Positions 1 to 64,000 of a DNA stretch of 64,000 bases are shown one piece after another (positions within the stretch are counted from its first letter, which is position 1; every line of letters begins with the position of its first letter). The notes beneath the pieces were generated by a model that saw only the letters and a program-made list of their open reading frames with translations, had not been told where the DNA came from and made no database searches. Made by a program: the position numbers and the translations under genes. The stretch is taken from the NCBI GenBank assembly GCA_039583875.1, contig CM077158.1:238623447-238687446 (forward strand), given 5' to 3'. Source of the stretch: Platanthera guangdongensis. Taxonomy: Eukaryota > Streptophyta > Magnoliopsida > Asparagales > Orchidaceae.

Positions 1-103
1 GCTAGTAGAGAAATGATTGTGAGTTTCAATAACAAAGACATGAAATACACGAGGTAGTTCAGAGTAATCATGAAGGAAATACAATCATGTCATACGAGAG
101 TAA

Positions 104-919
104 TCATCTATAATGATAATAAAGTAACAATAATAAAAAATACTTGCTGTTTTGTCGGGTCCCCAAATATCTGAATGAATTAAAACAAAGGGAGCATCGC
201 TCCAAGTACAATGAGATGAAAAAGTAGAACAATGTTGTTTGACATAGGTACAAGACTCGCATTGAAGTCATTGAGGGATAAATCCGGAGAGCTTTCTGGA
301 GGATGCGCAAAGGAGCATGCCTAAGACGTCGATGCCACTCGACATAGCTAATATTGAAGAGAATCGTGGGAGGAGGGAGGTCCAAGATGTAGAGCCCATT
401 TGACAATTCCCTTTACCAATGACATTCTGTGTCTTCCGATCCTGCACAACAACAGAAGTAGGAGAGAATGTTACATAGCAATCGAGGTCTTGAGTGAGAC
501 AACTAATAGAGAAGAGATTGAAAGCAGAGCCCGAAACATGAAGAATTGGGCGAAGAGTGATAGAGAGTACAAGCGACGTCGACTGATCCAGCTATTGTTG
601 TGGCGTCCCCATTGACAACAGTAATGAACTTGAGATGCTCAAAGTTTAAATATTGAGAAGGTTTCGTTGGGGTAATATGGTGTGTTTCTTTAGAGTCCAT
701 AATCCAGGATGAACTGTGGGTCAGACAGGAGATACCACCATCAGAAATAGACACAACATAGCCGGAGGAATGACTGATCATCTCTTGAAGTTGCTGAAGT
801 TGAGTGCGCAAGGTATCAATGCCAGTTTGAATGTTGTTTGGAGTGTGGACTGTCACAGTTGGCATGCAGTGCAGTGGGCAAACAGTGCAATTGGTAACAA
901 GTGGTATGGAGATGACCAT
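104..919 (-). pseudogene. Copia protease and GAG-pre-integrase remnants
   Basis: Two peptides of a copia polyprotein survive in different frames. The upstream one (503-919) has a protease-type block reading SSWIMDSKETHHITP, where active copia proteases have DSG, so the glycine after the catalytic Asp is replaced by Lys. The downstream one (104-406) has the GAG-pre-integrase signature NGLYILDLPPP followed by WHRRLRHAPL. Loss of the DSG triad and the frame break make it non-functional. Integrase would follow to the left, outside the window. Confidence 0.8.
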
Positions 920-1989
920 TCCCCAAAAAATAGAAGCTGGTCAGAGCAGGGATAGGAAATCTACAACAAGAACTGCGACCAAGGGCTGCGACAAAGAGCT
1001 GCGACAAAGGGCTACAAGCGGCAAGCGGGAAGCAGTAAACTCCAATTCGCTGACGATGGCAGGAAAGCTCTACAAACAAGAGGGCAGCATCATCAAACAA
1101 TCAAGTGGCAAGGAAATGCAGTCTGAGTAGCAACAAGAAGAGAGCACAAGCACGGGCATACAACAACCTGGAGAGCAGCAGGAGCACTTGAGGCTAGACA
1201 AAGAGCAACTCGCACGACTAGACCAGCGACGGGTAGGTAGGGCAAAGGAAGACCAGCAACAAGATTAGCGGCCTCGACGGGTAGAAAGTACAGCTAGGCG
1301 AACAACAATAACGACAAGTGAACAGAGCAGGAGGCAAGACAACGACGACCTGGAGAATTGAATAGCAGCGGTGAGAGGAATCGCCGGCGGGTAGAACTTG
1401 CTGCAAGACTAGCTGGGATCTGCTGCAGGAGGTCAGCAAAAAGGAATGACTAGAAGTGGCGGTCTGATGGCTACGGTCAAAGAACTGAGGATAGACCCGC
1501 GGCAAGAACTGCGGGAAGAAGCAGGCGAGCAGGAGTGTCTGCCAATGCTGATTGCTGAGTGAGTGCGGCGAGATAGAGGAGAGAAATTGCGGGCAGGCCT
1601 TTACGAAATGACAACGCTGAAGTCTTGGAGATCAACAACGATAACAACTGCGGCTTGACGAGTAGCGGCGGCAAGGCGTTGCGCCAAGGAGAGGCTGCAA
1701 GGGGAGCAGAGAGACAAATCACAGAAAAAGGCTGTCCTGCGGGGCCCAGTGACGGGAAGAGAGAAAAAACTATAAAAGATAGGAGGGAGAAGAAATGAGA
1801 ACTGGGCAGCGGAGAGAAAGGCTGTGGCCAGGCAAAGAGCAAACCGCGGACTCAAAAGTTGGAGGTCGCACAAAAAAAACTGCGGTTAGAGATTGCTAGC
1901 CGCAAAGAAGGGACATGAGCTGGGCCGCAAGAAGAGCTGTGATTAGCGATTTTTTAACCGCTCAGAGAGCGCTCGTAGGATCGGCGCCC
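920..1989 (-). other. Copia leader without recognisable gag
   Basis: The stretch between primer site and protease is a run of imperfect GCGAC/CTGCG/TTCTC-type words with short open frames. I see no gag (UBN2-type) domain and no zinc knuckle. The equivalent interval 31661-32830 of the other copia element has the same character. Confidence 0.5.
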
Positions 1990-1999
1990 TCTGATACCA
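1990..1999 (-). promoter_or_regulatory. tRNA-Met primer binding site
   Basis: The minus strand reads TGGTATCAGA directly after the LTR end, the usual match of plant copia elements to the 3' end of initiator tRNA-Met. It fixes the inner LTR boundary and the orientation. Confidence 0.8.
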
Positions 2000-2208
2000 T
2001 GTAGAAATTATGCCAGAAAAGAGAAATAAATGATAAATTTTATTAATCTCTCATTCTCTCCAACACAACTAGATACAATATTTGTACATTTATATAGGAA
2101 GAGAAAGGAGGAAAACACTCCCAAACTAAGATGTGAGACTAAAACATAAGGAAGAGGAGGACCCTAAATGGGCCTCGCAATGAGCCTTTACAAAATTTTC
2201 TTCTAACA
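2000..2208 (-). repeat. 5' LTR of the minus-strand copia element (209 bp)
   Basis: Read on the minus strand the LTR starts TGTTAGAAG and ends CTACA, immediately followed by TGGTATCAGA. Start and length class match the 181-bp LTRs at 31470 and 42970. The partner LTR is outside the window, so its target duplication cannot be checked. Confidence 0.8.
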
Positions 2209-2275
2209 CACCTGATATCATATGAGTTTGTTTTGGTCCATTATGTTATTGCTCTGTTTGCTACTCTTTCCTTCG
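2209..2275. other. Short spacer between two retroelements
   Basis: Sixty-seven bases between the copia LTR and the Sirevirus LTR. The last five bases (CTTCG, 2271-2275) match the bases after the 3' LTR (CTCCG, 14960-14964) at four of five positions, as expected for an aged target duplication. The stretch is probably upstream intron of the histone deacetylase gene. Confidence 0.5.
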
Positions 2276-2463
2276 TGTTGGACCCCTAGTTGATTTGAGC
2301 TATGTTCACTGACTTAGGATGTGACCCATCATGTATAGCCAGGGTCAAGTTTGTGTCCTAGAGTCTAGGCCAAGTCCTTAGGTTCAATTTCAGATGAACC
2401 AGCTATCAACAAGACCATCAGAGACTCCAGACTTAGAAGTTTTCAAGACTAAGTCAAATGAGT

Positions 2464-3117
2464 TCGACGTTCGTCGAACTCAGCTCGACGAAAGGTGTTC
2501 TGCGCTCGACGACCGTGAGACAATTCTTGGTGCTGAGCTCGACGATCTTAGTTCTCTGTTCGACGAAGACTAAGTTTCTACATCAAGATAAAGTCAAGAC
2601 AGCTTCAGAATTTTTCTAAGTCCAGCTTCAAGCTTTGGTCGACGAATTAGATTCTGAGCTCGACGAACTTGGACCTCAAGTTCTCAACTCCTCAGGTCGA
2701 CGAAGTCAGCTTCTCAGGTCGACGAATGTAGTACTCTACTCGTCGATTTTTGAATTCAGAGGATCTGTGTCGACACTTAGGGTTTGTGTCGACACCAGAC
2801 AATTAGTGTCGACACCAGACAATTTATGTCGACACCAGAAGATTTGAGTCGACATCAAGATCAATCAGTCGACACCAACTTATGTCGACACAGAATATCA
2901 GCAGATGCAAAATATTTGGCTAAGTCCACAATCTTTCTTCACTTGACGAATCTGGATCTCAGCTCGACGAATGAAGACTGTCTGTTCGACAAATGAAGAT
3001 TGTCTGGTCGACGAACTCAAGCTCAGCTCGACGAACTTAAGCTCAGCTCGACGAACTTAAGCTCAGCTCGACGAACTCAAACTCAGCTCGACGAATTGTG
3101 TTCTTCGTTCGACGATT
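2464..3117 (+). repeat. U3 array of TCGTCGA/TCGACGA hairpins and GTCGACAC palindromes
   Basis: The array begins with TTCGTCGA, a 7-nt loop and TCGACGAA (2470-2492), a perfect 8-bp stem. More than a dozen TCGACGA-type words follow. A middle block (about 2768-2890) has seven copies of a palindromic GTCGACAC-type word about 24 bp apart. The block ends with a run of CTCAGCTCGACGAA repeats (3005-3110). The 3' LTR carries one extra 24-bp unit. Position in U3 suggests cis-regulatory sites, but no function is demonstrated. Confidence 0.85.
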
Positions 3118-3930
3118 CCAGACTAGGTCTTCTCCAGTTTCCCGTCCCGTTTCTTGGCGATGATTCCGGAGTTATTAATGCCAGATCTTCTCGGAATGTT
3201 ACCGTTAGAACGCGCATTAACTTTGGACTATTACATGCCGTTTTTCCATGAGACAGTTGGGGAAATCATTGATTGCCGCTTCCTTCCCAGGCCGACTGCA
3301 TTTACCGCTTAAGATTTAAAATTTCCAGTGTGTTCTTCAGTCAGAAGAAGTAAGAAAAAGAAAGAATCAAGTACTACTACACAGTCATACAGATGTACAG
3401 TGATACACACAGACAATCTGACAGACACACTAAGATTGCACAGAAGAACAATCATTCAGAAATCTAAAGTTCTACTGCAATCAGCCTAACCAGAGAACAT
3501 CTTGAAGAAGAAGAAAAACAACCAAATACAATCAAGAGTCTTCTTCCTTCAACTCTACAGGACAACTTCAAAGGACAACAAATTAATTAATCTGTCAAAG
3601 AAGTTCCTGAAGCATCTCTGGTCCAGGCATTCTAGGTCTTTGAAGACCTATCACCCTGAAGCAGTGCTCCAGCATTTCTGATACATTCAAGATCTCAGGG
3701 GGAGCAATTCTGCTAACATCAATGCACAGTCTTCTCAGTTGCTATTGAGAAAGAGAAGACACCATCACCTCTTTTCCAACTGTTGTACAAGATTTTAATT
3801 CGCTTCAAAATTATTCTGGTTGCAAGTCTCCTTCCAAAAGACTTGAGGTTTTGGTTTTTGAGCACCTGAACAAAAGCTCATTAGTGTCAGACACCTGATC
3901 AAAAACCTGAGTGGATTCCTACCAGGGTGG

Positions 3931-3985
3931 TAGAAGAGTGGATGTACCCAGGTTGGGGAATTACTATAAAATTTCTTGTGTCGTC
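3931..3985 (+). promoter_or_regulatory. Conserved LTR core-promoter-like block
   Basis: A GTGGATGTACCC segment, a G-rich stretch and ACTATAAAAT occur here. The same block appears in the 3' LTR (about 14728-14775) and, on the minus strand, at about 47200-47240 and 49155-49195 in two other LTR families. Conservation across diverged LTRs plus the TATA-like core suggests the promoter. The transcription start is inferred to lie about 30 bp downstream. Confidence 0.6.
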
Positions 3986-4163
3986 TGGTTGCCTTTTTTT
4001 TGTTTTGGCTGTGATCTGTGATTGTTTAGGTTGCTGTGCTTAGTTTATTTTATTTGCTGACTTGTTCACCTAGGCTTACAACAAAAGTTGTAAAAAGTTA
4101 GAAAAGAGCACAATACTCTATTCACCCCCCTCTAGAGTATTTCAGATCTAACCTGCACTTTCA

Positions 4164-4181
4164 ATTGGTATCAGAAGGAGG
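4164..4181 (+). promoter_or_regulatory. Primer binding site
   Basis: TGGTATCAGAAGGAGG begins three bases after the LTR end, the copia-type match to initiator tRNA-Met. Confidence 0.85.
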
Positions 4182-4295
4182 TTGGTTAAAATACCACACC
4201 TTAATTGGTTGTACAAGCTAACACCTGAACCACAAAGATCCCTCTTGTTAGATCTGTTTGTTTGTTTTTGTTATTAGATCTATTTCTTCACAGAA

Positions 4296-6419
4296 ATGAC
4301 CCAAAACAAAGATTATGCAAGCATCAGACCTCCAGTTTGCAATCTTAACAAGTTTGTCATCTGGAAGACAAGAATCAGATTATACATGAATTCTATTGAT
4401 GGAGATATCTTTTCTGTTATCTTAACATGTGTACCTCCAGCACCTACAGCTTCTACACGCACCTCAACAAACATGATTGCAGTACCTCCTCCTGAAAACA
4501 ATGAAGCATACAAGAAAGCCAAAATGGCAGATGCTAAGGCAATGAATATCTTGGCTCAGACAATGTCAGATGAAATATTTCAAAAGGTGGCTGAGTGCAC
4601 CTCAGCCAATGCCATTTGAGATTCCCTCAACCAAATGGTAGCTGGCTCAGCAGATGAGAGAAAAGACAGGAGATCCAATCTCATCTCCCTGTATGAGAAC
4701 TTCAAAAAGGATGAGACAGAATCAGTGACTGAGATGTACAACATGTTGAGTTCAATCATCGATGAGCTCAAAACCCTGGATAAAGACATCACCCTGACAG
4801 AGGTGAATGACAAGATATTGATGTGCTTCCCTAGCTCTTGGGATTCCAGAATCTGGCCAATCAAAGAAGCCAGAAGCCTAAATGTGATATCAACTGAATC
4901 ACTGCTAGGCAAATTTAAATCCTATGAGTAGCTGATAAAATCAAGAGAAGTAGCAGAACAGAAGGCAACAACTCCAGTGAGAAAGAAGCACAACATAACC
5001 TTCAAAGCATCTAAGGACAGTGAGACATCAACTTCCAATGAGGAACTCATGAGGCTCTTTGCAAAAAGATTCTACAAGATGGTTAGAAAGGATTTCAGAA
5101 GGAAATCATCCAGACAGGATGATAAGCCCAAGTATGACAAGACACCAACCAAGGAGGTTGTGTGCTTTGGGTGCAGAAAGCCTGGACATTACATCTCATA
5201 ATGTCCAGAAAACCAGAAGAAGGACAAGAGCAGAGAAAAGGACTCCAGGAAAAGACACAGCAGCAGACTCTCTTCCAGCAAATACAAAAAGAAAGACAAG
5301 TGCTTTGTTGCTGAGACATGGAGTGATACAGAAGAAGAAACATCCTCTTCCAGTTCAAGTGAAGAAGTGGAAGAAGCATGATCTAAGGAGGTTTGCCTAA
5401 TGACAATTGATGACTTCAGGAGCATTTCTGGATCAGATGGAGAATCTGAAGATGAAGCAGCCTCAGACTCAGAGGCAGATCATGTTCTTTCTGGCTTTGA
5501 CTTTAATTCTGATCTATTTAAAACTAAATTTAAAGGCATGTGTTTAGATTTAATTAGCTCAGAAAAGGAAATAAAAACTCCTAGAGAAAGAATAGGAAGT
5601 CTTGAATCTGTTCACTCAGAAAACATTAAACTTCAAGATCAACTAACCTTAGCTAATGAACAAATAATCAAATTAAAATCTGAATTATGTGAGGCCAAAC
5701 AACTTGAGCAATCTCTCAATGAGAGAAGTTTTAAGCTGATGAACATAACAAGCACAGTGAATGCCAGATTAAATGGCAAGCTGGACTTGGGTGTTTCATC
5801 AAGTTTGCCCTCCATAATTAAGAAAAATATTCTTACAACACCTATTCAATTTGTTTCTGCTAAAGGAAAAGAAAAGATTATAAACAAACCATTGTCTGTA
5901 AACAATCCAAAATCTATAGACAAGAGAAATAGAAATCAGAAAACAGTTAATAAAAACAAGGTTCAGCAGCATTCGTCAAACTCAGATTTACGAAATGTGG
6001 CCAGTTCGTCGAACCCAGATCGACGAACGCTGAGCGCAAACTTTAGTTATAACAATTCGTCTAACTACGATCGACGAACTTTGTATGGTTCGTCGAGCAG
6101 AGGTCGACGAACTTGGGGCGCAGAAGATGACTACTGTCATACTCTGAGCAGAGATCGACGATCTCATCCCTATTCGTCGAACTCTGGTCGACGAACTTAC
6201 AAGAATTCGTCGAACCCAGAAGGACCAAACTTAAACTATTTCTCCTACAGAAATTTTAAACCAACTAATAAGACATTTAATCCAGTAGCTGATTGGGTTA
6301 TTCCACCTATGAGATATCACCCCTTAGGTTATAAATCTCAACCTGCTTTATCAGTTATTTCCAGCTTTTCTTATCAACCAAATAAAGGACCCAAGGTAAC
6401 CTGGGTCAAGAACAATTGA
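4296..6419 (+). pseudogene. Sirevirus gag with four in-frame stops
   Basis: One reading frame runs from the ATG at 4296 to the stop ending at 6419, broken by stops at 4617-4619, 4929-4931, 5199-5201 and 5379-5381. The N-terminal half is a copia gag (UBN2-type) domain with a block like LISLYENFKKDETESVTEMY. A CCHC zinc knuckle (CFGCRKPGHYIS) ends at the third stop. The C-terminal 339-aa segment (5400-6419) is acidic, then coiled-coil-like, then basic, with repeated SSN..RRT peptides. Those peptides are translations of the TTCGTCGA/TCGACGAA hairpin motif found in the LTRs. Two of the stops (4617, 5379) fit TGG to TGA changes. Confidence 0.82.
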
Positions 6420-6444
6420 ATTTTGTTTTTCTTTGCAGGTATAG

Positions 6445-9400
6445 GTGAAGAGCTGTCCAAGGGTAAGTCAGACCTGGTACTTGGACAGTGATTGCTCCAA
6501 GCATATGACAGGCAGCAAGACAAATTTATCCAATTACAAGTCCAAGCTAAGACCAAATGTGATTTTTGGAGATTCAAACAGTGGCCAGTCAGAAGGATAT
6601 GGATCAGTCAAGATTGATACAGTCACTTTCAAGAAAGTAACATATGTAAGAGGACTTAAACATAACCTAATATCCATAAGTCAATTATGTGATGAAGGTT
6701 ATCAGGTACACTTTAACTCTACCTCTTGTTTTATTATTAATAGTGAAAACCAAACTGTTTTAATTGGACTTAGACAAGACAACATATATCTAGTAGATTT
6801 TATTTCTGCCAAAACTGATGTTTGTTTACTCAATATCACGAGTAATCAAAATGAGTTATGACATAAAAGATTAGGACATGTAAATCTTAAGAATATATCT
6901 AGGTTATCTAAAGACATGCTTGTTAGAGGTTTACCTTCTGGCCCCTACAAGAAGGAAAACCTATGCAGGGCTTGTCAATTAGGCAATCAAACTAAAACTA
7001 GTTTCAAATCCATTAATAAAAGTGATTCACCTAGTATTTTGTATTTGCTCCATGTGGATCTATTTGGACCCATTGTTGTACAAAGCCTAGGAGGGAAGTC
7101 TTACACTTTGGTGATTGTTGATGACTTCTCTAGATTCAGTTGGGTAGCCTTTCTGAGAGCTAAGTCAGATACATTCAAGGTTCTTATAGATTTTCTCAGG
7201 ACCATACAGATTGAGTTCTCTACTCATGTTGCATTGATCAGAAGTGATCATGGCACAGAGTTTGAGTCTCTTCTTATGCATGAGTTCTGTGAGAAGTAAG
7301 GTATCAGACATTGCTTCTCAGCTCCTAGAACTCGCCAACAAAATGAAGTTGCTGAAAGGAAAAATAGGACACTCATTGAATCTGCAGGCACATTATTGAC
7401 AGATGCTTACATGCATCTATCCTTTTGGGCAGAAGCTGTAAATACTGCTAACTATGTCCTGAATAGAAGTCTTATACATAAGCTGAAAAATAAGACCCCC
7501 TATGAATTACTTAAATGAAAGAAACCTAAAATCACAGACTTTAAAGTTTTTGGTTGCATTTGTTACATTCACACTAATAACAAGAGATACATTAGAAAGT
7601 TTGAGGCTAAGCTGAAGAAGAGATTTTTCTAGGATACTCCCAAGTAAGCAAGGCCTATAGAGTTTTTAATAAATCCACCCTTAAAATTGAAGAATCTGTC
7701 CATGTATCTTTTGATGAAGCTAACATGTTATATAAGGAGAAAGAGATTTCTACCAACAGCTTTTTGCAGGTTCCACAACTATGTGAGTCTATGGATGGAC
7801 TAAACCTTACCCAAGAGGTGTCAACCCATCCTACTCCACAGGTTGCTGAAGAAAGTGAAGAAGAACTTCAAGTGGAAGTGGCTGACCTTCCCTCAACAGC
7901 TAGTACCATTCCACAAGAGGAATTAATTACAGAAGCTGTTGCTCAACAAACTCCACCAACTGATCTTCTCACACTTAGAGATCACCCCAGATCTTAAGTG
8001 ATTGGAGACATTTCAGCAGGTGTACAGACAAGACATCAACTCAACCAAGACTTGATGCATGCCTGTTTTCTCTCTCAAATTGAACCTCTCACCATTCATG
8101 AAGCAGAGCAAGATCCCCACTGGATTCTTGCAATGCAAGAGGAACTAAATCAGTTTGAGAGATGTAGAGTTTGAGATTTAGTTCCAAGACCCCATAACTA
8201 CCCAGTTATTGGAACCAAATGGGTCTACAGGAACAAGTTAGATGCTCAAGGGAACATTGTGAGAAACAAGGGTAGGCTTGTTGCTCAAGGCTACAAGCAA
8301 GAGGAAGGAATTGATTATGACCAAACCTTTGCCCCTGTTGCAAGGTTAGAGGCCATAAGAATATTCCTTGCCTATGCAGCTCACATGAGATTCAAAGTCT
8401 TCCAAATGGATATCAAAAGTGCATTTCTGAATGGAGTGTTTCAAGAAGAGGTTTATGTAGAACAACCTCCAGGTTTTATCTCTCTAACTCAACCCTCTTT
8501 TGTATTTAAATTGCATAAAACTCTCTATGGTTTTAAGCAAGCTCAAAGAGCTTGGTATGAGACCTTAACAAGCTTTTTTTAGAGCATAAATTTACAAGAG
8601 CAATCATAGATAAAACTATTTTCACTAGAAGTCATAAGGACCAAATATTGTTAGTACAAATATATGTGGATGACATCATTTTTGGGTCTACTGATCCCAA
8701 ATTATGCAAGAGGTTTGCTGACCTCATGCATTCTAAATTTGAGATGAGTAGCATGAGTGAGCTTTCCTACTTCCTTGATCTTCAAGTGAAGCAGCTCCCT
8801 GATGGTATCTTTCTCTCCCAAGCTAAGTATGCTAAAGAGCTTATTAAGAAGTTTGGGATGGGTGATGCTTCAGGAATGAAAACACCCATGACTACTAATG
8901 CTATTGTGGATTCTGATGCAGCAGAGAAACCTGTAGATCAGAAACATTATAGGACAATTATTGGATCCCTATTATACATAACAGCTAGCAGGCCTAATAT
9001 AATGTTTGTCACATGCCTTTGTGCTAGGTTCCAAGTGAACCTTAAATAATCTCACCTTATTTTCTTAAAAGAATTTTGAGATATATAGAGTTGTCCTAAT
9101 CTAGGACTCTGGTATCCTGCAGAGTCAGAATTTGAGTTAACTGGATACTCAGATGCTGACTATGTTGGATGTAGAGTGGACAGAAAGAGTACCTCTGGAA
9201 CTTGCCAGTTCTTGGGTATGAGACTTGTCTCCTGGTTTTGTAAAAAGCAAACATCTGTGTCTACCTCAACTGCAGATGCAGAATACATGGCTGCTGACAT
9301 CTGCTGTTCACAAATATTATGGATACAAAACCAACTCCTAGAATATGGTGTCAACTTAAATAATTCAACATTATTTTGTGATAATACTAGTGCTATTGTT

Positions 9401-9605
9401 ATAGCACAGAATCCAGTTCATCATTCTAGGACTAAGCATATTGAAATAAGACATCATTTCATTAGAGATAATGTAGACAAAAAAAAATTAATTTAATTCA
9501 TATTCCTACTGATCTACAAAGAGCAGACATTTTCACCAAACCCCTGGATCAGAAAAATCATCTGTTCTTTATAAATCAACTGGGAATGATTAATGGAGAA
9601 GAGTT
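6445..9605 (+). pseudogene. Sirevirus pol (protease, integrase, RT, RNase H), decayed
   Basis: Protease reads WYLDSDCSKHMTG, so the catalytic DSG has become DSD. GAG-pre-integrase and the HHCC region follow (6845-7010). The integrase core is at about 7040-7520, with an intact RSDHGTEF block. RT lies at about 8100-8650 and has [10 protein letters not shown], a [14 protein letters not shown] block (here GRLVAQGYK) and QIYVDDIIFG. RNase H is at about 9140-9500 (SDADYVGCRVDRKSTSG and the C-terminal RTKHIEIRHHFIRD). Stops at 6859, 7297, 7516, 8172, 8581 and 9047, plus a frameshifted stretch around 7620-8000, prevent a polyprotein. Domain order is PR-INT-RT-RH, as in all copia elements. Confidence 0.88.
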
Positions 9606-9619
9606 AAATTAGTTTCTGT

Positions 9620-9925
9620 CTGCATTCGACGAATTTTCCAGAGTTCGTCGAACGGAGTTCGACGAATTAGGGAAAGTTTGAGAGATTCTCATCGAACGGA
9701 GATCGACGAATTCTCTGTGTGGAAACAATTTTCGTCGACCGGTGATCGACGAACTTTGCTTCAGAAGACGTTTCGTCGAACAGAGTTCGACGAACTGTTT
9801 TCGATTCTTTTAGATGAGATCGACGAATTATCTGTTTATAATTTATTTCGTCGAGCTCAGTTCGAAGAATTGTTTCTTTTTCGTGGAACGGAGATTGTCG
9901 ATTCATATTCTGAAAATCTTATATC
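9620..9925 (+). repeat. TTCGTCGA/TCGACGAA array between pol and the third ORF
   Basis: At least three full hairpin motifs (9644-9666, about 9730-9753, about 9771-9795) and several half motifs occur here, just upstream of the third ORF. They are the same stem sequence as in U3 and in the gag C-terminus, in a non-coding interval. A T-rich tract and a possible splice acceptor (TTTCTTGCAG ending near 10004) follow before the ATG at 10011. Confidence 0.8.
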
Positions 9926-10010
9926 TAGGTTTTCTTCGACCTCCGTCCCGCGCTTTCAGTTCTCTTGCTCTTGATCGCCGTTTTCTCTGTGTCTTTCTTG
10001 CAGGTCATCA

Positions 10011-12856
10011 ATGGCGATTCCCGCAGGAGCTTTGGCGGCAATGAAATTTGATACTGGTTTTGATATGGACTTCGATTCTTTCCAACATTCTGACCCCATA
10101 TTTCTTTATATTCTCGAACTGCTAGAAGAACTTCATCTCAAGGATTTCATGACCAGACGGATTAAACTCCATGGAACGGAAATCAGAGAATGAGTGTATA
10201 CATCGTCTGTTACTGAGGAAGATGTGCTGACAGGCAATATCAGGAGTACTGCTGTTCCGTTATCTCCCGCAATTCTTTCTGAAATATTTGGATTAGTAAA
10301 TGGAGAAGATGACATGGAAATGGATTCTGAAGAATTTGGTGATATGCTGAAGTTAATGGGGTTTTCAGGAAGCAGCCCTAACAAGCTGTTGAAGAAGCAA
10401 CTGTCCGCCGCCTACCAGTTTCTGGCAGACATCGTGGGAAAAATACTGATGGGCAAACACTCTGCACATGATTACATCACTCGTCACCAGTTTCTAGTTA
10501 TGTGTGCAGTGGTAAACAAGAGACATGTCCACTGGGGCACGATTTTCTTTGAGTTGATTAAGAAAAAGAACAGCAAGAAGGAAGTTTGTTTCGGAAGAAT
10601 CCTGGGGATCTTCCTCCAGGAAAAGGCTGGTGAATTAATGGTCTCCCCGTCCATTTTCATCAATGCCAGCAAGCGCCTCACATGCGCCTTGTTTGGCAGA
10701 TGGGAGAGGACTATCTCCAAGCCCTCCAAGGCTTCCTCCTCTTCCATCCCAGCTTCTGAGAGCACCAGGGCTGTGAAGGCCACTCCCCACCCTGCTGAAG
10801 AGGTCATTCCTTTTCCACCATCTCCTCCAGCACCCTTCCTCCAAAACAGACTCCTCATGTGCCTCCTCCTCCTTCATCTCCACCTCTGGACATTACCAAC
10901 ATCCCATCTCCATCCCCATCTTCCCCTCTGCAAGCAAATCAACACCCATCTCCTCCAGCTTCACCTCATGACACCCATATCCCTACACCTCCTCAGTCTC
11001 CACTTCCCCCTCATTTGTCAACCATTCCATCTTACAACATACCCACAGACACTATCATGCCAGATGCCCCCATTCCATCTGTCATTCCACCCTCCATTCC
11101 ATCCTCTTCCCCTTCCCCATTTGATCCATCTACCATCATCTCCTTGCTCACTCCCCTCATCAAATCTCTCATCCAAGAGGTCATTACACCTCTTGTGACC
11201 TCCATCAATTCTTTATCTGCCCAGATTTCTATCCTATCTGCTGCCCCCTCTTCATTCAAGGGCCTGGCTCCAGGTTCTCCTGAACCCAGGCAGGGGGAGA
11301 TGCTCTATGAAGAAGCAGCAGCAGATGCAGATGCAGCAGCAGATGCAGATGCAGCAGCAGATGCAGATGCAGCAGCAGATGCAGATGCAGCAGCAGATAC
11401 AGTAGCAGCTCCCTCTACAGCAGCAGTAGTTTCAGATACAGATACAGAACTTGATTCTGAGATGATTGAGTTTAATTTTATGGATACTGACATTGACCTA
11501 GATCAGTCAGTTGTGCAAATAAAAACTGTTGGTGATTTCCATTTAAATCCCACAGTAAATTTGTCTGTTTTATTAAGAAGTTTTGATACAACTTTTATGC
11601 AGTTTCTTCCAGCAGATTTTACTAAGCCACATTTGGCTATTGTACCCTACACCTCCCCAATAAGTCCAGCAGTTGCTAAGCAACTCTGTGACAGTTTTGC
11701 TATCCCAACTTCCATCTCTGCAGCTAGTCCAGAAGTCATTCCAGAAGATATTTCAGTACCAGTCTTTGTTATGGATGACTCACCAATGCCTGATTTGGAT
11801 GAGCTTATCCTTGCTGACATTGAAGAGCAAAACAAGGTAGCAGCTGAAAGCTCTGTCCCCATCATTTCTGTTTCCTGTTCAGTTCCCTCCTCTCTTGTTG
11901 CTGAAACTCCAGTTAATGAAACTTCTTCTTCTGCCCCTGCTCCAGCAAAAGCTGTTATTTCTGATAAAGTTTTAAAAGTTTTGGATGCTCTTTATGATAA
12001 CCCTCATGGTTCTGACAATGAAGAAGAAGATGATGATGATGATTCAGATGAAGATGCTGCCAGTAAGAAAAGGAAGATGTTAGCAAAGAAAAGGAAGACT
12101 CCTCCTCCTCCAGCTCCTAAGCCAAATCCAAATGCTGACACCCCTTACTACATTCTGCACAATGTCACTCCATACAAGGGAATACCTGCATGGATGTGGC
12201 TATCCAAGAACCAACAAAAGGAAAGAAAGAGAAGTAGGAGATATTCCCCTTCTCCAGTGCACAGATACAAGAAGAATCCTCCTCCTCCAGCAGCTGGTGC
12301 CTCTGGCTCCTCCAGCTCCCAAAGATCTGCCCCAATGCAAACATATCAGAGACAGCCAGGGAGATCTTCTGGAAGCAGCCAGCAGAGGCAGCCATCCTCA
12401 GGTAATCAGCACCAACAATATCAGCAGCAGCAGCAACAAACCTCTGAAGTACAGAAAGCTGACAGTCCAAAAAGGTCATACTCTCCTCCAATTCTATTTG
12501 AAGATCCTGAAACTGCAAATACTGCAAAAATGACCAGATTCCAGGAGTTAATTGGCTTATCTCTGATTAATAAAGCAAAGGCTGAAGGCAAAGATACATC
12601 AGGGTTAACAACCATGTCAAAGTACAGAAAAGAAGAGTTGAAAAGATTTGACAAAGGCAATAAACTGTTCAATGTTGATGATTATATGAAGCTCCATCCA
12701 GAAGCAGTTGCCCCCATAGCTACATCATTGAATATTATTGGGGCAGCTGATATGACTATGACAAAGGCTCAGGCTTCAGATTCAAAGAGAGAAATCATCT
12801 TCAAAAAACCAGGAGAAAAGAAAACTGAAGACAAACCTATGCAAAAGAAGAAGTAA
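10011..12856 (+). pseudogene. Third ORF of the Sirevirus element (env-like position)
   Basis: Reading starts at the ATG at 10011. A stop at 10191-10193 interrupts an otherwise open frame that runs to about 10850. A single-base frame change there leads into a long frame to 12856. The N-terminal ~220 residues resemble the domain found in plant-transposon proteins of unknown function (LSPAILSEIFGL, then YITRHQFLVMCAVVNKRHV). A proline-rich linker (10860-11120), alanine/aspartate repeats (11312-11406), acidic stretches, a KKRK-type basic segment (about 12065-12100) and a Q/P-rich C-terminus follow. I see no signal peptide or clear membrane anchor, so calling it an envelope gene is not supported. 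Confidence 0.65.
11312..11406 (+). repeat. 18-bp in-frame tandem repeat
   Basis: About five copies of an 18-bp unit of GCA and GAT codons encode alternating Ala and Asp-Ala blocks within the third ORF. The unit length keeps frame. Confidence 0.85.
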
Positions 12857-13042
12857 TCCTTATTTTGTTTCTTTCTGCATTTGTTTTCAAACTATGATTT
12901 TTGATTAAACAAAGTCATGTATATATATATATCTGCTGCATGTGTTGGTAATTCTCTGCCAGATATATTTCTTTTCCTGCTTTGTTTTTCTGTTTGTTTC
13001 TGTTGTGTCTCTGTTAGTGACCTCACCCAAATAGGGGGAGAT
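12857..13042 (+). other. Sirevirus 3' untranslated region and polypurine tract
   Basis: T-rich sequence with a short TA repeat (12918-12931) ends in AAATAGGGGGAGAT directly before the LTR start. The purine run is the plus-strand priming site. Confidence 0.75.
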
Positions 13043-14959
13043 TGTTGGACCCCTAGTTGATTTGGGCTAGGTTCACTGACTTAGGATGTGACTCATCATG
13101 TATAGCCATGGTCAAGTTTGTGTCCTAGAGTATAGGTCAAGTCCTTAGGTTCAATTTCAGATGGATCAGCTATCAACAAGACCATCAGAGACTCCAAACT
13201 TAGAAGTTTTCAAGACTAAGTCAAATGAGTTCGACGTTCGTCGAACTCAGCTCGACGAAAGGTGTTCTGCGCTCGACGATCGTGAGACAATTCTTGGTGC
13301 TGAGCTCGACGATCTTAGTTCTCTGTTCGACGAAGACTGAGTTTCTACATCAAGCTAAAGTCAGGACAGCTTCAGAATTTTTCTAAGTCCAGCTTCAAGC
13401 TTTGGTCGACGAATTAGATTCTGAGCTCGATGAACTTGGACCTCAAGTTCTCAACTTCTCAGGTCGACGAAGTCAGCTTCTCAGGTCGACGAATGTAGTA
13501 CTCTACTCGACGATTTTTGAATTCAGAGGATCTGTGTCGACACTTAGGGTTTGTGTTGACACCAGACAATTTGTGTCGACACCAGACAATTAGTGTCGAC
13601 ACCAGACAATTTATGTCGACACCAGAAGATTTGAGTCGACATCAAGATCAATCAGTCGACACCAACTTATGTCGACACAGAATATCAGCAGATGCAGAAT
13701 ATTTGGCTAAGTCCACAATCTTTCTTCACTTGACGAATCTGGATCTCAGCTCGACGAATGAAGACTGTCTGTTCGACAAATGAAGATTGTCTGGTCGACG
13801 AACTCAAGCTCAGCTCGACGAACTCAAGCTCAGCTCGACGAACTTAAGCTCAGCTCGACAAACTCAAACTCAGCTCGACGAATTGTGTTCTTCGTTCGAC
13901 GATTCCAGACTAGGTCTTCTCCAGTTTTCCGTCCCGTTTTTTGGCGATGATTCCAAAGTTATTAATGTCTGATCTTCTCGGAATGTTACCGTTAGAACGC
14001 GCATTGACTATGGACTATTACATGCCGTTTTTCCATGGGACAGTTGGGGAAATCATTGATTGCCGCTTCCTTCCCAGGCCGACTGCATTTACTGCTTAAG
14101 ATTTAAAATTTCCAGTGTGTTCTTCAGTCAGAAGAAGTAAGAAAAAGAAAGAATCAAGTACTACTACACAGTCATACAGACATACAGTGATACACACAGA
14201 CAATCTGACAGACACACTAAGATTGCACAGAAGAACAATCATTCAGAAATCTAAAGTTTTACTGCAATCAGCCTAAGCAAAGAACATCTTGAAGAAGAAG
14301 AAGAAGAACAACAACCAAATACAATCAAGAGTCTTCTTCCTTCAACTCTACAGGACAACTTCAAAAGACAACAAATTAATCAATCTGTCAAAGAAGTTCC
14401 TGAAGCATCTCTGGTCCAGGCATTCTAGGTCTTTGAAGACCTATCACCCTGAAGCAGTGCTCCAGCATTCCTGATACATTCAAGATCTCAGGGGGAGCAA
14501 ATCTGCTAACATCAATTCACAGTCTTCTCAGTTGCTATTGAGAAAGAGAAAACACCATCACCTCTTTTCCAACTGTTGTACAGGGTTTTAATTCCCTTCA
14601 AAATTATTCTGGTTGCAAGTCTCCTTCCAAAAGACTCGAGGTTTTGGTTTTTGAGCACCTGAACAAAAGCTCATTGGTGTCAGACACCTGATCAAAAACC
14701 TGAGTGGATTCCTACCAGGGTGGTAGAAGAGTGGATGTACCCAGGTTGGGGAACCACTATAAAATTTCTTGTGTCGTCTGGTTGCCCTTTATTTTTGTTT
14801 TGGCTGTGATCTGTGATTGTTTAGGTTGCTGTGCTTAGTTTATTTTATTTGCTGACTTGTTCACCTAGGCTTACAACAAAAGTTGTAAAAAGTTAGAAGA
14901 GAGCACAATACTCTATTCACCCCCCCTCTAGAGTATTTCAGATCTAACCTGCACTTTCA
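13043..14959 (+). repeat. 3' LTR of the Sirevirus-like element
   Basis: Near-identical to 2276-4163, 29 bp longer, mainly because of one extra ~24-bp GTCGACAC unit (near 13550-13600). It is followed by CTCCG, a near match to the 5' flank CTTCG. Confidence 0.9.
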
Positions 14960-15974
14960 CTCCGACTTCTTTAATTTTCTTCATTTTTTATTCGTGGGTT
15001 TATTGAGTAACTCTATCAAGAGTACATCATTATGTTACATTGAAAACTTCTTAGGCCCTGTTTTGGATTCCGGCGGCGCTCCAGTGCAATACATGTCACC
15101 GCAATGCCTGCTCATCGCCCTGTTTATTTTTCCGCCTTATCTGCCTCTGTTCCGATGCAACAACCCAGCAAACTGAGGTTTACCGCTGTCCGCAAACTCG
15201 CCCCCTCCCTCTTGTGTGGATCTCCGGTGCGATCATCTCCCTTTCCCACCGCCGCCGGAGTCCCAAAACAGAGCCTTAATATTGATAAAAATTTTATATA
15301 GCCTGTACATGCATAAGTCTAACTGTCTAAGTGATTGATTCATAGTTAAAATATTTAGTTTTCCAGATTTATGCTTCCATCATAAATTATTATTAGGACA
15401 TGGATAGTGCTATCTGAAAAATATTTGTTGCATGAATGTTGAATTTGGATGTCAAAGAAAATCTAATCAAATATGCTATTCTTAAATATTTTTTTGTTGA
15501 AGTGCCAAAGAAAAATACCCTTGACTAATAATTATAATACCACAAATTTTCTTAAACCGAACTACTTTTGAAACTCTATAATGCAATCTGCTAATTTAAA
15601 AATTTCTTTGAACAATATTGAGTTTCATGAAAGCATGTTTGGTTGACTTTTAAATAACCCTCAATACTTTAGTTGTCATACATCAGTTTTCTTAATGGAG
15701 TAGTTGTCTTATTTGCCAAACTCTGTTCTGCCATGTTAAAAAGCATTATCATGAAATACAAAACTTCGGATGTGAATTGATCAATTACCAGACAATCAAT
15801 TTTTATAGTTTTTAAATCTTTTTCATGCACTTAATAGAAATTCTTGATTTGCTTTCTATTGTAAAGTGTTTAGTTACTCCACGTGCTTTTGCTGTTCGTT
15901 TTACTATCATGGATCACTTTAGTTTTAATCGGTTTTGGTAATATTTTCTAATATATTTTTTGACGTTCTATCAG
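14960..15974 (+). other. Intron sequence upstream of the histone deacetylase exon
   Basis: AT-rich DNA without a coding signal ends in TTCTATCAG, a splice acceptor. Short open frames at 14994-15301 have no recognisable homology. A GC-richer block (15060-15290), starting near CCTGTTTTGGATTC and ending near CAAAACAGAGCC, has ends like the Harbinger MITE termini at 18093 and 18535, so it may be a decayed relative of that MITE. Confidence 0.5.
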
Positions 15975-16415
15975 CGTGTGCTATATGTCGACATTGATAT
16001 ACACCATGGAGATGGCGTGGAGGAGGCCTTCTACACAACTGACAGAGTAATGACAGTTTCTTTCCACAAATTTGGAGATTATTTTCCCGGAACTGGAGAT
16101 ATACGAGATATTGGATTTGGGAAAGGGAAATACTATGCTGTAAATGTTCCCTTGGATGATGGGATTGATGATGAAAGCTACCAATCCCTTTTCAAACCCA
16201 TAGTGGCTAAGGTTATGGAAGTTTTCCGGCCTGGTGCTGTAGTTCTTCAGTGTGGTGCCGACTCTCTATCCGGAGACCGGTTAGGTTGTTTCAACCTTTC
16301 TGTAAAAGGACATGGGGAGTGCGTGCGATATATGCGATCATTTAATGTGCCATTGCTTCTTCTTGGTGGTGGTGGGTATACGATTAGAAATGTTGCTCGA
16401 TGTTGGTGTTATGAG
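15975..16415 (+). CDS. Class I (RPD3-type) histone deacetylase, catalytic exon
   Basis: This exon encodes 147 residues of the zinc-dependent deacetylase that removes acetyl groups from histone lysines in nuclear repressor complexes. It begins at an acceptor (TATCAG|CGT) and ends at a donor (TATGAG|GTAATG), both phase 0. Visible active-site features are the zinc ligands in [11 protein letters not shown] and [10 protein letters not shown], and the catalytic Tyr in [15 protein letters not shown]. The sequence is uninterrupted and close to plant HDA19/HDA6 proteins. Earlier exons, which should hold the His-His dyad, are not in the window. The ATG at 15960 lies in the intron and is not a start. 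Confidence 0.95.
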
Positions 16416-16472
16416 GTAATGTTAAAGATCAGATTGTGTCGATTTTTTTTTAACTTTATTCTATCATGCTAA

Positions 16473-16575
16473 AGATAGAATAAAGTTATTGTGCCCTATC
16501 TTTTGTCATAATCTCACTAATGCCTTAAGTACATCATGTCTTTCTTTATAGTTTAAGGCTTGAGTGTTGTTGTTG
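16473..16575 (+). mobile_element. Small LINE insertion with inverted 5' part
   Basis: An 18-bp direct repeat beginning TTTATTCTATC flanks the insert at 16455-16472 and 16576-16593. Inside, about 16488-16553 matches the LINE at 17545-17610 in antisense orientation. The end (about 16554-16575) is the LINE 3' end in sense orientation with a TTG-repeat tail. An inverted 5' part joined to a sense 3' end is the signature of twin priming. Confidence 0.8.
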
Positions 16576-16618
16576 TTTATTCTATCATGCTAACACTTTT
16601 AAATGTTGCTTTCTTCAT

Positions 16619-16699
16619 TTAACTTTATATTGCCAATTGTTATCAACCACTTTATATTGCCAATTGTTATCAACCACTTTATATTGCCAATTGTTATCA
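16619..16699. repeat. 27-bp minisatellite, three units
   Basis: Three tandem copies of an AT-rich 27-bp unit containing TTTATATTGCCAATTG lie within the deacetylase intron. Confidence 0.85.
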
Positions 16700-17063
16700 A
16701 TAAAATTAATTAAGGTTTCCCAATGTGCTCTTTTTCATTTAGATTTATTGGTGTGGAGAGTTTCTTGCCCTTGAGATATTGAGTTTTACAGATTCTTTCT
16801 ATTCATTATGTACTATACGGAAATGTAATGGTATATATTACCTAGATGCATGTAAAATCCCAAAATAAATGAGCTTCTGATATTTATTTGCAACTATTTT
16901 TGATTTGGAATGATAAAAAAAATCATTTTAAGCACTGTTATGAGCCTCTAACTGGCTTGCCTGATTGTTATTTCTTTGTTTACTTTAATGCTATCTGATC
17001 CACCTTTTTTTATTTATTCTGTTCAGCTCTGTTCTTATTTTTGGTATTTTGCCATCTCTGCAG

Positions 17064-17294
17064 ACAGGTGTTGCTCTTGGTGTAGAATTGAAGGACAAGG
17101 TACCCGAACACGAGTACTATGGTTATTTTGGTCCAGACTATAATCTTCATGTTACACCAAGTAATATGGAAAACAAGAATTCTCGCAAATTATTAGATGA
17201 TATTAGGGCCAATGTTCTTGAAACTCTTTCAAAGCTCCAACATGCTCCAAGTGTTCAATTTCAAGAAAGGCCTCCAGATATGGAATTTGAAGAG
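17064..17294 (+). CDS. Class I histone deacetylase, following exon
   Basis: Seventy-seven residues, phase 0 at both ends, join directly to the previous exon across a 648-bp intron. Family landmarks are TGVALGVEL, EHEYYGYFGPDY, NMENKNSRK and LQHAPSVQFQERPPD, the end of the catalytic domain of plant RPD3-type enzymes. It ends PDMEFEE before GTAGAA. Plant relatives continue with an acidic tail. The matching acidic exon here is probably 44335-44453. Confidence 0.94.
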
Positions 17295-17473
17295 GTAGAA
17301 ATTCCATATATTTCCTCCATAAGTTTTTTCCTAGTAGGGTTTCTAATTTAATTTGTTGCATTATGTAAGCTCATTTGAATATTATGCTGCTAGTGCTTGA
17401 ACATGACCATATGCTTCAATTGATGACTTGCTAGTCACATCTGGTAGAACCGATGACCACTAATATGACTGAG

Positions 17474-18612
17474 TTACAACAACAACACTCAAGCCTTTAT
17501 CGCACTATAGTGGGGTCGGCTATATGGATCCTTTGTCTCCATTGTGCCCTATCTTTTGTCATAATCTCACTAATGCCTAAGTACATCATGTCTTTCCTTA
17601 TAGTTTCATTCCAGGTCTTTATTGGTCTACCCCTCCCTCGTTTAACATGTTTAGTGACTAGACTCTCACACCGCCTAGCAGGTGCCTCTAATGGTCTTCT
17701 TTATACGTGTCCAAACCATCTTAGTCAAGCTTCTCACATCTTCTCTGCAATTAGTGCTACTCATATCTTATCACTAATACATTCACTCCTAATTTTATAC
17801 AGTCTCGTGTGTCCACACATCCACCTAAGCATTCTCATCTCCGCAACTCCCATTTTTTGCTTATGTATACAATTCACTGCCCAACACTCAGAACCATAGA
17901 GCATCGCTGGTCTAATTGCAGTACGGTAAAACTTGCCCTTAAGTTTTAATGGTACTTTACGATCACATAAGATCCTTGACGCACCTCTCCACTTCAACCA
18001 ACCCGCTTGGATTCTGTGTCACATCTTTATCAATACCTCCGTCTTTTTGAACCATCGATCCAAGATATTTAAAACACTCATCACCCAACTTAGGGTCTGT
18101 TTGGCGCAGCTCTGGCGGCTGGAAAATCTCTATTCCAGCCGCCAGAGCTGCTTTATATGTGTTTGGGACAGCTCCTTGTGATGAGCTTTTCAAAAATCTG
18201 GAGCTTTTTTGCAGCTTTTCAGAAATCTCCCCCCCCAGCTTCTGCTCCTGCAAAATAGCTTTCTCTCTCACAGGTTTTGAAAATCTAAAGGTTTCTTCAG
18301 TTGGAACATGCTTAGAGGCCGGACGGCCTTCCTCCGGCGATTCCGAGCCCCGGACGGCCTTCCTCCGGCGATTCCGAGCCCCTGACGTCCTTCCTCCGAC
18401 GATTCCGAGCGCACTTCTGCACAGAACACCCAAACACGCTGTAGCTTTTCAAAACTGCTCCCCAGAGATCTATTTTAAAACAGCTCTATCCGGACAGCAG
18501 CTTTTCAATCCGCCAGAGCTGTCCCAAACAGAGCCTTAATAACGAAGTCATCCGTCCTTCTTGCACTGCTAAATATAAGCTTCATATACTCCGTCTTTTT
18601 CTTGCTTTTGTT
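17474..18612 (-). mobile_element. 5'-truncated LINE, interrupted by a MITE
   Basis: Read on the minus strand the element begins near 18612, is broken by the MITE at 18093-18535, and ends near 17474 with a TTG-repeat tail. The open peptide carries the C-terminal part of a non-LTR reverse transcriptase: FKYLGSMVQKDG (about 18050), KLKGKFYRTAIRPAMLYGSE (about 17900) and KMGVAEMRMLRWMCGHTR (about 17800). Frameshifts and stops make it dead. The 3' untranslated part (17474-17545) is shared with the small insertion at 16473. Confidence 0.88.
18093..18535. mobile_element. Harbinger-type MITE (443 bp)
   Basis: The terminal inverted repeats begin GGGTCTGTTTGG on the left and end CCAAACAGAGCC on the right. 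The element is flanked by TTA at 18090-18092 and 18536-18538, the PIF/Harbinger target duplication. Its right 120 bp match, in inverse, the first 120 bp of the full-length element at 18703. A ~38-bp tandem duplication lies at about 18320-18390. It has no coding capacity. Confidence 0.9.
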
Positions 18613-19088
18613 ACATGACTATATAAGTTATTATGTATAAATTTAGCAGCATTTGTTACCATGTTAACACTTCCCTCTGAAGTTACTGAGAAGGTTTCTT
18701 TAGGGTCTGTTTGGGACAGCTCTGGCGGATTGAAAAGCTGCTGTCCGGATATAGCTGTTTTAAAATAGATCTCTGGGAAGCAGTTTTGAAAAGCTGCAGA
18801 GTGTTTGGTTGTTCTGTGCAGAAGTGCTCTTTGAAGAGTGATTTTCTATTTTTAGCTGTTTGGAGAAATAACTTTTGGAAGCTGTTTTTAAAATATATAA
18901 ATGTATAAAAATAGCTGATAACATGAGTTTTTTTACATAGTTCTAGAAAATAGGAAAAAAAGTCTTCCAACATCCGACAACTGTTTTTTCCAATCCTTCC
19001 GATCACTTGTTCAAAAATAATTTGATATGAATCAAATTTTTGGTAATTTAAAATCATTTAAATTTTTAGTACAAGATATATCAAATTT

Positions 19089-20438
19089 TTACCTGCGCGC
19101 ACTATATATTTCTTCGGCAATGCTATCTCGTACTGTAGACATATGTTCTGCTCCAGCAGCATCACACACATCGCCTTCAATATCATCCTCTGCCGCAGGG
19201 TCTTCATCCTCTGCGGGAACGAAAGAAGACTCATCAACATCACAAGCATTAAACTCAGGGTCCCAGCGAGACGGATGTCTCCGAATGAAGTTATGTAAGG
19301 CCATTGTCACTAGCACTATGGAACGCTGTTTCTTGAAGTTGTACTGTGCCATTTTGCTCAAAATGTGCCACTTTTTTTTTCATACTCCAAACGTTCGCTC
19401 GGTCACGCTGCGAAGAGATGAATGCGCCTTATTGAAATGTTCTTGCCTTCCTTGTACAGGCCGACTCCCACGGACAAAGTCTGTCAAGTGATATCTTGTT
19501 TCTGGATACGGCTTCAAATAACCCATCTTTAGCGGTTATCCAACATTTACTAAGTAATATTTATCTGCATTTATTTGGTTTGTTAAACAGGTATACATTA
19601 TGAAATATGAAAAATTTGAATGAATGTAAGCATATTGATTAGTATACCTTGTGGGGGATGCGAAAAATGCAATCTATCGTCTGCTAATGCGCGCACGAAA
19701 ATGCGACTATCATGAGCAGATCCCTCCCATACAGCCAGGACAAATGTAAAATACATGTTAAAATCACAGACTGTCATTACATTTTGCGTCGTCGTTTCAT
19801 GACGTCCTATGTATCGCACTTGATCTTCTACGGGTATCCTCGCATCAACATGTGTACCATCAATGACACCAACGCAATCCTTGAAGAATGACATGTAACG
19901 AGGATCATATCTTATCTCAGCCGAAATATCTCTGACGGTCAATATGCTTTATAACATCAATTGAGAGTAACAAAAGAAATCTAAGCACTTTCGAAAAATA
20001 TCTACTAATTGTTTCGGTCGAGTGCTGGAACCGTTCTTTCGTTAATCTAACGGAACCTCGTTGTGCTAAGATATACAATGTAATCCCTAGAACTTCTCTT
20101 GATGACGTCCGCTGTGATCCTTGAAGTTCATGATCTGCTTCAAGTTTATGAAGTAAATCTATGAAAATGCGCTTCGACATCCTAAATGCATCATGCATCC
20201 TATCTGGATGTCCTTCTAGTAACTGTTTGATGTATTTCACACCTGTTTGGGTAGATGTCATGCATGGGCGTGTGTCTCGAACATAATAATTCATCCTCTC
20301 GATCGATGACATAACTACACGGCAATACTCTATATATTGTGTCCGCTCTGGTAAAAGACTTGTTGAATCCCCAGAATCTTCAGGGGAGGAGTCCTGCTCT
20401 TCCATTATTGTACCTGCATTTAAAGCATCACAGAACAT
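19089..20438 (-). pseudogene. Harbinger DDE transposase
   Basis: The gene reads from ATG at 20438. The N-terminal region (20438-19917) includes RMSKRIFIDLLHKLE and the helix-turn-helix-like region of PIF transposases. The catalytic core follows after a frame change near 19930: CVGVIDGTHVDARIP (first Asp), FVLAVWEGSAHDSRIF (second Asp) and, after a probable ~100-bp intron starting GTATAC near 19649, a VTERTFGV block (catalytic Glu, about 19385-19405). An in-frame TGA replaces the Trp expected after FGV. The C-terminal acidic part (19361-19089) has the ALHNFIRRH motif. Frameshift and stop make it inactive. Confidence 0.88.
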
Positions 20439-20589
20439 TTATCATAATCTATATAAAGATAGTAACAAAACAACTATTGTAGTTTCGAGGTCTAATATTA
20501 ATCATCAAGAGGTACAACATCAAAAAGTAAACAAAAACTTCATAGTGTTCTCCATGCCGAGGAATAACAGGAAATATAGATCTAGGTAT

Positions 20590-21480
20590 GCACGTATTAC
20601 TGAGCCCTCTTCTCGTACGCCTTCATAATCTACCAAACCCGCATATCTTCTGGGATACTCATGAAGATCTCCCTAGTGGTCTTGTCCCTGATGTGTTCGA
20701 GAGCAAAGTAATATAGATTCAGGTTTGCCCGTAGCTCTGGGCTACTGGAGATTAACTCCACCACCTCTTTGACTGTAACAACTGGTGGAGGCTTCACAGC
20801 TAGAGTGGATTGATGTAAATCTGACATCAAAGAAAATGTCATTCCTTTGTCTTCCCGATCTTTCTTCTTTTACTTGCCGAGGAAGACGCATTCACAGGAG
20901 GTGATGAAACACCTCCTATATCTTCAGGACCACCTTGATTGTTTTCAATGTTATCTGTTATATCATCATCTTCCAACTGGATCCTCCCCACTTCCGGTGA
21001 CAAACTCCCAATTGAAGGAGCTCATGAGTCTTTTCCAGTTGCGACAACCTGACTGAACATAGTGTTCAGTTTCTCTTCCAACTCAGGTGCAATACCTCCG
21101 TATCAAAATTTTTTCGCCGCTGGAACAACCTATTATTATCAATATGTCAATAATAAAAACTAATTTTAAAAACTGTCAATAAAAAAATCTATCAATAATA
21201 AAAACTAATTTTATGAAATCAAACATGAATTTGTTCTGACTTTAATCTTCTCTGCCCACCATTCTTCTGATGCAGCAATAGTTCTCTTGTCTGGATCCCA
21301 ACCTAAACCAGTCTCGCCATGTTTCAGCTCCTTCCATAACTTTCAATCCTTATTCAAATGATCCAATTTATTTTTCATTTGCAATCGATCGTAGCTTTTC
21401 TCGGTTCGTTTTTTAAACCACACAATCAAACTTTTCCACCCTTCTTTGCTAAAGTGGGTGGTGGGCCGATTCCTCTAACC
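20590..21480 (-). pseudogene. Harbinger Myb/SANT-like DNA-binding protein
   Basis: The minus strand from 21480 encodes the Myb/SANT-like domain of the second Harbinger protein: HFSKEGWKSL, LQMKNKLDHLNKD, LWKELKHGETGLGWDPDKRT and EEWWAEKIKV (down to about 21240). A TGA sits where Trp is expected after LNKD. After an intron-like AT-rich stretch (21130-21235), an acidic segment and a basic KRRKIGK-like run follow (21120-20860). The C-terminal helical part is at 20842-20630 (VVELISSSPELRANLNLYYF). A frameshift near 20845 separates the parts. The family assists transposase nuclear import and end binding. Confidence 0.75.
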
Positions 21481-21619
21481 AATCTCTTTTATGCAGAGAT
21501 CACAAAATAATATCACTTCGACTGACTCTCAACTCGCTACGATTCCTCCTTCCTTTGGTTTTACCATTATGATATAAACTAATAAAATTAAAATAACAAT
21601 TACTAATCAAAATCCTAGC

Positions 21620-22890
21620 CCAACCATACACACATATACAACCATGCACACATCCACACACCTACACACACATTCATACAACCATACATACCCAACCAAA
21701 AGTACAAAAACAAACACACATACAACCATACACGCAAAAAAACAAACACACATAAACAACTCAAATTCACACACACACACACACATCCACACCCATACAC
21801 ATTCACAAACTTCCAATCCACACACCCACACACACACCCACACACACACATTCATATTCGTATACATACCCAACCAAAAGTACAAAAACACACACACATA
21901 CAACCATACACACATAAAAAAAAAACAAACACAAACATAAACAAACTCAAATTCACAGAAACACACACATCCACACTCATACATATCCACAAAAAAAACA
22001 AGCACACACACACACACATATCCTTACTAATTCACACACTTATTCTCATCCACAAAGTCACATACACACACTCATACTCATCCAAAAAAAAAAAAACACA
22101 CACACATTCATACATACAACCATACACACATAAAAAAACAAACACACACCCACACACACATCCACACACACGCACAATCACAAAAAAAAAAAAACACACC
22201 ACACACACACATCCACACTCATACACATTCACAAAAAAAAAACACACACATAAACAAACAAACACACACACACACACACCATACACACATTAAAATAACA
22301 CAAACACACACACACACACATCCATCCATATACACACACAAACACACACACACACATTCATACAACCATACACACATATACAACCATGCACACATCCACA
22401 CACCCACACACACATTCATACAACCATACATACCCAACCAAAAGTACAAAAACACACACACATATAACCATACACACATAAAAAAACAAACACACATACA
22501 CACACACACATATCCTTACTCATTCACACACTCATTCTCATCCACAAAGTCTTATGCACACACTCATACTCATCCAAAAAAAAACAAACACAAACACACA
22601 CATTCATACATACAACCATACACACATAAAAAAAACAAACACACACCCACACACACATCCACACACGCACAATCACAAAAAAAAAAAACACCACACACAC
22701 ATCCACACTCATACACATTCACAAAAAAAACAAACACACACATAAACACACACACACACACACACCAAACACACATAAAAATAACACAAACACACACACA
22801 CATCCATCCATATACACACACACACACACATCCCTACAAAACCAACAAAAAAACACATATAAATCCAAGCACATAAAAAAATCCATAAAC
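21620..22890. repeat. 1.3-kb compound CA-rich microsatellite
   Basis: Almost pure A/C sequence with CA, CACAT, CATACA and A-run words. Longer units recur, for example the string containing CCCAACCAAAAGTAC at about 21690, 21868 and 22433. It lies between the Myb/SANT gene and the right end of the Harbinger element. Long open frames on both strands here follow from low complexity. Confidence 0.95.
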
Positions 22891-22959
22891 ACAAGTACCT
22901 GAAAGGAAGCGGGACAACTGGAATCGGGAAGAACTTCTATGAGATCTGGACGAGATGGG

Positions 22960-23440
22960 TGAACGGTGAATCAATGCTGGTGGTAGGAGCAATGGATCCT
23001 GCAAGATGTGAAATCGAAAAAAAACAAGATGAAGCAGGGTCGGACGGGGTCGGCAGGGACAGCAAAAATCGGAAAGGGAAAAAATCCATCTCTACATACC
23101 GCCGGAGAAGGAGGGCTGGGATCAGACAGGGTCGGCGGTGGCCTATCGCCGGAGAAGCAGGGTCGGCGTGTTGAGGGAAGCCGTCGCCGGAGAAGCAGTC
23201 GCCGGAGAAGCAGGGTCGGCGGTGGCCTATCGTCGGAGAAGGAGGGCTGGGATCGGACGGGGTATCAGACCCAGCAATGGCGCTAGGGCGATGGGCGAAT
23301 CGCTGCGGTGCGGAAGGAGAAGAACGCAGGTGGAAAAAAATTGGGAATCGATTTCTTATGCGCTGAACGCAGGGGGGAGGGGCTTCCGCAAAAGAGATCT
23401 CGGAGCGGCTCTTCGAAAAGCGATTTCAGTTAAGGGCTGT
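22960..23440. repeat. GC-rich subterminal region of the Harbinger element
   Basis: Several copies of a GCCGGAGAAGCAGGGTCGGCG-type unit (first copy near 23103-23125, then 23150-23225) form a G/A-rich block at the 5' side of the minus-strand genes. It may hold the promoter; no TATA box is clear. Confidence 0.6.
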
Positions 23441-23519
23441 CCCAAACAGCGACAATAACAGCTCTGGCGGCTGGAAAAGAACTTTTCCAACCGCTAGAGC
23501 TGTCCCAAACAGACCCTTA

Positions 23520-24348
23520 GTCTTTGAATTATTTAAGGTGGTTATCTAAAGTGTAAAAGGATATCTGGTCAAAATGAGAACTTGCCAATACTTGAATTTG
23601 ATAATGTTACACACACGCAACGAAGATGTCATGGAGCCTGCTATTGTTTTTAGTTGTTATGCAATTTTATTTTGTAAGGGGTATTAAGGTAAACAGTCCT
23701 TCCTTCCTATATAAGGAGGGGATTTAAGAGTATTAGGTATTTTTGATCATTTATGTTTTTTTGGGATCTCTCATTGGAAGAGAGACTTTAAGGAGGAACC
23801 AAACTCCTGAGGTTAGATGCGATTATTCTAAGTGATTGTATCTGATTTTAAATTTCCATTGCAATCTAATTTCTGTGCGCATAACATTGGTCCGACCTAG
23901 CCATTTTCACCCGTTCATTGCCGCCGACGTCACGTCCATCTCACCGACTTGTTTCCGCTTGCCTACTCCCCGTCTCGACTGCTTCACGTCATGCTGGGAG
24001 GATTAAAAGAACAGTTTGATCACCTGTTTCTGCTCATTGCTTACGATCGTCGTGACAACCCCTCTTCTCCACACACGCGCCGACTCCAATGACCTGCCCG
24101 CATTCAAATCAACAGATCCGCCTCTACCCCGACTCATCGGCCTACTGCCGATCCGGCTTTGACGTTGGCTCTGACTGCAACGTCTGCACACGCAGGGACT
24201 CCAGCGACCACGCCTACTGTCGGATCGATGGATCCCTTCCAACACCGCTTTGATTTTTCTTCTCGCTCCCTCTATCTGACCATCTACTCCTTCTGCACCC
24301 CCCAACCTGTCGCTCTTAGTCAGTAAGTTGCTTCTCTACAGTGAATAG
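23520..24348 (+). other. Unassigned sequence, possible LTR or leader of a decayed retroelement
   Basis: A TATATAAGG at about 23708 followed by a CTCATTGG..GAGAG block resembles the promoter and R region of an LTR. ACATTGGTCCGACC near 23884 could be a degraded primer site. No partner LTR was found, so boundaries are not assigned. Confidence 0.35.
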
Positions 24349-25053
24349 ATGACACCACTGCTCCTTCACCCTTTCCTTATTATGCCAAAGTCTCGTCACC
24401 TGACGATAGAATCCTGTGTGGAGGCCTTCGAACCTGCCCTCACCACCATCAACTCTCGTCTCGTAGCCCAAGCCGAGCAGTTTGCTACCATTATGCACCT
24501 TCTCCACAACAACAACCGACCAACACTTTGGGCCTAACTATGCCTCTGCCTTGGGATCCCCCATCATATTATACCCTAAAGAACCCGCTTTGGCGGGATT
24601 GCATCCTCCTCCTTTTCTGCATCGATATTCCCACATTCAACATGACTGATCCCATGGGTTAGATTGCCCGCGGCGAGAAGTATTTTGACATTTACTAGAT
24701 TCCTCATACGCAAAAGGTCTCCATGACTCTTATCAGAATGGAAGGTTCCGCCCTCCGTTGGGTATGCTGGCTCCGCCGGTCCTCTCCCAGCCTTACCTGA
24801 GCATCTCTCACTGAGGCACTCATTCAACGTTATGATCACTCCCACTCAGGCAATGTGATCAAACGCCATTGCGAGGTCTTTGGCTCTATTGACTCATAAG
24901 TGTTTGAATTTATCGAGATGGTCACCCACATCCAAGGTTTTTCACTCGACCACTACTTGGGATATTTCATGCATGGATTATAGCCTTCTATCCACGCTCG
25001 TCTCCGCACCCTCCATCCGTCTAATGATAACCAAGTCATGAACCTCTACCTAC
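24349..25053 (+). pseudogene. Retroelement gag, first part, split by a DNA transposon
   Basis: Around 24690-25053 the + strand encodes pieces of a retrotransposon gag capsid domain (EGSALRWVCWL, LTEALIQRYDHS, VFEFIEMVTHIQGFSLDHYL, RLRTLHPSNDNQVMNLYL) with several stops. Leaving out the insertion at 25054-28149 and one copy of its 8-bp duplication, the frame continues directly into 28158 (VEAECLATSG). Confidence 0.75.
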
Positions 25054-25136
25054 CATTCTTGTCATGGGACGCCTAGGCGTCACGACGCTCAATTGTAAAC
25101 AAGGTGTTTGACGCATTTTTTTATAAAAATATGGGA

Positions 25137-25660
25137 ATAGACTGCGGTTTATATATAAACCGCAGTCTATTCCATGAACCATAGTATATACTGCGGTTAT
25201 TTTAAAACCGCAGTTTATTCCTTGAAGCAGAGAATAGACTACGGTTTATATATAAACCGCAGTCTATTCTAGGGGTCAGTGTAGAATAGATTGTGGTTTA
25301 TATTTAAACCGCAGTCTATGATCAAATAGACTACGGTGTGTGAAACAACCGCAGTCTATTCCATGAACCCGAGCATATACTGCGGTTATTTTAAAACCGC
25401 AGTTTATTCCTTGAACCAGAGAATAGACTGCGGTTTTTACGAGAACCGCAGTCTATGCTAGGGTTCATTGTATAATAGACTGCGATTTATAGATAAACCG
25501 CAGTTGAATCGCAAATCAGGAAATAAACTGCGGTTTATAAAACAACCGCAGTCTATAATACATCAAATAGACTGCGGTTGTTTGACAATAACCGCAGTCT
25601 ATTCTACCCTGAACCTCAGAATAGACTGCGGTTTATGCATAAACCGCAATCTATACTATC
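25137..25660. repeat. ACTGCGGTT palindrome array
   Basis: More than a dozen copies of GACTGCGGTT or its complement AACCGCAGTC are paired into palindromes with short AT loops, for example at about 25137-25173. The same palindrome recurs near the other end at about 27977-28015. Such subterminal repeats are typical binding sites for the TNPA-like protein of En/Spm elements. Confidence 0.88.
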
Positions 25661-26235
25661 TATTTTAAAATTTTAACCGTGAGCCGTAAAAATCTAGTGT
25701 TATCCAGAGTTTTTGGTTCTTTTTACGGTCGATGCGCTTTGCGAGAGACCTTAAAGGCGATTTTGTTCAAGTTTCTGCTCTCCTTTGCTTCGATTTGACG
25801 ATTCTTCTTCGACAAATCTAATATTCTTACTTAGGTATACTATTTCTTAATACCTTTCTCTGTTTTGAACTTTTGATCTCTGTGGTCTGTGCTAAACTGC
25901 TAATGTTTTTATTATTATTACTTTATTAGTAGTAGTACTGCAGTAATAGTAAATTAGTAATGTAGTATAAACATTGTGTTCAAGTTTCTGCTCTCTTTGG
26001 TATTCTAAATGTATATGAAGTTATAAACAACACAAAGTGCCGAAATATTGCAGTTTAACCCTATTGTACATGTCTAAACCTCCTGAGTAACATACTAACA
26101 TAGTAACATATATATTTATATGTGTGAATTGTGATTGTGTGGTAGTAACTAGTAGCTCAATATCATTGCGGTTTTGTATGAATTTTGTTTAGGTTTTTTG
26201 TATGTTTTAGGTTTTTTTTAGGGTTTTACAGGAAA

Positions 26236-27975
26236 ATGTCGGATAAGAGATCTTCATCTAGGTCAACAAGAGGCTTCACGAAAATGAATGAATTGAATAA
26301 GCTTAGGTTAGAGGGGAAGAAGCTTATTATTTATTTCCGTGATGATGACCATATTATTCCTGGGCCTGAAACAAATAAATTGATGAGTTATATGGAATCT
26401 CTTGTGAAGTCTTATGTGTCAGTTATATATGTTGTATGTAAGGATGTTGATAAACAAATTAAAAATCAAATATGAGCAGGATTAAATGTACGTAACCTTG
26501 TTATCAGTGATTATATAACTTTGGTGTTTTAGTTAATTTTTAATTGATATTGTCTATTATTTTCAGATTTATTTTGATAATATTGATGGTCATTACAAGA
26601 CATTAATGAAGTGCATGAGTGAAAGTTGGAGGACTTGAAAATCCAAATTTTTTATCAATTATGTAAAAAATGTTAATTTGGAGCATCGATACAATGTTCC
26701 TGTCAAGTATAGTTTTATTATTGCCGAAGACTAGAGAGTTTTTGTCGACCATCGCACTACTACAGAATATATGGTTATGTGTTCTTATTAAATTCAATGT
26801 TTTATATCATTCTTTAAATTTATAACATATAAGCAAATTAAGTATTAACACATATTTATTTGTGTAGGAGAAAAATAATGTTAATACTGAGAGAGCAAAA
26901 ACACGAAAGACCTTTCATACTACTTCCAGAATGTGTTATTCTGGATTAGAAAAAAGAATGGTATTAACTCTTTACTTCTCTCTCATTTTTTGTATTTTAA
27001 AATTTGGTTTTCTCAATTATTTGTATGATAATTTATTTTCATTTTATTGTCAAGGTTGAACAAGGTGAAGCTGCACCAATTTCACGTACGGAGTTATGGA
27101 AAGCCGGTCATAAAAGAAAGACTGATGAATACATTAGTAAAGATGCAGCTGAGTTGACATCTAAAATGGTAAGTGTAAATGTATCATTTCATCATTTGTA
27201 TATTTGCTTATCTGCAATTCTGTTCCAATATTTATTACTTTTGTTTAGGACGAGTTGTCGAGGCAAGATTCCCATAGTGCTGAAACAGTGTCACAAGGAA
27301 GAAATGACATCCTTGCATCTGTTTTAGGCCAAGAACATCCGGGCAGAGTTAGAGCTGGTGACAAGTTTTCCACCATTACAAGATTTTTCAAGAATGATAG
27401 GCGGAGCGAGAGGACACCAATAGCTCGTATTGAAGATGTTAAAGCTATAGTACAAAAAAGATTGAGCCAGCAACAAGAATTATGGAGCCAAAAAGAGCAA
27501 GCGCAACAAGCCGAGATTAGTAGTATGAAGAATCAAATTGAAAAACTTATGCGCATTGTTAGTGCTGGAACTGGAACAAGTGTTGCACTTGCAGTTGCAC
27601 AGGTATTATTATGTTTAAATATTTATACTTTTATGAAATGTTATGTTCTCTTTTTGTTGCGCAGGTAATTAACTATTTTTTTGTTATTTTTGGTTTCTCA
27701 GCCGGAGCATGAATCCAGGTCACATGAACCTGAGAGTAGTCAGAGTAGACATGAGCTAATACCTTCTACGGTATTATAATTTATAATATTATTTTTGACT
27801 TTTATGTAATCAATGAATTCAATATTGATGTGCACAATATTAATTCTTTTATTTCCACAGGCTAGTGAGACTACAAATGAATTCATTGATATGCTGCCCA
27901 GTTTCATAAATAAGATGGGGAATGAAGATAAAATAATATCTCTAGTATTAGATTCAACAGTATTCTATATCCTTC
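26236..27975 (+). pseudogene. En/Spm-type Transposase_24 gene, multi-exon
   Basis: Start ATG at 26236 follows a likely 5'-UTR intron acceptor (TTTTACAG, ending 26230). Exons visible by homology and splice sites: 26236-26488 (RGFTKMNELNKLRLEGKKL, IIPGPETNKLMSYMESLV), about 26567-26775 (MSESWRT, YNVPVKYSFIIAED, FVDHRTTTEYM), about 26870-26959, 27055-27168, 27250-27602 (HPGRVRAGDKFSTITRFF, then a coiled-coil-like QQQELWSQKEQAQQAE), about 27703-27770 and from 27862. Three stops (TGA at 26473 and 26636, TAG at 26732) replace conserved Trp codons. The last exon runs into the terminal palindrome without the usual ending. No TNPD-type transposase is present. Confidence 0.8.
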
Positions 27976-28157
27976 AGACTATAGACTGCGGTTATTATAA
28001 TAACCGCAGTCTATATACTGTCTTTTTTAAAAAAAAATTGGCGCCTTGCAACTTGCTCGCCTTAGTGTTGTCTAGGCGTCTGCCTTGTCGCCTAAGCGTC
28101 AAGGCGCCCAGCGCTCGCCTTGGTTCGCCTTGACGCCGTGACAAGAATGCTACCTAC

Positions 28158-28424
28158 TTGTGGAAGCTGAATGTCTGGCGACATCCGGGGACACCCTCAT
28201 TCTTCATCACCTCCTTCCAAACTCTTCTACCAACCCTAAACCTCCACTACTGTCACCTCCTCTACCCGCCCACTCATTTTTCCTCCACGCAACAATCGTC
28301 CTATTCCGACTCACCACTACAACAACTGCCGTGAGAGGATCAAGGTGAGGAGCCAACACACAGAGTCTCTTCAAAAACTTTATTTGTTCCAAGGCTTCAT
28401 GCCCATGTGGGCATTCTAACTTAT
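28158..28424 (+). pseudogene. Retroelement gag, second part
   Basis: It continues the gag frame of 24349-25053 after the transposon. The sequence is proline- and threonine-rich and ends near GRGSR-like codons at about 28346. No zinc knuckle is visible. Confidence 0.5.
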
Positions 28425-28840
28425 TCTGCGAGCTGTTCTCGCGAGGACGTAAGTTGTTCTATCTTATTCCGTGAGCTCATCTCGCGAGGTCACATGTTAT
28501 CCTACCTTTTTCGCAAGCTCATCTCGCAAGGTTACAGAGTGTTCTATCTTATTGCACGAGCTCATCTCGCGAGGTCACAGAGTGTTCTATCTTATTGTGC
28601 GAGCTCATCTTGCGAGGTCACAGGTTGTTCTACCTTATTCTGCGAGCTCATCTCGTGAGGTCACAGGGTGTTCTGTCTTATTCCGCAACCTCATCTCATG
28701 AGGTCACGGGTTGTTCTACCTTATTCCACGAGCTCATCTCGCGAGGTCACAGGCTGTTCTGTCTCATTCCGTGAGCTTATCTCGCAAGATCATGGGGTAT
28801 TCTCTATTATTGTCGCGAGTCCATTCTTGCGGGCTCTTCG
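28425..28840. repeat. 43-bp tandem repeat, about nine units
   Basis: Units contain GAGCTCATCTCGCGAGGTCA and a TTCTATCTTATT word and diverge moderately. A 43-bp period is not a multiple of three, so the open frames over it are by-products. Confidence 0.88.
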
Positions 28841-29218
28841 CTTCAACAGTTAAGGTGCTCTTTTCTATATGTCGCGTGTTCGTACTCGGTTGGTCAATGA
28901 CGCAACAACTATTTTTCATTGCATCTCCTCAAGGACTCATACTGGCAAGAACATCTCCAACAACTCATCTCTACAAGATCCATAAGAAATCTATATTCAG
29001 TGAGTGCTCACTCGCGATGGGTGTTCATAATCGGGATGATCTTATTCAACAGCTTATACTTCATGACAAAGACTCAAAGGGTTATTGATCATGACTCACT
29101 TCGGCGAGTAAAGTCATCATAGATCAATTCAGGTAGAATATATGAGTTATTTTATTTTAGTCACTACATAAATCAACGTAACTCTCTCGCTTAAAAGTTC
29201 TCTTGGTTGGAAAGAAGT

Positions 29219-29612
29219 CCCCGAAAAGATTCTGTTGATCGGGCTCTCACAAGCCGACAGAGCAGGTTGATCTCTCGGGTGACAAGTTGAAAAATGTGTT
29301 TGGTTGGAAAGAAGCCCCCCAAAAGATTTCGCTGATCGACCTCTCATAAGTCGGCAGGGCAGGTTGATCTCTCGAGCTGCACGTTGAAAAATATGTGTTT
29401 GGTTCAAAAGAAACCCCCGAAAAGATTCCGCTGACCCCCGACTCTCACAAGCCAGCAAGACAAGTTGATCTCTCGGGTGGCAGGTTGAAAAATATGTGTT
29501 TGGTTGAAAAGAAGCCCCCAAAAATATTCCGCCGACCAGACTCTCACAAGCCGCAGGGCAGGTTGATCTCTCAGGTGGCAGGTTGAAAAATGTGTTTGGT
29601 TGGAAAGAAGCC
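29219..29612. repeat. ~98-bp tandem repeat, about four units
   Basis: Unit starts (CCCCGAAAAGATT-type) fall at 29219, 29317, 29415 and 29516. Each unit contains CGCTGA, a CTCTCACAAGCC-type word, GGCAGGGCAGGTTGATCTCTC and a GTTTGGTTGGAAAGAAG-type end. The first ~65 bp resemble the 86-bp unit at 57575-58672. Confidence 0.88.
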
Positions 29613-30800
29613 ATGTCTGAGGAGTTGAGTTCTTTGAAGCGCACGTCTACTTGGGATTTATTTCCATTACCTTCCGGTACAATCCCTATCACATGCAAGT
29701 GGGTTTCAAAATGAAGACTCGCTTGGATGACACAATAGAGAGATACAAGGCCCGGTTGGTGGCCCATGATTTTCAGCAGGAGCACGACCGCGACTCTGAT
29801 GAGACCTTCACTCATGTGGCCCACATGACTACTATCAGTACCCTTATTGTCATTGCAGACGTTCATCAATGGTCCTTGTTTCTGTTAGATGTGAAGAATG
29901 ATTTTCTTCACGGTGATTTGTAGCAGAAAGTGTACATGCTTGCTCCCCCAGGACTTTTTATCGCTCCTGGCCTTGTCTATCGCCTCCGTCGAGTGCTTTG
30001 TGGTCTTAAACAGGCTCCTTGTGTCTGGTTTGAGCATTTTAGTTCAACATTTCTTGCAGTTTTCCAACCTAGTCACTATGATCCAGCTCTCTTTGTCTAC
30101 TCTTCATCTCGGGGTCGGACCCTTCTCCTGTTATATGTGGACGACATGATTATCACTGGTGACGATGCCTCTCATTTTGAGTTTGTCAAACATCATCTTC
30201 AGCAGCAATTTTAGATGACTGATCTTGGCACAATGCGTTACTTTACCTCAGACCTACTGGCCCGTGTTGCATTATCCGACTCTCGCACTGTTATTACTCC
30301 AATGGAGCTCCACCTTCGGTTGCGTCCGGATCAGGGCTCTCCTCTTTTCGATTCGACACGGTAACGCCGTCTGGTTGGGATCCTGGTTTACTTCACCATT
30401 ACTAGACCAAACATTGCCTTTGTTGTTCATGTGCTGAGTCAGTTTGTGAGTGCTCCCACATCAGTTCACTATGTTCACCTGATGCGTGTTCTCTGATATC
30501 TTCGTGCCACTATGAATAGTGGTCTATTGTACCCCCGCAACAGCTCTCCAGTTATAGACATATTCTGACGCTACATAGGGCAGTGATCTTGTTGATCGTC
30601 GTTCTGTCACCGGTTTGTCTCTTCTTGGGATCTTCACTCATTGCCTGAAAATGTAAGAAGCAGACTGGCGTTTCTCGTTCTAGCACAGAGAATGAGCTCC
30701 GTGCCATGACCACTCTTGCTGAGGATATTATCTGGCTTCATTGGTTGCTTGTTGATCTTAGTGCTTCTCCCTCTGGTCCTACCACTCTCTATTTTATTTT
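29613..30800 (+). pseudogene. Copia reverse transcriptase and RNase H remnant
   Basis: RT blocks include RYKARLVAHDFQQEHDRDSD (29740-29800), LLDVKNDFLHGDL, VLCGLKQAPCVWFEHF and LLLLYVDDMIITGDDAS (about 30120-30170). RNase H traces (KKQTGVSRSSTENELRAMTT) appear at about 30655-30720. Stops (for example TAG at 29921-29923) and frameshifts are frequent. The gag upstream at 24349 may belong to a different element, because its domain is gypsy-like while this RT is copia. Confidence 0.85.
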
Positions 30801-30921
30801 TAAGATATGCAAATGCTATATTTTAAAATATCTTCGACATGTCACCGACTTTCGACATCTAATATTTTACAATTCAATCTGACATTTCAATAATTTATGA
30901 TGTTGCTTATATCGTCAATGT

Positions 30922-30989
30922 TGCTTATATTAAGAAAATCCTCTAGTCATGAAGCTGCTTATATTAAGAAAATCCTCTAGTCATGAAGC
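30922..30989. repeat. 34-bp tandem duplication
   Basis: Two adjacent copies of a 34-bp unit beginning TGCTTATATTAAG and ending CATGAAGC. Confidence 0.9.
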
Positions 30990-31098
30990 TTATCGGGGAG
31001 ATATTTTTTATTTGCATTCACACTTTTTGGAAAGAGCTGCTACGTCAAGCTCTTGTTTAGGTGAAGGTAGTATGATTGCTACACTTATAGAAGAGACT

Positions 31099-31284
31099 CC
31101 TTTTTCTATTATTTATTTCTGTTGTATCCTTGATAGCGGGTTGGTCACACCTACAAGTAAAATGGAAACCCAACCTTTTGTGGTTCAAAATGCTGAATCT
31201 CATCTCAATCATCATTTGTTAGGACTTTTCGGAGTCAATTCCTTGTCTTGGACAGGACATTTAAGTCATGTTGCTTTCCTGGAT
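31099..31284 (+). pseudogene. psaB: Plastid psaB fragment in the nucleus (NUPT)
   Basis: The translated segment [18 protein letters not shown] followed by [11 protein letters not shown] corresponds to a conserved internal region of the photosystem I subunit PsaB. The DNA upstream (GATAGCGGGTTGGTCACACC) continues the match. Several substitutions and an early frame change show it is an old, non-functional transfer. Flanks at 30990-31098 and 31285-31464 may also be organellar, but I cannot identify them. Confidence 0.82.
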
Positions 31285-31469
31285 TGAGAGGAGGGATTAA
31301 CAAAAATAAAAGATATAATATTTCTCAATTGTATCTAGAATTACCAGAAATGCGGTAACAAGAACAAATATAATCAGATCATTCTTATTCTGAATTTGGA
31401 GACCTATTAAGAGAATGGAGGTGCTATTATGGAAAAGCCAAGTCCCCAGGCTCGGGGGCACATTTATAT

Positions 31470-31650
31470 TGTTAGATGACATAGGAAAAATTGTTGTAAA
31501 GGCCCAATTATAGACTCATTTCCTTCTTCTCCTTTAGTCCCACATCTCTTGTATAGGATTGTTCTCCTTCTCTTCTCCTATATATTTGTATTCTCTCTTG
31601 TATTTTGCACATGAAGAAGTATATGCAAGGTTTGTCCATTTCTTTCTACA
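31470..31650 (+). repeat. 5' LTR of the copia element
   Basis: Starts TGTTAGATGACATAGG, ends TTCTACA, and contains a CTATATATTTG TATA-like word at about 31578. It is followed by TGGTATCAGA (31651-31660), the primer binding site. Confidence 0.95.
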
Positions 31651-31660
31651 TGGTATCAGA

Positions 31661-32830
31661 GGGACTCGGTCTGTCCTTGCGGCTACCACTCTGCTAACTG
31701 TCCGGTCTCGCCCTGCGGCTAGCCTCTGCTATCCGCCCGACCTTCCCTTCCCGCGCCAGGCGCGACCTATTTGTTTTCTACCCGCTACCTGCGGCTAGAA
31801 CTTTCTACCCGCTTCTCTTCCCCTCCATTCCCGTGGCCTCCACCTCTGCTTCCTTCTTCCTTTTATAGGATTCTATCTGACAAGTGGGGCCTTCTCCCAC
31901 TTCCTTATACCCGCGCGGCTTCTTCTCTAACCGCTGCGAGCTCTACCCTCTTTCTCCTACCCATTGCGAACTCTGCTCGCTGCGATTTCTCCTACTCGCG
32001 GCCTAGTCTTCTCGCGGCTTCTCCTAGCCGCTGCCTGGTCTTGTCGCTCGAGTTCTCCTACTCGCGGCCTAGTCTTCTCCCTTTGTCTTCCCGCGCAGTC
32101 TCTCCCTCACCGCTGCGACCTCTCCCCTTCTCTGTTCGAGCCGACCTCTCTTGTCGCTCCTTCTCTGGCCGCTAGTGTGTTCGCTGTGACCGTGCGGTCT
32201 GTTTCTCCGCACTTGGGTCGCGGCCTCCCTATCTCTCTCTTGCTCTCCATTGCTCTTGACTACCCGCTGTGGCATCTCGTGTAACCGCGCAGGCTTGTCG
32301 TGCAAGAGTGCTCTCCCGCAGCAACCTCTTCTACCCGCGGCGACCTCGTCAACCCGCGGCGACTTCTTCTCTGCCCTCTCGCTACTTTACTCCCTGCTCG
32401 CCGCGTCTTCACCTAGTCGCCGCGACTTCTCTTCGTCATCGCGACTTCTCTTCTCTTCTCGTCGCGGATTGTTCCTTAACCGCTGCGATCTCTGCATCTG
32501 GGTCGCGGCATCTTCCTTTGCCGCTGGTATGATCACCGTGACCGTGCGGACTTCTCGCACGACTTCTTCTCTGACTAGTCGCTGCGACATCTTGTTGAGG
32601 TTTGTTCTCTTCCCAAGAGGCTTGTTCTCGCCGTTGTGGCCTATCCTTGCCGCTGCGGCCTGATCTCGCTGCTGTCTGTTTTTTCGCGCGGCTGCCTCTT
32701 CTCGCATGGCTTGTTCTCGACGCTGCGGCCTATTCTCGTTGTTCTCAGTGCTTTCTCTGCTCTAGTCGCTGGATCGGTCCGCCTAACCGCTGCCTTCTTA
32801 CCGCCCGGTTTTCGTGCCTCGCTGCCGATC
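31661..32830 (+). other. Copia leader, CT-rich imperfect repeats, no gag domain
   Basis: Between primer site and protease there are many variants of CGCTGCGACTTCTCTTCTC-type words. Open frames are Ser/Arg/Leu-rich and carry no recognisable gag or zinc knuckle. The minus-strand copia at 920-1989 has the same arrangement. Confidence 0.55.
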
Positions 32831-32835
32831 AGGTT

Positions 32836-35800
32836 TATGGCATCCGACTCGATCACTGCTGATGGGATTGCTGCGTTGCGTACTCAACTACATCAGCTTC
32901 AAGGGGTGGTTAGTCGCTTCTCTGGCTTCGTTGCCTCGATCTTCATGGAAGGTATATCGTGTCTCTCTCAGAGCTCTCACTGGATTGTGGGCTCAGGTGC
33001 TACACACCATCTCTCTCTGCAGCAGCTGCCCAAATATTTAGATACTGCTTACCCCAAGCACATCACTGTGGCCAATGGTGACACGCTCCCGGTTTCTGGC
33101 CCTGCTAATTTGTCTCTTACTCCTTCTCTTTTCTTATCCTCGGTTCTTCATGTTCCGGGTTCTACTTTTTAACCTTCTTTCTGTTAGCCGTCTTACGCAA
33201 GACCTTGATTGCTGTGTTACTTTCTCCCTCTCTTCCTTTGTGATGCAGGATCGACTGACGCAGTCTATACTTGGTAAAGAGCGGCTGTCTAATGGGTTAT
33301 ATCTTCTTGACGTTCCTCCCACTGCTCTCACCTCTTCTCACCTTTGTCTCCACCACTGATTGACATCGTCGTCTTGGGCATGCCCCTCTCCCAATTCTCA
33401 AGAAAGCTCTTCCTACTATCTCTCTCTAAGAGTTCTTTTGTGAATCCTATATCTTCGGTAAACAACATCGTGTCTCCTTTTCTCCTTCATGTACTCCGAG
33501 CGATTCTCCTTTATCCCTAGTATATTCTGATATCTGGGGGCCCTATAAGGTCCCTAGTGTCTTGGGGCATCAGTAATTTGTTACCTTTATAGATGATTAC
33601 TCGCGGGTTACCTGGTTGTATTTACTTCGTGATCGTACCGAACTCACGACTACGTTCCGTGCGTTTCTTACGAAAACGCGCTCTCAGTTTTCTACCTGTG
33701 TCAAAACTCTTCGTATGGACAATGCTCGAGAATATACTGGTCACACCTTCTCCTACCTGTGCGCTGAGTTCGGTATTATACATCAGAATTCGTGTGCTTA
33801 TACGCCTCAACAGAATGGCGTAGTGGAACGAAAAAATCGCCACCTCCTTGATGTGGCTCGATCTCTCATGATCCAAATGCAGGTTCCTCCCCTCTACTGG
33901 AACTTTGCCGTCTCTACTGCTTGTCATCTCATCAATCGCATGCCTTCGTCTATCCTCAACTTTGTGGCGCCCATTACTCTCCTTTACCCATCCATCACTC
34001 TCTTCTCTCTCACACCTCGTGTGTTTGGGTATACCTGTTATGTCCACCACCTTGGTCCTTCCAATGACAAGCTAGCCCCATGTGCTACCAAAGCTATGTT
34101 TGTTGGGTACTTACGCACTCAGAAGGGGTATGTCTGTTTTTCTCCTACTAATGGTAAGGTGGTTGTGTCTGCTGATGTCTCCTTTCATGAAGACCAACCA
34201 TATCACACCAGTTCTTCTGATCCCCTTCTTCCTTCTCCGCTACCTCAGCCCATCATACCCGTGACGTCTCTACTTCCACCACTTCTTCCTACTCCTCTGC
34301 TTCAGATTCCCACACCACCACCAGTTCCTTCGAAGCCTCCTATCATACAGGTTGACGCTCGTCGTCCTCCACGTCTAGATGCCTTACAACAGCTTCCCCC
34401 TACCGGTGTGCTCTCGCGGTCTGTTGATCTAGCAATCTCCTCAACATCACATCCAATGGCCAATTATGTCTCTCTACATCGGCTCTCTTCGCCCCTCTTA
34501 CCTTTGCTCTCTCTCTCTCCTCTATCTCTATACCTAACTCTGTGCAGGAAGCCCTCCAGCATCCACAGCAGCGTGCCGCCATGGACGAAGAAATGCATGC
34601 TTTGTGGGGTAATCACACCTGAGATCTTGTATCTCTTCCTTCTGGTCACAGCTGTGTTAGCTGCAAGTGGATCTTTGCTATCAAACATGCTGCGGATGGG
34701 ACGGTGGATCGCTTAAAGGCTCGGCTGGTGGCTCGGGGATTTACCCAACAGTATGTCCTTGATTATGATGAAACCTTTTCTCCGGTTGCAAAATTGAATT
34801 CCGTTCAGGTTCTGCTCTCCTTAGCTGTTCGCCGCCGATGAACTCTTCATCAGCTTGATGTCAAGAATGCTTTCTTGAATGACGATCTTCTTGAGACCGT
34901 TTACATGCATCAACCGCCCGGGTTTGAGACCACTAGGGAGTCTCGTGTATGCTTACTTCGCAAATCTATCTATGGTCTCAAACAGTCTCCCCGGGCATGG
35001 TTTGGGAAATTTAGCAAGGCCGTTCGTGAGGTGGGCTTCAAACAGAGCTCTGCAGATTCCTCCCTCTTCACCCTCCACCAGTCAATTGGGATCATAATAC
35101 TTCTGGTTTATGTAGACGATATTCTGATCACTGGTGATGACTCAACCGGGATACAACATGTTAAGCAACATCTAAACTCTATCTTCCAAATCAAAGACCT
35201 GGGAAATCTTCGATACTTTCTTGGCCTGGTGGTTGCTCGACGACCTGATGACCTAGTCTTATCTCAGCGTAAGTATTGTGTTGACCTTCTGCAAGATGCC
35301 GACCTATCGGGGTGTAAACCTGCGGACACCCCGATGGAAGTCAACCACATGCTGTGTGCTCAGGGATCTGAGGAGGACTCTCTACTTCCAAATCCAGAAT
35401 ACTATCGCCGTCTTGTGGGTAAATTGATCTACCTAACCGTCACAAGACCAGATATATCATTTGCGGTTGGTGTGGTAAGTCGGTTTATGCATACCCCACG
35501 GGTCTCTCACCTCCAGGTTGTGGAGCGCATCCTCAGGTGCCTGAAGACTTCTCCTGGGCAAGGACTTGTGTACAAGTCATCCTCTTCTCTGTCTCTTATT
35601 GCATACTCATATGCGGATTATGCGGGCTCGTTGGATGATTGACGGTCTACAACTGGGTTCTGTACTTACTTTGGAGGAAATCTTATCACATGGTGGAGTA
35701 AGAAGCATACAGTTGTTGCTTGCTCGTCTGCTGAGGCTGAGTACCGTGCAATGACGGTTGTTACTTCTGAACTAACTTGGCTTGGAAGTCTCCTAGGAGA

Positions 35801-36040
35801 TTGTGAGTTAAATTGTCCTCACCGCCAACTCTGTTTTGTGACAGTCAAGCTGCAATACACATTGCAAAGAATCCGGTGTTCCATGAGCGGACTAAACATA
35901 TTGAGGTTGATTGTCACTTCGTTCGTGAGAAGGTCCAATCAAAGGAGCTGAAGCTTGAACATGTTCCTGCATCTGAGCAAGTTGCCGACGTCCTCACCAA
36001 GGCTTTACCTCGCAAGTTGTATTACCAGTTCTTGTCCAAG
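32836..36040 (+). pseudogene. Copia pol (protease, integrase, RT, RNase H)
   Basis: Protease: SSHWIVGSGATHHLSLQQLP (about 32970-33030); the expected D of DSG is G. GAG-pre-integrase: LSNGLYLLDVPPTAL. Integrase (about 33510-34170): IDDYSRVTWLYLL, RMDNAREY, YTPQQNGVVERKNRHLLD. RT (about 34690-35250): LKARLVARGFTQQY, LDVKNAFLNDDL, LLVYVDDILITGDDS. RNase H: YSYADYAGSLDD through to [24 protein letters not shown] at 34839-34841 replaces a Trp, another stop follows at 35641, and frameshifts occur near 33360, 34640 and 35810. Long open frames (33616-34716, 34875-35642) show modest decay. Confidence 0.92.
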
Positions 36041-36045
36041 CTTGG

Positions 36046-36495
36046 TGATGCGGGGACAGGAGTCCACCTGCCCCGCCACCTTGGCATCAGCACCAAGGGG
36101 CCCACCTGGAGTCAGCACCAGACGGCTTTATCAGGCCCGCGGACCGTATACTCCAACCAGCTCTCTGTCATGGAATCACCACCATGCGGCAGGTTGTTGA
36201 GGTCGGGGCTCGATCCCCAGACCTCCTAGATAAGAGGCCTTCACCAGCGCTCTCATCACCAACTGAGCCGCGGATCAGTTGGTGATGAGAGCGCTGGTGA
36301 AGGCCTCTTATCTAGGAGGTCTGGGGATTGAGCCCCGACCTCAACAACCTGCCGCATGGTGGTGATTCCATGACGGAGCGCTGGTTGAGGTGTACGGTCC
36401 GCGGGCCTGATAAAGCCGCCTGGTGCTGACTCCAGGTGGGCCCCTTGGTGCTGATGCCAAGGTGGCGGGGCAGGTGGACTCCTGTCCCCGCATCA
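36046..36495. repeat. 450-bp palindrome of two 225-bp tRNA-like units
   Basis: Two 225-bp arms, nearly exact complements of each other, meet at CCGCGG (36268-36273). Read outward on the + strand, the right arm has a pol III A-box-like segment (TCAGTTGGTGATGAG) and, about 45 nt later, a B-box-like segment (GGATTGAGCCCC here, GGGATCGAGCCCC at 42768). This resembles a tRNA-derived SINE head. Whether this is a head-to-head SINE dimer or a foldback element is open. Confidence 0.75.
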
Positions 36496-36928
36496 TAAAA
36501 GTGCACTTTTATGATGCGGGGACAGGAGTCCACCTGCCCCGCCACCTTGGCATCAGCACCAAGGGGCCCACCTGGAGTCAGCACCAGGCAGCTTTATCAG
36601 GCCCGCGGGCCATACACCCCAACCCATCTCCGGTCCCACCACAGGAAATACGAAAGGTTGTTGAGGCCAGGGCTAGGTCCCCCGACCTCCTTGACAAAGA
36701 GCTCTTCGGCGAGCTTCTATCACCAACTGAGCCGCGGCTCAGTTGGTGATAGAAGCTCGCCGAAGAGCTCTTTGTCAAGGAGGTCGGAGGTATCTAGCCC
36801 TGACCTCAACAACCTTTCGGATTTCCTGTGGTGGGACCGGAGATGGGTTGGGGTGTATGACCCGCGGGCCTGATAATGCTGCCTGGTGCTGACTCCAGGT
36901 GGGCCCCTTGGTGCTGATGCCAAGGTGG
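36496..36928. repeat. Second palindrome and its 16-bp palindromic linker
   Basis: The linker TAAAAGTGCACTTTTA (36496-36511) is itself a perfect palindrome. Arms 36512-36734 and 36735-36928 form another large inverted repeat around CCGCGG. Their tRNA-like halves are a diverged subtype, while the distal halves match the first palindrome. The right arm stops about 30 bp short of a full unit, at the chromovirus junction. Confidence 0.8.
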
Positions 36929-37584
36929 TTGGGGTGTATGACCGTGACGATGATCCTGATGATTATCCTGACCCGCGGAGAGGCGATCGCGCCTTTGACA
37001 TCACCCGTCGGATTCGCCTCGATGCCCCGACGTTCGATGGCCGCCTGGACCCGAAGGCCTTTAGCGATTGGCTCCTTGACATGGACCACTATTTTGATTG
37101 GTACGACATGAGTGATGAACGTTGTGTCCGGTTCGCTAAGATGAAGTTAGTCGGGCAGGCCAAGATATATTGGATTAGTGTCGAGAGATCCTTAGAGCGT
37201 GACGGTTATTACCCTATCACCAGATGGAGAGAGATGAAGCAGAGGCTGAGCGAGAAGTACCTCCCTGCGTCCTACCAGGATCAGTTATTCAAGCAATTAC
37301 AGAATTTGCATCAGGGAACACTCACGGTGGCCGAGTATATGGCTCGATTCGACGAGCTAGTTGTTAGGAGCGATATTTCGGAGGAACCCATCGCCACTGC
37401 TTCTCGATTCAAGGCGGGCCTCCGTTCGGATCTCCGGAGAGAGCTGATTCCCCACCGCTTGGAGACGGTCGACCAGATATTCCAGCTCGCTCTAGAGTAT
37501 GAGCAGTACCTTCGCACCTCTAGTACGAAGCAGTTTCCTTCCCGGACGGATTCGTCGACGTTTAGGAAGCCCGCTCCGGCCTAG
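36929..37584 (+). pseudogene. Chromovirus gag, N-terminus missing
   Basis: The frame is open from the palindrome arm (ATG at 36886 lies in the arm and is not the true start). The capsid-like domain has RLDAPTFDGRLDPKAFSDWL (about 37012-37070), VRFAKMKLVGQAKIYW, LKQLQNLHQGTLTVAEYMARF-like sequence at about 37285-37350, and LIPHRLETVDQIFQLALEYE. It ends at a TAG at 37582-37584, after which the frame shifts into the zinc-knuckle segment at 37623. A start codon with the beginning of gag lies at 42675, on the other side of the LTR. Confidence 0.85.
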
Positions 37585-37622
37585 ACTGCTACAACCACCC
37601 CACCCCTCGGGTCACTCCTGAC

Positions 37623-40600
37623 ATGAAGGGGAAGGCTATCATTACTGAGGGTCAGAGGCCTGGGGGTATTCAGTGTTTTAGGTGCTCGGGCAGAGGACAC
37701 GTAGCGGCCCACTGCCCGACGCGGAATCTGCTAATTGAGGATGAGGAGCACGATGTAGAGGGAGATGAGGAGATTACTGAGGAGATCACTGCCACCGTGG
37801 AGGAGGGCTGGGAGAGCGATGCTGAGCGTTCGTTAGAGGTGGGAGTGGTCAGACGCTTCCTGCATACCCCTCGTGCTGATGATGATTGGCGCCTCACTAT
37901 CATTTTCTATACGTATTTCCCGAGTGCAGGCGGTCCCTGCAAACTAGCTATCGATAGTGGGAGCTGCGTAAATATCGTGGCCCAGAGAGGTCTAAACCGC
38001 ATGCAGGTGAAGGCGGATCCTCACCCTTACCCCTATCGTGTCATCTGGGTCGACAAGACAACGATCCAGGTTACCCAGCGCTGTCTCGTCCCGATCACCA
38101 TCGCATCCTTCGAGGACCGAGTCTGGTGCGATGTCATACCTATGGACGTCGCCCACGTTCTGTTAGGCCGCCCTTGGCTTTTCGATCGCGATGTCACGTG
38201 CTTCGGTCGGTCGAACACGTGTGTCTTTTATGACAAGGGGCGGAAGATCACATTATCTCCCACCCAGCCCAGAGAGCGACCTAAGGGCCGGATTGAGCCT
38301 TCCACTAGCACGATTGCCTCGAGGCCCGTGCATATCCTGAGGCGTGGCGCGTTTCTGAGAGATAACACTGATGCCAGTATCATGTATGTGGTGGCAGCCA
38401 CGATGGCATCTGACTGCCCTACACCTGAGGTTCATCCTACCGTTCGACCTTTACTAGGTGAGTTCGCGGATATTATGCCAGAGGAGCTCCCTGATGAGTT
38501 ACCCCCTCTGCGGGACATCCAGCACGCTATAGACTTAGTCCCGGGGGCCTCGCTCCCCAATCTGCCACATTATCGCATGAATCCCGTTGAGCACACTGGG
38601 CTCAAGAGGCAGGTTGATGAGCTTCTCCGGAAGCAGTTTATTCGCGAGAGCTTGAGCCCTTGTGCCGTCCCCGCCCTTCTTACCCCTAAGAAGGACGGCA
38701 GTTGGCGCATGTGTATTGATAGTAGAGCTATCAATAAGATTACCATGAAGTATCGTTTCCCGATTCCTCGTCTTGATGACTTGTTAGACACGATGTCAGG
38801 AGCCCAGATCTTCTCGAAGATTGATCTTCGAAGCGGGTATCACCAGATCAGAATTCGAGAGGGGGATGAGTGGAAAACGGTGTTTAAGACGAAAGACGGC
38901 CTGTATGAGTGGCTGGTCATGTCATTTGGGCTTTCGAATGCCCCGAGTACATTCATGTGAGTCATGACCCAGGTCCTACGACCCTATATGGGTAAATTCC
39001 TAGTCGTTTACTTTGACGACATTCTGATTTACAGCCTTACCGAGTCGGATCACCTCGAGCACTTAAGGCTCCTGTTTGACATTCTCCGAAGGGAGAAATT
39101 ATTTATCAATTTGAAGAAGTGCTCCTTCTTATCTGAGTCAGTACACTTTCTGGGATTCATTATCTCCTCCTCAGGCGTGTCCGTTGACCCTGAGAAGGTC
39201 CAGTCCATCCGCGAGTGGCCCACACCCTCGAACATTCATGAGGCCCGTAGTTTTCATGGACTTGCGACCTTTTATAGGAGATTCATTAGGGGGTTTAGTT
39301 CGATTATGGCCCCGTTTACTAGCTGCTTAGGCAAGGGAGACTTTTAGTGGACCGCCGAGGCCACCCGCGCATTTGAGGAGATAAAGGACAAGCTGACGTC
39401 CGCCCCTGTTCTGCGACTTCCCGATTTCAGTCGAGCTTTCGAGGTCGCCTGTGACGCATCTGGTGTTGGTATTGGGGGCGTGCTGAGTCAGGAGGGACAC
39501 CCGGTCTCTTACTTCAGTGAGAAATTGAACGAAGTTAAGCAGAAATACTCGAACTACGATCGAGAATTTTATGCTATTGTCCAGTCCTTACGATATTGGA
39601 GGCACTACCTTTTGCCCCGGGAGTTCGTCCTCTATTCGGACCACCAGGCCCTACGATACCTTGATTCCCAAAGGAAGTTGAGTCATCGGCATGCGAAGTG
39701 GGTTGAGTATCTACAAGACTTCCACTATGTTCTCAAACACCGCGCCGGTGTTGAGAACAAACCCGCTGACGCACTCAGTCGCCGAGTCTCGTTCCTCCAC
39801 ACCTTGAGGGCCCAGGTGGATGGTTTTGAGAGATTGATCGCGGACTACCCCACGTGTCGTGACTTCTCTGATGTGTATGCCGCGCTGTTGAGGGATCCGC
39901 CTGACGATATTGAGGGGTATAGGCTTAGTGAAGGCTATTTATTCCGAGGCTCCCGCTTGTGTGTACCCAGCACGTCGTACCGCGACTACTTAGTTTGGGA
40001 ATTACACGCGGGGGGTGCCGCCGGCCACTTTGGGCGGGATAAGTCGATCGCTATTGTCAAGGATCGCTTCTATTGGCCGAGCCTAAAGAAGGATGTGGCT
40101 CGCATTGTACGACACTGTCGGATCTGTCAGAAGGCCAAGGGGTCGAAACAGAACACCGACTTATATACCCCTCTTCCCGTTCCCTATCGTCCTTGGGAGG
40201 ACATTAGTATGAACTTCGTGCTGGGGCTTCCGCGCACCCTGCGGAAGCCTGACTCTATCTTTGTTGTGGTCGACCGGTTCTCTAAGATGGCGCACTTTAT
40301 TGCATGTAGCAAGACCGCCGATGCCCCCCGCGTCGCGACCTTATTTATGAGCGAGGTCTTCAGGTTACACGGTCTCCCAAAGTCCATCGTGTCCGACCGG
40401 GACGTGCGGTTCGTTAGTTACTTTTGGAAGACGTTATGGCGGAAAATAGGGACTACTCTTAAGTTCTCGTCCGCCTACCACCCTCAGACGGACGGTCAAA
40501 CTGAGGTAGTGAATCGAAGTTTAGGTAGCCTGCTGAGGTGTGTAGTTGGTGAGCATGCTTCTAGCTGGGACTTGGTGCTCCCTGTAGCTGAGTTTGCATA

Positions 40601-41390
40601 CAACAGTTCTGTCAATAGGTCGACTGGCCTGAGTCCGTTTCAGGTAGTATCAGGTTATGACCCGAGGAATCCTATTGATCTTATACCCGTCCCGACTGAG
40701 TCACGTCCTAGTGAGTCTGCTGAGTCCTTCACACGTCATTTGCATGAGTTGCATGAGTCTATCAGGCGTAAAATCAATTTAAGCAACGAACATTATAAAG
40801 AACAGACAGACAGACATAGGCGGGAGAAACATTTTCTGGTTGGCGAACAGGTGATGGTACGAGTTCGTGCGGAGCGGCTCCCTCAGGGGCCTGCTAGGAA
40901 GTTAAGCGCCAGGCGAATTGGGCCCTACACTGTTTTGAGGCGGATCGGGTTGAATGCCTACGAGCTGGACATTCCTGCGAGCATGGGTATCCACCCTGTG
41001 TTCAATGTTGAGGACCTGACATCCTATTTCCCACCTCACGAGTACCCCGATCCCCACCTTGGCGGCCCTCCCGACCCTCCACCACCATCCCTTTTCCCCA
41101 CCCCCCAGCCTCCGGTTGATTCCCACTCCCCCAGGAGTTCCCCACCATTGGCTTCACCTAGTGCACCACCACCATCGCCGGACCACTTTTCCCGAGAGCA
41201 GAGGGTCGAGCAGATTACGAAGATCATTGCGCACGAGTTCGTCCCCTCTACGGCTGGACTCGTGTGCCGCTACTTGGTTCGCTGGCGTGGACGTTCCTCT
41301 TCCGACGACACTTGGATTGCTGCTGCTGAGCTTGATCAACTCGCCCCGGGCTTCGACTACAGTACGATCATCTCCATTCATCGGAGATGA
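37623..41390 (+). pseudogene. Chromovirus pol with chromodomain-like tail
   Basis: A single frame with stops only at 38958-38960 (TGA) and 39345-39347 (TAG). Domains in order: CCHC knuckle [14 protein letters not shown]; protease [12 protein letters not shown] (37950); RT with [20 protein letters not shown] and VVYFDDILIYS (about 39005); RNase H DASGVGIGGVLSQEG (39457); integrase HHCC region (HAGGAAGHFGR..CRICQKAKG), core with SDRDVRF and HPQTDGQTEVVNR; C-terminal chromodomain-like VCRYLVRWRGRSSSDDTW (about 41265-41320). In the integrase core the first catalytic Asp of the family DFVLGLP motif is Asn (ISMNFVLGLP, about 40206), so integrase is probably inactive. Confidence 0.92.
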
Positions 41391-41412
41391 AGGCTTTTCA
41401 GTCGGGGGGAGT

Positions 41413-42612
41413 TGACGGGGGACCATCGGGTGCATCTCGGCGCAAGGCGGACCCCACCTTCGTATATTCGCACCGACGGACTTGATCGGACCGGCGATCC
41501 GTTACCGCGGATGCGTCCGGCTCGTCGTTTAGCTTCAGTTTCATATATGACATTATGTATTTTGGATTTTATTCATGTAGTTATGGGGTCGGAACCGCCG
41601 GCCAATCATAGCCGTCGATTCCGGTTGCCCTAACCCCATTTTCTTATAAATAGATCTATTAGGGCTGCTGGAATTTCATTGCTGAAGTTTGGAGAGGATC
41701 TTCTTCCTTGCTTCCGGTGATCGTTCCACGGTGCCGACGCCGTGGAGCCCTTGGTGCCGACGCCTTGGGGTAAGTTTCCTTGTTTTCCCTCCCTCCTTCC
41801 CCTAATCCTTGTTGCCGCCTACAGTTCCTAGCCGTCCGCCCCTCCTAACAGCCGCACCCTCCCCCTGTTTGCCCAGTTTGGGCTGCTGGAAACCCCACCG
41901 CCCATTCCTCCTTTCCCCCGCTGGTCCGCCCCCCCCCCCCCCCCCCCCCCCCCCCCCGTGCCGCCACCCTCCAGCCCTCCCGTGCGGTCACCGAACAGCC
42001 CCCCCTTCCCCCCAAGCCCTGCCACACCCCCCCCTTACCCCCCCTACAGCCGGATCTGGACAGATCTGTCCAGACCGGGGCCGGACTGTGCCAGATTCAG
42101 CCTCGTAGCCACTCTCCAACTCCCCCCTTCCGCGGAACCACCTCCCCCTACCAGATCCCTCCTCGTACCACCCGGGAGCCCCATTTTCCTCCAAGGTTTC
42201 AGTTTTTGCTTGATTTCGCAGCAGCCCTAATTTTCATATTTCAGATTCTGTACTTGTATTGTGTGGATTTACTATTGTTGGTATAAAATATTGTGCACGT
42301 TGTGGATCCTTGTGATTGACAGGAAATATAGTACGTTGTATTCGCCCGTGAACTTCTTACCTTGCAGGACGCTTGATTCGCCGCGCGCTCAATTTAGCCC
42401 TCCATGCGGAGGAAAGCTATAGCCTAAATCGCTCAAAGAAAATTGTTTTCCTTTACGAATGAATGCAATGGTTATTATTTTGTCATGTTGCTTATGTTGA
42501 TTAATTCGCCTGAATAATATTGTCTCACATATAGCCCACGGTTAGGGTGAGTCCTCCCCTCACGTCACTAGTTTGCATTTTAGGAGTCCACTACACAGCC
42601 TACCCTACATCA
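41413..42612 (+). repeat. LTR of the chromovirus (about 1.2 kb)
   Basis: Starts TGACGGGGGACC right after the purine tract GTCGGGGGGAGT and ends near CTACATCA before TTGGTATCAGAGCCC. It holds a TATA box (CTTATAAATAG, about 41643-41653), a run of about 28 C at 41929-41957, and a strong splice donor GGTAAGTTTCC (41770) with acceptors TTGACAG (42321) and CTTGCAG (42367), suggesting an intron in the transcribed leader. Confidence 0.75.
41643..41653 (+). promoter_or_regulatory. TATA box of the chromovirus LTR
   Basis: CTTATAAATAG lies about 230 bp into the LTR. Transcription would start near 41675. Confidence 0.65.
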
Positions 42613-42677
42613 GTTGGTATCAGAGCCCAGGTCGGGCCGTTTGCTTGCTCCGTAGTGGTAGAGCATTTAGAAGCATG
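42613..42677 (+). promoter_or_regulatory. Primer binding site and gag start of the chromovirus
   Basis: TTGGTATCAGAGCCC is the tRNA-Met-type primer site. An ATG follows about 60 nt later (42675), beginning MVDPPAT-like codons, before the sequence enters the palindromic arm. Confidence 0.7.
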
Positions 42678-42691
42678 GTAGATCCACCAGC

Positions 42692-42930
42692 CACCAACTG
42701 ATCCGCGGCTCAGTTGGTGATGAGGGCGCTGGTGAAGGCCTCTTATCTAGGAGGTCTGGGATCGAGCCCCGGCCTCAACAACCTGCCGCATGGTGATGAT
42801 TCCATGACGGAGAGCTGGTTGGGGTGTACGGTCCGCGGGCCTGATAAAGCCGCCTGGTGCTGACTCCAGGTGGGCCCCTTGGTGCTGATGCCAAGGTGGC
42901 GGGGCAGGTGGACTCCTGTCCCCCGCATCA
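42692..42930 (+). repeat. Single 225-bp tRNA-like arm at the right edge of the composite
   Basis: 42706-42930 is a full 225-bp + arm with A-box-like (CTCAGTTGGTGATGAG) and B-box-like (GGGATCGAGCCCC) segments. Only 14 bp of its partner arm (42692-42705) remain, abutting the chromovirus gag start. Confidence 0.82.
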
Positions 42931-42969
42931 CTTGGTGCCTACGATTTGTACGCTCCAGCTTGCGGGGAG

Positions 42970-43150
42970 TGTTAGATGACATAGGAAAAATTGTTGTAAA
43001 GGCCCAATTATAGGCCCATTTCCTTCTTCTCCTTTAATCCCACATCTCTTGTATAGGATTGTTCTCCTTCTCTTCTCCTATATATTTGTATTCTCTCTTG
43101 TATTTTACACATGAAGAAGTATATGCAAGGTTTGCCCATTCCTTTCTACA
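42970..43150 (+). repeat. 3' LTR of the copia element
   Basis: Differs from 31470-31650 at only a few positions. It is preceded by the purine-rich GCGGGGAG and followed by TATAT, the target duplication. Confidence 0.95.
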
Positions 43151-43155
43151 TATAT

Positions 43156-43440
43156 GATAAAAAACACTTGTCATATAAAAATTGTTCTTAAAAATCTATA
43201 AATCACGATTAAATTCACAGGATTTTACTATGTTTGTGTCTTTGTGACAAGAATAAATTTGAGATTCACCCATGGTGAAACTGAAGTGAATGGAGGTGCT
43301 ATTATGGAAAAAGTGAAGTCCCCAGGCTCATGGGCACAGTTAAATGATAAAAACACGTCATAGAAAAATTGTTCTTAAAAAATCTTTAAATTCACGGATA
43401 AATTCACAGGAGTTTACTATTTTTGTGAGAATAAAGTAGA
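43156..43440. repeat. Old ~190-bp tandem duplication split by the copia element
   Basis: The sequence ATGGAGGTGCTATTATGG..AAGTCCCCAGGCTC occurs before the copia element (31417-31460) and again at 43291-43330. The sequence after the copia element (43156-43240: ATGATAAAAAACAC, AAAAATTGTTCTTAAAAA) repeats at 43342-43420. The copia element inserted into the first unit. Confidence 0.75.
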
Positions 43441-44334
43441 ACAAGGTTAAAAAAAGGTTTTCTTTCAAGCATGTCATGAATCACTTTCCAAAAACCTCAA
43501 TTATCATGAGGATGAGAAACCCCTATTAATTTTTTTTAATTTCATTTATATTCTAATCAACAATCATATCAAACATCATTTAGTAGGTGGGTGAAAAGTA
43601 CAAAAATAATCTAATCTTGAGATGGATGGCCACATGAGGTGTTGAGCAGCTGGCTTTATCCTTCAACAATCCAAACGGAAATAGTTCAAAGGAGGTATTA
43701 TGTGTGGGGTGAGGTGGTGGTGAGGGGGATAAAATCAATACTTGGCCTTGCTTCCCTGCCCAAATTTGTGAGCCTTGCTAGCTTCCAAAAACTCTGTTTC
43801 AAAGGTATACAAATGTTCATCTGCCTAGGAACATTTGGCAGGTTTTGGTAGAGAACGAGGATATCGCCCTACCGACATCACCGAATACTCAGGGCAATAG
43901 GCTCATATCTCCTTGGGAGTTACACCAATCCCCCCCTTGAATACTTGAAACTCTTATCACCCGTGGCGGTAGAAAGAGATTGCCCGGGGGCGATACTCTC
44001 TGTCCATTGATCGCCTTGGCGATAAGTTTATTTGCTCCAGGGCTATACTTTGGGTTGATGAACTATCCGGTCGTACGACCTATTGCAAAGGGCGATTGGG
44101 CTCAACCTACGATGCTTTAGGGCTACCATGTCTTCCATCTCCATATTACTTTCTTACATGTCTACCACTATACATATCAATTATAATTAAATAGACGAGT
44201 ATCACTTCAAAGTTTAAAATTCAAGTAAAAGTGGAAACTTTAATTAGTAGAATTTCGGGTACTATATTATAGAACTATGAAAATGTATGTTATGATTGAT
44301 GATGATATATAATTTGTATGTGTTGATATTATAG
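43441..44334 (+). other. Intron sequence before the acidic exon
   Basis: AT-rich DNA without recognised genes. It ends in GATATTATAG, the acceptor for the exon at 44335. Confidence 0.5.
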
Positions 44335-44453
44335 GAAGAGGACGAAGAAGAAGATGATGACGATGAAGACGATAATGATGAGGATTATGCATATGAAAGA
44401 GATGATCACGACGATGAAATGAATCATCCCCGGCATTGTGATGCCATAAAGAG
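44335..44453 (+). CDS. Acidic exon, probable histone deacetylase C-terminal tail
   Basis: The exon encodes a run of Glu and Asp (EEDEEEDDDDEDDNDEDY), then YERDDHDDEMNHPRHCDAIK, from acceptor ATTATAG|GAA (phase 0) to donor AAGAG|GTATTC (phase 2). The preceding deacetylase exon ends in phase 0 after MEFEE, and plant class I deacetylases carry an acidic segment at this point, so joining is plausible. The tail itself is too variable to prove family membership. An unrelated gene is possible. Confidence 0.6.
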
Positions 44454-44520
44454 GTATTCACATGTTTTATTCTCTCAAATATGTATTTTTATTAATAATG
44501 TGAATAATTATTATGTGCAG

Positions 44521-44593
44521 GAAATCTCCATCCGATAACAATCGTAATGGTAGGATGAATATGGAAGTTGATGGAATTGATGTCAAAGTTCAG
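44521..44593 (+). CDS. Next exon of the same gene
   Basis: From acceptor TATGTGCAG|GAAATC to donor GTTCAG|GTAATT. With the two bases carried over it reads RKSPSDNNRNGRMNMEVDG and IDVKVQ without a stop. Phase agreement with 44335-44453 (67-bp intron) is good evidence that the two exons are spliced. A following terminal exon was not found before the gap. Confidence 0.6.
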
Positions 44594-46602
44594 GTAATTT
44601 CTTATAGACCACTGCTACAGGCTTCCACAAAGTAGTTGTGATTAAGTGGCACTCACCTCTTGAGCTCATGCTTTAAAAGTGAGTCTTCCGGGTGATAATA
44701 TGATTTAATGACAACCGAATAATGCCAAATTTATATATGTGGTATAATTGAAACTCATTGTTTGTTAATATACACTTCTGTTGAGTTGTTAAGGTATGCT
44801 AGGGCATTGAGTTACTCTAACATAAGTTGGTGAAATACATGTTACTGTAGAAGTACCATTTGTTCGATCCTCATCCATGGAGTTGAGCTTTTTTGTTTGA
44901 TATGGCTTGACCACTTAAGTATTTCATCTAGTTTAAGTTCCCCTTAGTTTCTGCTCACTAACAAGTGGCATTAGAACCGATGATTCGGCTAGGATCAACT
45001 ATATTCATGTGGTTTGTGGCCTCTATGAGTCTTTGGCGCTTTCACCATAGTATTCAAGATTGGTTAACCATGATGACTCCACGTAGTTGACTAGTTGATT
45101 GTGCTCCTAGTGCATGATAATTGATAATGTTGAAATGTTACCGTTTGAGGGGTAGTTATGGACAATATAGAGAGCTCTCACGTGAGAAGACTAATGTTGA
45201 TGCACGTGTGAGCATGATTTAGTTCCATAGCGGATAGAAAAAAAATAGGTTGGTGTAAAATATCTTGCTACTCCCCCTAACAAGCAACATCAGAGTTGAT
45301 AGTTCAGTTGGAATCAACTATCTTTATTCATATTAATTTTTGCACCCACTTGTCTTGAATGCTTCACCATGATTAACAAGGTTCAAGAGGGTTTGATGCA
45401 TTTGGAGTCAGTTAAGAGGATAAAGTTTAAAGTTTAAATACAAATATGAAATCTAAGTCGAGAGAAGAACGCGGACAATTAGTCTCCATCGAAAGGCACT
45501 CCAACAAGGGTTCTCCACACAATAGCAATCCAAATTTGTGCAACAATAATTTTCCAGTCCTCCACCCAAACATTCAATAAAAATGTTTGGTTAAGACATT
45601 TATGCATATTTTCACATGGAATAGGAAAATAGATGATAAAATCTGCCTCAAAGTTAGGGATCAATTCAAAACTCATTTGCCACCAGTGGAGACAAGTTTA
45701 CTATCACCACTCACACGGATAAAAATCCATTTATCTCACAACTTTTGAAGATCGGATGATAAAACCAATATACCAGACAGAGCACTCCAGACTCCGGAGG
45801 AGGAACTTGGAGTTGTCGGCCTTGCTTCTTCATGCACTGACGCTTGTTATTCTTCGATCCTTTTCTTTCTACGGCTTGACTGCCTTATATCGTAAGATGA
45901 AAGTGGAGGGAAGCATTGGGTCCCACAGTGAAGTAAAATGAATGAAAATAATCCAAAGAAATACCCCCTTGAAGCAACCAGCTTGGTAGAAATAACCCCA
46001 GGTCGCGCAAATGAGTTTTCGGAGGGGCTTCCATGCTAACTGTACCATGGTCATTGAAGGATTTTCGGAGGCCTTCCGACTATGAGAGAAGTGGGAGAAG
46101 CTTCCTTGGAGTATTTGGTAGAGGCATTGACAAGGAGGAAAATGTACCCCGTCAAATAACAGGGAAGAAGAAAAGCTCTTGAAATGCGTCAATCCCTCGA
46201 AAAGGATTTGTCCTCAAATCTGGAGGCTCTTTGAACATAAAAGATCCACTCCTTTGTGGCACAACCACACTAACCAAATAAATATCGGACTCCGACTAAT
46301 AGACGCCATTGTAGGTCGTTTGTCATCAACACTACATATTGTAGATCATGAAATTGCCAACTCGACGAAGTCTTCAAACTAGCAACAAGAGTCCTTTGGG
46401 AATCAACCATTGACCGCTGATTTCCAGACATTCACATGAAATTAGCTCCCTGCTTGAGGCCATCGTCACATATGCTCTCCTTCTTGAACAAACGATGTAA
46501 TCGCAAAACACCATCCATCACGTCTAACCAAATTGATCTTTGCAAGTCAAGGCGATGCCTGGAAGAAAAATAAAAAAAACTGTCACAAATTCTAATTTCG
46601 AC
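44594..46602. other. No confident gene before the assembly gap
   Basis: AT-rich sequence; short open frames here have no recognisable motif. On the minus strand around 46190-46230 the peptide PDLRTNPFRG resembles the end of a gypsy polyprotein, so 45750-46600 may be retroelement debris. The end of the deacetylase gene could also lie here. Confidence 0.35.
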
Positions 46603-47102
46603 NNNNNNNNNNNNNNNNNNNNNNNNNNNNNNNNNNNNNNNNNNNNNNNNNNNNNNNNNNNNNNNNNNNNNNNNNNNNNNNNNNNNNNNNNNNNNNNNNN
46701 NNNNNNNNNNNNNNNNNNNNNNNNNNNNNNNNNNNNNNNNNNNNNNNNNNNNNNNNNNNNNNNNNNNNNNNNNNNNNNNNNNNNNNNNNNNNNNNNNNNN
46801 NNNNNNNNNNNNNNNNNNNNNNNNNNNNNNNNNNNNNNNNNNNNNNNNNNNNNNNNNNNNNNNNNNNNNNNNNNNNNNNNNNNNNNNNNNNNNNNNNNNN
46901 NNNNNNNNNNNNNNNNNNNNNNNNNNNNNNNNNNNNNNNNNNNNNNNNNNNNNNNNNNNNNNNNNNNNNNNNNNNNNNNNNNNNNNNNNNNNNNNNNNNN
47001 NNNNNNNNNNNNNNNNNNNNNNNNNNNNNNNNNNNNNNNNNNNNNNNNNNNNNNNNNNNNNNNNNNNNNNNNNNNNNNNNNNNNNNNNNNNNNNNNNNNN
47101 NN
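46603..47102. other. Assembly gap (500 N)
   Basis: Exactly 500 undetermined bases, a typical placeholder length. Whatever completes the LTR at 47103 is hidden here. Confidence 0.99.
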
Positions 47103-48639
47103 AAATCTAATCACAGCACTAAGTTAAACAAGAGCTAAGCACAGAAAAATCAAGGCCAGAAACAAAAATGAAACAAGCAAGACCAGAAGACACAAAGGAA
47201 ATATAGTGGTTCCCCTAAACTTGGGTACATCCACTCTTCTACCACCCTAGGTAGGAATCCACTACAGGATGAGTTGATCAGGTGTCCTGGGCACCAATGA
47301 GCTTTTGATAAGGTGCTCAAAAACCAAAGCAGATTTTTTGATCAGGTGTCTTGCCACCAATGAGCTTTTGACAAGGTGCTCAAAAACCAAGCTCAAACTT
47401 TTGAAGGGAGTTTGAGAAACCCTTTACAGAGAGGGGGTGAGAGGGTGATGGAAGTCTTCTCTTTCTCAAACAACTGAGAAGACTATGTGGATTGTTGATG
47501 TCAAAGCTCCCCCTGAATCCTTGAGATCTTCAGGAAGAAAAGCTTTGCTGAGGGTGATAGGCCTTCAAAGATTGAACTCCAGCAATAGATGATTTCAGTA
47601 ATAGCTGAAATGTTGAATGTCTGGAGTCTGGAAATATGTTAGCCTTGAACACTTTGAAAACTAAAGAGATCTGAAGATTTTTGAAAGCTTGATCTCCTTG
47701 GATGAGTGTTCTTCAGAATTCTTTTTGGCAGAATATTTTGAATGTGTCTTTGTAATCTCTATTCTGTGTGTCTCTCTCTGTGTGTCTGTTTTCTCAAAAA
47801 TTCTGTCTTTTATTCTCTGGTACAGGATAGAATAACATTCTCTGTCAAGAATAGCCGTTAGCCTGCATTGATTGCATCCTTAATTGCCAAATCTCTTCTG
47901 GGGGAAAGTCCACAAAAATATTCCTTGAAAAATCCCTTGAAACTTGGTCCAGAAATAAATGAAAACGGCTAGGAAATCTCTGAATTAATTGCAAAATAAC
48001 TCCTTGACTGATTTGAATTTGAATTAGAAACATCCTGGAAGTTATCTGAAATCGTCGAACTGAGCTCTGCTATCGTCGAGCTGAGCTCAGCGATCTGGAA
48101 ACATACAGCAGCAAAATATCGTCGATCTGAGCTCAAAGATCGTCGAACTGAGCTCAGAGATAAAGATCCAAAGCAGAGTCAAAATCGTCGACCTGAGCTC
48201 ACCGATCGTCGAGCTGAGCTCAGTGATCTGGAAACATACAGCAGCAAAATATCGTCGATCTGAGCTCAAAGATCGTCGAACTGAGCTCAGAGATAAAGAT
48301 CCAAAGCAGAGTCAAAATCATCGACCTGAGCTTACCGATCGTCGAATGGAGTTCGACGATATAATGAAGTTGAGCTCAGCGATCGTCGAATGGAGTTCGA
48401 TGACTGTCGAGGTTGAGCTAGACGATCGTCGATCGGAGTTCGACGAATCGTCGTGCTGAGCTCGATGATGTGACTTAGTCTCCAAATACAAAATCTTGGT
48501 CTTCAGGGCAACTTCCAAACCTAGACTTCTAACCCTTAGACTCAATTCTATTTGACCTATTAAGCTATACAGGAGGTCAAGCAAAGGTTCCTAGAGACAT
48601 AGTGATCCTGACCCAAATTAGTAATAGGGTGTTCCAACA
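47103..48639 (-). repeat. Sirevirus-type LTR, second family, inner end in the gap
   Basis: On the minus strand it begins TGTTGGAACACCC at 48639. It has a U3 hairpin array (48470 down to 48052), a conserved GTGGATGTACCC..GGGGAACCACTATA block (about 47240-47200), and runs into the gap roughly 100 bp before its expected end. It is related to, but diverged from, the LTR at 2276-4163. It cannot be told whether this is a solo LTR or the edge of a full element. Confidence 0.8.
48052..48470 (-). repeat. U3 hairpin array of the second LTR family
   Basis: Repeated ATCGTCGA and GAGCTCAG words form units such as ATCGTCGAACTGAGCTCAG with small inverted repeats. A longer duplication of about 130 bp (48093-48185 versus 48229-48322) includes the array. 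The offset from the LTR start (about 170-590 nt) matches the array position in the first LTR family. Confidence 0.8.
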
Positions 48640-48977
48640 CAAACTCCTCAAATGGAAACCAAGATGCACTCCTGAGATTTCTTGTCAAGTTTTGACCTCT
48701 CCTCCTTGGGGACATGAACATGTGCCTTGCAACCAAACACCCGCACATGTCCATAAGACACTTCCTTCCCGTACCAAATATGCTCTGGAATATCACCATC
48801 CAAAGGTGAAGAGGGGGAAAAATTGATCAAATGCATGGCAGCTCGTGCGACATCAACCCAAAACTGCTTGTCAATACTGGCCTAGGAGATCTTACACTTG
48901 ATCTTCTCCACAATCATCCTATTCATCCTTCTCATGCACGATGTCATATATCCAGCAATTAGCGTCAAAGGCTCCAA
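48640..48977 (-). pseudogene. Copia integrase/pol fragment, downstream part
   Basis: The minus strand encodes RRMNRMIVEKIKCKIS, DKQFWVDVARAAMHLINFSP, DGDIPEHIWYGKEVSYGHVR and KEERSKLDKKSQECI, the C-terminal part of a copia integrase core and the segment after it. It begins at the solo LTR (48978) and ends at the LTR at 48639. The upstream part of the same element is at 62734-63060. Confidence 0.85.
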
Positions 48978-49265
48978 TGTATTTTAAAGTCTTTATTTTC
49001 AAGAATAGCTAAATCACCTAAAGAGGGGTGAATAGGTTTTTTAGTCCTTAGTGACTTATCTTTAGTTTTCTTTTCTTTAGGAGCTTTATTAGTTGGTTTG
49101 ATTTTACTTTCAAGATATGTAACCTGCAAAACAACAAATGCACAAAGCACACACAAGATTTATAGTGGTTCCCCTAACAAGGGTACATCCACTTTTCCTC
49201 TCACCTATCCAACTATCTTGTTAGACTAGACACTTCTCCAAAACTCTGCTCCAAAGAGCTTACAC

Positions 49266-49634
49266 CTCAGATCCATCAGGATCTCTCAGACTCCTCCAAG
49301 ACTTACAACTTAGCCACAAGGGCCTACAACTCAGTGATCAGTAAATCACCTACCTCAGGCCAAAGGCCCTACACTCAGGTTGGGAGGACAGCCCTACCTC
49401 AGATCCATAAGGGATCCTATAATTCAGAGAGAATGACTCTCCTATAATCTCAGGCACACAGGCGCTACCTCAGATCTGCAGCTAGATCCTACCTCAGGCA
49501 CAAGTGACCTACAGCTCAGTAAGAATGACTCACCTACCTCGGACTTGAAATCAAGTCCTACAGCTCAGATTCTCAACAGAATCCTACCTCAGAGCAAATT
49601 TGGTCCTACCACTCAGATCCAATTGGATCCTACA
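49266..49634 (-). repeat. Array of short hairpins with changing, complementary arms
   Basis: Units of about 20-28 bp are bounded by CTCAG and CCTAC words on the + strand. Inside, each unit has its own inverted repeat: GATCC/GGATC (49270-49283), GTGAT/ATCAC (49334-49349), GGCC/GGCC (49358-49368), GATCC/GGATC (49402-49416), GAGAG/CTCTC (49427-49441), GATCT/AGATC (49473-49488), GGACTTGA/TCAAGTCC (49541-49558), GATTCT/AGAATC (49568-49583), GATCC/GGATC (49616-49629). Arms differ between units but pair within each unit. The array lies in U3, upstream of the TATA-like block. Confidence 0.85.
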
Positions 49635-50485
49635 AGATGGAAGTAGGTTGTATGGTTGATCTTGACACAAGAGATGTTTCTTTATGCCAAGGTTCTGGAC
49701 AGAGATAACCTCACCCCACTATGACTCCAGGAAAATATTTTTTGAGTCTACTTTTACCTGAACTGAGATGTACTCGGTCTTAGCTTCTTCTTCTCAGCTC
49801 CAGAGATTTTTCTTGCTGGGACTGAGGAGTGACTACAGCAAAACTTGCTGCTACCTGAGCTGAGAGAATCCCAGACCAACTTCTTCTCAGCATCAAGGAT
49901 GTAGATCTTGCTTTGGCTTGTGCCGAAAGAATCTTACAGACAACTATTTGCTTCTTCTTTCTTTCTTGAGCTGAGGAGATTCAACCCTAACTTCTTCTTC
50001 ATAGACTCCAGTAGATATTCTTCAGAGATGTACAGCTGAATCTGTGAAGAACTTGCTGGTGCATATGGAAAATGGCACCGTCTATCCTGTTTTCTTCCTT
50101 CAGATATTTGCTTTGATCTTGTTGATGTCGATGGAGAAGACAATCAGCTAACTTATTTAGCTTTCATACTTGTTGTCTTGAGCTTCATGTTCTTCAATCA
50201 CAACAACAACGATGATGAAGAAGAACAACACCAAGGGCCCTTTTTTCTGTAAAAAGGCTTCTCCTTTTATTGATTGTAACCCAACGACTCTTTTAGCAGT
50301 GGGTCCCACACCATTAATGACCAGCTGCAACTTTGCTTTAATGTCAAATGTCGTATAGTAGCTATGTAATGCTTTTTGTCATGTACTGTAGCTTTCCCGC
50401 TATCAGTTTGAATAATGTTGACTTGTTGACTTGCTGACATCAACGCATGTGGACTTAACCAAAATTAAGCATTAGTAGAATATAC

Positions 50486-51000
50486 GTTGAGTGAATGAGC
50501 TTCACTCAACGCCAAGAAACTTAGACAGAATTTTGTCTATCTAGGCGTTGATAACGTTGAGTGAGCAAGCCTCACTCAACGCTTTTTGTCTTAACTTATT
50601 CTTCACCTTTTTCTGCATGCATGACGTTGAGAGCGTTGAGTGACCACACCTCACTCAACGCCTTGTTCCTTAGCCATGCTATCTGTATTTTAGGCATTGA
50701 GAGCATTGAGTGAGCACTCCTCACTCAAGGCTTTCTATCTTAACCAATTTCCTGCTTCTTCAGCATCTTAAGCATTGAGAGCATTGAGTGAGCACGCCTT
50801 ACTCAATGCTTTTTGCTTTAGCCAGATTTTCTGAATCATAGCATTGAGAGCGTTGAGTGAGCATGTCTCACTCAACGCTTTCTGCCTTAGCCAGATTTTC
50901 TGCTTCTTGGCATTGAGTGAGTAAACTCCACTCAACGTCTAACTACTTAATATATTTTCATTATGTTTATCTGGCGTTGAGTGAGTAAGCTACACTCAAC
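50486..51000 (-). repeat. GTTGAGTGAG/CTCACTCAAC hairpin array
   Basis: Eight hairpins spaced 60-80 bp apart (starts about 50486, 50556, 50635, 50705, 50781, 50851, 50911, 50975), with 8-10 bp stems and 4-7 nt loops. Three more lie across the gypsy insertion at 62284-62310, 62392-62417 and 62511-62528. The unit at 50781 has CATTGAGT paired with ACTCAATG where most have CGTTGAGT with ACTCAACG, a paired change. Linkers share CTTAGCCA and TTTTCTG words. Confidence 0.9.
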
Positions 51001-51022
51001 GTATTTGGACTTAGCCAAATCT

Positions 51023-51691
51023 TATACAACCTTGGGCTCGCGAGTAGCCCGACAGACAAGGAAGGAAGGCTGGCGAGACGGGGGAGGCCAACCCCCTCGA
51101 AAGGAAGGGACATCCCATGAGTTAGGGCGAGACCTCGCTAGAGAGATCTCGCTAGGCGAGACCTCCGGGCGCGGGCGAGACGAGCCCACAGGCGAGATCC
51201 CCCTAAGCTTGGCGGGTCCTTCCCCACTCGCCACATGAAAAAGATGGTCTCTACCCTTTTACCCATAAGGGGGATTTTACCTTTGTGCCCCAGATAGTTT
51301 TACATTTTTACCCCTGGAGGCCTGCATATAGCTCTCCAGAACAACGGAGTTGGGCTATTAGCAAACCCAGCCCATGGTGTTTTGGTCTTTTCAAGTGGAT
51401 TTAGAATTGATATTTACAGATCAGATTCAGAGGCCTATAAATAGACCGATAAGGTGCCTGAGAAGAGGTTGTTGAATCCTTCCACTTTCTTCCTCACAGG
51501 CACCTAGCTCAGCACTGGCTAGGGAGGGGAAGACTCTCAGTTCTTCCGGGTACGAGGCGGGACCTCCAAGCTGAGTCCCCTCGGTCTGTTTTCAGGTCAC
51601 TGACTCTCATCAGGAGGGTAGCGCAGGGAGAGTACTTGTGGGCTGCATCCTGTTTCGAACTCTAGGAGGGACCGGAAAGCTGGTTCCAACA
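51023..51691 (+). repeat. 5' LTR of the Tat element
   Basis: The right end is fixed by identity of its last 131 bp with 62088-62218, the left end by the AATCT duplication. It starts TATACAACC rather than TG and ends GGTTCCAACA. A TATA-like CTATAAATAG lies at about 51434-51443. Confidence 0.75.
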
Positions 51692-51734
51692 TTTTTGGTG
51701 TGGTGAGCGTGGAGGTAGCCCTCAGAGAAGAACC

Positions 51735-53221
51735 TTGAGCAACCACATGGCGGGAGATCACGGGGAAGGAGAAGGAGGGGAGTCGGATAACCAGGGGGAA
51801 TTTGTAGGGAGGGCCGAGTTTATGGCTTCAATCAAGGGGATCATGGATCTACTGCAAGGGATCTCGCGGCAGGGAGACTGTTCGACTCCACTGCCTCCAG
51901 CGCCAGCTCTCGCGACTCAGGAAGAACTCGTCTCGGCGCGAGTAGGAGAGGATGCCCCGGGGAGAAGGTCGGGAAAGGAGGTGATGATGGAAGGGAGCGG
52001 GAGAGACATGTCGGGAAGGGAGCTGTTCCCAAGCCCGGCGGTTACCATCTCGCAAGGAGAGGTCGTCGCGCGAGCAGGGGCAGTGAGACCGGCGGCGAGA
52101 GGGTCCCCTTTTTGCGAGCTGATCCCGTCCGCTCCCGTCCCGGAGGGCTTCCGAGAGCCCGAGATGAACTACTACGTAGGGAAGGATGATCCTCTCAACC
52201 ACTTGCAGTGGTTAGAAGACGCTGTCTCGATCAGACCCATGACAGACGCGTTTAAGTGCCGCCTTTTTGCAATCACCCTAAAGGACAAAGCTAGGGACTG
52301 GTTCCATCAACTCCCGACCGGTTCGATATACTGCTTCGAGGACTTGAGTAGGAGTTTTCAGCTCCGGTTCTCCACGTCAAAGAAGAGGAAAAAGAATCCG
52401 GAGTCGATCTTCTTAATCAAGCAGAGGGCGGAGGAATCGCTGGCTCAGTACGTGGATAGGTTTCAAGAAGAGATTCTGGATATACAGGAGGTGCCAGGGT
52501 TCGCCCTCCAGATGGCCTTCACGGTGGGACTGCGGGAAGGATTCTTCAAGATGAGCCTCACCCGGAAGGCACCGCTGTCCTTTGAGGGCCTGATGGAGAA
52601 GGCGACAAAGGAGATAGCGATGGAGGCGGCAAACCCAGCTTTTGCAAAGAAGCTAGCAAGGCTCGCTGAGGTAGAGTCGAAGGAGTAAGGTGGGAGGCAA
52701 CCGGAGGCAAGGAGAAGAGAGGAGCCAAGGGTGCAGGCGTATCCGGAGCTGGGGTGGAGACAGCAGGGAGGCCTAGCCCCAGGGCAAGGTAGGGGATTTC
52801 CCCAAGGGGGGAGGAACCAACCGGGAGGACCAGGAAGGTTCCATCAGCAGGGGTGGGGATACGGTCATAGACCACCCCTACCCCCTCCGCAGCAGGCAAT
52901 GGCCATCGGCCGAGGCAGAGGAAGGGGTCGGGAGAGAGGAAGAGGAGCCGGAGCAGGGAGAAGGAGGAACCCTCGGGAAGGAGGACAGGGGGGGAGGTGG
53001 TGATGCCATATTGTGACTTCCACGAGGAGGAAGGTCACGCAACGGCTACCTGCCCAGATTTCTTAGAGATGAGGAGAACTCGAGGGGCAGGAGAGCAGCC
53101 CAGGCCGGTGAGGATAGAGGAAGTAACAGTTGCTAGAGAAGAGGATCGCTGTGTGGATCGAGCAGATGAAGGAGACCGCGGGAGAATCAGAGTGATCAAT
53201 GGGGGGGGGGGGTGGGGATAG
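51735..53221 (+). pseudogene. Tat-element gag
   Basis: ATG at 51735. The capsid domain (about 52145-52640) has DDPLNHLQWLEDAV, FKCRLFAITLKDKARDWF, LSRSFQLRFSTSKKR and FTVGLREGFF. A stop at 52686-52688 is followed, in the same frame, by a glycine/arginine/glutamine-rich segment (RGRGRGRERGRG). The zinc-binding motif YCDFHEEEGHATATCPD (53003-53053, Cys-His-His-Cys spacing of Tat/Athila gag) is in the next frame. Both frame changes fall at G homopolymers (about 52988-52996 and 53201-53212) and could be sequencing errors. Confidence 0.85.
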
Positions 53222-53883
53222 AGGCGGCTCGAAAGGCGAGCCTCCACACTATGTACCGCCGAAGCGTCGCCTCAACTTCACAATCCCCTCCTCCAGATGA
53301 AAAGATTACATTTTCAAGAAAAGACATGCCTGACCATGAGGACCCCTTCTGTGACGCGCTTGTGATACAGACCGCCATCAAAAACTTCACGATGTCGCAG
53401 ATCCTAGTGGACAATGGGAGCTCAGTGAACGTGATTTTCAAGAAGGCATTCAATGCAATGAGAGTGGAGGCCCGGAGGGTGCTGGCGGCGGATGGACCGC
53501 TGTTTGGGTTGTCAGGGGAGAGGAAAGAAGTCGAGGGGGGAGTAGGGCTTCAGGTGACCCTGGGAGGGCTGTCCCGGAATTGCCGCTTTGTCATAGTAGA
53601 TGCCCCCAGTAGCTACAACGCTATCTTTGGGCGCCCCTTGATCAACGCTTTCAGATGCGTCCCATCCTCGTTTCACCAGTGCTTGAAGTTGAATTCGGGA
53701 GGGACCCAAATCAGGGTACGAGGAGACCCAAAGGCTGCTAGGGAGTGCTACGTGATGGCAGTTAACACCATCACCCGGCGGGGGATGCGGAGGAGTTGGA
53801 GAAGCGGATGGAGCAATTGCAACAAGAACAGGGAGGTGGGGAAGAGCAAAGGGAGCAGGAAGGTGCTGAAGGAGGAGAGGTAG
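53212..53883 (+). pseudogene. Tat-element aspartic protease
   Basis: The frame contains the retropepsin block QILVDNGSSVNVIFKKAF (about 53398-53452) and SYNAIFGRPLINAFR (about 53611-53655), the usual flap-to-C-terminal landmark. The active site reads DNG where related elements have DGG or DTG. An acidic G/A-rich linker follows (53790-54300) before RT. The long minus-strand frame over this segment is only its shadow. Confidence 0.82.
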
Positions 53884-54295
53884 TGATGGCAGGGGGTATT
53901 GCGGAGGAACCAGAAATGGCGGGAGAGGAGTTCGGGGAGATGATAGTAGTAGAAAAAGGGGAGGAAAGTGCGAAGGGGGAGGAAGAGGAGGTAAGGAGCC
54001 CGGGCCTGGGGGGAGGCTTGAAGTGGCTGGAAAGGAGGGTGAAGAGGCGGAGGCAACAGGGGGAGAGGAGCCAAGGGGAGAGGTACGAAGGAGAGAAAGA
54101 AGGCAGAGGGAAGAAGAGGGAGGGCCGCCCAGGGAGGGGGCCCGACCAGGAAAGAGAAGGGTCTCACGACAGGAGGAAGAGGATGCAAGCAAGTGGGAGA
54201 TGGGGCAGCCGGAGGAAGAGAGGATGATGGCCAACGTAGAAGGCAAAACCAAGGTGCAGGATGTGCAGGCAGGGCAGGAAGGAGAGGAAGAGTCG

Positions 54296-56283
54296 TCAAG
54301 GCTGAAAGCGGCCGTGGAGGTCCTCGAGGTAGAGATACGTACCAAAGAAGGTCGAGAAGAAAAGATAAAAATCAGTGGCGAGCTCAGCCCGGAGGACCGG
54401 GAGAAGATCAGGACCTGCGTGCAGAAACATATTGACGTCTTCGCATGGAGCGTCGCGGACATGCCAGGGGTCGATGCAGACGTCGCCTGTCACCGCCTCA
54501 ATCTAGACCTCAACACTCGCCCCATACAATAGAAGAAGAGGGTCATCGCCTCCAAGATGGCCGGACCTATTATAGAGGAAGTGGATAAGTTACTTAAGGC
54601 GGGGTTTGTGTCCGCCTGTAAGTACCCGGGGTGGGTGAGTAATGCTGTAATGGTCAAAAAGGGGGAGGGTAAGTGGAGAATGTGCGTGGATTTTTCTCTT
54701 TTAAATAAAGCATGCCCCAAGGATAGTTACCCGCTGCCCCGAATCGACGCGCTGGTGGACTCAGCCGTCGGTTTCCCCTTTATGAGTTTCTTGGATGCGT
54801 TTTCTGGGTACCATCAAATACGCATGCATCCTCCGGGCGTTAAGGACGTCACCTTCGTCACGGAGGATGGATGCTTCTGCTTTAATATGATGCCTTTCGG
54901 TTTGAAAAATGCGGGCGCGACCTATCAAAGGATGATGGATCGGATTTTCCGAGAGCAAAAAGGAAGGAATCTCGAGGTCTACGTGGATGACTTGATGATC
55001 AAAAGCAAGGATCTCGGGGCTCATATCCTAGATCTGGAAGAGACCTTTGAAACCCTAAGGGAGTATAAAATGAGACTCAACCCCCTGAAATGCATTTTTG
55101 GTGCTAGCAGGGGAAAGTTCCTGGGGCACCTACTCACTCCCTCTGGAGTGGAGCCCAACCCCGAAAAAGCCTCTCTCGAGCCGGGGAGAAATGCTTGCCC
55201 TTTTTCCGAATGTTGCGAGGAGGCAAGAGATTCGAGTGGACCTCGGAGTGTGAGATAGCTTTTCAGGCCATAAAACAACAGCTTACCCAGGCACCCTTAC
55301 TCCAGGGACCAAGGGAAGCAGAGGTCTTATTCCTATATTTCGGGGTAGGAACTGTGGCGGTAAGCTCGGTTCTAATGCGGGAAGAAGGTAAGAAACAATT
55401 TCCGATCTATTACGTGAGCAGGGTTCTGAAGAAAGCGGAGCTCGGGTACCCCATTCTTGAGAAGTTAGCATTTGACCTCATCATCTCGGCCCGAAAGCTT
55501 CGGCCGTATTTTCAGGCTCACTCCATACAGGTGGTAACTGATCACCCCCTCTGTCGCATCCTGGAGGGAGTAGAGCATTCTGGGAGGTTGGCAAAATGGT
55601 CAATAGAACTCAGTGAATTCGATCTCGCCTTCGTCCCTCGACTCGCCATAAAGGCACAGGCAGTGGCCGATTTCCTGGTGGACTATGTGGTGGAGGTCCA
55701 GGAGACGGAGGCGTCCCCTCGGGAAACCTGGAAGATGATAGTAGATGGGGCGTCGGGGAGAAATTCCTTTGGAGAAGGAGTGGTCTTGATCAGCCCGGAG
55801 GGGACCCAGATTGAGCAGGCCTTGAAGATCCATTTCGCAATCACCAATAACCAAGCGGAATATGAGGCGGTCATTGCGGGACTCAGGTTAGCCCGGGAGC
55901 TGGGCATACAAGACATTGAGGCATCGACAGATTCCATGGTGGTGGCAGGCCAGATCAAAGGGGAGTTCGAGGCAAGGGAGCCCACCCTCCAGTTGTATCT
56001 AGGAAAGGTCAAAGACATCATAGGGCATTTCCGAAGCTTCTCCATTCAGCACGTCCCGAGGGAGGAGAGCACTCAGGCTGACCAACTCGCCAAGCATGGC
56101 CCTCGGGCCGGGGGAACAATGACGGAACTCTTCAGACCGTCTATAGAGGAGGGGGAGCTCATGGAAGTATGCCAGCAGAGGTCGTGGATGGACCCCTTTA
56201 TCACCTTTTTGCATCAGGGCAGTTACCCGCAATGGAACTCGACAAGAGACATACCAGATACAAATCTGCGTACTACCTGCTGA
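54296..56283 (+). pseudogene. Tat-element reverse transcriptase and two RNase H domains
   Basis: Pre-RT signature HIDVFAWSVADMPGVDADV (54428-54484). A TAG at 54530-54532 lies just before KKRVIASKM. RT: WRMCVDFSLLNKACPKDSYP, FLDAFSGYHQIRMHP, MMPFGLKNAGATYQRMMD and EVYVDDLMIKS (about 54975-55008). The RT thumb is shortened and shifted near 55165-55200 (NPEKASLEPGRN), a deletion of roughly 100 bp by family comparison. First RNase H from 55230 (FEWTSECEIAFQAIKQQL). Second, archaeal-type RNase H from about 55730 (KMIVDGASGRNSFGEGVVLI, TNNQAEYEAVIAGLRLAREL). The second domain supports Tat lineage. Confidence 0.92.
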
Positions 56284-57437
56284 AGGATGGAGTTTTATAT
56301 CGCAAAAACCTGTCAGGTCTGCTGTCCAGGTGTGTGTTAGAGGAGGAGGCTCCCAAGGTTCTGCAAGAGATTCACTCGGGAGAATGTGGGAGTCACTCGG
56401 GAAGCTGGACTTTAGAAGGGAGAGTGCTGAGGCAGGGGTACTTTTGGCCCACCCTCCGGAGAGATGCAGAGGAATTCGCAAAAAGGTGTCAAAAGTGCCA
56501 GGAATTCGCCCCCCTTCAGCTCCTTCCGGCCCAGAGGTTGAGGACCATCACAGCCCCCTGGCCATTCGCTGTATGGGGACTAGATCTGGTGGGCCCCTTT
56601 CCCCAAGCGAGTGGACAAAGGAAATTTCTGATAGTCATGGTGGACTACTTTTCAAAGTGGCTGGAGGTGAAGGCATTGGCTAAGGTAACCTCACAGGTGG
56701 TCAAGAACTTCGTATGGGGGGAGATCATCTGCCGGCATGGGTTGCCCCTAGCCATTGTAACAGATAACAGACAACAATTTGCAAGCATGGAGTTTGTGGA
56801 TTTCTGCATTCGTTTGGGGATAGATCTCCGCTTCGCCTCTGTTCATCATCCACGGAGTAACAGACAGGTCGAAGCGGCTAATAAGGTCATTGTCAATCTG
56901 TTCAGGAAAAAGGTGGAGAATTTGAGAGGAAGCTGGGTGGAGCAACTGCCGTCAGTACTGTGGACCTTGAGGACCACACCAAACACAGCCACGGGGGAAA
57001 CCCCGTTTAAGCTCTCCCATGGCTCAGAGGCTGTCATACCTGTCGAGTTTGAGGTCGCGTCACCAAGAGTGGCGGTTGCAAGGGAAGGAGCGGAAGGATG
57101 GAGAGCAGAGAACGAAGAAGAACAGAGACTTTCGTTGGATCTCGTGGAGGAACTCCGGGATTTAGCGATGGTCTGGCAGGAAGAGGTCAAGCGCCAGATG
57201 GCGAGGTACTTCGACAAGCATGTAAGGGTCAAGCAGTTTGTAAAAGGGGATTTAGTCCTGAAAAAGGTAGACGCGGCGGGTAGAGGAGCCTCTGTAGGGA
57301 AGCTTAACCCCAATTGGGAGGGTCCTTTTGTAGTAAAAGAAGTCTTAAAGTCAGGAGGGTACCACCTCCAGGATGTGGACGGGGTATCCCTCGGGCGAGC
57401 CCGGAGTGGTGATGATTTGAAGAGATTTTATCCATAG
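56169..57437 (+). pseudogene. Tat-element integrase
   Basis: An uninterrupted 422-residue frame. Zinc-binding region: HSGECGSHSGSWTLEG..CQKCQEF (about 56370-56505). Catalytic core: WGLDLVGPFPQASG (first Asp), IVTDNRQQFAS (second Asp, but the Gly of the usual TDNG is Arg) and HPRSNRQVEAANKVI (Glu). The GPF-type C-terminal end NWEGPFVVKEVLKSGGYHLQ is present to about 57380. Frames overlap the end of the RNase H frame by 115 bp, showing a frameshift between them. Confidence 0.93.
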
Positions 57438-57574
57438 CACTCTATTCCATCACACCTTTTTATTATTATTATTATTATGGTGTAACGCTTATCATCTTGA
57501 CGTACTCTCTTGATGCGACGAAAGTGTGGGTGACCTTTGTGAGGCACCAGGGGCGAGGTGATTTGTAGAAACAA
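57438..57574 (+). other. 3' end of pol and spacer
   Basis: Contains a TTA/ATT trinucleotide run (57460-57478) and leads into the tandem array. Confidence 0.6.
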
Positions 57575-58672
57575 CCCCGAGCAGACCCGCTGACCAGGCT
57601 CCCATCAAGCTGGCAGGGTTGTAGGCTCACTCGGTGGTTGGTGGTGATTTGGAGAGGTGACCCCGAGCAGACCCGCTGACCAGGCTCCCATCAAGCTGGC
57701 AGGGCTGTAGGCTCACTCGGTGGTTGGTGGTGATTTGGAGAGGAGACCCCGAGCAGACCCGCTGACCAGGATCCCATCAAGCTGGCAGGGCTGTAGGCTC
57801 ACTCGGTGGTTGGTGGTGATTTGGAGAGGAGACCCCGAGCAGACCCGCTGACCAGGCTCCCATCAAGCTGGCAGGGCTGTAGGCTCACTCGGTGGTTGGT
57901 GGTGTTTTGGAGAGGAGACCCCGAGCAGACCGCTGACCAGGCTCCCATCAAGCTGGCAGGGCTCTAGGCTCACTCGGTGGTTGGTGGTGATTTGGAGAGG
58001 AGACCCCGAGCAGACCCGCTGACCAGGCTCCCATCAAGCTGGCAGGGCTGTAGGCTCACTCGGTGGTTGGTGGTGATTTGGAGAGGAGACCCCGAGCAGA
58101 CCCGCTGACCAGGCTCCCATCAAGCTGGCAGGGCTGTAGGCTCACTCGGTGGTTGGTGGTGTTTTGGAGAGGAGACCCCGAGCAGACCCGCTGACCAGGC
58201 TCCCATCAAGCTGGCAGGGTTGTAGGCTCACTCGGTGGTTGGTGGTGATTTGGAGAGGAGACCCCGAGCAGACCCGCTGACCAGGATCCCATCAAGCTGG
58301 CAGGGCTGTAGGCTCACTCGGTGGTTGGTGGTGTTTTGGAGAGGAGACCCCGAGCAGACCCGCTGACCAGGCTCCCATCAAGCTGGCAGGGCTGTAGGCT
58401 CACTCGGGGGTTGGTGGTGTTTTGGAGAGGAGACCCCGAGCAGACCCACTGACCAGGATCCCATCAAGCTGGCAGGGCTGTAGGCTCACTCGGTGGTTGG
58501 TGGTGTTTTGGAGAGGAGACCCCGAACAGACCCGCTGACCAGGCTCCCATCAAGCTGGCAGGGCTGTAGGCTCACTCGGGGGTTGGTGGTGTTTTGGAGA
58601 GGAGACCCCGATCGGACCCGCTGACCAGGCTCCCACCTAGCTGGCGGGGCGGTAGACTCACTTGAGGGGACA
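57575..58672. repeat. 86-bp tandem array, about 13 units
   Basis: Unit starts (CCCCGAGCAGACC) fall at 57575, 57661, 57747 and then every 86 bp, with very low divergence; the last unit is diverged. Units carry CCCATCAAGCTGGCAGGGCT and GGCTCACTCGGTGGTTGG. Arrays in this 3' noncoding position are known from Tat/Ogre elements and can seed satellite DNA. An older array at 29219-29612 has a related unit. Confidence 0.95.
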
Positions 58673-59213
58673 AGTCTCAAGGTAAGAATTCGCATAGGGG
58701 AAGATCCATGTTCATCAAAAGGGTGATAGTCCCTAAAACAGAGAGGGGCCAGGAATTGGGCCAGGGAAGAAGGTCCCTGGCCGGCACTTGCCATAGGTGG
58801 TCTCGCCACTGGCGGGAGGGTTTTCCTCATCCCAGGCCCGAGTAAGCTGAAGTGGCCGAAACCGACCGGGCGGGACGGCCGGACCCAGGGCTTCTGGCGC
58901 GAGATAATCTCGCGACACAACGCTAACGGTGGCAATCAAGATAGGGGAAAAAGGTGATAAAGGGTGCCTCGCGCTGACTTTTAAGCGAGATGGCAGACAA
59001 TAAAAGTAGTGAGTAAACAACGTCCCAAAAAAATAAGTGTATAACACTTAGCGCCCCAAAGGGGGAAGCGACAGTTAGTATATAAAGAGTTTTAAACAAA
59101 AAAATATTAATGAGGCGGGGACACCTCGCTCTCCTTTTACGGAAGTAAACCAGAATCATAAGTGTTGGGCAAAAGGAAGATGGCGAGAGGAAGACATTGC
59201 AGGGGATGGTGCG
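58673..59213. other. Spacer between array and antisense gene
   Basis: No coding signal. It probably holds the 3' untranslated region and terminator of the minus-strand gene ending at 59214. Confidence 0.5.
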
Positions 59214-61126
59214 CTACTCGTTGTCAGAGGAGGCGCTGTCGTCCGACTCATCGAACAAGCGCGGGACTAGGTCGCGGACGGTCACCGTCTCCGCATCAGC
59301 GCGCACCACTCCCAACTCCTTCATCATCTTGAGGACAACCTCCGCAGTCTTGATATTTGAGTCCCAGCAGATGGCCTCCACCTCATCCACGGAATATCGA
59401 GAAGGCACGGGAAGCTGATCCGGTGGTGGTGTCGCACTGCTCCGGAGGCGAAGATTCTCGGCCTTCAGCTTCTTATTTTCTCCCTCCAGCTCCTCGATAC
59501 GCGAGCGCATCCTGTCGGCCGTCTCGGCATCCTGCGGGAGGTGGGAAAGTAAGGGACTATAAGGGGCAAGGGTAAGGCCAGCCAGGCAAAGATAAGGAAA
59601 CTTACCACGCCGCCCTGGCTCTGTGCAAGGAGGTTGTCAGCAACATGCAACCGCTTCTCCAGGTCGATGGACTTCTCGCGCTCCGCGGCGAGACCGGCCT
59701 CCGCCTCTTTCCATTTCCTGTTGTTGAAGACGAGACGGCGCGAGACGCGGTGCGCGAGCTCCAGGGACCGAAACTGCGAGTGGGCGCTTTTTAGAATGAG
59801 GTCCCGCGATGCCTCGTTGTCAGCAGGTTCGGAGCCAAGACCGCCATACAGCCCGAAGCCTAGGGAGAAGGCATGGTTGGTGGTGTGGTCCTGTTCCTTC
59901 CAGGAAGGGAGAAGGGTGGACACCGACACGCGGTTGAGGTCTTGCTCCCATATCAGAACCGGCTCGCCGGCGTCATCCTCCGTCGCGGGCCCCATATTAT
60001 AGTTAGGGTGTGAGGCGGGAGCCGGGCGACTGGACGAGCCAGTCTCGTCAGGAGGAAGCTGAGAGGGCTGAACATGGCAGTGGGCAGCTGGTTCTGCAGA
60101 GACCGTCTCGTGGGTTGGCGAGACGGGCCGTCGCGGAGGCGAGGGAGACGATAGGGTGATAGGGGATAAAGACCCCGCTAGCTCTTCTCTTCTCTTGGCC
60201 GGCTTTTCCTTCTCGAAGGACACAGATTTCTTCTTCTTCTTGGGGCTAAGGCGAGAGGCACCCTCGCCCGCGGGCCTCTTCTTGGCGACAGGGGTCAGCG
60301 TGTCTTTCGCAGCCTCCGCCTCCATATTCGCCAGAGCAAGAGTCTGATTGCTCTGGTAGGGGGGGGATGGACGGGGACAGTCCTTTCTCCTAGATAAAAT
60401 GACAGTCAGCGGAAGGTAAGAATTTATGGGGACAGAAAGAAATAGAGGGGTACCTTCGCCCGGGAAAACGGCGGGGAGTGAGTCAAGGTCTCGCCGCAGG
60501 TATTGGACTTCAAAATTCTTCCCCACGAAAAAATCGCAGAGCTCTTTTTCGGCACCCCCCACCTTGGGGGTATCATAATAGCACTCGGCGGGGGATACTG
60601 GGGCGAGAGGGATGCCTCCCAGGTCCCCGCGTATGAAGACGAGCCGCGTCAACCAATGGTGGTTCTTGTTCGGCGTCTCGCATACTTTGAGGCCTTGACC
60701 TGTGAAGTAAGAAATGTCGTCGTCCTTGGCGTGGTAGACAAACAGCTTGCGGAAGGCGGTTAGACTAAACTCGATACGCTCTCGCCGTAGGTAGCAGGCG
60801 AAGGCGATCAACATGGATATGACGTTGGGGTTGAACTGGGCTGGGACGACCCCAAAGTACTTCAGCACCAATTTGACCTCAGGCCAGAGGGGAAGCCTCA
60901 GCCCCGCCTCGAAGTGAGAGACCGGGAAAGCCAGCTCGTTGGGATAGAAGGTGTTGATGCACTCGCCCACCTTGGGCGGGCGAGACGGGTAGCTATCGGA
61001 GAGGTACTCACGGGCGAAGCGAGCGTGGTCTTCCTCTGGCAGTCTGCCGAGAGGGAAGTCATGGTCCACGAAACGCTTCCCGCAGTGGCTGCGTCCCTCG
61101 CCCTCTTCAGTCTTCTTCTTTCCCAT
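59214..61126 (-). CDS. Antisense gene in the Tat element (gypsy-type transposon protein), two exons
   Basis: ATG at 61126. First exon 61126-59606 (507 codons), intron 59605-59532 (74 bp, GTAAGT to CCCGCAG, phase 0), second exon 59531-59214 ending in TGA-type stop; 612 residues in all. The N-terminal half matches the plant domain known as putative gypsy-type transposon (FEAGLRLPLWPEVKLVLKYF, PAQFNPNVISMLIAFACYLR). Then come a Lys-rich nuclear-signal-like KKKKKS, a proline/serine linker, and two coiled-coil stretches that continue across the intron (IEELEGENKKLKAENLRLRS). The C-terminus is acidic. The reading frame is fully open, unlike gag-pol of the same element. Function is unknown. A second possible intron near 60453-60390 breaks frame and is not used here. 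Confidence 0.8.
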
Positions 61127-61254
61127 GATTAGCGAGAAAGCGGCAAAAGAAAGAGTGGATGGCCCAGGGAGAGACGCGAGATGACGGAGGGGAAACGGGA
61201 GCCGGGATCCAAAGAACGGCTTAAAATAGTAAGGGAGAGTGGTAGTGGTTGGAG

Positions 61255-61267
61255 GTATTTATAAGGG
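61255..61267 (-). promoter_or_regulatory. TATA box of the antisense gene
   Basis: The minus strand reads CCTTATAAATACC, about 130 bp upstream of the ATG at 61126, leaving room for a ~100-nt leader. CT-rich repeats (61320-61385 on +) lie further upstream. Confidence 0.7.
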
Positions 61268-61319
61268 GTAGGGAAAAGGGTGGGAAAATAAGGCGGCGGG
61301 AAATGAGAGGACATCCCGA

Positions 61320-61656
61320 CGCCTCGTTCTCTCCCCCTCTCTCTCTCACTCCCTTATCCCACTCTCCCTCTCCCACTCTCTCTCTCTAGAACTCAAGAGG
61401 CGGAGGCGCCGCAGAAACCCTTTCGGGGCAAGCCATCATTGCAGGATTAATAAAATAATAATAATAAAGTAATATCTAATCATGGCAATAATGAAAAGAC
61501 GACATGATAAGACCCTTGCGTGGCCAAAAGTCAATACATAAATCGTCCCGCAGAAGGGGACGTCTCGCCCAAATAAGTTTTTACAACATATCAGTGATAA
61601 CACAGCGACATTAATAGAAACGAGATCCAGAGAAGGCGGGACGGGACTGGGACCGT
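61320..61656. other. Region between the two antisense frames
   Basis: A CT-rich low-complexity run (61320-61388) and a TAA/ATA-rich stretch (61444-61475). No coding signal is seen. Confidence 0.5.
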
Positions 61657-62070
61657 TTAGTTCCGCACCCACTGCCAGCGGCCATCTTTACCTCCCGCGC
61701 ATGGCGGGTGGCCAGGAAGATGGAAGGCGCGAGCGGCGATCACGCCGCGGCGCGCGAGACAGAGATGTTCATCCGTCTCGTTTAGTATGGCCTGGGGGTC
61801 GGCCCCGTCTAGCACCCCGTCCGCTTCCACCATTGCGGAAAGGCGGTGGTGATCTGCTTCAATCCACTCCATGCGCCGGTCGGAGGGTTGCTTCTCGAGC
61901 TCCATCTCGCGGATTATGTGTGTATATTTGCGGAACATCCGGGCAGTCCTCCGTTTCAATTCCAGAGGGTCCATGGGATCACCCAGGTAGTCCTCGATCT
62001 CGCCCGGATGAGGAAGAGGCGAGAGGGGGGGAGATGCGGGAGCTTCCTCAGTATCGGAATCAAAGTGGAT
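61657..62070 (-). pseudogene. Second antisense reading frame, 5' truncated
   Basis: An open frame continues upstream of the Met at 61974 to a splice-acceptor-like CTCTCGCAG at about 62063 (IHFDSDTEEAPASPPLSPLP, then MDPLELKRRTARMFRKYTHI). It ends at 61657 with WQWVRN. Upstream exons would lie in the region deleted next to the 3' LTR remnant. It is separate from the gene at 61126, which has its own TATA box. No family is recognised with certainty. Confidence 0.5.
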
Positions 62071-62087
62071 GCCTGCGAGAGTAGCAA

Positions 62088-62218
62088 GACCTCCAAGCTG
62101 AGTCCCCTCGGTCTGTTTTCAGGTCACTGACTCTCGTCAGGAGGGTAGCGCAGGGAGAGTACTTGTGGGCTGCATCCTGTTTCGAACTCTAGGAGGGACC
62201 GGAAAGCTGGTTCCAACA
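62088..62218 (+). repeat. Truncated 3' LTR of the Tat element
   Basis: It matches 51561-51691 with a single noticed difference. The upstream 538 bp of the LTR, its polypurine tract and some internal sequence are deleted. Confidence 0.85.
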
Positions 62219-62223
62219 AATCT

Positions 62224-62733
62224 CAACATAGATTTTCTGTGGCTTTGACTTATAAGGCAATAGTCAACGAATATAGAGTATGGTGTTGAGTGAGTGATAC
62301 TCACTCAACGCCTTTGGAATTAGCCACTTTTTGCTCATTTCTTCTTAGGATTTTTCTGCATTAGTCTGTCTCACAGCCTTTTGCTATATGACGTTGAGTG
62401 AGTTGACTTCACTCAAAGCCTGTGGACTTAGCCACTTTCTCAGCTGTCCACTACTTTAACTTTGACTGTATAGGCTTCACTCAGCGCTATAAGTCATCTG
62501 GCGTTGAGTGAATGATCTTCACTCAATGCATGTGGTCTTAGACAGTTTTCTGTCTATCCATACCTTACGTAAGTGTTTACTTGACCTAGCCACTTATGCT
62601 ACATGTCCCATCATTGTTGTTAGGACATCCCTGCAATCACTAAACTTGAGCACAAGTTAGATTACCACATGTGTATACATTGTTTACTAGGGCCTTCTTC
62701 AAATCCAGGACATTGAGATCAATCGACCCAACA
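62224..62733 (-). repeat. Solo LTR, start part
   Basis: The first 510 bp of the LTR described at 48978-51022, separated from it by the gypsy insertion, whose AATCT duplication joins the two parts. It contains three GTTGAGTGAG-type hairpins. Confidence 0.78.
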
Positions 62734-63060
62734 GTATTCACCCTCATTGTCAGATCGTGCCCGCCTGATCACCTTTCTTGTCATCTTCTCCACCTTCGAC
62801 CTGAACTCCATGAACTTTGTCAAAACTTCACTCTTCTGCTTTAAGGAATAGGTTCATACCTTCTCGGAGTGATCATCTATAAACGTGACAAAGTAGGCTA
62901 CTTCACCCACTGAATTGGGCTCAATCAGACCACATACATCAATGTGTATCAAGCTCAGCAGCTCTGTCTTCCTCTTCGGTTCAGCATGTGCGAAGGATAC
63001 TTTGTTTGTCAATCTGAGTCCAGATCGGTGGAGAGAACTTGAAGGAGCACACTTTCATCT
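62734..63060 (-). pseudogene. Copia integrase fragment, upstream part
   Basis: The minus strand encodes FAHAEPKRKTELLSLIHIDV, CGLIEPNSVGEVAYFVTFID and RKVIRRARSDNEGEY, the start of a copia integrase core with its first two catalytic Asp positions. It stops at the solo LTR (62733). The same integrase resumes at 48977, so both pieces once formed one element. Confidence 0.85.
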
Positions 63061-64000
63061 GTGCAAACCAAGATCTTCATGACTAAGAAGAGGAGTCGTA
63101 AGGTAACAACATTTCTCCTCTCGGTTTTTAGGATGCGTGCATGGCATCCGTTTCGTTTTTACTTTCTTTCAAACATTTAGGTACCAGATCTCTCAAATGA
63201 GAGGGGTACGGGTTGCCATGGTTCAAGATGAGTCATCAGGTCGATTGTGTCCGTCCCCGACATGATCTTGCATCAGAAATCCGCTTTGTTAGTGGATTAG
63301 GCATTATAGGTGAAGCCATAATCACGACCATATGTCTAATGTCGTGATGTTGCATGACAAGCATTGAGGATTTTGCTAGAAATTCGAATGCTGGCGAAGA
63401 CGCTGTTTGTGATGTTTGCCCTCTTTTTCGTGTGATAACGAATGGTGATTTTCGGGTGGAATAGATAAGGCTGATTGTGAAGGCTTGAATTGGTCTCTGT
63501 GGTCGGCTGTCTAGCCCGTGATGTTGCAAGTCATGTGTGGAGAGTGTCCCGACGAGACAAGTCCCCTTCTGAGAAACTGACAAGAACGCCAAGCTTTGGA
63601 CAAGCTCGGGCGTTGAAGCCCACGAGCGGGTGGGGACAAGCAAGGGTTCTTAGCATCGGTTTTTTGTGTGATGGAACTGAAATGCGAGTCAGAGCTTGCA
63701 GGCAAGTCGGGGTTTGAGACCCAAGAGCGGGTGGGGCCTAGGCAAGAGTTTGGTGTTGCGGCTTGAATGTCTAGGGGAAATTTGAAGTACCTGTATGGAT
63801 GATTGTGGAGTGATATGCGTGATGATTTGTTAGATTCATTCACGTTATAGGGTGTCTTGGGTGAAACTCAGGTTTGCATACATGTTGCATTATAGACCTC
63901 TTTTATTAAATGCTCAACCTAGAAATGTGATTGATGTATGTGACATTTAAACATGATACTTTTATGTTTATATACATCAGCATACGAAGTGCTGACCTAC
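63061..64000. other. No recognised gene
   Basis: Open frames on both strands lack motifs. An imperfect duplication of roughly 110 bp occurs around 63598-63640 and 63700-63745 (shared words GAGCGGGTGGGG and CAAG..GTT). It could be leader or gag debris of the flanking copia element, but I cannot show it. Confidence 0.4.

Follow-up and report, generated by a model that had tools for sequence, protein, structure and literature searches.

Retroviruses carry structured RNA in the R region of their long terminal repeats (LTRs), namely TAR and the poly(A) hairpin, and Gag-binding packaging signals of a linker type are displayed between stem-loops. To our knowledge, little is known about cis-acting RNA structures in the LTR retrotransposons of plants.

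Among the latter, Sireviruses are known for palindrome-rich LTRs. In PMC2829016, the repeated motifs (RM) of these LTRs are described as copies of one palindrome, 66.5–100% identical within an element, which cluster upstream of the TATA box and carry CGG-CCG, Tnd-1 excepted; their description further includes the borders of a CpG island, and a polyC-rich integrase signal close to the 3′ end of the LTR is given there as another Sirevirus feature. Palindromes in Sirevirus and other LTRs are usually read as cis-regulatory (PMC2829016, PMC10760457), and those of maize Sireviruses are small-RNA hotspots (PMC10760457, PMC5311732). The last two sources cite Bousios 2016 for a maize palindrome region with the consensus CACCGGACNNNGTCCGGTG, treated as cis-regulatory.

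Here we describe an array of 17 stem-loop units at 49248–49629 (minus strand) in a window of 64,000 nucleotides, the whole stretch analysed, from the orchid Platanthera guangdongensis. Like the RM arrays of PMC2829016, it packs many inverted repeats closely together in a Sirevirus LTR, not far from a TATA box; unlike them, it has arms specific to each unit, a conserved linker and a place downstream of the TATA box. It differs from the RM description in three features (one palindrome, a position upstream of TATA, and the CGG-CCG core, which is absent from all 17 units), and represents another array class in another place. The maize region, as cited, is likewise hairpin-forming and highly variable, but has a common consensus, a cis-regulatory setting and a link to small RNAs. 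With the hairpins of retroviral R the array shares what appears to be structured RNA in R by a poly(A) signal, with single-stranded motifs exposed between stems; retroviral R, however, has few large hairpins, whereas the array has many tiny tandem units, and no homology is claimed. The preliminary description of this locus knew of no described equivalent. Palindrome-rich Sirevirus LTRs have in fact been described (PMC2829016; Bousios 2016 as cited in PMC10760457 and PMC5311732). No R-region array with unit-specific stems was found in a search of the open-licence literature; within that literature, such an array is new.

We argue, at a probability of roughly 0.6, that the array forms structured RNA within the R region of its Sirevirus LTR, an element in which the linker and the pairing are kept while the arms drift through compensating changes.

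The host LTR and its Sirevirus affinity

The window is plant DNA built of nested LTR elements. The array-bearing LTR lies on the minus strand, starting at 62733 (TGTTGGG) and ending at 48984 (..TTTAA, against TTTCA in copy L041). It is bounded by a 5-bp target-site duplication, AATAC, adjoining its 3′ end at 48979–48983 and its 5′ end at 62734–62738, and a copia integrase reading frame (recognised by eye) is split into two pieces on either side of it, from which we conclude that it is a solo LTR. Nested within it is a retroelement at 51030–62220 (ends approximate, no strand assigned), gypsy-like by its reading frames, with a reverse-transcriptase match at 54533–55255.

In the sense direction, the LTR presents U3 palindromes, a TATA-like site, the hairpin array, a further hairpin, a conserved hairpin, TATAAA with a GT-rich stretch, and a polyC tract, all on the minus strand. 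Interrupted by the nested element, the U3 contains 12 long palindromes of a single type: eight similar ones (CGTTGAGTGAG..CTCACTCAACG) at 50484–51003, and four more of the same type, one of them degenerate, in the U3 remainder past the insertion (62283–62530). The TATA-like AATAAAAG at 50264–50271 is the probable promoter; clearer TATA boxes are found in the relatives L047 and L062. Downstream of the array, the hairpin at 49208–49225 aligns with hairpins of other families in which a stem pair has changed. It is followed by the conserved hairpin GTGGATGTACCC..GGGGAACCAC (49165–49192), by TATAAA (49159–49164) and a GT-rich stretch, which would be the poly(A) signal and the end of R, and by the polyC-rich "integrase signal" (TATTCACCCCTC) at 49023–49034, near the LTR 3′ end.

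The assignment to a Sirevirus-type (Ty1/copia) family, made in the preliminary description, is supported by primer-binding site (PBS), polypurine tract (PPT), polyC signal and palindrome array. For the PPT AGGGGGAG, family copy L042 has AATAGGGGGAG before its LTR start (the window LTR, being solo, has no PPT beside it), and at the AT/TG attachment site the same copy has AT and then TATTGGG, compared with the TGTTGGG start of the window LTR. The PBS TATCAGAG(C) is found just past the LTR end in L041 and L043 (..TGGTATCAGAGGG), with G rather than C as ninth base. The U3 array at 50484–51003, built of one palindrome, fits the RM description except for the CGG-CCG core.

Other parts of the window were recorded as well. 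A plus-strand Sirevirus LTR pair (2276–4163 and 13043–14959, 95.9% identical) encloses a copia reverse-transcriptase match, and its second member is preceded by the PPT AGGGGGAG/AT/TG; a run of 500 N at 46603–47102 borders another Sirevirus-type LTR. Tandem arrays occur at 25135–25658 (palindrome-rich, ACTGCGGTT..AACCGCAGT, period 48/189, the window's densest 400-base stretch in short hairpins), at 28414–28792 (43-bp unit with CGCGAG palindromes) and, within the nested element, at 57574–58662 (86-bp unit, 12.7 copies). A further one, a long CA-rich stretch, covers 21619–22876, and 15942–16472 looks like a histone deacetylase exon (Pfam PF00850, E 3.7e-52).

Architecture of the array

The preliminary description reported at least nine inverted repeats at 49266–49634, separated by shared CTCAG and CCTAC words. 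The array is there, as are all the repeats it named (GTGAT/ATCAC, GAGAG/CTCTC, GGACTTGA/TCAAGTCC and GATTCT/AGAATC), but its count was too low and its extent becomes 49248–49629, with minus as the sense strand; the two words are present as the two ends of one conserved linker, in sense TGAG-(0–4 nt)-GTAG. Segmentation by linkers gives 15 inserts, the last of which holds two units, and one more unit lies past the last linker, making 17. Units measure 11–16 nt, with stems mostly of 4–6 bp and loops mostly of 3–7 nt, and follow each other at a spacing of about 24 nt, their starts being 19–26 nt apart.

Unit 1 (GATCC/GGATC, 49616–49629), first in the sense direction, has a similar first unit in six of six aligned arrays. 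Unit 4 (49542–49557) has the longest stem, lengthened by a following linker that starts with C instead of T. A higher-order repeat of four units, about 91–95 bp long, makes unit 9 (49427–49441) the partner of unit 5 (49519–49533): both have the loop TCATT, and one stem pair is swapped between them, T-A versus A-T. Unit 17 (GCTC/GAGC, 49248–49259), the last, aligns with GATC/GATC in L056 and L062−.

Conservation is concentrated in the linker, whose ends have an entropy of 0–0.57 bit versus 1.5–1.9 bit at arm positions 2–5. The closing G-C pair is constant and keeps its fixed place beside the linker unit after unit, and loops are unpaired. Since opposed loop bases are complementary at 9 of 37 positions, which is the chance level, the units are stem-loops and not through-palindromes. 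A coding function was rejected, as stops are numerous in all three sense frames and unit starts are 19–26 nt apart. An Rfam search over 47000–51200 returned four matches (E up to 1); each fell short of its gathering score, and the array was covered by none of them.

Pairing within units

That the arms are not copies of one sequence and yet pair within their own units, as first noticed in the preliminary description, is borne out by the counts. In the 17 units delimited by hand, 71 of 80 arm positions pair, whereas 37.0 are expected when arms are redealt among units (observed value reached in 0/20000 redeals); segmentation by linkers only gives 61 of 75 versus 33.2 (0/20000). With the constant outer G-C left out, 55 of 63 inner pairs match in their own unit, while inner-pair match to the 3′ arms of units one to five places away is 0.20–0.36. 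When the 45 column pairs are ranked by mutual information after average-product correction, ranks 1–4 go to the four variable stem pairs. An analysis of both-sided changes among units by lag found no lag prominent. Arms that differ between units and still pair with themselves point to selection for the shape of an RNA rather than for its sequence.

Comparison with shuffled sequence, which the preliminary description had named as decisive, also favours the stems. Perfect 5-bp hairpins with 3–7-nt loops number 8 in 400 bases, compared with a mean of 1.6 after dinucleotide shuffling, and 0/1000 shuffles reach 8. Local folding is stronger than in dinucleotide shuffles, most of all at a span of 20 (z −4.85 minus strand, −4.23 plus strand; 0/300 each), then at spans of 30 (−3.06 and −2.41) and 40 (−3.12 and −1.73), and the unrestricted fold reaches just −2.5 and −1.4, respectively. 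Redealing the 3′ arms weakens the local fold, from −100.7 to a mean of −80.6 (z −3.35, 1/500). Single-unit stems of the window copy are weak (0 to −8.9 kcal/mol); under wider folding longer pairings compete, and the linkers are no more unpaired than the rest of R-U5.

The closest copies in the genome

A search of the 4.25-Gb assembly gave 8813 candidates, of which the best 40, that is, the window copy and 39 others 89–92% identical, were scored. Across these best 40 of 8813, the majority bases form pairs at 77 of the 80 positions and a G-U at one more, and the remaining two are each the innermost pair counted in a short unit; six of the nine non-Watson-Crick pairs of the window copy are minority states in this set.

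The preliminary description had read the array as compensating change, which would entail an excess of paired substitutions among family members. Such change is found between units and between families, but not at this level: in the 39 closest copies of 8813, both-sided changes number 17 versus 18.2 expected, and those that keep Watson-Crick pairing 10 versus 10.1. Diversity among the best 40 of 8813 is 0.112 in arms, 0.116 in loops, 0.081 in linkers and 0.088 outside. The differences among the closest copies look like neutral decay of single insertions, and the best 40 of 8813 give no sign of arm correction among resident chromosomal copies.

Individual positions in the best 40 of 8813 are consistent with a path through G-U. 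At 49346/49337, A-U is found in 26 copies, G-U in 10 and G-C in two (these two being identical), and at 49391/49380, C-G in 15, U-G in 14, U-A in four and C-A in three. One-sided changes in the closest copies, again from the best 40 of 8813, yield sense G-U 136 times versus A-C 72 times; outside the array, however, C-to-T (0.082) exceeds G-to-A (0.038) in like manner, so that the G-U excess is no proof of selection on the sense strand. In at least 5 of the best 40 copies of 8813, G-U occurs at eight stem positions and A-C at none, while in exactly 4 of the 40 the two are level, at four positions each.

Related arrays in other LTR families

Other families were drawn from the same genome: 15 LTRs were picked by a loose form of the conserved hairpin, and in a sample of 20 arbitrary 10-kb stretches its motif was present in 10, in 11 LTRs. 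Five of these 11 (L047−, L056+, L059+, L062+ and L062−) have TGTAG..TGAG arrays with other stems. Redeals reach the observed pairing in 26, 0, 8, 7 and 0 of 5000 trials, respectively, and in 0/5000 for the window array under the segmentation used for its relatives, by which some of its units are lost. Pooling all six arrays (52 units cut out, of which the 49 with a length of 11 nt or more entered the test), 123 of 147 positions are paired versus 54.0 redealt (0/5000), and among 43 distinct units the three variable stem pairs take ranks 1–3 of 28.

Comparison of aligned units shows both-sided change that preserves pairing at six stem positions and one-sided change at three, two of the latter to G-U. 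These counts come from nine sets picked by eye from the alignment, with unpaired loop-edge positions in sets u2, u3 and u_n2 excluded from the stem count. The L047 row was omitted from the GAACC set for a one-sided mismatch in its unit, the L059 row from the hairpin after the array, where its arms do not line up in register, and the window row from set u2, where its stem differs and the alignment is doubtful; including the omitted L047 and L059 rows would raise the one-sided count. The flanking pair is G-U, A-U or G-C in 52 of 52 units, but the linker pattern restricts the preceding base to G or A and the following one to T or C, and just about 0.4 A-C would be expected, so that the count gives no evidence.

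A cruder count, which splits the types less cleanly, took the 400 bases that precede the conserved hairpin motif and scored perfect 5-bp hairpins in them. Array-bearing LTRs have 4–8 (0–25 of 300 shuffles reach the count, L059 being the weakest), and the other types, comprising L051, L052, L053, L063 and the window LTRs at 47103–48590, 2276–4163 and 13043–14959, have 3–6 (7–173 of 300). Hairpin richness extends into the next 400 bases upstream, with 9 in L056 (0/300), 6 in L047 (2/300) and 6 in L062− (6/300). In L054− and L061+, whose linker is a different one, the count is 7 and 6 hairpins, respectively (1/300 each). In these two, the 400 bases before the conserved hairpin contain a GTGTTGTAA-like linker and the stems GGAAC/GTTCC, GGGTTG/CAACCC and GGAAGG/CCTTCC; the two may have an independent counterpart of the array. 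DNA-pattern searches for relatives in viral contigs and in genome contigs found none, and among viral contigs selected by reverse-transcriptase protein, seven stretches matched a pattern and none was confirmed.

Probable position in R

The preliminary description placed the array in U3. This placement is not supported, as in three relatives (L047−, L062+ and L062−) the order is U3 palindromes (from about −870, relative to the conserved hairpin), a clear TATA box GCCTATAAATAGG at −683, −699 and −703, respectively, and then the array at about −305 to −60, some 400–640 nt downstream of the TATA box. The case is less clear in L056, where only TATTTAA occurs upstream, at −766, and in L059, where the upstream TATA-like site (−958) stands among palindromes. 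Furthermore, TATAAA lies inside unit 2 of the array in five of five relatives (−215 to −290), and together these sites make the transcription start uncertain. Judged from the sequence, the array most likely lies in R, downstream of the probable promoter and before the conserved hairpin and poly(A)-like site. By position it is probably transcribed, and a location in R would put it at both ends of the genomic RNA. The U3 palindromes of L047, L056 and L062 have arms TGTCGACA(C) and variable interiors.

Alternative explanations

The preliminary description also considered a replication process that copies an arm into its complement. A template switch at a hairpin during reverse transcription would write one arm as the complement of the other with no selection for structure, and would yield the same signature, contiguous stems around loops included; swapped (transversion) both-sided changes do exist, between units 5 and 9 and between the GAG.. 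units of L056 and L062. Against it speak the constant closing G-C, the fixed place of the stems by the linker and loops that stay unpaired, as well as G-U at eight positions and A-C at none in at least 5 of the best 40 copies of 8813 (level at exactly 4). Resident copies show no sign of it, a comparison which covers chromosomal copying only and leaves room for it in the replication cycle; on balance we hold it to be unlikely, while giving it an appreciable minority chance. Rather smaller is the chance we give to a cis-regulatory array acting as DNA, in which the linker (CTACCTCA on the plus strand) would be a transcription-factor site and the palindromes spacing or part of that site. The plus-strand linker resembles a MYB AC-type element, TATAAA within unit 2 of five relatives would allow an internal promoter, and the customary interpretation of LTR palindromes cited above points the same way. 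On the other hand, three relatives have their best TATA box upstream of the array, the same LTRs have a separate U3 array with one repeated palindrome, and, because the arms differ from unit to unit, a single factor could hardly read them as sequence.

A host function as siRNA or Dicer-like template, as proposed for maize Sirevirus palindromes, would agree with their being small-RNA hotspots (PMC10760457, PMC5311732). The substrates of plant Dicer-like enzymes are far longer than the 4–7-bp stems of the array, the long U3 palindromes fit this role better, and we regard such a function of the array as very improbable. We give least credence to a by-product of repetition, with a few hairpins duplicated in tandem and then drifting without function, the pairing being an ancestral residue. 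The 4-unit higher-order repeat is visible and the closest 39 copies of 8813 decay without visible constraint, but drift would not leave arms that are different and yet complementary: pairing survives at 71 of 80 positions in spite of strong variation of arm positions between units, and both sides changed at six aligned stem positions. The redeal tests have already largely refuted it.

Proposed role and significance

A conserved linker combined with free stem sequence, kept pairing and free loops is typical of structured RNA displaying a repeated motif between its stems, and the reading we prefer is that of an RNA element in R. About 17 short stem-loops with conserved UGAG-n-GUAG linkers at a spacing of about 24 nt would be retained in active lineages for linker sequence and for the ability of the arms to pair, while arm sequence would drift via compensating changes, the pairing presumably being maintained by selection on the sense RNA. 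Such an array may serve as a multivalent protein-binding platform with the repeated motif shown between stems. Its likeliest ligand would be the element's own Gag during packaging; nearly as likely would be a host factor for 3′-end processing or for translation of a long leader. Stems that differ from each other may also prevent reverse transcriptase from deleting units through slippage between identical repeats.

More broadly, and tentatively, since we think it somewhat less probable than its opposite, Sireviruses may have in R an RNA element of a kind not yet described, in which up to about 17 miniature stem-loops stand in tandem and selection for pairing leaves the stem sequences free to evolve; it would act in packaging or in the choice of the 3′ end, and its diversity would guard against slippage and small RNAs. 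Because every unit tries out one and the same structure anew, a strong covariation signal can be read inside one element. With abundant copies, sister families with other stems and the contrast of a one-palindrome U3, function is directly testable, whether it be packaging, poly(A) choice, leader translation or the copying of arms by reverse transcriptase.
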